Source: Neelides folsomi | Lineage: Eukaryota > Arthropoda > Collembola > Neelipleona > Neelidae | Reading direction: 5' to 3' | Length of the DNA stretch: 64,000 nt | Assembly (NCBI GenBank): GCA_034687125.1 | Contig: JAQGBZ010000151.1 | Coordinates: forward strand, 81,339 to 145,338 | Shown here: positions 1-64,000 of the stretch, one piece after another | Layout: each line of letters begins with the position of its first letter | How positions within the stretch are numbered: the stretch's first letter is position 1 | Program-made: the position numbers and the translations under genes | The notes under the pieces: generated by a model | Told to the model about the DNA's origin: nothing | Databases searched by the model: none | The model's input: only the letters and a program-made list of their open reading frames with translations

Positions 1-2900
1 CCGTCAGCAGGGCTGCTGGGATTCGAACTGAGATAGGTGACGCCGCTGACAAGAAAATTCCCCTTCTCTCTCTTATCTTCTTATTTCATAACTTGAATTG
101 AACTCTTCTCACCTTTAACCTTTTTATTAAAAGAAACTTTTCATAAGACTTAAATTGAAGAATTTATTTCATTTCTTTATTTTTCAATTTGATTACTACA
201 AAATATTATATTTCAATGAATTTGACTATCAATTGCTATTTTAAATTAGTGTACTTATACATATAATAAATGAAGATTTGGGATGTGTTGGAGAAGTCGT
301 TTCGGGTCTTCCGAGTTCAATTACTCTGTTAGTGAAAAACAAATGTAAATAGGGGAGCTTGAAGGGGAGGAAGAATGAGTTAGAAGGAAAGTGGAAGAGA
401 CATCACGAATTTCCCTCTCCAACTCCCTCCATTTGGAGTTTGGGTGTACGAGATGCTCGGTGTTTTAGTACGTGATGGCATTAGAGGTGAATGAGAGGGA
501 GAAGATGGTGGGGATGGAAGATGAATTTTTTATTAGCCAGTCAGTTAACCCGAATGAACAAGAATAATGAAGGCACACTTCACTAACGACAAGTCAACGA
601 GAGAGATATTATTGTATTTACTGTATTTGTATGGTACTTCGATATTAGTGGAAATGGCAGTATAGAAATGGTCTTGGAAATGAAACCATCTCCTCCCACT
701 AAATTGAGAAATCCTTTTTGACACTTGAACTACCACGAAGATCTCATTTATTTTCCATGCTATCGGTGAAGAGAGTGAAGAGAGTTTGAGTATGATATTA
801 ATGTTCAAATTTACAAGTGCCATTCTTCTGTGTGATTGAGATGAATGGAACTTGACAATTTGAGAAATTGAATTTTAAATTATGTTTGAATCATTTAACT
901 CATTTAAAAAGATGAATGAATTTTTGGAATTTATGTTTCATGTTTATGGGTTAGATTTCTGATAACACCACGATTAACGATAATAGTTGAAATTGAAATA
1001 GAAAGAAAGCAGACATCATGAATGACTCTTGTAAAAAATTATTTTTGTAGAGGGAGAATCATTCACTTTTCACTCTCCCCTTCCTTCATCAATAAAAGAT
1101 TAGAAAGATTGGAACTAAATAGGGAAAAATCGTTCTTTGGGGACGAGTCGGGTCATTAAGTCCTCTAATAAATAAAAATACTCCTCCAATAAATACTCCA
1201 ATAAATGCCCCTCTTGGGAGACATCACAAAACCATTAGTCTTCATTTTACGATGTAACAATTGAAATCGAATAAATGCATACCTATGTAGATATCTGTAT
1301 TTACGTCGATCGGTTCACTAAATGACCTTATGTTTGTAAAGCCGATATGTATTTGGTAATAATAAATTATGTGAATTAATCCTGGCATGAACTTGAAAAA
1401 CTCTCAACTCAATTCAACTTATGGTCTTATGGGTTTGACGTAAAAGTAAAGAGGGAGATTAACTGGATAATATAAAATGTATATTTAGTTTGTGAAGCCC
1501 CCGAAGGATCCTCGGCTTCCGTTCCAAAACCTCGTCCATAATTCATAAATTCATATGAACAATCTTTTTTTACTTCTTTTAATATGATGAAATGCTAATG
1601 AGCCCAACGTACTTTATCTGTAAGTTCATGATATTTGTGAGATATTTTTTTTATTTTCTGCATGGATTGATGAGAATTTCCCAATTATAAATTGATGTTT
1701 AGGAGTGTTGAGGACTGGGAGTTGGACATAGGGAGATTGGGATACGTAGCAGGACAGATCTTTGAGAGTATCGTGTATCTATTCTTAGCCAAAAGTAAAC
1801 TGATGTTGAGGGAGGAAATTCACTCTACTTACCTTCCATACATTCGTTCCTTCTTGTTTGATCATTCCTCTTCCTCTTGGCTCGGCTTCTTCGCATAATG
1901 ACATAAAGGGATTGTAGTGGAGGCAAAGGGAGTCCAGGCATCAGTTCGTCACTGGGTACGCTCCGAACCATTCAACACTCGCCGACTCTGCTCCCAAGTT
2001 AACTCGGGGAGTTGGAATTAATCCGGTCTGGGAGGGATTTACAAGTCCATTAGGTCTATCAGAGAGAATTCTCAACACTTCCGGCTCTTTTTTCGCTTTG
2101 TGGAATTCCCCGCTTGGCCCACGCCATGCCCCAAACCCAAAACTTCAAGTGACATATTTAAAGTGTCAAAAAAATTGGCAAGCCTTACCTTATTTATCGT
2201 TGAGTAAAGGGAGGATGTGTATTCTCATAATTTACTATTAACTATTACTTAAGTAAAGTCAAAGTAAAGTACATAACAGTGTATTTAATACAATGTTTAA
2301 ACATCGTCGCGATTTGAAATTCACACGCATCAAATGGTCTGGTATAAATAAGTGCATACTTTCCATTTGTTTGAAATAGTTAGTTCTTTAGTTTAATGAT
2401 GCTTTGAATAAACAAACCTTGAGTTTATTCGTGGCCGAATATCTACACTACTCAAAATGAATCTTCAAGTTATGGTTTTATATTTCTGTTTTCAGTATTT
2501 CTCCATTTCTTGACTTAAAGTTAGTTCTCAATATGAATTTTTGACACAAATAATGAACCAAACCGTAAAGGTGTCAAATATAAGAGTTATTTAAATGTAA
2601 GAATCAGTTTATTCGTAATTTCCATTGAACACGTGTTTGCGTTCAATTCAACTGGAGTTCATTTAATTTAAAGTTTATTGGACTTCAGGAATTTAATTTG
2701 ATTTCTCGAGAAGAAATATCAATCCTTACATTAGTGCAAGTGAAGTTGATATTTTTAATTGATATTACTAATTGTTACATTAATGTAACTTTTTTATTCA
2801 TCTTCTATACAATCTATAGTGTATGGTTCGTTTCGTTCAATTTCCTCCCAACGGGTCGGAATTTGATGGGATTATAGGATTAATTTAAGTTTGGCTTAAA
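1..2900. other. non-coding left flank
   Basis: AT-rich sequence with frequent stops in all frames and no ORF resembling a known family. The first 50 bases or so are GC-richer and contain a tRNA B-box-like word on the minus strand, but no cloverleaf can be built from what is visible. Short purine-rich patches (about 350-520 and 1900-2130) lack splice-bounded ORFs. It may hold upstream regulatory DNA for the following genes, but nothing specific can be named. Confidence 0.6.
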
Positions 2901-2921
2901 GTGAAGTTGGGTGAAGTTAAA

Positions 2922-3530
2922 ATGGCCACGAGCCCAAGAAGCCCCCTGTACATTCAGGGATTTGAACCCCTCGTTGTGACAGAATCAGATCAATCGGAGG
3001 TTGAGACAGAAGTCGAAGAGATAACATTAAAAGCCGACAATGAGGAGAAGCCAAGGAGTGGTAAGCCAAAGAGTGAGGATGAAACTTCAGAAGAGAGCGA
3101 AGAAGAAGAGACGAGCGGTTTAGAAGAGACCGAAGAAGAATCAGCGGACTCGCAGGAGTCTTCGGGAAGCTCGAAGGATTCGGAGGAATCCCTCGTACCG
3201 GAAGAGGGAGATGGAGGGAAGGAATTCGGGGTGGCGACCAAGTCTTCAATTACCGTTCAGTTCGGGAGGATGTTGAGGGAAAGGGGGTTGAGCACGGAAG
3301 TGGCGGATCAAATCTTTGAAGAAGACGATAGCCAAGAAACCATCCTTGGCAGGAGGAAAACTCTGCAAAAAATGAGATCTTTTGACTTTAAAAAAGCAAA
3401 AGGGGAAATCCATGAGCTTGAGAAGAATGAAAGTAAATCAAATCTAATTTTCCTTATCCTTTTTACCTTTACCTTGTCGGGCACTTTGATAAATATCCTG
3501 CTTCTCCCTTTTCAAATGGAATGCTCATAA
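2922..3530 (+). CDS. acidic low-complexity protein or 5' exon, unassigned
   Basis: The ATG at 2922 has a good start context (AAAATGG). The ORF codes 202 aa, and its base composition is clearly richer than its surroundings. Residues about 20-110 are dominated by Glu, Ser, Asp and Lys. A less acidic part follows, with a basic stretch around GRRKTLQKMR. There are two readings. (a) It is a single-exon gene ending at TAA 3528-3530 with a hydrophobic C-terminal stretch of about 25 residues (possible tail anchor) and an AATAAA near 3673. (b) It is an exon ending at 3432 before a GTAAAT donor in phase 1, which is compatible with an acceptor at 5420 just upstream of the liprin-beta ATG. I recognise no family. 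Coding status is likely; the gene model is uncertain. Confidence 0.5.
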   Translation: MATSPRSPLYIQGFEPLVVTESDQSEVETEVEEITLKADNEEKPRSGKPKSEDETSEESEEEETSGLEETEEESADSQESSGSSKDSEESLVPEEGDGGKEFGVATKSSITVQFGRMLRERGLSTEVADQIFEEDDSQETILGRRKTLQKMRSFDFKKAKGEIHELEKNESKSNLIFLILFTFTLSGTLINILLLPFQMECS

Positions 3531-5434
3531 ATTATTATAGTGATTTACTAGTTTTTATCGAATTCTAATAAGTCAATTGGAATGATTGGCTTCTGCTTTT
3601 GCAACAGCCATTCTTTTTCAAATCTAATACCCATTTATCAGTATTATTCTTATGTAATGATTACTTATTCAGAATAAATAAATCTAGATCTATGATATCG
3701 AGATACCTTGATTAAGTTTTTATATTTTAATTTCCAGGATCTTAAAATGTAAATAAATAGAATTAGTTTATCAGTAGTTATCTGCTGTAAAGAGAGTAAA
3801 CATGAAAAAAATATTAAAGCAATGCTATCCATTAAAAGCATTTTTATCTAACGTAATCAGACAATCGAGGCATTTGAGGCTAACTATGCGTCTTAAGATT
3901 AAACTCTCCCCATTCCTTCCAATATTCAGGATCATGGTTAGCTATTCGGAAAGGAATTTGCAATCCTAAATGCATGTGCTTACATTTACTAATAATACTT
4001 GGACTTGGAGCAGACCTGAAGTGTGTGAGTGAAATACAAGGATTTAAAAATGCACTGGGTGTATAATGATAGTTGGAGAATCTTATTAGCCCTTCTTTTA
4101 CCACAAGTACATTAATCCAAAGTGACAGGAGACATAGGTTCTGCAGGATAAAGTTTTATTTAATTTACCATAACTCTCTTGACTTTAAGCTATACACTTG
4201 TAAAAATGCATTTGTAAATCATCCTGCCTACTAAATAGATTGACTGACTCGAGATTGAGCTTAAGTATGCTGAAGTGTGTACTGAACATATATGAATGTA
4301 TAGAGTACATACATGAACTTTATGTTGTGTGTATTGTGGGTGTACTCTCCTGGGATTGAAATTAGGGAGCGGGTAAAAGTATGAAAGGAATCTTTTAATG
4401 ATGTGGAGCGAAGATGGAATTTGTTGAAAGTCGCTCTCTCTCTTTCCCTCCCCCATCTCGTCTTGTAAAAAATTAATCGACTTTTCGCCCTATCACAGAA
4501 ACGTTTTATTGAGCAGCGCTCGACTGCCTTTTAAGATCTTAATATTTGTACCATTATAAATGCAGATATTCTTATAGAAGATTTAAACCATGCAGTCAGA
4601 GTTAGTTGAGTTCCCTTATTATTAGGGAAGTCTACAAGTATACTCGATTACCCGTATTAATTTTTCTCCATGTTCATTCATTGAGACATTGGAATATGGA
4701 GAGAGGTGATGAGGATGAGCCGGTAATAGGATGGAATGAGTGGGCCAAAAGTTGCTGGTCAATTTACTTTAGATTTATTGGCGATGGCGGATGTTATTTG
4801 GTTGGGGCTCTGTGAAAGCTATCTTTTCTCTTTGTGTATTTTTGTAACTGGAAGTGAACTCTGGAGAGATTAGGAGTTTTAGGAGCTTGTTGGGTTGGAA
4901 GGATGCGGGAGGAGAAGGAGGCGCCTTCCTTCACTCCTCACTTACTATCACGACGAGGTCTCTTTTCTCTCGCTTAAAGCTGTTCCGTGCTTGACTTTGA
5001 CTTTACTTGTTGCTCCTTCCGTCTCTTGGCACACGGCCGGGTATTTGGACTTTGACTCTCCCATACTTCCCTATTAGACTTCGCTTATACAACCAAGTGA
5101 GAACTGAGTGAGTGAACCAAAAGTTGTTCGCTCAACGTTCAACCTCATTTCGCGGACTTCTTTTCTACTCCGGAACTGAGTGGGGAAGGAACTGAGTTCG
5201 GGTCTCGATTTATGAACCCGGGAGAGTTAACTTCAAAACACCGCCTAGTTAAAATACAAAACAGGTTTAAGTTTTTCAATTATTAATCGGCTGTCAATTC
5301 TTGCTTCCAACACCCGCGAGCCGCCCAGTTTCTCACCCGTAGCAAAGTGCCCTTCTTTCTTCTTTGTCGTTTATTTTTCTTATTCTTGAGAGTTTATTTT
5401 GGCTCTCCGATTGACTCTAGTGGCAGGGCGGAGG
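3531..5434. other. region upstream of liprin-beta, 5' UTR and promoter candidates
   Basis: No convincing CDS. From about 4860 to 5434 the sequence is GC-richer than the flanks, as expected for a 5' UTR or promoter. Acceptor-like sites occur near 5341 (CACCCGTAG) and at 5419-5420 (GACTCTAG), so the liprin-beta 5' UTR may be spliced. An in-frame stop (TGA 5387-5389) shows the main exon is not open further upstream. I see no clear TATA box. Confidence 0.4.
3673..3678 (+). promoter_or_regulatory. candidate poly(A) signal of the acidic ORF
   Basis: AATAAA lies about 140 bases after the stop at 3530. It would fit a single-exon gene model for the acidic ORF. The motif is common in AT-rich DNA. Confidence 0.25.
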
Positions 5435-8400
5435 ATGGAATCGTCACCGCTGATTTCCCCACCACTCCAACTTCCCACAGACCCCGACAACACCCAGACG
5501 CTCACCAAGAAACCCAAAAGTGGAAAAGGGAAAAAAACCATTTTGGGTGTGGGACTCCCGCCGATTCCGCCAACAAGTGCACAAGGGATGAACCACGACA
5601 ATTCTCCATCTTCTCATCCAAGAAATTCCCGCACTTCGAGGTCCCAAGAGAAAGAGACGTTTAGCTGCAGTGGTAGTGTGTATGATGGAACATATCGTTA
5701 CAAGTCTCCTTCAAGAAATTTTATTCCAAGGGATTCTCCCAAGAATGACCAACCGATCATTATTGGGAAGTCTGGAAAGAAGAAATTGAATAAAAGATAC
5801 GCTTCCTCTCTCCCTGATCGGGAGGAGGATGAACGGAATTTGGCAGCGTCTCCGCTTTCCACTTATGAATATTCCTCCTCGTCTTTCTACTGTCCTCATG
5901 CTCATTTGCAAGGAAGTTTACAAGGGAGTTTAATTGGTGGTGGGAGGAAGTTGGAATATCCCAAGCCCACGAAACACTGTAAGAATAAACATTTGTGGGC
6001 GAGGTCATCGGTGGAACGAGAAGTGTTTTCAAATGCTCCTGTGTCTTCCAATAACCGCCATTCTTCATATCATCCAACGGTTGGGTCGTCGGGCTCGATG
6101 TTTGGTCCTGAGGGATGTCATCATCATTTGCCTTTTTTGAGTCGACCGACAAGCCCGGTTTTCCTTGACTCATGTGGGTCAGATCGCGGGATGTGTAATT
6201 CATGTGCTACGAAAACATTTCCAAGGGTTTCCTCTCGAGTCTCCATGTCTTGTCATTGCTGTCGGCATCATTGTGGTAGTGGGAATGGGGGTGGAAGTAC
6301 AAACATGGTGGTAAGTTTTGTGTAGTACAATTTTCACTTTAAAGGCATTGACTATGTTTCATAATTCTCTTCACATAGGTGATGGAAAAAATTGTCACAA
6401 TTTCTAAATTCATGTTTCAAAAATAAAGATCATAAAAGGTTCATGTTTATGCCATGTATCCTTAAATTCCTTAAATTGTCATCAAAGATTTTTATTTTTA
6501 CATAATGAAGTATTCATATTATAGATATTCATAATGAAGTAAATATACCACTACCACCAGCAAACTATTGATAAAATGATTAAATAAGTTTATAATAAAC
6601 AATTGTTTAATTTTAATTTTTGGATTTAAAGGGATCTCTTTTGGGATTGGATTATGAAGATCGTTTACTGCGACTTGAATCCGACAAGGACACGCTCCAC
6701 CTTCAAGTTTCAGTTCTTTCTGACCAAATCGAGGCTCAAACTTCTAAAATTCAAGATCTCGAGAAGATGCTCGATGACAAGCGGATCGTTCTTGATACGA
6801 CAGAAGATCAACTGCAAAGAGTCAGAAATGTCCTTATTTACTTTCCCCTCACTCAAGGGTTCGAAGCATTTGAAATATTTCTTTTTTTCTCCTCGTAGGA
6901 GCTTTTGACGAGATCTTCACTCGAGACTCAAAAGTTGGAGCTTCTGACTGAAATATCTAGCATGAGGCTCAAACATGCTTCGCTCGAGAGGGAGAATCTC
7001 GAACTTAAAGATCGTTACAGCAGTGGGAAATCAACAACAGATCTCTACTACCAAGATGGACATAGGATGTGGGAAAAACCTCCACTTGGACCAGTCGGCA
7101 GCAATCGGCCCATTTCTCCTCTTTCTCATAATCCTCATAATTTTGATTCGGGGACGGGGCCAAGACCTCGGCCGACCAATAATGAATTCTCAAATCCTCC
7201 TCCAAGGAACCGGGTAAAATACGTGACTAAGAAGCATAATGTTTTACACTTCTTCATATCACTGAAGTTTTTGTGTATCACTTAATGCTATCCTTAGGTG
7301 CTTTATATGCTCAATTAAATATTGTATTATTAAATCATTTCAATTATTTTAAATTCCAGACTCCACCGGCAAATGCATTTCGAAGAGTGGACCAACAGTC
7401 GTTTGGAACGCTGCCAAGACGAGCTCAAAATTCCCAGTTGTCAACCTTTAATGGGAATAATTCATCTCCGGACCGCGGAGGGAATAAGGGGAATTCCATG
7501 AGCAGTGGCAATATCCATGCCATCAACTTCACTGGCAGCAAAGGCCAGTCCATCTCCTTTCAACAATCTCCTATGGTGGAGGGTGACGGGGGCGCAAATG
7601 CTTATCCATCCACTCCCGCGAACGCTTACATTCAAGAAAACTCCTCTGGGCACAGGAGCACTTCTGCTCCAAACTTAGGTTTCATTTATTCCTATGCTTC
7701 TCATTTCACTTTGCTTCCGTTGGTACTTTACTTACTTTTCAGTATTCGATTTTTAGCATTACTTTTTTACTTCATTACCTCATTTGCATTTGCTATTAAA
7801 ACTTCGAAGTATTTTTGCGGCTGATTGGATGTTTAACAATAATAGTTAAATTTTTTATTGGTTCTTATGATTATAGAAAAACATGTTAAAGTGTAGTTGA
7901 TTTGAATGTTAACAGGGAAGATTTAAATATTGTGAATAACAAGGAGTGAACATTGCTTGTCTGAGGGTGTTGACTATGTAATGAACGAGAAGTTATTAAA
8001 GATTGTGTATTTTCTCAAAATCGTGTTTTTACAGCTGCGATTGAACGAGACGATTGGCAAAGGAGGACGACAAATAACACAAATAGCAACAGTGGGATTG
8101 GTCTCAAATCTCCGACGAGCGGAGGTGGGCACAAGTCAAGAGGGATTATGCGGATTCTTGGGAAATTGAAGAGGAGCAACTCTGGTGGGTTGGATAACGA
8201 TGTTGCTCCAGCTGAAGGGGGTGTTTTGCCTTTTTCACGAGGAGGCCTCCGGGCCACTGCTGCTCCGAGACTCGGATGGATGAGGGAATTAAGCCCAGCT
8301 AAAAAGTAAATTATTTACTCTCTGTCTCCCCAAAGTTTACTAAATAAATGTTAAATGTAAAATAAATATACTAAAATAAAACGTTGATCACTAGGCCTGA

Positions 8401-9876
8401 TGGACCCATTACAAGTTGGGATTCGGATGCTGTTGTGACTTGGCTCAATTATTTGGGCCTTGGAATGTATGCCAATGAAGTTAAACGATGGGTCAAAACA
8501 GGCCAGCAGCTTCTTGATGCTTCAACTCCTGAACTTGAGAAAGAGCTTGGTGTAAAGGTGATTATTTAACATTAATTAAAAAATTATCAAATTGTTTGAG
8601 TTAAGACCAATAAGGCATTTAATATTTTTATTGTCTTTTAAAAGAAACTAGAAGAATTAAAGTGGAAAATGTAAATATTATTTATTTTTACAGAATATCT
8701 TGCACAGGAAAAAGTTAGCTTTGGCTATCCATTCTCTTAAAAATCCCGACGAAGAAGATGCTGCAGGAAGGCTTGATTATCATTGGGTGATTCGATGGCT
8801 GGATGACGTTGGACTTCCACAATACAAAGAATCCTTCGCTGAAGCTCGAATTGATGGGAGAGTTTTGGGTCAATTGACGGCTGAAGATCTCATTAGTTTG
8901 AAAGTCACGAGTGTCCTTCACCACGCGAGCATTAAGAGAGGAATTCAGCTTCTTCGGATCCACCGGTTTAATCCGGGTTGCTTATGTCGGAGAAGTGGAC
9001 CGAATTCAACCTCTGTTCCTGTTCTTCCAAATGGAAATGGAGATTTAGGCCTTGGATTGACTGGGCCGAAGTATGTGGCTACTTGGACCAATCACCGAGT
9101 CATGGAGTGGCTTAAAGCTATTGATTTAGCTGAATACGCACCCAATTTGAGAGGCTCAGGTTTTTAAAGAATTCAATGTTAAAGATTTAATAATTAATTG
9201 ACCTTGATATATTTACCTTAATGTATAAGTGTTAAAATGGGTGTATTTTTAATTTAATTATTTTAAGGTGTTCACGGAGCGCTGATCATTTTTGAACCAC
9301 GCTTCAATTCGGAGCTTCTCTCAGTTTTACTTTCAATCCCCAATAATAAAACTCTGCTTCGGAGACATTTAACGTTGCAATTTAGTGAATTACTTGGACG
9401 CCATATTGTTCAAGAAAAGCGAGTTCTTGAATTAGCCAGTGAATTTGTGCCGATAAATCCTACAACTAAAGTTAAGGTAAACAAGAACAACAAATAAAGA
9501 ACATTCTTAATATTAAATATGATATTATCTATTTTAATTGGGTTAATCAATTGCTTTGTTAATTGTGTTGTTAATTGTTTGTATTTATGTGCAGATATCT
9601 GTGAGATCAAAGTTTCCATTACGAAGGAAAAGGATGAGCAGTGAATTTAGCGAAGATCCTATTTGTCCCTTGGATTGGAATGTCTATCCGTTTAAAACTG
9701 ATTCGTTAATGCAGGTATTAATGCTTAAAGATATAATTTTCCTCTTTAAATAGTTTTTTAATATAGAAGTGGATGATAATATTTATCTTTTGTTGTATTT
9801 TCAGCTTACGACAATAGAAAATTTAGATGAAGAACCTGGAAATAAAAATGGAGGAGATAAAATTAGCATTATTTGA
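5435..9876 (+). CDS. liprin-beta (PPFIBP-type, three SAM domains)
   Basis: Liprin-beta is a cytoplasmic scaffold that pairs with liprin-alpha at the cell cortex and synapses. Exons: 5435-6310, 6632-6820, 6899-7213, 7360-7678, 8035-8305, 8395-8557, 8694-9159, 9268-9476, 9595-9714, 9805-9876. Together they code 999 aa, close to the size of vertebrate liprin-beta-1. Residues 1-292 are a Ser/Pro-rich N-terminus unlike the vertebrate one, ending in a Cys/His cluster (254-280). About 295-395 is a coiled coil with the family's SLETQKLEL motif. A Pro/Asn/Gly-rich linker follows, then the family motif RGGLRATAAPRL. SAM1 (about 659-725), SAM2 (about 738-800) and SAM3 (about 838-912) follow, with family hallmarks LHRKKL, WLDDVGLPQYK, NHRVMEWL and EYAPNLRGSG. 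The short tail ends ISII. The ATG at 5435 is the first in the open exon. The exon 2 donor (GTCAGA) is weak but required by phase. Confidence 0.93.
6899..7213 (+). CDS. liprin-beta exon 3, end of the shortened coiled coil
   Basis: This exon starts with ELLTRSS plus the SLETQKLEL motif that marks the liprin-beta coiled coil. It then leaves helix for a Pro/Gly/Asn-rich linker after only about 40 residues (ELKDRYSSGK). Vertebrate liprin-beta continues with well over 100 more helical residues here. The flanking introns (78 and 146 bases) are too short to hide those exons. Both borders are phase 0. Confidence 0.85.
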
Positions 9877-10393
9877 AATTATCTATCTCAAATTAGCTCA
9901 AATCTTTACAATATCCTAATTGAAATTGTGAAACACACGCAGCTATCATTAGATTCTCTTCCTTAATATCTAATGATTTTGACAAACTTCAATACATTTT
10001 AAAAACTAAACATGACACACTGAGATTACATTTTTATAATTATTTGGTTTACCTTGCAAGCTACATTTTAATATATTTTATGCATTTAAAGTCAAAATGA
10101 AGAATATTGGCTTATTTTACAAACAATATAAAATATTGTCTTAATTTATTGCTTACATACCTATCTATCTGTAACTTATTGTTATTTAATTTTTGCACTT
10201 AATTTTTGTTAATCATGTGTATTATAAATACATGTTTATATTACATGTCTGTGCTGAATATCTGCCAAAATATTTGAATGATATAATTACTTCGGAAGTT
10301 TATATTAACTTGCTTTATATGTATGTACTCTACGTACGCGAATAGTTAAATACTTGTGTAGATACTATTTAATCACTCAAACAAGACTAAAAT

Positions 10394-10399
10394 AATAAA
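10394..10399 (+). promoter_or_regulatory. candidate poly(A) signal of liprin-beta
   Basis: This AATAAA lies about 520 bases after the liprin-beta stop, in very AT-rich DNA. I noticed no canonical hexamer nearer the stop, but variants could be used. Confidence 0.3.
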
Positions 10400-13300
10400 C
10401 AAGAGCTATAAATATATTATTCCTATTCTCCGCTACTTTATTATTTAAAGTTAATTAGTTTTTTTAATTGATTAATTGTTTATGGTTAATGATATTGGAT
10501 CTTATTACAATTAAAATTAGTAAAGTTCATTCAAAGATCTGGATATATTTACTATTGTTCATTTATTAATGATGTTGAAGGCATTCTGCTTATTTTAACC
10601 ATTGTATAAATTATAATTAATATTGCTGTTAAAAGAGTTTACCTAATTTAAATACTGTACGCTTACATAAATAAATGATATAGGTATAGTAAATAAAATA
10701 ATGAATTATTATTGGTTTTAATAATTTCTGTTAATAAGTGTAAATAATTCATGCGGTATACTTTTCCTACAACATTTCATCTTATTCATATGGGCATTAA
10801 TTGCAATTTACGAATAGTATATGGTTTATATTGTATACTATTTACTACACAGTAAATTAAGTGTAAACTGTGTAAATGATTTTAGTTTAAGTTTTAAAAT
10901 ATGAATATTAAATGATCAGTGTTAATATAAAATTTTTGATATAATAATATGAAATATTTATTTAAGCATGTCATTTCATATTCATATCAGTCCTAACCTC
11001 ATAACTCATAATATTACCATTAAATCTATCTGCGAAATTTACCTGCCTAATAAATATCCGAACTCTGTTTTAGTTGAAATAATTATAAAGTTTAACACTA
11101 AAAGTAATAAGCATCGAGTTTTCTATATTATACTCTACCTGTACATAACCATGTGCACTTGATTGAAAGAGGAGTCTTATTAATGCAAACTTATGAAAAG
11201 ATGAGGGCAAACATGTATAAAAAAATCTTAAGCAAAAATGAATAATGGAATTGGAGACTCATCAGAATCAAAGTTCAATTGAATTGTACGGATAATAAAT
11301 TGAGTTTCTCATGAATGTATTCTTCCTTGAATTCAATTCATTCAATTGCACGGTCAAAATCTCTCAAAGGCTTCCGCTCCCAGTCGAAAGCTCTTCACTC
11401 CCTTTTTACCTTATCCACAGACCTAGGAGATTTCTTACACGTTTTCTTTATAGATAATAAGAAGTATAGCGGGCGTTCAAAGATTCCAACTAAATAGTTT
11501 CTTTCAGCTAATCTTTAGATACAATAAATTATAACTGGTATAGTTAAATAAATACCATTCACAATGTCAATGAGGATTTGCAACCATGAAAAGTTCTTTC
11601 AGATTTAAACTTGTAAGCTCGGGTATTATAAATTACTCTCTTAAACACCTGTGCCACGCATTTTATATTATAGTATACCTTAATTTAACTATACTGAAAG
11701 TGCTTTAGCACCACATACTTTTTGCTATATTACGTAATGCTAATGAAGAGTTCTAACGATCATTTAATTTGATTTTTGAGCAAAAGCGTCCATACAGCAA
11801 TAAAAGGATAGACAGATTGAACGGCAGGTTTTTTGGCTTAATTGGATTTATTGGTTGAATGTGTTGAATCCAATTTCGCGAGCCATTAATTCCCATCTTG
11901 TCAAACCTTGTGAGTCGCAAAGTGAAAGAGAAATAAATGAGTCAGAGTGACTGTTAAAGTCACTCTCTCGGAACCACGCGAACTCACCATACTTAACATT
12001 TAACTCATTTCATACCCGTTGACAAAACTCTTGGCCTTTCAACTTTAACTCACTGCTGAACAACTGAACAGGAAATGTGGAGATGTTATGAGTCTTATGA
12101 GGATTCCTACATTGTTGGTTATAAAGATCCCACGTTGTTTTTCTTCCTTCACTCTGAGGAGAATCAGGGAGAACATGATTACGAACATAACTTGTCTTCT
12201 AATTACTCGAGTAAATGTCGGATTCTCTAGAAAAATTGGACACGTCGAGGGTGATAAATACCAACAAGGAGAGACTTCATGGATAAATTCTCCCTCTCAC
12301 CATTAATCATGCGAAGACGACTATTCCCACTTGTTCCCCATTAACCCCACGCACTCCTCGTCAACTTGTCCTTGCTTATTGACACTCACTTGAGTCACTT
12401 TACGTTAATAGATATTACAGTATAAGTCCTGTCTCCATACTTGCTTTTATAACATTAAAAAACATTAAAAAATATGGGAAAGGAATAAAAAGGTTTTTTA
12501 ACTCAATTCTTAAGGCGTTCTTAAAGGTTCATTGCGTATTTCATTCACACTTGACTGAATATCTGGAAATACATGAGGTTTTGTATTTAAGGTGCTGGGG
12601 AAGAAAAGGTGTGAAATTGAATGTCGAACATTTTGTATAATTATATGCGTAAAAGTGACCGGGTCTGGAATATACGCACGTAGTAAAAAGATATATGTAA
12701 ATAGTTAATTCCTCTGTGATCAGATGTGCTTCACTTGCAAATGCTGGTAGAAAGAGGAAAGACAAATTCCCAAGATCTCGACCGACAAGAAAACCCTCGG
12801 TTGTGGAAATCTGCATATCAGCAAATGTCATCTGAAGAGTCAAAAATGAAACCAGTTCTTGTCATCCTTTGTCTCCCTCGCAGCTTGCCATCAGAAAGTC
12901 GTGGAGCTCGCAGGCTCCTCGGCGCTCGCACAAACTCCACACACGCAATGAAGTTTTTGCCTTTTTTTATTCACCATTTAACTCCATTTGGATTTAGACT
13001 CATTTTAATTTAATTTCCATTCTCTCTTATAAGGAAACATATCCCTGGCTCTTAATCTTTTAATGGACCTTTGCAGTAATGGATCGAGGGCTTTCGTTCC
13101 CACCTTCCTTAATTCTCCACTTACCTCAGACCATTTCTTCCTCGATCCTTTTTTTCATTTTATGTTTCAATTTTCTCTCAAACTTTTTTGCAAACTGCAA
13201 AACTTCTATCCGCAAACGTTTTTAAAGAGTTTTCAGATAGAGTTTTAAAAGTGGCCTAAGTATGCATAGGATGGAATTAATTTACTTGTCACTTTTTCTG

Positions 13301-16300
13301 TGAATAAAATAAAATGCAAAATTAAATAAAATTGACCAAACTTTTAACTTTTAAGAATTCCTTTTAAGCCAATTAAAATATAAAGGAAAGTAATCAATTA
13401 ACTTTCCGTTTCCCATTTCCCATATAATAAAATTGTTTATATTTTATTGCTTCTTATTAGCCAACATGACGAGATAATGATGGTTCCTTTCGAAATACAC
13501 TTAAGCAATACGAGATGATGAGGGTTGATAAGAAGAAGGAGGATTCACTATATTTACATTACATAAACTATTGGTTCAACAAACGGATATAATTGTGCAT
13601 AATATGTGTTCGTTCTTATAATTCTTACATTAAGATATCTATCTGCTAATTAAGATAACAATCTTTATTTATACAAATTGTGATTAACAGTGAAGTTAGA
13701 TACATAATTACAAGACAATTCTGATAATTTCCCTGAAGTTGATTAACGATGACGTTAGTTCGTTTTGGAAAAATAAGGAATTAAATTATCTATAAATTAC
13801 TGAAAACAGAATATTGTAATTAATAATAAAATCTTTGTAATGATCAGTTCAGGTACGAGTTAAAACAACAATTTATTCAGCAATATTCAAATTCGTAATA
13901 AATTAAAGCAATGCTCAAAATATCTTATAAATTAAATTATATAAGAATTTATAACATGTTAGTATCTAACTGTGATTATGGATGGTTTTTATGAATAAGC
14001 TGGCCTGCTTAAGCAATGAAATATGAATCTTATGAATTTGCATTTTATAAAAATTGTAGTTCATAAATACTTGCCTTTTTAAAGTTTTGAACCATGTAAA
14101 ATTGTATAAAAGCATTATGAATTCACACTACTTTAGTTTATGATCCAATGTCGTAAATCTCATAAATCTCATGAACTTCATAAACAATTCAATATGAAAA
14201 TAATATTTTGCCAAGGCTGGCATTCTTAAACAGATACACAATCTGAAAAAATTGAATGGTTGACGTTTCTGCCATTATTATTCTCAATGGAAGATTTTTT
14301 TAATTTGCTAATGGTAGCATGAAAAGTTTGCTGAGTGGTCTTGAAGTCCATAAAATTGTTTGGTGAATTTTGAAGTAGAATTCTCACTACTGTCTGATGT
14401 AAAGAATGGAAACGAAGAAGGTGAAAAACCACAGGAACTCTCATTTGAAGTCAATTGAACGGTGAAGTGGTGGAGATGATCCAGAGCACAACTCGGACCA
14501 AAAGCTCTCCATCAAAAGTGGACAATTACAAAATTCATTTCTCATCCAGTACGTTCTTCATCTCCTCCTTTGTTGAGGGAGGAAAAAAGGATTTTACGGG
14601 GTGGGAGCAAGTCATTATAGCGGCCCGACCCCAGTGGGTGGGCGAGGAAGATGCAAATTCAATCTCTTACCCGTTTCTCATCCGGTTGATGCAAAGGGTT
14701 AATGAATTACAACTCCAACTTTAATCATTTCCCCGAATTCCTTAACTGGGAATGAGCAAGTCATTCCTAATTAGCAAAATAAGAACACTGTTAATCATTC
14801 ACTTTTCTCTTCTCATTCGTTAATTAAATAAGAATGAAAGTTCTGCTCACTCACTCATATTGTAGTCAATTCTAAAGTCACATCTGAACTGTATTCAATT
14901 GATGCATGATGGTTAAAATCTGAACTTTATTTTTTTATAAAACAAATAAATGCCTTAATGACTAATTAAAATATCCAGTTTGGCGATTGGCTTTTATTTT
15001 TTGTTAAAAATTTATAAATATTTAACAGAGTTATATAAAAATAAATTTTCCATTGGGAATTCCCTATTTCTACTTTTAAAGTTAGATTTTACTTTATTTT
15101 TACTTTTTTTCTTCTGCATTCTCACGTTTAACAATTTCAAGATCCGTAAGATGATTCTTGAAGATCCAAGTTAAGAAAATTGTTAGATCCTAAAAAAAGT
15201 GAAGCGCGAGAATCAAAACATTAAACGTTTTTACACCAATTTAATGCCACCTTATAAAAAATGAACGAGTCTAATTAATCTATTACCACTTACAGTTTGA
15301 ATTTGAACAAAAGTGAAAGGATCATTTGAGGTCTATCATTTAAATGGAAAAGTACACAAGTGAGGGGATGTTGCCCATATCATTCAAGTGATCCTCTTCA
15401 GGTGCTGGTGAGAGGAAGTAGTTAATGTTAGTTAGAAACGAGTAAAAATGTCACAAGGAGGGTAAAACGAGTAGTGAGCTCACAGGGAGAGATCCAACGT
15501 CCAAGTCATAACAATAAAGAAGACGCGTTACCGGTCATCTAATTGAATATAAATTGAGAAATTAAAGGGTTATTAGGGTTAGTTCCTCTCACAGTTCTTC
15601 TAATGTAGATTTGATTTAACCCATCATTGCCTATGCCCTATAGTCTTCCTTCCATCCCACCACCATGCTCTTGGTAAATACCTAATATTATGAACATTCC
15701 CAAATGAAGAACCTCCCTTGATTACCCATCAAGTTTATCCGAGGGAAACTCGACATTTTTTGCTTCGTGGTTGCAAGAACCTTTTTCTTCATTTTGGAAG
15801 GACTCACTTTATCTTTTCCTATTTATCTTCAAGTTTCGGTATATTTCATATAAATAACTATAAATTCCTTATTTATTGTCACACGGCCCTATTCAAAAGA
15901 TTTTTAAGTGTATCTTTTCATATCTAACCCACATTTGAATGATATTTTGGTAAGTGGAGTGAAGAAAGAGTTTCCAAATTCCAGATCCTTTCCAATTTAT
16001 TGCTTGGACCTTTTTTCAATTTCTTGGAAATTGCGATTAGTCAACCTATAACCTTCCAAAGTAATAATGTTATAAGTGGAGATAAGTTGGAGATCGGAGG
16101 AGACAGTTGTCTTAATTGCGAAGTAAGTGTGGGTATGATGAACTGGTGAGGTGAGCTTTCGCTTTGTGTTATCGTAATAATGGTAAATGGCGTCCACGTC
16201 CATTTGAGCCGACAGGGGTTATTGGGGATGGATGACAAGTTTGTTCCTTTGGTAGAAGAAAAGCTTTATCTGTCGGAGCCGTCTGGTTCTCTTTCTCACT

Positions 16301-17834
16301 CCTTCTGTTTCCTCTTTTCCTTTACAAAATTCAGCATCTCTTTATTGTCTTTATTCATTATTTACATTTATTAACATACATCAGATATGACTCATATGAC
16401 ATATTGATATTACTTATGTATAATTAAATCCACATTACAATTTTTTTCAATTCTGTTGGTTTTTCCTATTGTAAATTTTATGTATATAGGATATGTATGG
16501 TAAGTTAAGTTGGTAAGTTTATATTATTTGTGACAAATACAGAAGCATAGACATTATATCAGACTTGGTAGACCTTAATAACAAGTATTTCTTGTGGGGT
16601 TTGGCGAGCTTTAAAACAATACAAGTTGTGGAATATTTGCGCGAATCAAATCACGGGTCTCTTAACATGGAAAATAAAAGTAAATTGACTCATGCTGATT
16701 TTATACGACTAATGAATATTTATCATTTCCATTTGCATTGTCTCCCGTAAAATTGAGACAAACTACAGTTAATGTCCATCTATTTTACATAATAATATGC
16801 GAAAGGTATTTTACTAGGTGTCTTCTTGTAAAATAAATTTGATTCGCCTTTCTAATTTATAATTTGCCAAGGATTTGCTTTATACAGAATAGGTCTGTAA
16901 ATGCTGATTCCACTATCTTGCTTTCTTTAATCAAGATCCTCTCAACACGCGCAAATTGACAAGAAAGTTATTTGCCTTTTACAACTATAGGCAAGAAAGA
17001 AGAAAAGGGAAACGTGCAAATTGCTAATGCAAGGACCTTAGCCCTTTTCAAATTATCTTTTAATACAAAAATAGAGAAGTCGTTAAAAGAATAAAAAAAT
17101 AAAATTCTCAACCCATCATTCCTCAATGCAACGCCGTCTTTTATTGTTTCTCTCCACACCTGTTGATTCTTTTATTCCCTAATTATCCCTTATTTTAATT
17201 GAGCCCAGTCATTAAATTTTAAACTTACCTTTTTTATTTTAAACAGCCTAAAATAAACCTCTTTTCCTTTATACCTAGAATGCAAGAAAAATGCCGCTTG
17301 GTGAATTACTCCACATAATCCTTTACAACTAAATAGCACTTACATTTAGAAAGAATTCCAATAAAGTCTCCTTTATTTCCACACAATTGACTTATACAAT
17401 TTATGCATTTTGTTTTATTCTGCTTTTATGCAATCGGTGTGACTAAAAAGAGAATCGCAGGTATTGTTTAAAATAGTCAAGTTTAACTTAATTATTGTTG
17501 AGAATTGGGAATTATAAAAGACTTAGTTTTTATTCTGGCTGCTCTATAGGTTCATCCATGTTCATACTTAAATGCATGAAATGACTTGGCTTTTCCTATT
17601 CCCCCAACATCCAAGAGTTCCAAGACTTAAGAGACTCAAGACGAAGGAACGAATGTGAGAATGTGAGTTTTAAGGATGTGAGTTGGGAGGTTGGAAAATG
17701 CAGCGGAGTCTCCGCTACTTCATTTCGTGCGAGACATCGTTGGGGAGGGCTTGTTTTCCCTCTCCTCTCATCAGAGTCAGTCAGAGGACGAATCTTACTC
17801 CAATTCCACTCACGACAACATTTTAAAATTGAGA

Positions 17835-17854
17835 CTCCTTCAGTCTCCTTCAGT
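17835..17854. repeat. 10-bp unit, two perfect tandem copies
   Basis: CTCCTTCAGT occurs twice in direct succession. Each copy contains TCAGT, the core of the arthropod initiator motif. It sits in a GC-richer patch upstream of the myosin gene. Significance unknown. Confidence 0.5.
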
Positions 17855-19184
17855 CTTCAATTGTTTTAGAGGAGTCCTACACCATTCATAAGTTGAACTC
17901 TACTATCCCTTGAGTTCTACAAGGGAAGTCTGTCGGGGTGAAGCTTTCAAAAAAGTGTCATGTGTGCTTTCTTCCCTTTGCTCAAATTGGACATGTTGGG
18001 TTCTTGAAGCTCTCTCAATTCTTTCCAAAGATTCTAACTCAACGCCGTTAGTGGAGAACAACAATTGTGTTTTTTCTTTTTGTAAAATGAAAGATATATC
18101 TTAAAGATATAAAAGAAATTAATTGTATGTGTGGAGAATCAACGTTGTTGGTTTTCATGCTGATTGCTCTTGGGGTAAATTAAGTTCACCACCAAGATTT
18201 TATTTTTTGACAAACTCTCTCACACCATTGGGGGTTTGTTCTTATTGTTTATGGTTTAAAGTAAATCGTGTGGTTTTGTGGTCGAACAATTTAAATCTTT
18301 AAACTTAACTTAAATGTTTAAATCATATAGAGCAATAGTTACAAAATTTCCCAAATTTTCAACTACTTATACTTTATATCAAGTACAACAAATATATAAT
18401 ATAATACATAATAAGAAACATTTAGATTCAATATTAGGAAGTTAAAAAATACAATAAACATTTAAGTTTCACTCACAGTGATTTAAATCCAAGTGTCAAA
18501 CGATTGTTTGTTGAGCTTTTGTGACCGGATAATAAAAATCAAGATTTAATTCCTTGAATGCACAAACCCAGTTTGAGAGTGTTTAGAAGGAATAAAGATT
18601 TGCTTCGACTTTGCAGTCAACATGAAATGGAAAGTGCCATGGAATAAAATGGATTAAGAGGATGAGAATGATTACAAATAAAAAACAAGAATGTCAATAG
18701 GCGCAAACAATCAGAATTGATATTGAAGAACTTGGAATTCCCAACTTTCAATTTATATCCCGCTTCTCTTTAATTTCATTTTGTGTGGTGCGGGGAATCT
18801 TGACATTTGACATTACAAATCTCCAACTTGGAGTCGACAAAACGAGTGAGGAAAAAAACGTTGATTATATCCAAGTGCTCCACACTATACTTTGAACCTA
18901 TCTCCCTTAAGCCAATACCTATACAGGTGAAGTTATCTGCAGTCTATGAGTTCCCTATCGCTATCTTTCATTGACCACATCAGGTCCATTCAATTTACAT
19001 TAAAATAAAGGATCAGCTTGTTGGGGAGTCTTATCAAAGAATCGAAGATCAAGGAATGGAAAGATGAATAAAATTCTCATTCACACTGAGCGAATATTGA
19101 AATCAAACAGCTTCTGATCATTTTGCTTCACATACTGAAACATCTAAACCAATGTTCGCTGCTGTAGATTTAACTCGTTTTTCC

Positions 19185-19378
19185 TATATAACTATCAAAG
19201 TTATCTGAAGAAAAATTTGTATTGTTTTATATTGTTGTGAAGCAAGTAAGTGAATTAAGTGGTTGTCCCACACTGTGCAGCCCAAAGAGCTAAAGTGGTT
19301 AATTTGACCAAAGTGAGTGTGAGATGGAAAAACAATGAAAACAAATTGCGTTTTTAGATAACAAAATCCTCATAAAGG
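19185..19378 (+). promoter_or_regulatory. candidate promoter and spliced 5' UTR of the myosin gene
   Basis: TATATAA at 19185-19191 would place transcription start near 19215. A strong donor-like GTAAGTG at 19246-19252 and an acceptor-like TTTTTAG ending at 19357 suggest a small 5' UTR intron of about 110 bases before the ATG at 19379. This is inferred from short motifs only. Confidence 0.35.
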
Positions 19379-20063
19379 ATGATGAATCCCAGAAGACTTA
19401 AGCAATTGAGCAAGAGCAAAGGAATTCAAAAGGGGATTGTGCGGGGCAGAGAAGTTCCAAAAGAAGTTAGCTGGAACGAGGAAGATTCAGTTGAAAGAGG
19501 AACAATTGCCATTCCACCTGATGGTTACTACGACCAGGATTTCAACGACAAGAATTCCTCCCCGAAGAGTCCTGAAGGCGACTCAGGAAATGGTGACGTT
19601 GAGGACGTCGACTCGGGCGGCTCAATAATGAATAAAAGCTACGAGTCAGAGAAGGATAATGAATTCAATGAGGAATGTTCCTCAAGTGAGGAATCGAGCG
19701 AGAGTGAGAGGACAAAACTCTCAAACTCATATCGAACCTATCTCTACCGGGTGGAGAAGTTGAAAGAGACCCTTGTGAACTGGGATAAATTCCTCATGCG
19801 GAACCACATCACTCGCCCTGACTTCTTCTGCCGTCACAAGGAGAGAGAGAGTCTACAGCAGATCGTTGACGAATTCCAAGATGTGACCCGAAGACATAGG
19901 GCAGGCCTGGTGGCAATTGGTGCGCTTCCGCCCACTCACCTCATCAGACACAAAGACCGGAAGTTCGACAGCAGGTCGTTGAGGAGCCATCGGAGGAAGA
20001 CACATAAGGAAATTGCTCAGAGGAGAAGCAGAAGTCAAATTTCGAGTAGGGATTCCGGGAATG
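19379..20063 (+). CDS. dachs: myosin first coding exon (distal)
   Basis: ATGATG start, 228 codons plus one base, then a GTAAGA donor. Residues 1-115 are Ser/Glu/Asp-rich. About 118-175 is likely helical (YLYRVEKLKETLVNWDKF and following). The end is Arg/Lys/His-rich with RSHRRKTHKE. The phase-1 donor matches the exon at 49587 exactly, forming a GAT codon across 29.5 kb. Linkage to the motor rests on phase and on the lack of any other downstream partner on this strand, so it is an inference. Confidence 0.65.
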
Positions 20064-23000
20064 GTAAGATCATTTTACTTTTATACATTACCAACCTGTT
20101 GCTCATTTCCATTTCTTGAGCAAAGACAATACCACAATGCAATTTGATATTCATTACGCCCAAGTTCAAGTTTTTTCATTATAAACTAACTAATTCTAAT
20201 AAATAATAGGAATCAAGAAACTCCGATTTATATCACTTTTAATTTTTTAACGTCTATTTAGTAGCATATTAAATCTCACGTTAATTCATGCTTTGATCCG
20301 AGCTTGGATGCATATTTTGATTGGTCTCAAATTAAAATGACTCGGAGGCTGAATCAAAATTCCATCGGGTTATTAAATCCGCTTCATTGAGTTGAAAAGG
20401 CAAAAAGTGTTAAATAGCGATAATGTTTTATGAGATTAACGTGACTTAAAGAGGAATTTTAAATTATGATCTTCACCGTGAAAAGTATTGGAATTTTGTT
20501 TATAATAATACGCTCAATATTATACGCTTTCATCATTATTTCATCCTTTTATTGTTATTGGGTATAAAGGTGATTTACAAGGTGTCAGAAGAGTAGCGAT
20601 TAAATTTCCATTATAACAAAACCGGATTTAATTCTCTTTCAATCATCTCAATTTCTCAATATAGTATTTCTTTCTCATGACTCTACTCAAGAAATTTTTC
20701 CAATTTATTAATTTCAATAAAAAAACATTAAAAATTTTATATAGGACTATTTTTTACAATTTAACCGAATGAATTAATGAATCAACTTAAAATTTTAAAA
20801 TCAAATTACAGTTTATTGTTTAATGAGGCTTAATGTTTTATCTTAAAAGTTGAGGGTAATTTAATTGGAAATTCTAAGGTTATGTTTGTTTCTCAGGATT
20901 AGGAAAAGATTGGTCACTGACGTGTTGACAAGTGGTTTCCTCTGAACTTATTTAACTTTCTGGGTAGTGCAGTGGAAGAAAAAGAATGGTCTCGATGAGA
21001 GAAACTGGAAGAAAAAGGCTCATTAAATCATGGAACTTGTCCATGACCGATCTTGTAGATTCGATGTCATTTCGCTCCAACCTCTCGCATAATAATTAGC
21101 TTCTGCGTTAATCCCCTTTTCGTCAGACCGAAACATTATATGCAGCTGAGTGAACAACACTTCTCAATTAGAATTTGACTCCTCTCAGGAATTCTCTTAA
21201 TCAAGATGATGAACTAATTTAATTACTCAGCGTTAAAACTCAAACTCATTTTTATTTAGAAACTTGTACACTTCGATATACTTCACTACAATTTATCTAC
21301 CTGTATAAGAAACTGATGTAAAACTTTTATCGAAGTTGAACATTTGACATGTTTAAATTCATTGGTGTGTAATGACTACTAATTAGTCAAGTTAATTTCC
21401 GATATTCAAACATGTGTGTTATAACTAATTTAAATGAACATTTTCTTTCTTTGGCTTGAAATCAGGATTTATTTTATTCTTACTGAATGTGAGTTTGATT
21501 GAAATATTGTTGGATTACAGTTGGATAACCTTAAGGCTTTAGGTACTTCAAAGTTTTAATGCGATTAATTAAGAAAAGTTAGTTTGAGGTAGTAATTATA
21601 TCAAGGATGTTCAAAGCGGCACTTTTTCAACAAACGACAAAAATCATTTCCAAGTTTAAGATACAATTGTAAGTCATGAAAGACATCGATAAAAGAACAA
21701 TAGGGTGAAATTTTTATCGTTATAGAATGTCCACACGCTAGAAAATGACAGTTCCTCCTTTTCAGAAACAAAGCAAATGGTTTTCTAAGAATTCTCCTGT
21801 TTTTTGTTTAATATTATGAAAGAGTTAAAATATCGTAGGACAATTTCCATCTTTAAAGGTATGATATATAACTTATTATACTTTAGGTAGGTAGTAATAG
21901 CTAGACATATAACTTGTACATATAATGACTTATAATGACTTATATGACAGAGGCGATACAAAACATGCATGTAGATCACAAAGAATAAATGAGGGCTAAA
22001 TTCGAGATATACCTTAAATTATTTCCAGAGAGTATTTATCAAATGCATGTTGGTTCATATTTCCAGTAAGATATCGGATTATAAGAGTTAGATGAATTTT
22101 ATTTTACTAGTCGTAAGGTCTTAACATTTGCTTATTGTTTGGATAAATAATTTCACATTTTTAGGGTTTATAATTTATAATCCCAAGTCTCTCCGTGTGT
22201 GAATGAAATGGGTGAAATAAGATCTCAAACTACTCTTAGGTAGTATGTACAGATAGTATGGAAGTATTGTATTATTTACTATACCATGGGACGAAATTCA
22301 TCTTGGATTTCATCCCCAACGTCCTCAAGTGACTCAGAAAACTGAGGAATGACACGGAAGAACATTTATAAGGGAGTTGTGTGGTTTTTATAAGAAAAGA
22401 GATAATGATGTGTTACTTAAAAGGCTCCTTCTCTCTTGTCCAAAACTCGACTCACCCAGATCCCAAATCCGATTAGCCGGGGAAGTGAATTTAAGGGCCC
22501 TGGTTGAAACTCACAGGGCCGTCGGTTATTTCGTATTGATCAATCCACCTTGTCTTCTCCTCCCTTCATTCAAACACTCGCTCACCCATAAATTGAGAGA
22601 TACTGTGTCTTTATATAGGGGATTTTAATTGAGATATTTAATCTCCAAAGGCATGAGACACTTTCGAGTCTCAAAGTGTCTTTATAGCCAACATGGGCGG
22701 AACCACGAGACAAAGATGGATTTCAAAAGGAAAGATCTCTCGACATTCAGAGTTCAAACTTATTTTCTCATTAAAAGGACAACCACTCGTCTCGCTTAGA
22801 ACCTCCCAAGTATTCTTGCCTATTAAGGAGTAAACTTGAGCTCTATTATTAAATATGACAAAACAATTACATTACTGAATATAATGATTGAGAGTCTGCA
22901 AATATCTGTAGTAAATCATATGATATAATATTTATTTCAAATAAAAAGCCTTCCTTCTCAAAAGGAATTAACTGAATATTAAAAATACAATTTGATCCCA

Positions 23001-26000
23001 TGTTGCTAAATGGCTTTCTGCATTAGTGGCATAATTTTGAATAAAAGGCATATTTGATACAACCGGATAATCTGTTGTTTCAATTATTCAAATTTTTTAA
23101 TACGAAAGAATGTAATGTAGGTACTACATACATTTGTTAGTTTAGAATTGCATTTATTTAGTATAAAAAATTGAGGAAAGTAAGATATCATACACAGGTA
23201 ATTATGAATTGATTGATTTACATGATTGATACAAAATTGGTTTAATAAACATCGTTAGTTTCTTCGTAGTCGTCTCTAGCTGAACACGAACATGCACAAA
23301 CATTTTGAGATGGAAAAGAAAGAGTTTCACATTGACCACCAATGTAGAGAAAAACATTTGGATTGGGGTTCATTTGCACGCAAAATCGGAAACACGGAGA
23401 TTCAGTGTCGTAAATACAGCTATCACGGAGTTTCTATCAAAAAGAATAAATTTGTTAATTAATAATTTATGAGCTAAATCTTATTAACAATGAAATTTTA
23501 AAATTAAGGATAAATGAATAAAATTTACATCACGGCAGTCGCAAACGCAATTTCCAGAATTTACATCACAAAAAGTAGCAGAGTAGGAAAATGCTTCTTG
23601 TTCATTGCAAGCTTCTTTGCAAATCGGATCACTTCTACTCGTACATTTACGAAGATCTCTTTCACCTTCTGCCACACGCCCACTCTGAAATCAGCAAATT
23701 CTTAATTCTTTCCCATTTTCCTCATTAATTTCACTCATTAAATAGGAACAAGGGACGAAACTCACCCACAAGAATATTAATCCCCAAATTAACCACAGTG
23801 ACTTCATGATCTGAAAAAATTGAAAAGTGATGAAAAAAGTTTTATAAAGTGGAGGAAGCACAAGTTTAAACTAGAAGAATTAATCAATGTCATGTGGCCG
23901 AGGAATTTAACATAATATTATTCCTCCATGTTATTATAACTCTCTGGCTCCATTGGTTAGATAGGTCTAAAGGTCTAAACTCGATCTCTTTAACTTTTAT
24001 CTGTAAGAAATGAAAATTTTGTACATGTCTGTGAGTAGTTTAAATAAGATATAAATTTTTGAATGTATCTCTATTTGTCCCATATACAGAATCTATCTCC
24101 ATTTACCTACTCTACTTTGACCATTAACAAAAGATATATATTATGTAGAGGAAAAGATATACTGTAGGCAAATACAAATAAAATGTATGCACTCTACTAT
24201 ACATGTAATATTGATACCGAAGTGTTTTCTTTAAACGAGGTATAAAATAAGTAGTAAAAACAGAGTTTATAAAGATTTAATCTTACCAAATGGATTAGAA
24301 AATGCACATACTCTTCTAAACTCCTTAGCCCTATTTAAATATATCAAAATCTAAAAAAGTTTACGAGTAATTTCAAATATACTTAATTGTGATTTTTTAC
24401 AATTTACGTTAGTATAATTAAGTAGTACAATGAAACCGGATAAAAGTCTTAAATAAATTAAAGCTCAGAATAAGATATTAAATAAGTACATAATTTATAA
24501 ACTCTAGTAGCCATATTATAAATATATCTTACACTTACATAATATGTACACAACATACATGTATGTGCCATACGTATATAAACGAGTAGGTATTAGATTT
24601 CCTTAGTGAACATACCCTGGAAAGATAAAGATTCGCACGGATATTGATGGAAAAAAATAATTTCCCACATTAATGAACCTGGGACTGGCGAAAAGTCCTC
24701 TATACATAGAGGCCTTATGAACACAATTGTCAACATTTGAGATTAACATAAGTACACGCGAGGGAACGACATGTCTCATTAGTTTCAAGTCACTCAAGTT
24801 TAAAAGATTCCTTTTACCATTTTAGTGCTTTCATTTCCGCTCATTTACGATTTTATACTTTCCTAAGTTTCCTACTTTAATTTTCCTTTTCCCTTACAAG
24901 TCACACCTTTCAGCACCTTCAAACAATTCCATGAATTTTACATTTTCATGGTATGAAATACTCGCCATACTTTTATACAGCTTTGAAATATGTAAAATAG
25001 TTGCTGGTCTGGTCTTCCCACTCTGTTAATTTTTGTCATTCGAGTTTAATTAATTATTTATTTCATTGTGATCTTATTGCATAAGCAAACGGAAAAATAA
25101 ATATACGAAAAATAATAGTGTTATACGATTTATTGCATAATTAAATATACTATAATACCTAAATGCTACAATAAATAAGATTGTTAAATATTATTATTTT
25201 ATGCTGTAATACAATAATATTTTGCAAATATTGCATGCATCTATCAGGTATTAACTATGTATGCAATTACATAAGTATGTAACATTATAGTAAATTATTG
25301 TTAGTAAAATTGTATTGTATGTAGAACTAAATACATAATACCTATACCTAGTCAGCATAGTGGAATTGTAGAAAGAGAGACAAAGTTGTTGGACCATCAA
25401 GTTCTACACCATCTATGTCAGGGAAAAGGTTTGTTTTTCATTTGTTGTTGGTCGTTTTTTGCTACAATTCTGCCTCCTGAAGATTCCAAGCGACACCTTC
25501 GCTTGAGCCAAAGGGTTTAAACCACCTGAGTACCTGAAGAAGTCAGGAGAGTGTTCCTTCCACCTTTGCTACCTGTCTCATCAATTTCTCATCATTTCTC
25601 TCATGGATCTTTCTACCTCTCTTGTCACAGTCTCTCTTTTGATTTTTCACTAGGTATATTACTATTCACCTTCTTACTTTTAACTCTTTTAGTTATGCTC
25701 TTAGGTATAACTGAATAAATTTCAAGTAGGTATGTTAATTTATCGCCTCTCTTTTTATTGACAAACCAATATCTTAGATTCAACATACATACGTCAACCG
25801 GAGGAAATCAAAGAAATTGTTTAAACAAGTACATTAAAATTATCTCGAACTAAGATATGCAGAATTTGGACCAAGTAAAATTAATTTTGAGATTAACATT
25901 AAAAAATAACGATTCACTCGCAAAGCTCCACACGTTGGTTCTTTTGGCAAATATTGATTTTTTAATAGTTTCATACATAATTATATTGTGCTTAAAGTCC

Positions 26001-29000
26001 AAACAACCCTAAAACAGTAATAATGACATATAAGTAAATAGTACAGAGAGAATATCCCCATACTAATATGTATTGGTATACATCAACTTACAATTGGAGT
26101 ATAATTATATCTACTCGGCATGTAATATACAACTTACTACAATTGAGACAAGATACATAAAATAGATTTTATTGATTGACACTGGAATAATAAAATAACG
26201 TGTATGTAAAGTTAAAACAATATAAAGCAAATTGTTCTTTCTGATTTGATATTCAATGAGCCCATGTAATTCCCAAATCAATCAAGCAACTTAAAATGAA
26301 CGGAATAAGCAAATAAGAATTATTTAATCAAGATTAGCAAAGTGGATCCTGTAAGAAAAGAAGCAAGGTGGGATTGACAATTCTTGTCAAAGATTGGAAA
26401 GGAGGAATATCGAAAAGTTCAAGTTTAAAGCTTAAGTTAAAAGCTCGCTCGTAAACTGAAGTTAGGACAAATGGATCGAGGCGTTGATGTATGAAGATGG
26501 CAATCAAAATGGCAAAGTCGTTGGAGGAGTCCGAACGATCCCAATCACCAATCGCCCTCCCATTCAACTAATTCTTCCATAATTTAAATCCCCTTAAATA
26601 AAAGAGAGCAAATGTCCACAAAGGGAATAAAGAACAATGCAATTACCCCGAGTTCGCCTCTTCAAAATATTGACAGTGTAAAAGATGTCTTGAGATGTGG
26701 CCATAGGATAAGGAAAGTCTTAACCATATAAAAGTTTATATAAACTCTAAACCAACAGCCTCTTCCCAGTCTCAGGTGTTCAAGTCAATTATTGTTCTTA
26801 AATGAAGGGAGAAAAAAACGTTGGTCCCTCCAAGCCCGAAGGGAACTATTTAAAATAATAATAAGAAACAGGGATGGTATGTATTAATAAGCTCTTCTCC
26901 CTCTCCAACCTAATGGGCACAGCCATTGAAGTACATTTTCTCTCACTCACCTTTTAATGCTATCTTATTTCCAAAGAGCTCATCATGTGGCTAATACTCC
27001 TCCTAATCAGACCCTCAATGAGCTCAACTGATCACTGGGGAATATTATGCAGCATCTCCCGAAGTATAAAGGCGAATGGCTTATCTGCCAGCTTTACACT
27101 ACTGTAATTAATGGACTTTTGTGGAGGAAAATCTGGCAGGATAATCCGAATGAATTGATATTAACCAGGAGAAAGCAATTCAAAGAGATACATACAATTT
27201 TATATACCACCAGAGGCCACAGCATTATTTTCATAAAATCCTACTAATATCTTACTTGCTTCCACTTTCAATTACTTAGCATTATACAATTAATAATTAT
27301 AATTAAATGCAATTACTTAAATTAAGCATAAAACTAACTAGTTAAGGTAAGATATAACATACATACATACTAGAGTACATTGTGGTAACTATTTATATTG
27401 GTATTACGAAAGTAAATATAGTACAAATGTTAAGGTATACTACATAGGTAGGTATACACATTTCAGAATTTAATTACAAGTATGTACATGTACCATATGC
27501 ACACTTGTTGAAAATGAAAATATTTATATTGTTGAATTTAGAAGCAACAAGTGGAAAAAGTCCAGAAGATTCGGAGGAGCGAGTCGAATGAGAAACAAAG
27601 GGAATTAAAGAGAGATTCCTCTGATTGCAAAGCCCTCGTTCTCTCCGCCTCTTCGTCGAGTGAATAATAAGAGTGTGTCTCATTTAAAGTCTCAACGAGC
27701 GAGCTAGTCCGTCAGCGTCTCATCTCTCTCTGATACACAGAGTTTGTATACAGAGTCGGATTATAGATGTAGAAACTGTAGATATATTTTGTCAGTGGTT
27801 GTGTAAGATGGGAAAGAGAACAGATTCGAAATACCCTTCGTACCTTCAACAGACAGATTCATCCCTCTCAGTCTGTTGGACGAAAAAAAGTTTAAAACTG
27901 AGAGAGAGAGAGAGGATTCCGGTTCTGGGAATTGGAATTCATCTACGAATTCTTCCCCTCCATGCTTCTTTTAGCCACACAGCGCCCTTTTCCATTTATA
28001 AATTCATATCATTTCAGAATCATCCCAATAACTATCAAAACTCTCCCGACCACATATGGGCTCTTAATACGCAATGAGCCGTTGAGGCTGATGAAGGATG
28101 GAATAGGAGAGAGGTTAAAGACGGGCAGAGGGTTGAAATTCATTTTGATTAGGGTTCATCAATTGATGGGCGATCAAGTGGGATGAAAAGGAGGGTTTGA
28201 GTGGGAAAAAATGTAAGTAGGTAATGAGAAGAGATGGGGGCGGTTGTTATTAAGAGAGGAAGAAATATGTGGAATGTCGAGTCCCCCACTCCCTCAGCGC
28301 TCTTTCACATCATCAATCCAGGCAGCCCACCTCACACACTCATCCGATTAATCAGTGGCAACCGTCTAACCCTCCTTTGTTTCTCTCCCTCCCTTCGCCT
28401 TTATGTATTTTACTCATCACATCAACGTCCCTCACCAACTGAGGATGCTTCTGAGACTTCAACATTTGAGTCTGTTCACAACATTCACATTATTTCAGCT
28501 TTTCTTCCAATATTAATGTTTGACCGTTATTATGTACTTTATTTACATACACTTTAGAAAAAATAGACATTTGGCTCAATTAGTATTTATTATACGAGTA
28601 CAAGTATATCGTATATTACATTAAATGGAAATTTTAATATTAAAAATAATTATTGTATTAAATTAAAAAAATAGAAATGGGAAAATAGAATTTTGTTCAA
28701 TTCAATAATTGACAATTTGAATTTTTGTTATTCACTTTTAAATAATAGGAATATCCGAGATTTGAATCTTGAATTTTCCAACTCCTTCCCTTTATCTTAG
28801 CCTGGAAAGGACTGAAAAGAGCTTAAGTTGATAAAATCACCAGAGTCCTTGAGTCTCTCTTCACCAATCATCCCTCCTGTCAGCAAGTTGGAGAAGTAAC
28901 GATCCAATTTACCCTGAAATAAACTGCTCTCGATTCCATTATCTTTTTATTTTCTCGTAGATCCACTTCATCAGCTCAATTACACTTCCCTTCAGGAAAA

Positions 29001-32000
29001 TGTAATTAATCCTTTAATTGTTGCACTTGATTGGGCCAAGTTTTCATTCATTGATTCAACACCTGATAAGCTTCAGTTCTCCCAATAACCTGATCAAAAA
29101 GTTAAATGAATAATATTACTCAATGAATTAATTACATTACATGAATACTAATTCGAAGGCGCATTATAGGCGTCTAAATCGCTAAATTGACTTTACTACT
29201 TGTTTTCTTTGGCAGTTGGGCGCATTAAATTGTAACGAATTGATTTCAGTTGAATTTAACACTATTTATCTATCTCACACTTTTGTGGACCAGAACCATT
29301 AAGGAAATCTAATTGATTTATGCCTTAAATGAACCAATTAATTAATTTTTTATAACTTTCAATATAAAAAGTTTAAAAATACATGAAATTCTTTACCGAT
29401 CGACATTGTGAATAAAAAACACCATATTATAACAAATCTACCTACACCCTAGATTTGCATAAATATTCTGTGTGATGTTATTATATTAGATAGAAGATAT
29501 TGAAATCGAGTAGCAAATTCTTTTCTTTAAAATATAACACCTCGGATCCTTATATGAAGATTGAGGATTATTATAATATGCATAAGTAGCTTTACCATAA
29601 TGTATGGTATATATCTGTATGTATATTTGAGTTTGCAATTCCATTCCCTCAACATGTCAAAAAAATAAAATGACTAAAGGTTCAAGATTAGTAATGAGAA
29701 AAATATTTGTTAAAATTATTAAACTATGACAGGTTCTCAAATTTAACTATTTCTTGGAAATAGTGAGAAGGTTAACAATGGTTCTTTGACTCATCCATGT
29801 ACCATAGAGAAAAGTGATGTAAAATTGTGATCGAAGTAGGATCAACTGGATTCTTGACTCCAGTTGGATCTCACACCTGTCTTGTGCATTATTCAGACTC
29901 CAGCGGTCTGGGAGTCTCTATGATCCCGAGGAGGGCTGTTTTTGTTTTGGACTTGGGATTTGCCCTCAGGACTCCCAGGTCCTCTCAGCATTATTTAGAG
30001 ATCTTTGGTAGTGTCGGGAGGAGAGTGCCTACTTGAGCGTACGTATTCGAGCCTGGTAGTTAAAGAACAGGTAGGTTCTCCCACCGAGACCAAAGGTAGA
30101 TTTCTAATGGTAAATCCAGCCCTCGGCCCTCTTTCCTACCTCCACATTGTGAGTCCGCAGAGCCCAAGACCAAGGCCTGAGCAGGTACCGGAGTTAGTTT
30201 GGGTCAGGTGCGCGGTCCCTCCACACCTCACGCTCTTCCTCCATTTCCATTAGAATAATAAGAAACTGTTCCTTCGCTGTCTCGAATTGAAACTGTCTTA
30301 AGCCCAAATTCCCCTCTCCCTCTCACAATAATAGTGTTCATCAACGATCGGAAATTATTCGTTCTCTTGTGAAGTCAATTAATTACTTATTATGACTCGA
30401 GACGTTCATTTGTTCCTGTGTCTTGTTAAACTCTAATTTAACTCCCATTCAATTCCCATTGAACGTGTGATGTACTGAACGTCAGTTCAGGTAGGATTGG
30501 ATTCAGAACTCGGGGTATAAGAAGAAGTAGAATTGGGAGCAAATCTACTCCACTTTTATTACACTGTTGATGTAACCATCTTTTTATGATATGAAGTGGA
30601 AGTGTGACTCATTTGGTGAACTTTGAGTGTGGAAACCGGCGGAAGGACTCCTAACGTACAACGAATGAAATGGCCACAATCGGCTACTCAAAAGTGTTCA
30701 TTCTGGACAAGTATTTTACCGAGTGGCAGAAATTCTGGGAAACGGAGAAAAAAATCCAAGGCATGCATATGCAAGGTGAGGATATCTTTTGGATCTCCTC
30801 AGCTCCTGAACCAATTGATATTTATGACCAAGTCTCGCTTCTTTACTAGAATGAGGTTTTGGCCATTTGTCAAGCTCATTTCACCCATCAAATAGTTCAG
30901 CCTCTGCTAATTACTTTTAACCTCTACTTCAACCTTTTACTTGTCCCATTGATCGGCCTCATATTCTCCTCATATTCTCCCCATAGAATAATATGAGGAG
31001 CATGAGTTTATTTAGAATATGATTAGGAAAATAGGTTGGAAATAAAGAAAAGGGTGAGCAGGAGGAGGTTGCAAGATGCGCTATGTTGAGCCTCATCGCT
31101 CCAAGGGACAATCCGACTTGGAAACACTGACTTAATCTCCAACTCGCTCCTTGTGCTCTCTTTTCCTTTAATCATCACACAAACAGTTTCATACAAATAA
31201 TATTATGGAAATATTATTTGACTTCACTTGTTACATTATTATTCTCTATCTTTAACAAAAATAAATGTCACATGTATTAAAGTATTTGACTTATTGTCAG
31301 ACTCATTAGCTTCTCAAATGGCTCAAATGTTATGAATTAAATCGGATTTTTGGATTTCATCCTTCCTAATCCTTACGTGGTAATGATTATAAAGATGACA
31401 TTGCAAAAAAACACACCATGGGAGAATCAGTCATAAAGAATAATGAACATTTTGAGGTAAAGACGTTGGTTGAAAATAAATGTTTTTAGTTCCTTGATTC
31501 CATGTTTGAATTCTCTACTTATCTTTCTCTAAAGAGGAATTTTTTGTTTAAGATGGTTTAGCAAACGAAAAGAACTTCTTATAAGTCTCATGTTCTATTG
31601 GATATGTAATGTATTTACAATGCGACTTACTCCTTTGTGCAAGCAGAATTACACGAGTGTTAATAAAGCTCAGATTTTACGGGTTGAGCTGGGAAGGCTC
31701 GTTTGAAAGAAAACCTCTCATTATGAGAATGTTGGAAGGCGAATTGGGAAAGCCGGCTTTTTTATAATTTCGTCTTTTATTTGGACATTAGTTGGGAATT
31801 GTAGAGTTAGCGTCTGTTCGGTGTTTTTGTCCACTGAGGGAGATCCTGAGGGTGACTGGGAAAGGTGAGTGGCTCGGGTGAGGATCGTTGGAAGTCAACT
31901 TGACTTCTCAGCGGGAAGGGACATAAAATGAGAATAATTTTTCGCCCCTCCAACTCCGAATCCCATTAAGAGCTCTTGGAATCGCCTTCCTGTTTTATTT

Positions 32001-35000
32001 GAAGGATTTAATTAAATTTCATGGTCGTAAAGCGGACCTTACACCAAAAGGACACACAGCCCGCTTTTGAATATTTTGAATAAATAACTATATTTGGTTA
32101 CTCTCCTCATAAATTTTTGTTTATGAGTAATTTATGCATAATGGCTCTGAACGGATCTTCACACCTAATGCGCCCGTTTGGTTTTTTGAATGTCTGGTCA
32201 ATTCGCATTATTTCTCAGAGTGGATTTAAATGGTCATTTGGCATTTTGGCAAATATTCGAATACCTCTTTCCTATTGATAAATGCTCATAATATTCCAAA
32301 GGATCCTTGGGTTGATTAATGAAGCTGATGCCCCCGCAGAATCTACAAATGCATAAGATCATATTCGCAGAATATTAACGTCGCTTTATGATAAGTTTGA
32401 TAAGTATTAAATTTTCTTATTAAACGTGATGTGGTACACAAAACGAGAATTGAAATGTGGCACTTAAATCTAATGTTACTATTGTACTTCCACATTAACG
32501 ACATTAGTAAACTGTCACATGGTGAAGAAAGAGGCACTTAAAATACCTGATAGTTAAAAAGGTCAATCATTTTTATTTTTCACTTTTAATTCCGGATAAG
32601 ATCTTTGGAGACAACTTAATGCATGGACTATCTTTCTAATCCTATTGTGCTACGTTTCAACTTTCAACTCGTCTGTGACAACGAGGACTATGAGTCTTTG
32701 ACAAAATGAAAAGCTTAAATGGAAAATGTCTTTAGCTGGCTTTAACTTTAACTGTCCCTAAGAGAAAGGTAGTTAAACCCTTCAGTTAAAACCAATGTTC
32801 GTAAAACCTTCCATGTAAATACAAAATTGAATAAATGTCGCATGTCACAAGTCTTTCAACTTCAACATCCACCAATGCGTAAATTGATTTATTAGTTGTT
32901 ATTCAGTTGTTCAGAATCCCGCTATTGGTTAAATGCACAGAGGAGGAGCAGCTTTTACTTATCAAGAGAAAAAGGTTTGAAATACAAATGTACAATAGCG
33001 GACCTTTTCATGTCAAATTTCTAATAGTTTTAAGTGGGGAGGATGATCAATCTTCAACTCCATTACTTCTCAGGTATACCTAAGTAATGTGTAGTATGAT
33101 GTTTTAGTAGACAAGAAAGATATAAATATGTTTAACCCTTATATTGAAATACATTGTATTTATTTGAATACATAGAACAAGTGTCGTTTAAATGTGAAAT
33201 GAGGATCGGTCCACTTTGACAAAAACTTTCATCGGATCACTTTGTTTTGGGTTTGTAAATTGAGGTTAAAGGATATGATACGGAATATCCGATTGACTCC
33301 AATGGTCAAATTCTAAAGTTGCCATAATCTTAAAAAGGTCTCCTCATTTTATTCCTTTTAACTTGTTTGGAAAGAGAAAGCATTGAGTGGGTTTTGAAGT
33401 GCAAACCAAATCCATCCCTCTTTTCAAATGATAAAAATAACACCCAAATGGAACAACGGGATAAATGCACTTCAATAAATATAACGAATACCGTCAAACT
33501 ACTTGGTTTACCTTAACCTAAATCTCACTGTATAAATATTTACTTATATCGATTAAAATTTATGTATGAGAAATGTATATGGTATTCGTAATGATCATAC
33601 ATATTATTGTATGTGAAATCATCTTACTTCATAAAGAAAATAATCTTAAATTATAATAAGTTTTCCAGTTTCAAAATTATTAAGATTTTACCATTTTCCA
33701 CTCGTCATTCCAAGCCTTTTATTAAATATGTAATAAATGGGTAATGTGATCTGATGATATGAAAGAGGAAAAGGACGAGTATCATTTTATCTCGAGGAAT
33801 TCCGGTTGGTGAATCAATTTGCAAAGTTGTGTTTAATAACCATATCTTGCCGCTTTTATTAATTTTGCACAGTATGCAACTCACTTCCTCGCGGAAGAGC
33901 TCTAATAAAAACACTTTGTCGGTATTTTGAACTAACTTCTGTCGAAACAACGTCTTTTTACTCTTTAAAACAAAAGGAAATGTTGTAGGAAACATTCGAA
34001 ATTCTTTTAAAGAATTCTTCCAAACAGCTCTCAAACATGATTTTAACATCATGGTTTTAGTACAAACGGTTCCCATTTGGCGTTCCTTTCAATTTACATG
34101 AAGGATTAAAAGAATGTGGAAGTCTGAAACAAAGTCGGAGGAGATTTAGATGTTGAGATATGCAGTAGCAATGAGATGGGGAAGTGAGCATCGTCATTTA
34201 GACTCGTTATATTGCTTCAGATTACTCTTGAAAAGATTACGAAGAGACTCATCTGCGCATTTTGAGCTACTTTAACTCTCCTACCAGAGAGGTAATCAAC
34301 CCAGAAGCCTTCAACTTATGAAACAATATTTCTTACGTGGAGGGCAAGAACAAGACGCATATCCGAATTGCATTAGGTGGATTATTACAACCCCCTGCAA
34401 TACACACATATGCTGAAGGTGTTTGAGGTACTTTGGTCGCTCTTAACAAACTTTATTCTTTAAATTGATTCAATCTCTCAGAAGCTCAGCCTGGCCATGT
34501 TGATCCGCTTAATGCGAATATCCATCTACCCATGCATGTGTTTTGAAAGAATTAATTGCTGTACAATAAAGTTACCTGGCTCTTTTACACACCTTATCAC
34601 TGAACAATTTAATTCAACTGGGTGCATTGTCTGTTTATTGACACAATTTGATTTAATTTTAACTAATAAATCGTTCAGGATCTTACAAACCTTTTCATTG
34701 CCAGGTACTTTTGAGTTGATGTAAGCTGAACTTGAAATTCAAATGATACCTACACTATTTAGCATTGTAAATAATACAAGACACTATAATTTTCGTTTTA
34801 TACAAAACAATAGGAATGTTTAAATGAATGAATAATTCATAGTTTAAATTTGACAAGAATTGTGCATCAACAGAATTCTTTTATTTTTGAGTATATAAAA
34901 ATGTAATGTCATAACGAATGCTCTTACCTAATTTTATTATAAATATGTAAACATACCTGAGTAAATATAATGTAAGTATATGGTACAATACTAATTATTT

Positions 35001-38000
35001 TTTGTTATATTCTATTAAATAGTGATTTTCCCTTATTTGATTCCAATTTTGGTCAAATTGACCGGGAGGTTGAGGAGAAAAGGAAAGAATGGAAGGAGGA
35101 ACGAAAGGTCAAGCAATGGGTCAATTAAGATGAAAAGGCTCAAGGGGCCCGCCTTGTTAAAATTCGTATCTCGTCGTTTACTTACCTCTAGATCACACAT
35201 TCCTCCGGCATCCTCCCCTTCTGCCATTTAATTTACCAGGGAGCAAAAAGCGGAGAAATAATGATTTTATTTATGGAAATCGTGAGCCTTTCAAATGGCG
35301 GAGGAAGTTGGACACGGGTTTTCAATCCACAACATCCCTTAATTTTTTACTCCTCATACAAACACAACATCATTTCATATCCTTTGATCAAGATGACTCT
35401 TCTTGATATTCGGAGAATAAACCATACTGATACTTTCCTAGGTATATCATTTTCTTATATTCCTACTTACCATTATCTCCCTTGCATCCCCTTTTTTGCA
35501 CTCTTCCTCTCATGAAGTGGGAGCATTGTAGAGTTGTAAAGTTATGGTTTCATGGATAAATTGAACTTCTCCTATCTTTCCCTTTGGTCATGGGACCATC
35601 TCCGGTTTTCTGTATATGTTTTATATGTTGGGGACGAAGGTTTGGATTTTTGGATCGGAGTGTTATTGGTAAAGGCGAAGAAGTTCACCCGAATCACGCC
35701 CATTGGCCCTAGACGTCGCCAGATTGGAACCTCATTTGTAGTCTCTTTTGTTGTGCGAATGGAGCGGAGGGAGGAAGGATGATGATGAAGGGGCACTTCA
35801 CCTTCACATTGATTGTCTCTTGGTCCTTCAAGGAACGACCCTTCGGCTCCCTCCCTGCCCTTTCAAACCTCGGTAATATTTCCACGAGTGTGCGGACAGG
35901 CGGGGAGATTTTATGAATGAGAAATAAATGTTTGGGAGTCGAAACTCCTTTTTCACCTCCCTCATCTCCAAGACCCTCTCGGCTCCTGATCAGACTTCTC
36001 ACTCCATTGTGAACAAGGCAGTTTGGGCTCTTCATCCGCCGACCATCATTATCATCGGGACATGGTTCATGGGCCTTCCTAGGAAATACATAGGGAACCA
36101 TAATCCACACTCAAAAGAGGGAAAATAAGTGTACGGGGACACAAACAAGAAATGCGGGGCGCGTATTGTGATCTTATACCTAATGGCTTTTTATTTTGTA
36201 TATAACCTTTATAAAACCCTCTTTACTGCATGTGCTTAAAGGAGGATGTTGAACTTATTTATTAAAGTAATTCTGTTCCCTTATAGGGACCATAGACGGA
36301 TATGTTTTGTAACATGCTCCTAATACAAACTTGAAACTTGTACTAATTTTTAAATTTTTACACAATGTGCTCAATGGGCTTCATTCACTGCGGTATTTCA
36401 TTCATTCTGGTGACGATAATTAGAAAAAATGTTCAAATTTCTTGGGGTTTGAGTGGAGGGAGAAAAGTCTCTCCCGTGAGTCAGTTAACACTTTTTAGCA
36501 AGATAATTGTTAATTGAATTTAAAGAGGATAGTGCAACTAGAACACCGGAGTGTTAAATATGGCCAGATGAACATCCCACCCAACTCTCTAATTCCATTT
36601 GCACAATAACTAATCCGCTAAATTAATATTGTTATTCTTGTGGCGATAATAGGTATATCAAACGATTGACCACGATCTTGTAATGATCATAAACACATGC
36701 AAATTTCCATGTTGTTGAATCTTTTCATTAAAATTGAAGAGTTTTCCATGTTGGCAAAACTTATAATTACAGATAAGTGTCACACCTAATTATACTCGTA
36801 CAGTTCATTTAAATCTGTTTAGTACATTTACAATATTGCATTTACTGCCAGTAGAGTAATTATTATAAATTGATACATTTTTCCTTTATTTGAATTTTTT
36901 GAAATATATTTATTAATAGTAAATACAGACACAATAACATTTCATAAAATATACATCGATATTCTTATATGTACAAATAATATACTAATATTACATGTAC
37001 AGATTTGATTACATTAGAACAATATTTTTTGTTCACAATTTTATACATTTGCTCGTTTTGAAACTATTTTATAGAAAAAATATGAAAACATTTCGTTTTT
37101 CAAATGTTGTTAAAATTGTGAATAGAAGTGAAATGGAGTAGTAAAGCAATTTGCCCAATGGAACAACCTGAAGTTAATCATAAATGAGGGGTAGAAGGAT
37201 AACTCAACGTCCCTTCCTGCATACCTGCATGTTCCTCCACACAACGGCCATCCCGAGGGTAGAGTTTTTCCTCCCTTCCTCCCGGGGCACTTTGCTTTCG
37301 GAATAAATAAATGAAATGGTGTTTGAGAAGGGGCTCTTTTGACTCTCGAGGAGAACTGGACGACTGGAACCATTTTTACTTGTCCACGCACGGCTGCTGC
37401 TCGTCCCCATTAAAGTGAAGGAGACACTCGAACAGGTTGAAAACCTGGAAGTATTTTGGAAGGAAGAGAATGCGAGGAGTGCAGGGAGAGGTGAAACAGA
37501 CTCAGGGATTATTTCTCCCTAAGTGGAACATGAAGATTTAACTAGGGAACCAACGCAGAGTGATAAAGGTGAAATGAAGTGGGTTCGGCCACGGACGTGT
37601 TCTTCTGCATAGTAATACCTTGGTAATACCTCACTGGTCGAGGAAGCCACGATAAATACGTATCTCGTTACCCACAAAGCTGATTCACTTTTCTGAAGGG
37701 CATTTAAGTCCCTATGCCAAGACCCTTTGTCCTCAACAACCAAAGATATGATATATCTCCCGGCTTCAAGGACCGTTCAAACTCTTGTCGACCAGGAGAG
37801 AAAAAATGGCCACTTGTTGAAGAAGACTCAACGGCACTCCTCTCATTTCCAAATATCTCCCTCGTCCGCCTCCTGAATGCTCCAACTCTCAGCGATGAAA
37901 TTGAGGATCGAGTCGAAATATTTAATAACTATATCGATATCTTCAATGAGGAAGAATCCGGTTAAGAGGGAGGAACAACCGACCTAATAAGTAATCTTAC

Positions 38001-41000
38001 AGACGAGACTATTAACCATACGCTACTACAAAACACTTAACTAGTTGGATCCATATAACTGCATGACTTACATATTGTAAATTGTACTCAAATACAGGAC
38101 TTATACTGTCTTACCGATATATAAATATATCAGTATAGTTAGTATTCATCAGCCGCGAGTTTTGCCATTTTCCAATATGTAGAGTATTGGATTTAATACC
38201 AATAAGTTCAATACCTTGAGTTCCTCCGCGTGAGGAAGGAGGAGGCAACGAATTTAATTAATTTTGGGCTTCCTCCGCATATTAAGGAGGTGGAGGCAGA
38301 AATGAAATGCCAGGGTCAATTACATGGATTGCATGGAGACTTCTCATGTCAGTGATGGAAGTGGTGATTTTGGCTCGGAGGAACCTTTCGAACCAAACAC
38401 TCAATTGGGTTGGGCTCTTGCGAGTATTCTAATATCAGAGCCGATTCCTAATAACACCTTTAAGATGAGATCTCACGATAAGGGAAAAGATTTCATTCCG
38501 TGTCTCTCCAATCTCAAGACAATCCAAACTCATACACACGAAGTTGAAGAAGGGCTGAATATATTTTTACACGTATTGCCTTTTATCTAATGGCTCCTCC
38601 GACCACAAGAAGAAGTGAGGTGGAAAGCAATCTGTCTGGCCCAAGATTGACATCCATATAAATACATGGGAAGTTAAATAGTTATATACTTTCTGGAGGA
38701 GTCTGGTGGGCTAAGGGGTTTCAATTTATCTCCATGTGCATTTACATCCCTCACTTTATGTTCTTAGGACCATAAATGCAGAGATATATTTAGGGCGGTT
38801 ATGTGAGTGTGAGTAAATAATATATTGTCTTGTGCGTATATTAACTACATAGAGGTGAGGATTTTTAAGGGCTCTTCTCCTCCACTCATTGTCTTCTTGT
38901 TTGGGAGTTATGAGGAGATGGAGGGAGGGCCGGCCAAAAAATCATTATCATCTCTGGCCGACTTGGTATCCTATAATCATCATCTGATTGCAGCCCGCCT
39001 CGTCCTCACTGGGGGGTGCAGGGAAAAGAGTGAAGGGCCGAAAACAAGAGAAAGCCCCAAGGTCTCACCAACCCCGCACAAAAAGACCGAAAGAAAGGAG
39101 GAAGGACAGTAATTTTTTGTGGTCCCTTTTCCCACATCCAACCCTCGTCGACAGACACCGCAGTTAGGCGCAGTTCCATTGAGATACACCAGGATGTGTA
39201 TAAAGAATCATCACAACTTGGAACGGCCATATAAAACCCTAAGGATTACATATCTAATTCTACATATCTCTTCTCGGCGGATCTCGATGAGTAGGAAAGG
39301 TGTGGCGGGGAGAAAAAATCATTTCTGGATATATCCTCCTTGGCCCCTCGACCATTGTTTCTCCCCGACCACCCATCAAGATTTGGGAAACAACCCATGT
39401 GATCTTAAATAGGAAAATAAAATGAATTGCCGCAACCATCAAAGCCTGTCCTTCCCCTTTGTCCCACAATGACATTCAACAGGTGTTTGCAAAAATACTT
39501 CTAATACCCACAATAAAGTACGAGTACTCGTACAGCAATATACTTCATATTGTACACGCGGGTTAAATATGACAAAGGTCTACTCGGATACTCAATTTCA
39601 ACTTTTATGTTCAATTTAACAAATGGATGGTCATTCACTTCAAGTTTGACAATTTCTTATCTTGGCTGTATTTGGGGTACATTTGAAACTCCATCGTCTT
39701 ATACGAAGCATTTAAATGTAAATATTACCTACCTATTTAACCAAAGATTCTGTATATGTAAGTAGTATTGGGCATTATGTACTCGGCTCATATATTTTGT
39801 ATTTATAAATATAATAAGGTCTATGGAGTCATATAAGAAGTAATAAGGTTTAATGCAAAGCGATAAAAATTTTTGCAATTTTAATTAATCTGCGAGATCC
39901 TTGTTGAATTAAAGTTTTCTTTGTCAATTAGAAAAGACCGCCTCAGCAGCATCTTCATTGGGCCCCATAAATTATTATGACTGAGAGACGCCTCACATAA
40001 ATATAAATTTTTCCTTTCGAGAGGACAAAAGACGTTCTTTATTTCCTTGAGAAGAATGGGCAGGATCAACATGTGAAGTTATATGGAAAGTGAGGTCCCG
40101 TTAAAAAAGAACCTGGGAGGCGAAATGGCCCTTTCCGCGCCGAGACGCGAATGTGGGATGACAATGGCTATATTTATAGAAACGGCTCATTATTTTCATT
40201 CGGCCAAATTGAGTGGAGAGAAATAAGTCAATTATCCTCGCCAGTTGGGCTTTTGGAAATGGAATTAAAGGAGATTCCATTTTACACCTGTTGGTCCACC
40301 TGTCCACTTTCAATACACAAATCCATGTATTCTATCACAATTTAACCCATCCATTCTCATTTTCGAATGGCCATAAAATGGAAAGTTGTAAATTAATGCA
40401 TAAATTGCCCATTCCTTAATCTTTCGCTTAATTAGGACGAAATAATTGGATTTTGGTAACTTAACGACTAAATTAAACATATTCCTTTTATCTTTATTGA
40501 ACATTTCTTTATCTTTATTTTATTTCAAGATGTTTGCAATTACACGAGCTATAGATATTTATGTATATTTTTGTGAATCTGTATAATCTGCAGATGCAAG
40601 TTGACAATTAATTTCTTTGGGTATCAAAATTCATTTGAAATGTGACACTTAAAGGCGGATGGTTAGCAAAGTTGGTATGAGAATTATTCATGTGTAGCGT
40701 TTAGGAAAATGGACACATTGCGTGCTGGGAAGCTGTTCTCAGCTTGAAACTGTCTTGATTTATTGACTGATGGGAGTTGGAGGTTGAGTAGGCGGCTTGG
40801 AATACTCTCCACCAAACCCCACCACAAACACGTCTTCCCCATCCTTTATAGGTTAAGAAGCAGTTGGAAATGCAAATAGGAAACTGGACAAGTCTCCCAT
40901 CACATCTCGTAACTTTCCATGTCAGATAAATTTGGTTCTTCAATGAATCTGCCAGGCGGGGAATGCATAAGCATAATAAAGAAGTTCCAGAGTGACGTTC

Positions 41001-44000
41001 TAATAATCCATGCTAATCTTTCGCCTCCTCATTCTTTAGCACTTAAATGCCGAGAGAATGTTTTCCCTCAGGACTCGCTTAATTATTAAACCATATTAAC
41101 CTTCATAAATTATTTCTTGACCCTAGAGTGTGAACCTGTTCAAAAATCAGTCAAATGAAATACCACTAAAGCTAATCAACTCGACCACAAATCCACTCAA
41201 TAGAGTTTTTAACCATCTAAATAAATATAATTTATTCCCTTGTATTTTGTAGGAGTAGGTACATATTTTGTCTACGTATACGTATTTAGCTATTAGAATT
41301 GAACATATTAATTATGTATGAAAGTTACAATAATAATGAAAGGGGATGTTCTTTGATGTCGAGATACTGAAGAACTAAAGATGATATAAAGGATAAGATT
41401 TTAAAAATTATCAATCCGAATGAAATTGAAGTCAAAGCTGGAAAGCTGATTAGTCAAAATTCAAATTTTTTGTGGTAGGAAGGGCCAGCAGAATGAGAAG
41501 AATAAAAATTGGTTCATTTGAAAAATCTTCTCTTGAAAGGATGGGACTTGGAGGTGTGTTTAAAGATTAAAATTCTCCGGTATGTACAAATAATGCACAA
41601 TTGTTCCATGTTCTGAATATTGAAAGGCATAATGATAGGCAAGCAAAGCCGAGGTCTCAGTGCACACAAGAGATTCAGGTTTCTCAATTGAGACTTTCAA
41701 TAATATACATAAATTCAGCTTTTAACCTAGCTTTTTTATGCAAATGACCTCAGCCGAGTTGGTGTGTTGGGCGAGGAAGTGAAGTGGATGTCCAACTCAT
41801 TGTCAGCCATTCAGATTCCTGATTTGAACCTTGCTAATAAAACTCCACTCACTCAGACGTGACTTAAGAGAAAAGAGACCTCAATTAATCCTAGAACCTC
41901 AACGTGGAGAAATTCCACTATTTCTCACTCAAATCTGGAAATGGGGAGAGATGTTGAGTGAATTTGAGTAATTTAGTAGTCAATTGATTCCATTTGATTC
42001 CCAGATTATTATTCAAAATCCAGTGGGTGTGTAAATACAAAGGTTGTAACTTTTGTGAAAAGTCTGCTTTTTTCCGACCGTGTCAAGATTTACTATTTAT
42101 ACGAGAAGACTCGTCTGAATGCTAAAGACCCTTTCTCCTCAACTTATGCTCAAATGCTCTCAAGTTCTTAATGTTAGATAGCCTAAATACAACCTCTTGT
42201 TTATAGTAATATTATGCATAGGTAATGAACACATTTAATTTTCAAAACTCACCTAAAACTATGAAAAGGCAAAGGAATAAGAAAGTGAGTGGAAAGGGGC
42301 CAGTTTCTCTTTAAAAAAGGGGCCAGTTTCTCTTTAAAGGCCCTTATTGACCAAGGCCCTTTTCTTTGGCTTACTAAATAAGCATGTTAAATGTATAGAG
42401 TTTGGAGCAGGGAGTTTTCAGGTCGGGTAATAATAATGAAATAAATTTCTCTCCTTAAGAAGGTCTTCAGAGGAGTGAAAATAAAATGAGTAGTCAACGA
42501 CGGTCAAAGCCCAATAGTCCCTGATTTATTTAATGATTATTTTTATGATCATCTTCACTTGCATTTGTCTGGTTCGGGCCCGGACTATGTAGTTTGATTT
42601 ACTCAACTTGTAGGGCCAATGAGGTCCCTTTTGTGTTTTTAACTCTTCCTAATCGGCATATGGCTATGGTTCATCTCATTCATTTATTTACCATTCGTTG
42701 AAGGGTTCTAAAATGCAATTAGGAGGGTTGTGAAATGGGCAGTTAGCGATTCCTTTGAGCTCCTATGCCAAGGAATGCCTTAGAGCTTCTGACTCCTCAC
42801 AATTCCTGTTTCCTATCTGATCAATGCTCTTTTTTATTCATTCGGCCCTCGTCGAGTTGCTGTTGAGGGCTCGTTATGTGACCCAACAAACTCCGTGATT
42901 TATTCCTCGTTCCTCCTTTACGAGGGAGATGAGGCGCGGAGGGAAATCATCGGTTAAACAAACATTAGCTCGAGAAAACTCCAAATCACACTCAAAGCCC
43001 ATTAGAAAGAAGATCTATAAAATTGGGGGAATTGAAATGGATTACTTTAATAGTTTCGCATTCTTTGGCATTTTACTACATTTCTGTAGGTACAAAAGTT
43101 TCACCTTCATCCGCTTGGTTCAAGATCAATTATCACAAGTGGTCTGAGCTAAGAAATAAAAATTTCACTAGGAGCATTTAAGTGTTTTTCATATATTTTT
43201 TAAAGTTTGTTTAGGAATTGTAGGATCAACAAGTGGTTACACGACAGGAGAAATCCTTAAACTAGAAAAGAATTGGGGAGGGTAGAATAAAAAAGAGGTC
43301 GTAAATAATCAAAATCTCTTCATCTGAAGTGAGAAAAACGAAAAGGGATGATGCGACATTTTGCGATTCAAATCAAATTAAGTGTGAATAAAAACATTTT
43401 TCATGCCAAACAGCTCTATGAATTTTAATAAACTCAGAATTTTACTCACAATAAGTAAGGAATTAGGATGAGTAAATATATAGAAAAAGGAACAGATCTT
43501 TCTCGGTGAAGGCAAAATACACCTTTTTAGGATAGTAAAGTGCTTAGAACAATGAGTAATTGCATGTTCTGACGCTAGCAATTTGGGGTAAAAAGCCTGC
43601 AGACAAAAGTTGAAAACCCTCGTTGAACCCTTTAATTAACTCATTGTCAGCGATTTCCCGGTCTTTAATTTAGAGGTCAGATTTTGAGTTCAAAAATGGA
43701 TTTTACTGAAATCTAAAAGCTAAAAAGATCTCTGAAAATCTATAAAAAACCTTCTTTTACATTTATATAAGATTCCAGATTTACAAAATATATACCATAA
43801 ACCTAATTATTAGAAGAAGTAATGTATACCTATAATTCGTTATCATACTCATAATTAAGGTACAAGGTACAAAAAATATAAGTTATACTTTTAGTACTCT
43901 ACTTACTAACAATAAGTATTAATATTATTTTAAACTTTAATAATGGAAGAAAATCTCTTCAGTAATTTTTCAGCTCTTCTTTGTTGATTTCTGTTTCAAA

Positions 44001-47000
44001 AATGTTCATGTTTTAACGAAAAGGACCATTTAAGTTGAAATCCCCATTAGAACTAATCTGTTTTATTCACCTTTAAATTGAGTGGATGATTTTCCATTTA
44101 AAAGAGAATGGCGCTGCTGGAGTTTTCAAGGAAGTTAATTCCTTACGCGAATCACACTTTCTCACATGGTTAAGTTTCTTTTAATTCTTTTGTTTTAGCA
44201 AATGGCCATGTAAGGAGTCATTAAGAAAATCAATCATTGCGTTGATTCGTTAAATTGTATGAACGTTTTATACAATTTAAAACAATTAGGTCCTTGATAG
44301 CTTAAACATAGAACCTCATGTAGGTATTTAACTAACTTTTAAGTTATAAGTAAATGCAATTGTATAGTGCATGTAAGTGTATGTATACAACAGTTGAAAC
44401 ACTGTTAAGTATAGTGTGTTTAACAAATGGCCAAACTAAATACTAAGTTTATATTTGAATGAATACATTTAGCTTAGGTAGTTGGCTTTGTGATTTTGGT
44501 CTGAAATCAAGTCTCGTTAGTAAATAAGTAATTTGCCTATAATTGGACTGAATTGGTGAATTTCAAGCCTTTAACCAAATCCTTTAAGGTAAATATTTTT
44601 ATACCAAATAACATTTAAACATTCTTGTAGGATAAAAAGATGTAAAAGCTCAGGTTTAAAGTATTTAACAGACTTTTCCCTTCCTTGAATGGTGTTCTTT
44701 ATAAAGTATTTCCCCTTTAAATTTAATAGTTTCAAGTCAAAAGTCATTTCGCCATGTTCTCCAGATTTGTCATTCATTCAATGTCTTCAATTAACGTCAT
44801 GATCGCTATGGCAGATGGCAATCTGACTTTTAGAATTTGGTTTGGAACTTGACTCATTGAGGACAGGGATGATTTTCCAGCGACATTTGGATAACAAATC
44901 CTTTTTGGGACAATCAACTTTGATTTTCACATCATCATTAAAACCTTTAAAACAAGTAAGGAAAAAAATTGCCAAGAATCCTCAATGAAGATTTGGGGAT
45001 TCCCTCACTCGCAAAATCCCAACACTCTAAAGGTCATTGCATCAATAGAAGAAAATGATCGGCTTTTGAAAACCATTCTGTATTTATTTAAATTGAATAA
45101 TTAAATATTTCTTAAATTAACATGCTAAATGACTATCTGTCTATAATGTAAATATTACAGTGAATTGCGAACAATACTAGTCTGCCATCATGAATGAATA
45201 AATAGGGAGGCATTATTAATTGCAATCTGGCTGTGTGAAGCATAATGGATCAATATTCTTTATGATTCTTATGGGATTATACATCTGATGGATCTCTTGT
45301 CATCGCCTCTCTCATTCACTAAACAACCCTTGAGAATTTTAAAAACAAACAGATGTTGGAGATTCTTCTGTTTGACTTTGATTCCTTCCTTCTTTTATAC
45401 CTTACATTTGGAATTAGCACTAAAAAATAGAAACTGCAAACATGGTTATATAATATCTAGCTTCTCTTAAGAATCTCCCATTAAATATCCTTTCATATTT
45501 AACTACTAAATATACATACCTTATATGTACCATACATAACAGCTTATAACATGAATCTGACAATAAGTATCCTTATAGCTTTATATACATATTAAATATT
45601 TTACCATTTTCCATCACATAAGATAGATAGAAGTGGATAGAGACTTAGAGACGGATTTGTAATGGAGAATGTAAAGGAAGAGTGGAGCTGTTAAAGGCAC
45701 TCTGAAATAAGTTTTATCATTACATCGTTGTTGAAAAGGGCTTTTTAGTTGATCCGACCAACTTGAAGTTTCTTTGTTTGGGAGGAGCTGTAAAGATGAA
45801 AGCGCTTTCTGGACAAGGGACGAAAATAGGCTCCTTGGGCTAAAGTTCCCAACCTTGAAAATCCCTCTCTCAATTAACACATCCAAAAAGGATGAGGATT
45901 CAAAGGCCCGCACGCCTTCAATCTTCTCCGGAATGAGAAGCTCAGTTGACTATCACAAAGTTCATTAGAATGTCTGGATGAATTACCTGATATTTTTACA
46001 AACATTATATGTAATTTTTAAAAGATGCCTTTTATGCACTTGAATGCATCGAGGTTGGAATAGATTGCCTCGAAAAAACATCCTTTTATATTCTTGAACC
46101 TTTTTATATAGTAAACCTACTCTAGTATGAAGAAATAGCTATATATAAATTAATTAAGTAATTACTATGTATCAGCAATAATAAGAGGATAAGATATCAC
46201 AATATTGATATAATAACGATATTATAATAATTATCGTAATTTTAACAATATTATAAAATTCTACTTATATTTGTATTTATGATTATGAATAATTCTTATT
46301 GAAGTACATAATATGTATATTAGTTTCTAATTACGATAAAAATGTTTTTTAGTAAATGAAAAAGTACAACGTTACGTCTTTTGAATAATAAATTATTTAA
46401 TGAACTTTTATGAATTTCATCAAGAATATTTTCCTTCGTTGATATTCCTCGTTTCACTTAATTATGGAAGAATCTACAACATAAAAAGACAATAAAAGAA
46501 CAATGTTGAGATTATTTAACATTTAGATTATTTTAACTAGAATTCACAATGAGCTTAAAGCAGTATTAGCATATAAATCCAATAAGGACGAGGTAATTAA
46601 TGAATACTAAAGTTTTAAGGCTTCTTTTATTGGTTCTTTTCTCAAGGCTGGTTGGGAGACTTCAACGAAATGAATTTCTGCATTTGCATACAATTTCAAT
46701 ATAAGAGAAATTAAATTGATTCCCAATTTTTACTCTTAGACAAATTGTGGTGCTAAAAGTTGAAATCCAATTGCGTCAATTATCTATACGTCAAATAAAT
46801 TGTGGTTTACATTCAGGTTTAGATTCAAGTGGCATACATTGAATAGAGTATCATTAACATTTAGTAAATAAAATGATAACTTTTATGCATTGGTTAATAA
46901 ATCTTGGATTTAAATGGATTAGTTCTATTCACATTAAATCGAGTCTCTTATTGTTTCGTGGAAAGGTTGATGTGAAAGGTTTAAAAAATAGATTTGTTCA

Positions 47001-50000
47001 GCATTGAATTCAAGTTTTATTCAAATGTTTGAAGTCCAAGTGAGTCTCTTGTTCTCCTGAGATCCCGAGAGTCTCTCGTCAATTGTGAATGGTTTATAAA
47101 AGAGGCCGGATGACAGGACTACCTTTTAGTGTTGACTTTCATCCAAAAGTCACGAGAGGAATGAGGAGGAAAGATGAGGATGCAAGAAATCCCTCATCGC
47201 TCCGTTGATTACTTACTGCCTCGAGACTCATCTTCAAACTCTCCCTATCTTCAACCCTCATCCACTTCTAATCTGCTTGTATGAAATGTCTGGGAGTGTA
47301 TGAACAAGGAATTCCTTTATAATTCCATACAAATAGTAAAAAGCCTAACTGAAATTTGAACGTGCAATTAACGCTCAATTCCCTCTTTACAACCCTGGCT
47401 GTCGTCTTTGTCCAAATGAGCCTCTGACACTTACCAACTTGTACAATCTCTAGTACAAGGAACCAATGGAGCAATTCAGCCCAAAAGTGTTTGCTTTTAT
47501 ATAAATTCCACGATGTTGACAAGAATTGGAAAAGGTCCACATTTACAGATTGCAAAGCGTTCTTTACACAGGAATACTAAGAGTCAGTTGATTACGAATA
47601 GATTACCTGACTGGTTGTAAATTAACGGGATGGATCACCAAATATCAAACAATTGTTCTCCCATTGTCATCCAAGGAGAGAAAAGAGCAAATGTTGAATA
47701 CGTTCAATAGAAGAACTTTGCATTCTTCATTCAGACGACGTCCGCGAATTGAATGAGAAACAAAGTCATAATGGGAATTTTATGGGAGCTGTAAATCATA
47801 TGGGATTTACATACCTTTTCAATCGTCCTCCCTCCCCAATTGAAAAAAAGAGGGAATGGGATGAGAATTGGAGATAATAAAAGGAGGCTTCTTATCGCCA
47901 CCGCTCGCCCTCCACCCCAAGAGGGGCTAATAAGATGAGATCGTGTTTAAAACTAATTGCTTTCACGTCGGAGGCTAATAGGGGGCTCAATTGTGATGCG
48001 GACTTGTAAATGGCCTCTTTCAAACTCATTAAATACTAACTATATATTCTTCACAAGTGGCGAATAACTCCTGACCCTGCCCCCTTGGATTCTTTTCCAA
48101 AATCGGCCCTTTTCTTTTTGCCATTATATGATTAAATCAGCGGCGGCTTTTAAAAAACCCATCATCGCAACTTTTAATCACTCCAACTTTTAATTAGTCT
48201 TTTACCTTTGAAAAACTTGGTGCGACATGAAAAAGCCAAGTAATATGGAGGTTCAATACACTCCCTGATGATGAGATTCATATTACTTTAATACTTGTAC
48301 TTTAATGCATAAGAATAGTTAAAAGATCACTTGAGATTTATATAGCTAAAGTCTCTTTCTTCAAACAAGGCGAGATCATATAAATTTATAAATTTATGCT
48401 TGAGAGAATCTCAATGTTTAATCCGGCACTTTTCTCTTCATTTATGCTCGGAGTGGAATAATGCAAATTGTGTTAATCATTTGCTAGATAATATGCAAAA
48501 CCAGCTAATTTATCTTACCTGAAGTTTATCAATCAAGTTTTGAAGTTGTTGTTCAAACTCGTCTTCAATGTGACGAATAAGGCAAAGATTTGAACCAACT
48601 CAAAACTTCCCATGAAAGCCAATGAAATGAGAGATCTGTGTTGGGGATTGGAAGGACCAAAAGAAAGAAATTTTCCTGGTCATCCATCTAAATTGTAGTA
48701 AGGAGGAAAAAACGAGGGAAAATTCCAATCAAATGAGAATGAAAATGTGGAAGCCCGGTTGGAGAAACCTCAAAGCCAAGTTCATTTTGGATGCTTAGCA
48801 CACCGCATTGGCAATTACGTCCTTCGTCCAGAATACGGAGTTACTTGCGTTTGGTTGTAATATTGTAAGGTCTTATGTAACATCTTTTACACCGTAAAGG
48901 GTCTTTATTCCTTTCAAGCTCAATGGATCTCATCTTGAGGATTTTAACTTTTATTTCATTAACTCTGAACTAAACTTCTAAACCTTTGTTTGATGGATGA
49001 ACGGAGCCTTGAACTTCACTCCTTTCTTTCTCTCTTGTGACGTTGTGACAATGAAGAAGAATGGTTTATGAGAAAATACCCAACTTTTGATTCTCTCAAC
49101 ACTCTATCAAATTGTAATTAACTCCTTATAAATTACGTTGCATAAGATTCATTCGACCGTGTCTTGAATTAATCTTTTGGCAAAGACCACACTCACCTTA
49201 TTAAGAAGAAAAGTATTAAAATTTTACAAAAAATTACATAAGGATTACAGTCAATTTATACCAACCCAGAATTGTAATTCTCTGCATAGATGATCTTTAA
49301 TCCGATATAAATTCGTCAAATCTAATGAATGCACGAGTACCATATTGTAGTTTGGTTAATAATTACAAATGTTCTACGAATCCGGAATAAATAAATTTTA
49401 AAGGAATTTTGGATTCTTAAGTAGGGTTCATCTGATTCCTCTATTGGTCCTATGAAAAGATTATTGAAAACCATATGTCTATTATATAATATTTTAAGCT
49501 ATATTAAAGAACAGATTGAACAGTTATGTAATCCCCATCAAATTAAATTTTATGAACCAATGAATCAATTTGTGTGAATGTTTCAGATGCGTCATCATCG
49601 AATGAAGCAGCTCAACTGCATCAGCGATTGAAGCATCTCAGCTCAGAATTGGTCACTCTTCGGAGCATCCACGTGAATGGACAACAGAACGGCCCTCCGC
49701 TTCCTCACCATGCAGGGCAAATGACTGGGAACCACGCGAACAACAATAATGGTCCTCTCCTTCTTCGCTCTCAGACCTTCAATTCGGCCCCAATTAACGG
49801 GAACCACATTGGGGGAAACCAAGGAGGTTACCCGAACAAACCACTCCCACCGCATCCCCAACCGGGGAACAACGCGGGCTACAACCACACAACGAATCAC
49901 AATCAGAACAACCAGATCAACAACTCGGGAAACACAATTAGTGGAAGTTCAACGAACAACAATAACAATAACAATCCAGGAGCTTTCTATGTCAATCAAC

Positions 50001-53000
50001 AATTTCCCAAAGGTTAGCAATTATTCCATTATCAATCTTAATCAAACAATTCAGTGCCATGTTAATTATTATAATTATTATCATATTTAGTAAAGATTAT
50101 CCACTAAACTATTGATTTGTATTTTTCGCAAAATTATTTTTAAAAAATTATTTAAAAAAATTGAATAGGTAGAAAGGAAATTGAAAGATTAAATCCATAA
50201 TTGCCCAATAATATTTTAATTAAGCCCATAAATTTCAATTAATCCTGTCAATTAAATTGGACGATTAAATGCAAATTTTATTAATGAATTGGAACTGGTT
50301 GAAGAACGGAAGCTTGAATTTGATTTACGTAAACGTCAGCCATTAAGAAATATGTAATTTCATGAGAAAGTGAGGAAAGATTAAATTAATAATAACGCCA
50401 AAGATTTGCTCAAAGGTGAGGAAGCCACAGGAGCTTTAAAACGCAAAGGTTTTTTCCTTTCCCTTCATTAAATACTTTTCATATGCATATTTTTCAAAAT
50501 AATGGGAGAGGATGCATTTGTAGGATAATGGACAATATCCAATCTTATGTAAATCCTATCGTATAATATATTTATAATATATGCATTTTCTTATATAATA
50601 TTACATAGTTAAGCTATCTCTGACCACGCTACACAGACGCCCATTTAAGTAGATATATAAGGTTTTTATTGTCTGAGAATCAAAAACGGGGGTTGGAAAG
50701 GCAAGAAGATTTCTATGAGTCCTTGATTTATGCTTGTAAATATATGAATAATCTGATGGATAAATGAACTATCGAAGGAAGAGGATACATGCAATTATGA
50801 AGGGGATAATTAATTTACCCCAGGAAGCTTCTTGAGTTGAATATCAGTTCGTTTGTGGCTCCAGGAGAAGCAGGTTGTTCTTAAAAAGGCTTTTTGTTTT
50901 CAAGTGTGTGCTTATGAAGTGCAAAAGCAATGCATATCTTTTTCCTGCGAGTTTTGTCAACAAAAATCAAAAGGCCTAAACAAATATGCGAAGGTTTGTA
51001 TTCAAAACCTATTATATTTTTTTTTAATTAATACATTGTAACGTTTAATATTTCCATTAGAAGTGTCTGGAAAAATTGGCATGCAAGTTATGAGCTCAGA
51101 AGAGATATTTTATTGGAATTGTTTAATTTATTTGTTTTAGATGTGATGCGCGGGGGTGGATCGACGACATGTCCTTCCGAAGGGAAACCTTCTGGTTCAG
51201 TCATTGGAACTGCGACGACTTCAGGAGGCGACGTGAGCCCCTCAGAATCCTCCTTCAAATTATCTGCAGCAACGACAACAAGTAGCGGAGCAAAAGTTCG
51301 ACTTGCGGAAGTTGAGGATCTCATCCATCTCTCTGGCCCTTTGACTGAAGATGCCCTCATTCGGTGTTTGCAAGCAAGATGTGCTGCTTCTAAGTTTTAT
51401 GTAAGATATTTCCCCTTAAATTCCTATCATCAATCACATGCCTAATTCGGCTTAAAGGTTAAACAATGAAAAGCACTTAAGAAACTTAAAGTCGTGTTTG
51501 GTCTCAGTGTGACTTCCGAAATGGCAAACCCATCTTCAGATGTTTCGCATAAGAATGAGGCATTTAAGACTTTTGAGTAGATAAAGAGGCAATTCCCTTG
51601 CTTCTACATTTCTACCTTTTTCCCTGCATTAAAGCTCATAAGGACAATCAAAGTAATTCAGGAGGAGGAGATGAACGTTGTTGATGAGGCGTGGAGTTTA
51701 AACAGGAGCTTTTACAGTTTGACAAATTGTAATGATCGCTCCTGCTACAGCTTCTTAGGGTTGTAGAGGGTTGAAAGTGAATTTGGAAATAATGTTCCCC
51801 TCATTCTGAATTTATATAGGTTTTAATTACACAACATCCCCTCATGGATTTGAATATCATTATCTTCATTATACCATATTACATACTTACATCTTTAAAA
51901 GACAATGTTCATATTATATCCATATAAGTAATCATACATGTGTAATACAAATAGATTAAGTTTAGAGTGCTATGTGCTTGTGGTATATCACGATATATTT
52001 CAAATCCTTAATATTATGGTTGCATGACTAAAGAGTTGAAAACCAGAATTGACCACTAAGGCGCTAACATTAAGTTAAACCATCCACTGATTTTCCTTCT
52101 CTGGTTTCTTTTTTTCACTCCTCCTTAATATGCTGAATTGGTCCCATGAGGTTCTTTGCGTCTAACTAATTAATTTTAAAAGAATTTCTCCTCTAATCAA
52201 GCCATTAGAATTATTCCATTGGGAAGTAATAAATCATAATTTATTTTTCAATGTCAATTAGCGCATTAAAGAATTATTTATGATGAATTTGCTTCAAATT
52301 GTTCAAAACAGTAATAAATTCGTATTTCCCTTCTTCACACTAGCATAAATATGTACGCTTACTTTTATTATATTTAAGTAGCAAGGACGGCAAGGAGCGA
52401 AATAAAGCGAGAAAGTGAAGGGTTAAGTCGGGCAAATTGTTCATGTTTATGAACGGTTAAGAAACTGGAAATCAGTTTTAATTAGGACCAAGACGAGCCG
52501 TAGATTAAAGAAGCTTCAAGATGGAGGAAAGATACAAGGGACATTTACATATTTCTCTTTCAGCCGAGTTGTTGAAGTGAGGAATTGGAGGAGAATCGGC
52601 AAAGAGATGAAGAAAGGCGAGGATGGACATTAGCTTTACATTTCCAAGGCTTGACATTAAGGTTTTGAAAGTGCTTATTAAGCGCCGCAGCCCTCAGTAA
52701 TTAAAAGGTCGAATGCGAATCGAGCGAGAAACAAGTCTTGAAACTCCCGACAGGTTTGGCTTCGAGGTTTGAAATTCACAAGTCTCATCCACGGCGATGC
52801 GGAATGTCTGTTTGTTAGTTCTTTGATCAACCATTTGAACCTACTGGGGAGAAACCGCTCATTAACCACCAAAACACTCCAATCACTCCAATTCCACAAT
52901 CAATCCTCATTCTTTATAATTTCCACACATACAAAACATCTTTTGGTTTTTTCTTAACGCTTAGACTATGTATCAAATTGTAAAATTTATGTAAAATTCC

Positions 53001-56000
53001 ACATCTTTGCCGCCAATTCATTTGTACGAGGATTAACAGTACATAATCTAACGATAAATATTGTGTAGTGGGAATGTTTAAAATCCAGATTCAACACAAT
53101 CTACATACATAGTGTTTATGAAATCTAGATTCAATCCCATGTTTAAAAAATTGATGCTCATGAATTCAAGATTTATATGCATATCTTACATGTTACAACT
53201 TACTACGTATGAAGATCAGGTTCAATCGAACCACAAATGTTAATTTAATAAATGCCTTTAAATGCCTGAACATTCTTTCATAATTATACGGATGGATTTG
53301 TTTTGCAGGCGTACATGGGTCCGATTCTCCTTATGGCCAACCCGCTCAATGCCGTGGGAAATTCACTTACGCTGTCTTCCACCAAAGCGATTCCTCCTCC
53401 TTCTCCGGTCACCAAAGTGGTCCAAGAAGCCTTGAGACAACATGGAGATACGGGCTATCCTCAGGCCATCATCCTCTCCGGCGTTTCTGGATCGGGAAAA
53501 ACCCACGCGTCGATGTTCGTTCTGAGGAAGCTCTATGAATTAGCCGGGGGTGGAGTTGACACAGACGCCTATAAGCATTTATCCGCTTCCATCACTGTCC
53601 TCCGTTCATTGGGAACAGCACGGACGATTTCAAACACTGAAAGCAGCCGAATCGTATGAAAAAATTCACCAATAAAAATATTAGGTTTTACTAATAGAAG
53701 TTAATTGTAGTGTTTACGTAACCATATAATTTTAAAAATAGATTTATAGCAATTGATCTATAAATCTATTTTTAGTTATAAGGATTTTTTTCTAGTTAAT
53801 TTAAAATTCCCTATGACAAAACAATTAACTTCTAAAAGTACAATCTAATACAAAAATGAATAATTATACCTAATACATAATGCATCTAAGTATGCTGTCT
53901 ATTTGGTTAATTAGATAATTGAGATAATATAATTAGTAAAATAAAGTTTTCTAATGATGGTGTTTGAATAATTTAGGGTCATTTCATCCAAGTTGAAGTA
54001 TCCGACGGAAGTGTGTACAGAACCAAAGTCCATTGCTATTTCCTGGACCAAAGCCGGGTGGTCTCCACTCAACCCAATGAGAGGAATTATCACATATTTT
54101 ATCAAATGCTATCCGGGCTGACTCCAGAAGAGCGAAGTGAGTCCCAAATTGCTTTCGACTTAATTTTCTCACTTAATTATCTGGCTAATGATTGGTGAGA
54201 GGTTATGGACGAATTCCATAATTGCTTTTAAAATGAACTAATGAGGAATTTAACAGAGCCATAAAACTCTTAAAAACCTATAAAAATAATTGCCCAATAA
54301 TTCGAGAGCTGAGCTAATCACAGAGATTCTATTACGTATCTCATTATGCAAATCATTCTTTCAAATTCTCACATTTGTCGATAATGGGAATGAGAATTAA
54401 GAGATAGTGTAATGTAAGTACCATGTATTTATAATTTGTTGTGCTTTATGAAGATAAACTTCATCTTGGTGAGCACACGGTGGAGACTTTGAAGTATTTG
54501 AACTATGGCCAAGACCCTTCGGGACGGTCAGAAGGCGGACGGGCGAAGTGGAGCCGCGGGGACGAAGTGGAGGACGGCCGGCGGTTCATCGAGTGGAAAG
54601 CTGCCCTGGGTATGTGAAGACCAGTAGTTAAAGAACAACTCACGATTTCTTCCCCTCTGCTACCAAAAGATCATTTTCCGATGACGATCAATCAACTTCC
54701 CTGGGTTTATTTAATAAGGAATTTGAGAATCCTCTTCTGATCCTTTATGCAATGAAAATCCCATTGGATTATTTCCTACTTGTTCTTTGTTACTTGTTCC
54801 CGACCAGTTTCCATTTAAAAATCACGAATTGACTTCTTATCTGCTTAATTTCTCTATTAAACACACCACTTTCACGATTATCTCACTTCATGCATATTTT
54901 ATAATACAAATAGATTCCTGATACATCTTTTGCTATTCCTTATTATATAATCTTAATCTGTATTTTTTATATTATACAATAATTATTCTTTATAATCCTT
55001 TAGAGTAATATCTGCATTTAATATCCTACCTGTTTTCCATATGATATTATCATATATAATTCTATAATCTGTAGTAAGGTTTAGAATAAGTGGCAAGATA
55101 GTATTAATACATTAATACACTATCTGAATATATCGATATGTAATCATGTAATACTAGTAGTCTTAATCTTCATTTTGTTGTATATGTAATCTCTCCCTTT
55201 TGCATGAAGAGTCGTTGAGCAATTAAGTAGCAGGTTTATTACAAAGAATGATCAAGCGATAATAATTTAATAATATTGTAAATAAGTGTTAATGAATAAC
55301 TGAATAATTCTTTCATTTCAAGGCGTGTTGGGAATTCCGTTCCTTGACGTGGTCCGAGTGTTAGCCGCTGTTATCCTGATCGGAAACGTCCAATTCCTCG
55401 AATCCTCCTCCTGCTTGGAGTTGGACGTGGAGGTGAGAACCTTTTCATTAGATCATAAATTAGCGATCACAATAAGTTAAGCCCAGAGATAAATAAGCCG
55501 ATTCTCGACATGGAGATGAAAGCAAGAAGGAGGAGAACAACTCGTTGCCTCGAAATCCTCCCCCTCCAGCAGATTTGATTTGATTAGCGTGACCAAATTG
55601 GACCGCCTCGTTGTTGCTCCCTCATTTAAGGATCTCATTTAAGGATGTTGGGAATCCAAATTGAAATGAATCCAGATCAGATTAAGAGCTTCCTCTACTT
55701 GAGCCACTTGAGGTCATCGAGATATCTACAATATCTACGAATTTCCCTCTCAAGCCAACCCATTAGTCGCTGTATTTAGGAAAAAACTGGCCGACAATTA
55801 TTTTCCACTCGTACATTCCGTCATTCCCCTCGCGTGTGGGTTTGAGTGACAGTCGCCATTCTTCTCTGTTTGGGAAAATAAATGTGATTAAATTATAGGA
55901 TTCGATTCTCTCCTTTTAATTTATCGTTCGATTACACTTAAAAGGGGGTTCAAGGCGGATTTTTCCACTTGACGGATTGTAATATTAAAAGTATGTATTT

Positions 56001-59000
56001 CTTGTATATTACCAATTACCAACGACCATACATGTAAATCCCATTCAAATCTCATTTCATCTTTTATGCGCTCGAATATAATGATGAAAATGATGAAATG
56101 ATGATTAAACGATTGAATCACAACCTACTTCAAAACTTCAATACAAATTACAAAGACAATACGATACCTAAATACAAATCTCGTCCATCTTCATATTTTA
56201 ACAAAATCGTCAATTTTAATCTAACGTATAATTTGACTAAGGTAAAATAACGTTTAATTTTTTCTAAAGGGACTGTCAGAGCTTCAAGCCGCTGCTGCAC
56301 TTCTTGGCGTGTCTGAAACGGCTTTAAAACAAGGTCTCACCACCCGAACTCACAACGTGAGGAATCAGTTGGTCCGCTCTCGCTGTGATGCCAATCTTTC
56401 CAATGTGACGAGAGATGCTCTGGCCAAGTCTTTATATTGCCGGACTGTGGCCACCATTGTCCGTCGAGCCAACAGCCTCAAACGCCTCGGGTCCAATTCC
56501 GGCACTTTGAGCTCCGACTCGACGGATTCCGTCCACAACCAGGCGGAGGTTGCGAGTCAACATGCGTCCACGGTGGGGACGGCAGGATCCAAAGCATCAA
56601 AGTCCATGACGGCCCTCAACAATGCCGTTCGTCACGCCACGTCCGACGGCTTCATTGGAATACTTGACATGTTTGGATTTGAAGACATTCGGGTAAAACT
56701 CGCTTCTTTTAAATGTAAATTCTTTATCTCGGGGATCTTGGAATGAAGGTTGATGTTTTTCCCTAGCCGAGTCATTTGGAGCATCTTTGTATCAACCTCT
56801 GTGCGGAAACCATGCAGCATTTCTACAACACGCACATTTTCAAGGCATGTATCGAATCATGTCGTGACGAAGGGATCCCTTGTGATTGGGAAATCGACTA
56901 CGTGGACAACATTCCCTGCATAGACCTCATCTCATCTCTCGTAAGTCTCCTTTTTCAAACATTCTTTCCCGATTAAAGAATATTTAGTGTATTTAACTAA
57001 CAATTGGTATTTATACAGAGAACTGGGCTTTTGAGCATGTTAGACGTGGAATGCTCAATGAGGGGGAACGTGGAAGGATACATTCAAAAGGTCCGGACAC
57101 AACACAAGCAAAATCCCAGATTGTTGGAAACCAAAAACACGGACTTTCGAAGCTTCTCAATCCAACATTATGCTGGGAAAGTGACTTACGACGCTACTGA
57201 CTTCCTCGGTTAGCCCACACAATTAATTCCTTTCCCCACAGCCCATCCCAGAGATGATATCCCATTTCACAATCCTAATTGGTTTTACCTCCACTAGAAA
57301 CGAATCGAGATGTGTTGGCAGACGATCTCGTTGCGGTGTTCCACAAACACCGGTGCAGTTTTGGTTTTGCCAGCCACTTGTTCTCATCTGAGCTCAAGAT
57401 CTTGGGAGCCGGAGGAATGGAACCAAGCCCTAGGGGAATCTCCTTCCGAATCTCACCTACTTCTCACACTGAGCTGTATGTCTAAACAATGATTTAAAAA
57501 ATATATACATAATATACATACTATGTAAATACATACTCTAGTATGAGTCGTTCGTATAGGTATTTATATATTATATGAAGTTGAGATGTAGATTTAAAAA
57601 ATAAAATTAATTATGCATTCAAATGAGATAATGGATGTTCCTTGTCAGGCTCAATGGGGACGAACCGGTGTCAACTCTGACTCAGGATTTTCATACTCGG
57701 CTTGACAACCTTCTTCGAACTCTCGTCCACGCACGTCCTCACTTCATCAGGTGCATCAAAATTAACAATGTGGAGCAGCAAGATTACTTCGATCGCCACA
57801 CGGTCTCACGACAACTTAGAGCATTTCAAGTTCTCGAGACGGTCAATTTGATGGCCAATGGATATCCCCACAGAATGAGATTCAAGGCATTCAATGCTCG
57901 CTACAAACTCCTCGCCCCCTTCCGACAACTCTCAAGGGTCGAAGAGCGAGCCACAGAAGATTGCCAGCTTATTTTGGAATATTTTGACAATTCTTTGGAT
58001 GGGTGTACTAAAGAGAGACTTGGGCATATTTCAATTAGCTGGGCTCTCGGAAAGAGGCACATTTTCCTCAGGTGAGTCAAAAGTCATTTTAACGATTAAT
58101 TCATTAATTTAATTCATAAATCCTCTTTTATTTCGATAATTCTTCTTAATTTATTACTTCCATTAATTTTCGTTAATTCCATTAATTCCATTAATTCTTA
58201 TTCATTTCATTCATTTGCATTCATTTGCATTAAAGCGCTTTAAGACTTCTTGTAACTTGTCCACCTTTGGACCATGTACAATGACTTTTTACCTCCATAC
58301 TCATCTGTATGTATTTGTATGTTGTTTTGATTATTTTCACACGTTTATTTTGTACATTACAGTGAAGGGGCACGGCAGCAGCTTGAGAGTCTACGGACGG
58401 CTTCTAGGAACAGAGCAAGTACAATAATTCAATCCCTGTGGAGGGGTTACAAGACGCGTGTGGCTTTGAAGAAGCCGCAAAAGAACGACGGGTTTTCGGA
58501 AAGTGGGTTTTTGCATCCTCCACCAGTTCCTCCGCCGAATCCTCCCCAATCCTGTCCAAACCTCCCGCACGCTGTGACAGGGTCGTCTCTCCGTCACCAT
58601 TCCTCAGCTCCAGTCAGTTCAAACGGGCCAGGGACATTGAGACAAACGACCTCGACGTCTCTTCCTCATCTTCAGCTCAGCAATCAAATGTTTCATAACA
58701 CAAATCCTCAGTTGTCTCCTCCGCCTCATTTGGGAGTTTCTTGCTTGAATGGGTCGTCGGGAAGCTTCGGTCCGCCGGTTCCTGCTCCAAGAAACACACT
58801 CCAAAACACTTCGTCGAGTGCTCCCGGGAGTTTGCCCTCTTTTCCGGGGAATCTCGTGGGGTCTCCAAATGGAACAAGTTTACCAAGTTGTGGTGGACGT
58901 CCGAGACCTCAACCGATTTCTGGAACTCCTCCTCCTGATATCATGGACAGGTGTGATGCCAAGTTGGTCCAACAAACCTGTAATTTATTTGGCCTTGATA

Positions 59001-59475
59001 TGGTAAGTTCTCATATGCTAATTAAATAAGAAAATATCTTTGATGATTAATTGTACTTAATTTAATTATTATTATAAAACTAGGAATTTACCTATAATAT
59101 TAATTCAAAGTTGATTATTTATTTTATTAGGAACGTCCTCCACCTTTGCCTCCGAGTCGCTCCTACACAGTGACAGGAAACACCAAGCTTGGTTATCCAC
59201 AGACAAGAGTAATGAAAATGACATTTCCTGGTAAATCGTTATTCAAAATTATATTATATAATTGAAATGAATTATTTATGGGAGTTAAATACTGAAATGA
59301 AGGGTTTGATTTGACAGACGAAGGTACAACGGCTGAAGTTCGCTTACTTAAAGGAGAATCGGTAACAGTAGTCGGGGCGTCCCAACGGAGAGGTCATTTG
59401 ATGGTCGAACAAAAAAGCCGCACAATCCATGTTCCATTCCAATACCTGGAGTTAAAGTCTCCAGCCATTGATTAA
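19379..59475 (+). CDS. dachs: unconventional myosin, probable Dachs (class XX)
   Basis: Dachs acts at the cell cortex in Fat/Dachsous signalling, planar polarity and Hippo growth control. Exons: 19379-20063, 49587-50012, 51141-51400, 53309-53653, 53977-54136, 54454-54609, 55323-55432, 56270-56692, 56767-56940, 57019-57208, 57298-57475, 57649-58071, 58363-59002, 59131-59230, 59318-59475. Together they code 1475 aa. Residues 1-420 are an N-terminal extension with acidic, basic-coil and Asn/Gln-rich parts. The motor spans about 420-1176: Walker A GVSGSGKT (515-522), switch I NTESSRIGHF (566-575), switch II DMFGFE (847-852), relay, HYAGKVTYD and PHFIRCIKINN (1066-1076). The SH1-SH2 helix lacks the usual cysteines. 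One IQ motif (IIQSLWRGYK) lies near 1198. The Pro-rich tail ends in an SH3-like fold (about 1424-1470). No ankyrin repeats are seen, which argues against a typical class XVI myosin. Myosin identity is near certain; the Dachs assignment is less so. Confidence 0.85.
20064..23152. other. myosin intron 1, first part
   Basis: No coding signal. Mostly AT-rich. A GC-richer patch at about 22300-22620 has a short ORF without splice borders or family resemblance. Confidence 0.6.
23153..23158 (-). promoter_or_regulatory. poly(A) signal of the nested Cys-rich gene
   Basis: AATAAA on the minus strand, about 85 bases after the stop codon of the nested gene. Position and sequence are typical. Confidence 0.5.
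23242..23807 (-). CDS. secreted two-domain cysteine-rich peptide (CS-alpha-beta/defensin-like)
   Basis: Three phase-0 exons on the minus strand (23807-23766, 23684-23529, 23433-23242) code 129 aa. Exon 1 gives a very hydrophobic start (MKSLWLIWGLIFLW), consistent with a signal peptide cleaved near residue 19. Exons 2 and 3 each carry one domain with the same spacing. Domain 1 is C-x7-C-x3-C-x12-C-x6-C-x-C-x-C; domain 2 is C-x7-C-x3-C-x16-C-x10-C-x-C-x-C. The CxxxC...C...CxC pattern is the CS-alpha-beta signature of arthropod defensins and related peptides; each domain has one extra cysteine. The protein ends in an acidic tail (ARDDYEETNDVY). The gene is nested in intron 1 of the myosin gene, antisense to it. 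Likely secreted; antimicrobial, signalling or venom-type roles cannot be told apart from sequence. I recognise no named family. Confidence 0.8.
24287..24345 (-). promoter_or_regulatory. candidate TATA box and 5' UTR exon of the nested gene
   Basis: On the minus strand a TATATTTAAATA-type box (about 24332-24345) lies roughly 30 bases before a short stretch that ends in a good donor (TTTG|GTAAGA) at 24287. The coding start at 23807 is directly preceded by a strong acceptor (TTTTTTCAG ending at 23811). Together they suggest a non-coding first exon of about 30 bases and a 475-base 5' UTR intron. Confidence 0.45.
24346..30481. other. myosin intron 1, middle part
   Basis: No supported gene. AT-rich low-complexity DNA (24000-26300) alternates with GC-richer blocks at about 26820-27010, 27540-28560 and 29830-30250. 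The 27540-28560 block includes an (AG)n run near 27900, GAGA-like words and a TCAGT initiator-like word near 27792. This resembles promoter or enhancer DNA more than exons. ORFs here lack splice borders and family resemblance. Confidence 0.45.
29843..29866. repeat. small inverted repeat (8-bp arms)
   Basis: CAACTGGA at 29843-29850 and TCCAGTTG at 29859-29866 are exact reverse complements around an 8-base loop, at the left edge of a GC-rich block. It could form a small stem-loop or be a paired binding site. Function unknown. Confidence 0.5.
30482..30669 (+). promoter_or_regulatory. candidate internal promoter for the alternative myosin start
   Basis: A TCAGT word at 30483 and a TATAAGA at 30516-30522 lie 100-190 bases before the ATG at 30670. 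This fits a short 5' UTR for an internal transcript. Weak evidence, based on motifs only. Confidence 0.25.
30670..30775 (+). CDS. candidate alternative first coding exon of the myosin gene
   Basis: The ATG at 30670 starts 35 codons beginning MATIGYSKVF, followed by a helix-prone stretch (LDKYFTEWQKFWETEKKIQ). The exon ends at a consensus donor (CAAG|GTGAGG) in phase 1. The next plus-strand coding exon found is myosin exon 2 at 49587, which needs exactly phase 1. Joined, the heptad-like helix would run into LHQRLKHLSSELVTL of exon 2. It could instead belong to an undetected gene, or be a chance ORF. The protein-like composition and strong donor favour a real exon. Confidence 0.45.
30966..31000. 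repeat. inverted repeat with 11-bp perfect arms
   Basis: CTCCTCATATT at 30966-30976 pairs with AATATGAGGAG at 30990-31000 around a 13-base loop. A direct repeat of CTCATATTCTC overlaps the left arm. It lies about 190 bases into the putative intron after the alternative myosin exon. Confidence 0.55.
38221..38304. repeat. two diverged copies of a stem-loop motif, 49-bp period
   Basis: TTCCTCCGC at 38221 and again at 38270 are each followed by a short spacer, then a GGAGG-containing purine stretch and GGAGGCA or GGAGGCAG. Each copy can fold through CCTCC/GGAGG pairing. The linker between them is AT-rich. It may be a local tandem duplication. Confidence 0.45.
42296..42341. repeat. 23-bp tandem duplication, two near-perfect copies
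   Basis: GGGGCCAGTTTCTCTTTAAA appears twice with a 23-base period, differing only at the trailing A run. It is probably a recent local duplication in intronic DNA. Confidence 0.6.
49587..50012 (+). CDS. dachs: myosin exon 2, coil and Asn/Gln-rich linker
   Basis: Phase-1 exon with 142 complete codons. It opens with a predicted coiled coil (LHQRLKHLSSELVTL) and continues as a low-complexity stretch rich in Asn, Gln, Gly, His and Pro, including runs of Asn. Such linkers evolve fast and help little with identity. The acceptor (GAATGTTTCAG) and donor (AAAG|GTTAGC) are both acceptable. Confidence 0.75.
53309..53653 (+). CDS. dachs: myosin exon 4, nucleotide-binding site
   Basis: The exon starts with AYMGPILLMANPLNAVG, matching the usual myosin Y.G..LV..NP motif. 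It includes Walker A (GVSGSGKT) and ends inside switch I (NTESSRI), with GHF supplied by the next exon. Compared with the canonical GESGAGKT, the Walker A Glu is Val and the Ala is Ser; the Gly/Lys/Thr residues are kept. The switch I Arg and paired Ser are kept. Confidence 0.9.
53733..53774. repeat. perfect inverted repeat, 17-bp arms, 8-base loop
   Basis: The left arm 53733-53749 and right arm 53758-53774 are exact reverse complements around an 8-base loop (CAATTGAT). It lies in the 323-base intron between the myosin exons that split switch I, 80 bases after the donor. It may be a tiny palindromic insertion or an RNA hairpin. It is far stronger than chance AT palindromes nearby. Confidence 0.75.
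56270..56692 (+). CDS. dachs: myosin exon 8, insert and switch II
   Basis: The exon begins GLSELQAAAALLGV, the usual pre-switch helix, followed by DALAKSLYCRTVATIVRRAN, matching the myosin LAK.LY..LF...V..IN region. A Ser/Thr/Ala-rich insertion (residues about 785-839) then precedes the strictly conserved GILDMFGFE. Such an insert is absent from conventional myosins and may be a feature of this class. Confidence 0.88.
58142..58235. repeat. short degenerate tandem repeats in myosin intron 12
   Basis: Imperfect repeats of TTAATTCCA-type and TTCATTTGCA-type units fill most of this stretch. They are probably replication slippage in AT-rich intronic DNA. Confidence 0.5.
58363..59002 (+). CDS. dachs: myosin exon 13, IQ motif and Pro-rich tail
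   Basis: It starts with a short lever helix (EGARQQLESLRTASRNRAS) and one IQ-like motif (IIQSLWRGYKTRV), a site for a calmodulin-type light chain. A Pro/Ser/Asn-rich tail of about 150 residues follows, with several PPP and PxxP motifs. It ends in a short more ordered segment (IMDRCDAKLVQQTCNLFGLD). Confidence 0.88.
59131..59475 (+). CDS. dachs: myosin exons 14-15, SH3 ligand and SH3-like C-terminus
   Basis: Exon 14 (59131-59230) opens with ERPPPLPPSR, which fits both RxxPxxP and PxxPxR SH3-ligand patterns. Exon 15 (59318-59475) codes about 50 residues with SH3-like strands: LLKGESVTVVG, a charged turn, HLMVEQ, then HVPFQYLEL, resembling the VPxxYLEL ending of SH3 domains. The usual ALYDY start and the conserved Trp are not evident, so it may be a divergent SH3 fold or only a look-alike. 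The stop is TAA 59473-59475. Confidence 0.8.
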
Positions 59476-59545
59476 TTTTTTGCTGTAATCCTATCAGTAT
59501 AACTTAATATTCTTACTCATTAATATTGATTTAAATATTTTTCGA

Positions 59546-59551
59546 AATAAA
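59546..59551 (+). promoter_or_regulatory. poly(A) signal of the myosin gene
   Basis: AATAAA about 70 bases after the stop codon. Position is typical for a short 3' UTR; other AT-rich variants follow. Confidence 0.5.
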
Positions 59552-60852
59552 CTCAATATAAATATATAACTTTATTGTACGAAATAATTTCTTTAAAGTA
59601 TTAATTGAACTAAATAAGATAATGTTTTGACCTTTATTATTATAGTAAATATAAACATAGGTAATACAATATGTATATAAAATCAAAAACTGTATTTATT
59701 GTAGAGTATAAAAATATTTAGTACATATACATAATTACATTATTTGTATAAATACAATGCATATTGAAACTAAATGATATTGAGTTTTGATATTGAGCTC
59801 AATTGAGCAAATGATTAAATACCTTAACTAATATAATAAATAATATTTCAACTTACACTCATAAACATACCAACTCACTCAAAGATCGTTTAGTACGTTG
59901 TAATGTTGTACAATTTATAAGACTATTGTATAAATGTAAATATTAAATATGTTTAAACATTAAAATATATTTCATTGTCCATCGTGCTAATATTGTCTTT
60001 CCAATCATTTATATTGAGAAGGTCAATCCTTCACAATCAAAATTTATAATCGAATATTATGATTTTATTGTACAATAATTTCAGATGATTATTGGGTCAT
60101 CTTTGGATCGATAAGACAATAGTTCATTTATTATTAACTTTTCGCATAATTTTATATTTATAACAATATTTTAATGTTTATATATGAAATACTTATTATT
60201 TCATTTTAACTCATTAACATTTATGTATTATTTAGATTTTAGTATATAATATCACTTGTAAATTATATATTAAAAAATAATGATAAATAACAAATTAAGA
60301 TTCAAACATTTTATAATGTATTATAAACTATGTTATATCAAAAATGTGAAAGTGTATTTATAAAAAATCCAATTTCATAAAAGTATTTACAAATGTTGAT
60401 TGTTTATGTATGTTCGTACGTAAAATATCCTACACACAGTAGCATGTAAATAATATACCTACAAAGATACTTATATTTTCCATTATGTCAAATGGCAAAG
60501 AATTTCTTTATTTAACTGCTTTTAAAAATTGGTAAATCAAAAGTGAATTTACGAGTAATTACATGTTTAATAATTGGTATGAATTTAACCGTTAAACTTA
60601 ATGTATCTATTACATTGTTAGATTATATAAAATATTTTAGACAAGAGACTACTAAAAGGATAATGTAATCTTGAGTCATTACAAGAATCTATGCGAAAAC
60701 AATAAACGTGCCATATCCAAACCTTATATAATTTAATATTGTACTTACTTTCTTTGCATTTTGCATAATTGAAAAATATAGCCAAATGAAGCTCACGTTA
60801 AGTGTTAGTATGAAAATTAGATTTTGCACAATATATTTCTAAAAGTTTAACC
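59552..60852. other. convergent intergenic spacer
   Basis: About 1.3 kb of very AT-rich DNA between the 3' ends of the myosin gene (+) and the cytochrome b5 reductase gene (-). No ORF, RNA gene or repeat can be supported. Confidence 0.65.
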
Positions 60853-60858
60853 TTTATT
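60853..60858 (-). promoter_or_regulatory. poly(A) signal of the cytochrome b5 reductase gene
   Basis: AATAAA on the minus strand, about 80 bases after the stop codon at 60938. Confidence 0.5.
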
Positions 60859-60937
60859 AAGCAAACCAAAATAAATAACACTCGTATAAGATACAAATTC
60901 CATTAGCTATTGAATTGTTTTCATAAAATCCATAATT

Positions 60938-60998
60938 TCACAGAAAATTGAAGATTTGTCCATTCGGATCATTTGTCATTCCAAGTTCATTTAGAATC
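60938..60998 (-). CDS. cyb5r4: cyb5r4 last exon (20 codons)
   Basis: It codes ILNELGMTNDPNGQIFNFL plus stop, aligning with the final segment of vertebrate Ncb5or (a short helix after the CGP motif, ending in an aromatic-rich tail). The acceptor ATTTAG precedes it. The upstream donor (AACAA|GTAAAA) overlaps an in-frame TAA, so intron retention would truncate the protein by 19 residues. Confidence 0.8.
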
Positions 60999-63538
60999 CT
61001 AAATACATTAACATTAAGAAAGATTTAGTTATTATAATAATGTACAACATAGTTAATCATATTTGTTTAGGTTTTTAAATTATTATTAATTTTAAGTTCA
61101 TGTAAAATTTTTACTTGTTCGTGGCTACAACAAATCCTGGTGGTCCACAGACAGCACACTTTGTATTTCTATCATTCAATTTGTACTTTTGGGCCAATAG
61201 CTCTGACATGATGTCAATATACATTTTGGCCGTTGGTTTTCCTCTTAAACCATTCCATGTCGGAGAAGGGTCAGTGCAAATAGGGACAAAATGAAACCAT
61301 TTGTAATTTTCATCTACTTTTTCCCAAGTGTTCTTCAGTGCAATGTCCCTTTCACCCGTGTTTGTGTAAATCATAAGAATTTCCGTTTCCTCCTCGTCTT
61401 TGACCAGAAAATGCTTTACGATGTTGAACATTGGAGTAATTCCGGATCCAGCAGGAGCCAAAATTAAGAGTTTCACTCCATCCAACCACTGTGGGTTGAA
61501 AAACCCGGCACAACATCCGATTTTAACAGCGTCAGGAACTCCGAGGGGAACGTTGTTAAGTTTGGAACTGAGTTTTCCTTGGGGGTAAATTTTTATCATA
61601 CATCTCAGGATTTGCTTTCGCTCAACGGTCCATTCAACAATTCTTTTGGTCGGGTAGTGGAAATCCATTAAAGAAGACACTGGAGTGTATTGCCTTGTGA
61701 TGCTCCCTGTTTAATTTCATTACTTAAATGGAATATTTCAATTTCATTTACTTGTGTTTATAAATACTTGTGTTTATAAATAAGAATATAACTTTAATAC
61801 TTCTTTATTAACCTTCTTCCAATTCGAGTTCGAGCTTAATATCAAAGCCAAGAGGAACTCCAACAAATGCCGATTTTGACATTTCAAACACAAAGTGGCA
61901 AATATTGTCAGATACGAATTCTCTGTAATTTCAAGGATTTCAAATAAGAGCTGTTAAATGATTTATATATTAAAAAATTATTTTAATTGATTAAACAACA
62001 AAATCTAAAAGTAAGACACATTTTACTTAATGTTAGTTCGTCTATGTTGCTATTTGTGTTAAAAAATACTTTTGAACTATTGTAGCAAAATGCATGTTTG
62101 GTGGAGCGAGGTAATTCTCAATAACTTTATTGCAGTTATCTAGAGGAATTCCTAATGTTTTCCATCTACCTAATATTCAAATTGTAGAATAGTTAATAGT
62201 TTGGTTAATTTTGAAATTTTTATTGTAATTAATGGACGATGTCATTTATTTCTATCATAGTAGAATACAAACAAAATGTTTATAATTTCCAATACCCAAA
62301 CTCGGCTTGTGAATTTTAATCTGAATTCTTTGAGGACTAAGAAAAAAGAGATCAAAATCTGGATCGTTCAATACATCAATCAGTTTCAAATGAAGAAGCC
62401 ACACTTTGGTTGTGGACAAAAACACCTTCATGACCAACACGAGAAATCCAACGCCTTCAAGGATGCTAATTGCCCAATTATTCTCATCAAAATAATCTTC
62501 AAGTGCCACATTGCTCATTTTGACCTGAAATTTCGTTTTACAGCTTTATTAAAAATTTAAATTTCAAATTGTGATAATATACATATTATTTGTAGTAAGT
62601 AATCATTGAACATCATATATATATATATATATTATGTAAACAATCTTCACTTACAGACATAAATAAATTGTTATTATCTTGTTTAAACTTTGTTTTAGGT
62701 GGAGAATATCTCTTTTGTTGAGTGGTGCCTATTGCAAAAGTAGGAGTAACATAGCCAGATCATTAAAATATAATGATAATTAGGTATATGTAATTTGCAC
62801 TTGAAATATTTACAAAATGGAAAGAGGGAAGAAAGTGAAAGGTTATGATCTTGTTGGAAGTAGTTTTCTAAAGGATCAATCTCCTCGGTGTCTTCATAAC
62901 CTTCCAAATCCCCAATGTATTTTTCTTTCAAAATTAAATCATATTTCACCCATGGATGAATCTTTGGAAAAGGTAAGCTGTTTAAATCTACTTATATGTT
63001 ATCTTTTATTAAATACAGGATACACTTAGTTTTATCAAATTTGAAAATAATTTACTGAATTAAACAAAGTGGTGGCTTCTACTCCTGCACCCTTCAAGAT
63101 ATTTTGCACTCCACCAGGATGTTTTTTCACATAATCAGAGATGTCATAAACTTTCCCTATAATCATATATTCGTATTAACTCATGTTAAGTAAATACATT
63201 AAATATTAATGCATTGAATAATAGAATCCTTAAAGTAGTTAGGTATATGAGCTCAAAAATCTAATATGTAATTTGTTTGTTTAACCCTTCAAAGAAATCC
63301 AAATATCTCCGGTTTCTTTATGTGAAGCCAATTCCTGACATGAAACAGTTCTTGAATTTGCAATGGATGTTCCACTATTAATGAGCTGTTTGGGGGATTC
63401 CAAACCATTTCCATATGGGCTTTTGAAGTCAATTTTTGATGATGGCATTGACGAGGAATGGAATTCACTTACAGCAACAACATCCGAACCCAAAGGGCTA
63501 GATATGCTAATTGTGATGCTATTACGACTTGAACTCAT
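60938..63538 (-). CDS. cyb5r4: cytochrome b5 reductase 4 (Ncb5or): b5, CS-like and FAD/NAD domains
   Basis: This is a haem- and FAD-containing NAD(P)H oxidoreductase, mainly of the endoplasmic reticulum, that in mammals supports fatty-acid desaturation and redox balance. Minus-strand exons: 63538-63286, 63156-63056, 62961-62814, 62728-62655, 62524-62296, 62169-62070, 61922-61813, 61706-61115, 60998-60938. They code 555 aa (human about 521). The Ser-rich N-terminus precedes a cytochrome b5 domain with haem ligands His97 (HPGG) and His120 (IHPWV), spaced 23 residues apart as in the human protein. Residues about 170-270 form a diverged CS-like domain, joined by RWKTLGIPL to the reductase. The FAD motif is RQYTPVS (343-349) and GKLSSKL lies at 382-388. 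NAD-site motifs are AGSGITPM (424-431) and CGPPG (525-529). The first ATG in the open frame (63538) was chosen. Confidence 0.92.
62615..62632. repeat. (AT)9 microsatellite
   Basis: Nine uninterrupted AT dinucleotides in the 130-base cyb5r4 intron between exons 4 and 5. Likely length-polymorphic. Confidence 0.9.
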
Positions 63539-63890
63539 TTTGATTTCTATCACACTCAATTTTTTTTAAATGGGACGAAATTTTTGTTAATCAATGCTTC
63601 ATATATTTTTTATTGTTTCCACAATAATCGTTAAAACGGCTCGCAATGAGAGGATTTTTTATTAAAAAGTTCGAATTCCGCCATTTAATATAACGAAGCC
63701 GTCAAATATAAAAACTGTTAAATGTGAAACTACAAAAAGACAATAAATGATAAAACAAAGGTTATGCTTGGGGTTAAACTTTATTTATTCCTTTTTTACG
63801 TTTTATGAAAATTCACTGGTTGTTTGATATCTCATGAATCATAATTTTTATTTAATCTCAGAGTGATGTTAAATTTTATTTGTACTCGAA
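63539..63890. other. short spacer: cyb5r4 promoter and lipase 3' UTR
   Basis: Only 352 bases separate the cyb5r4 start codon from the stop of the upstream lipase gene on the same strand. A minus-strand AATAAA near 63847-63852 is a likely lipase poly(A) signal. The rest must contain the cyb5r4 promoter; no clear TATA box or initiator stands out. Confidence 0.5.
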
Positions 63891-64000
63891 TCAAAATTCT
63901 TTAATCATTTCTAAAAGTCGATCATATAAAATGGTTTTTGCATCTTTTGCCCAAATAAAATCTATATGGCTCCATTGATCGTTTGGAACTCGTTCATGTC
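63891..64000 (-). CDS. acid lipase family (lysosomal/gastric lipase-like), C-terminal exon, partial
   Basis: The frame reads HERVPNDQWSHIDFIWAKDA and then a C-terminal helix (TILYDRLLEMIKEF) to the stop TGA at 63893-63891. It closely resembles the C-terminus of animal acid lipases (NHLDFIW.DA....Y), where the His of the NHLDF-type motif is the catalytic-triad histidine; here it is SHIDF. These alpha/beta hydrolases cleave triacylglycerols or sterol esters in lysosomes or the gut. The 5' part lies beyond the right edge, so length, signal peptide and the GHSQG-type nucleophile cannot be seen. Confidence 0.85.
   Translation of the reverse strand, partial: HERVPNDQWSHIDFIWAKDAKTILYDRLLEMIKEF

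What the first reader, a model, noticed from the sequence alone, without database searches (positions are those of the whole stretch)
23242..24345. Nested antisense gene for a tandem double CS-alpha-beta peptide
A complete small secreted-protein gene (TATA box, 5' UTR exon, signal peptide exon, two domain exons, poly(A) signal) lies within the 29.5-kb first intron of the myosin gene on the opposite strand. Each of exons 2 and 3 encodes one domain with the CxxxC...C...CxC pattern, so the protein looks like an exon duplication of a defensin-like module. Arthropod defensins of this fold are usually single-domain, and I do not recognise this two-domain form.
Basis: partly seen in the sequence, partly recalled or inferred. 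Interest (0 to 1): 0.75.

Follow-up and report, generated by a model that had tools for sequence, protein, structure and literature searches.

The report
Springtail two-domain defensin-like protein gene
A soil springtail carries a family of at least seven predicted secreted proteins, each built from two cysteine-rich halves of which the second is defensin-like and which may be tied to each other by a disulfide bond; the gene in this window is one of them, a new variant of a known kind of protein.

Summary
It is not alone. The same genome holds six more genes with the same first three exons: signal peptide, CxxxC...CxCxC domain, defensin-type C...CxxxC...GGxC...CxC domain. One adds a CBM_14 chitin-binding domain. 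A domain-2 profile of the other six ranks window exon 3 first of 2107 ORFs (E 1.7e-4). The assembly's COX1 is springtail, perhaps near Megalothorax.

CS-alpha-beta is fairly supported by sequence for domain 2, for domain 1 only by cysteine pattern; structure prediction did not decide. Exon duplication is not shown. Multi-domain CS-alpha-beta proteins are known elsewhere (X-tox, nasonin-2/-6). New here: a springtail family with unequal domains, an odd cysteine number in each half and an even total in 7 of 7, suggesting an inter-domain disulfide. Function is inferred: extracellular defence or chitin-matrix protein, not a classical cationic peptide (window protein net charge -8). No transcript data were available.

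The parts
23766..23807 (-). coding exon 1: MKSLWLIWGLIFLW, hydrophobic core of the predicted signal peptide; phase-0 donor gtgagt
23529..23684 (-). coding exon 2: rest of signal peptide and domain 1, C-x7-C-x3-C-x12-C-x6-CxCxC (7 Cys); phase-0 donor gtaaat
   Evidence: Cys count; not recognised by the domain-1 profile of the other six genes
23242..23433 (-). coding exon 3: domain 2, C-x7-C-x3-C-x16-C-x10-CxCxC with IGGQC at the fourth Cys (7 Cys), acidic tail and stop
   Evidence: first of 2107 window ORFs with the leave-one-out domain-2 profile, E 1.7e-4; 18.4 bits, reached by 0 of 1000 shuffles
23153..23158 (-). AATAAA poly(A) signal
   Evidence: by eye
23840..23846 (-). proximal TATAAAA, alternative promoter
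   Evidence: by eye; not tested by expression
   Evidence: by eye; not tested
24287..24312 (-). possible 5' UTR exon (start approximate), donor gtaaga at 24286, acceptor ttttttcag ending at 23811
   Evidence: by eye; not tested
20064..49586 (+). 29.5-kb intron of the presumed host (myosin) gene enclosing the minus-strand gene
   Evidence: phase-compatible GT and AG read; no transcript data

Best explanation
The locus is an intact gene for a small secreted protein with two cysteine-rich domains, one of at least seven members of a family in this springtail genome that probably grew from defensin-type (CS-alpha-beta) domains. Each domain is predicted to hold its helix to its sheet with the CxxxC/CxC disulfides; the extra cysteine of CxCxC in domain 1 is predicted to pair with the matching extra cysteine of domain 2 (or, in genes A and C, with one 8 residues downstream), so that the halves form one rigid bivalent unit and are not cut into two peptides. 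Acting outside the cell, the unit most likely binds a surface (microbial wall or chitin-containing matrix) as part of barrier defence. Shown: gene structure as an open, spliceable model, family, cysteine parity, domain-2 similarity to defensins. Inferred: expression, secretion, fold of domain 1, inter-domain disulfide, binding and defence.
For: Gene and splice sites. Six paralogues whose first three exons have the same plan: A and B on C336, C on C54; G on C46, H on C185, I on C339. Domain-2 alignment: C1, C2, C3, GG, C4, C5, C6 invariant in 7 of 7; domain 1: CxxxC and CxCxC in 7 of 7. Leave-one-out domain-2 scores beat all 1000 shuffles for 6 of 7 sequences; gene A's is reached by 2 of 1000. 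Cys in exon 2 odd (7, 5, 5, 5, 5, 5, 5) and in the following exons odd (7, 7, 9, 15, 7, 7, 7) for W, A, B, C, G, H, I; totals after residue 20 even in 7 of 7. CBM_14 in gene C, E 8.3e-10. CxCxC is absent from 4 of 5 other defensin-like models of the genome (E1, E2, D, F).
Against: No transcript or protein evidence. G, H and I were selected by a pattern that demands CxCxC and a phase-0 donor, so for these three the domain-1 CxCxC and the phase after domain 1 are partly built in; only their CxxxC and whole domain 2 are independent. Splice sites were chosen by eye; the signal-exon junctions of C and H have alternatives and phase 0 was preferred. One short model that is not of this family (D2 on C256, uncertain) has CxCxC and eight Cys. 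The signal sequences of H and I hold one more Cys each, left out of the even totals. Window exon 2 is not found by the domain-1 profile of the other six. Structure models are poor (mean pLDDT 41.8 and 49.9), and the searched domain-2 model matched no defensin. Even cysteine totals are usual for secreted proteins.
Confidence: 0.55

Rival explanations
1. Cuticle or extracellular-matrix structural family: the double domain is a cross-linking knot in a chitin matrix and has no immune role.
For: Gene C carries CBM_14; H and I have long Tyr/Pro/Gln-rich stretches before domain 1 (after residue 20: H 10.7% Tyr and 12.6% Pro, I 7.7% Tyr and 8.2% Pro); six of seven have negative net charge.
Against: The window gene has no such stretch or chitin-binding domain; the PDB matches of the domain-2 profile are defensins and a venom peptide.
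Confidence: 0.3
2. Classical antimicrobial precursor: membrane-active defensin(s), perhaps cut into two.
For: Defensin-type domain 2 with GGxC; gene A is basic (+7).
Against: Window protein net charge -8, no dibasic site between the two domains (sequence), odd cysteine count per half. X-tox, a comparable multi-domain case, is reported not to be processed into defensins and to have lost their activity (PMC2728511, passages).
Confidence: 0.1
3. Unexpressed relic or wrong gene model.
For: No transcript evidence was available; none of the 2 candidates in the protein database scored E <= 10.
Against: Intact frame, splice sites and cysteines, and the exon-3 profile match to six paralogues with open models.
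Confidence: 0.05

Closest known systems
X-tox proteins of Lepidoptera (Spod-11-tox)
   Same: Secreted chains of several CS-alpha-beta motifs derived from defensins, lineage-restricted (PMC2728511, passages)
   Different: 3, 5-6, 6 or 11 motifs in the species named there; in Spod-11-tox 11 cationic motifs C-x4-C-x3-C-x7-G-x-C-x3-K/R-C-x-C. Here two unequal domains, extra CxCxC cysteine, mostly acidic chains, in a springtail
Nasonin-2 and nasonin-6 of Nasonia vitripennis
   Same: Repeated defensin-like domains attributed to exon duplication (PMC2853521, passages)
   Different: 4-5 repeats, phase-1 introns; here two domains, phase-0 introns
Bi-domain drosomycin-type peptides of nematodes (Gu, Gao and Zhu 2018)
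   Same: By title, two drosomycin-type (CS-alpha-beta) domains in one chain
   Different: Seen only as a title in the reference list of PMC10506718; cysteine plan not compared
Bi-domain plant defensin MtDef5
   Same: Two linked defensin domains in one protein (PMC5700942, start of abstract in the listing)
   Different: Highly cationic, two 50-aa domains with a 7-aa linker; a plant
Single-domain collembolan defensins (Sminthurus viridis)
   Same: C1-x5-6-C2-x3-C3-x9-10-C4-x7-C5-x-C6 core (PMC10051947, outline and passages)
   Different: One six-Cys domain; that survey of five springtail species reports three defensins, all in one species, and the passages I saw describe no two-domain form

Membership tests
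CS-alpha-beta / invertebrate defensin superfamily (domain 2) | C1..C2xxxC3..GxC4..C5xC6 framework | tested here: met
   Invariant in 7 of 7 paralogues
CS-alpha-beta / invertebrate defensin superfamily (domain 2) | profile similarity to known defensins | tested here: inconclusive
   Of 13 PDB matches at E <= 10, 12 are defensins by name and one a venom polypeptide, best E 0.055; the window protein has no Pfam match up to E 10
CS-alpha-beta / invertebrate defensin superfamily (domain 1) | C1-C4 pair besides CxxxC and CxC | tested here: inconclusive
   Present in the window gene; domain 1 of the other six genes has five Cys and lacks C1 and C4
CS-alpha-beta / invertebrate defensin superfamily (both domains) | helix plus two-strand cystine-stabilised fold | tested here: inconclusive
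   Models give strand-helix-strand-strand order for domain 1 and helix-strand-strand-strand for domain 2 at low confidence; no defensin among matches of the domain-2 model
Pfam Defensin_2 (PF01097) | score over the gathering cut-off | tested here: not met
   No match for the window protein; gene A exon 3 scores 17.0 bits against 20.4
X-tox | several six-Cys CS-alpha-beta motifs in a lepidopteran | tested here: not met
   Springtail COX1 in the assembly, two seven-Cys domains, net charge -8
Nasonin repeats | phase-1 introns | tested here: not met
   Phase 0 in 7 of 7 models, with phase 0 part of the search for three of them

The most novel reading that the evidence does not exclude
A springtail-specific protein module in which two unequal defensin-type domains are locked by an inter-domain disulfide, used as a rigid bivalent binder and recombined with chitin-binding and Tyr/Pro-rich segments; the window gene, with two full seven-Cys domains, is either closest to the ancestral form or a member that copied domain 2 over domain 1.
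Probability: 0.35. Interest if true: 0.65.

Novelty: new variant of a known kind. Interest (0 to 1): 0.5.

Why it matters
A homology survey of springtail antimicrobial peptides found few defensins (three, in one of five species, PMC10051947, passages). The genes described here are split over exons and score below the defensin cut-offs of Pfam where I tested them, so such surveys could miss them. If the inter-domain disulfide is real, the family shows how single defensins were turned into covalent two-headed proteins and then joined to a chitin-binding domain, apart from the multi-domain forms of moths and wasps.

Tried and rejected
Direct searches with the window protein found no relative: protein database (2 candidates, none at E <= 10), Pfam, PDB, own genome other than the gene itself. 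The family came to light through Pfam defensin profiles in the own genome (PF01097; PF00304; PF24552), then through two DNA patterns for CxCxC followed by a phase-0 donor.

The pattern hits are not enriched over the reversed-pattern control (24 against 40, and 28 against 24), so the pattern alone proves nothing. Of 52 hits, 4 were genes already known (W and A in the first list, B and C in the second). Of the other 48 I fetched 23, chosen by eye (9, 14): 3 are family members, all from the second list, and 20 are not; 25 were not examined. My note says 45 instead of 48; 48 is right. Seven is a lower bound.

Mite origin was my first guess and was dropped after COX1. A liprin-beta exon search gave 266 hits, the best ones unnamed, and did not place the animal. 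Structure prediction and fold search gave no usable fold; only the domain-2 model was searched. Rfam: no match over the gathering cut-offs. A paper search for a 75.1 Mb mite genome gave nothing. Two-domain, X-tox and springtail wording was searched; none of the rows listed there names a springtail two-domain form, but lists were capped and subscription papers are mostly not held.

Full report
Observation. On the minus strand the sequence holds ATG at 23807, coding exons 23807-23766, 23684-23529 and 23433-23242 (stop included), GT-AG introns in phase 0, and AATAAA at 23158-23153. The product is 129 aa: a hydrophobic leader, then C-x7-C-x3-C-x12-C-x6-CxCxC (exon 2) and C-x7-C-x3-C-x16-C-x10-CxCxC (exon 3). 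A seven-cysteine pattern, written after seeing the gene, is found twice in the window, both here, and never in 60 first-order Markov windows. A + strand intron 20064-49586 (29,523 bases, phase-compatible ends) encloses the gene; myosin-head matches follow at 53270-58072.

Organism. The assembly G000 has 75.1 Mb in 840 contigs. Its one COX1 match lies on contig C742. In one search (7999 candidates scored, 120 listed) the best hit is unnamed (93%), and the 36 hits that follow (P0122-P0157, 79-82% identity) bear springtail names or wider taxa (Metazoa, Hexapoda) before the first beetle; that these genera are springtails is partly recalled. A quick tree of 37 sequences (the query, 30 named springtails, the unnamed hit and 5 insects, picked from the 120 listed) puts the query and the unnamed hit beside Megalothorax with support 0.90. 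One gene on one contig: the placement inside Collembola is tentative, and that C742 comes from the same animal as the window was not tested.

Family. Direct searches found no relative. A weak Defensin_2 match (E 0.41) opened a gene (A) on C336 with the same three-exon plan; a second (B) begins 0.8 kb downstream of its end. PF00304 led to a third (C) on C54, and the second of two DNA patterns to three more (G, H, I) on C46, C185 and C339. Gene models: all seven have phase-0 introns after the signal exon and after the domain-1 exon. They were made by eye; phase 0 after domain 1 was a search criterion for G, H and I, and was preferred among possible signal-exon junctions in C and H. Gene C continues into two more exons with CBM_14 (E 8.3e-10). 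Gene B has a long acidic tail. H and I have Tyr/Pro/Gln-rich stretches before domain 1.

Does the window gene belong? A domain-2 profile made without it ranks exon 3 first of 2107 window ORFs, E 1.7e-4, next 0.36; shuffles of it reach its score in 0 of 1000. The same test holds for 6 of 7 genes; gene A's domain 2 is reached by 2 of 1000. The domain-1 profile made without the window gene does not find exon 2. Exon 2 scores weakly with the domain-2 profile instead (7.3 bits, E 0.62, rank 4). So exon 3 is a family member by sequence; exon 2 is one by position, phase and cysteines, and may be a domain-2-like copy.

Fold. The domain-2 profile (seven sequences, the window's included) matches 13 PDB sequences at E <= 10; 12 are named defensin, defensin-like, PDF1 or sapecin and one is a venom polypeptide; the best E is 0.055. 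That PDF1 and sapecin are defensins is recalled. The domain-1 profile matches none. AlphaFold on the single protein, and on domain 2 aligned with domain 1, gave mean pLDDT 41.8 and 49.9, with strand-helix-strand-strand and helix-strand-strand-strand order; searches with the domain-2 model found no defensin. The full-length model was not searched.

Mechanism. Exon 2 has an odd number of cysteines in 7 of 7 genes and the following exons together an odd number in 7 of 7 (in gene C that sum of 15 includes the CBM_14 exons); totals after residue 20 are even in 7 of 7. Five of seven domain 2s end in CxCxC; A and C end in CxC but carry a cysteine 8 residues downstream. The simplest reading is one bond between the halves. 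In six genes domain 1 lacks the C1-C4 pair and keeps only the helix-to-strand pairs plus the extra cysteine; the window gene has C1 and C4. Of five other defensin-like models, four lack CxCxC; the fifth, an uncertain short model on C256, has it with eight Cys. Net charge is negative in 6 of 7, against a cationic membrane-active peptide. CBM_14 in gene C and the Tyr/Pro-rich stretches of H and I point to a chitin-containing surface, either cuticle or fungal wall. I favour barrier defence, with a purely structural matrix role as the main rival; both are inference.

Known relatives. Multi-domain CS-alpha-beta proteins are known in moths (X-tox, PMC2728511, passages), a wasp (nasonin-2 and -6, PMC2853521, passages), plants (MtDef5, PMC5700942, start of abstract in a listing) and, by title in a reference list, nematodes (PMC10506718). 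The springtail survey PMC10051947 (outline and passages) reports three defensins, in Sminthurus viridis only, each with one six-Cys motif. The present family differs in domain pairing, phase-0 introns, the extra cysteine and its fusions, hence 'new variant of a known kind'. The mended counts in this version did not change my odds.

Noticed in passing
L020:9569-9893 and L021:523-890 (G000 C365): Two neighbouring single-domain six-Cys defensin-like genes with a phase-1 intron; the second passes the Pfam Gamma-thionin cut-off (27.3 against 25.1 bits).
   Followed up: partly
L025, minus strand near 8601 and 7389 (G000 C324): Two similar cysteine-rich exons (CDRGCPNNDEC...) in tandem, another cysteine-rich pair, not modelled.
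   Followed up: no
L016:6760-7632 (gene B): After the double domain comes a long tail with an acidic DHNLDGVNDFEEDQDMNGIPDHKEDE stretch that looks calcium-binding by eye, a hydrophobic stretch and a Tyr/Pro-rich end; no Pfam match at E <= 1.
   Followed up: partly
L023:9055-9433 (G000 C256): A short eight-Cys reading with CxCxC (CDTMCSPSLKCYCSC) next to a single-domain defensin-like gene; its gene model is uncertain.
   Followed up: partly
G000 as a whole: A 75-Mb springtail assembly is far smaller than the 273.69 and 392.8 Mb springtail genomes in two abstracts listed; COX1 suggests a lineage near Megalothorax. Completeness of the assembly is not known.
   Followed up: partly
   Followed up: no
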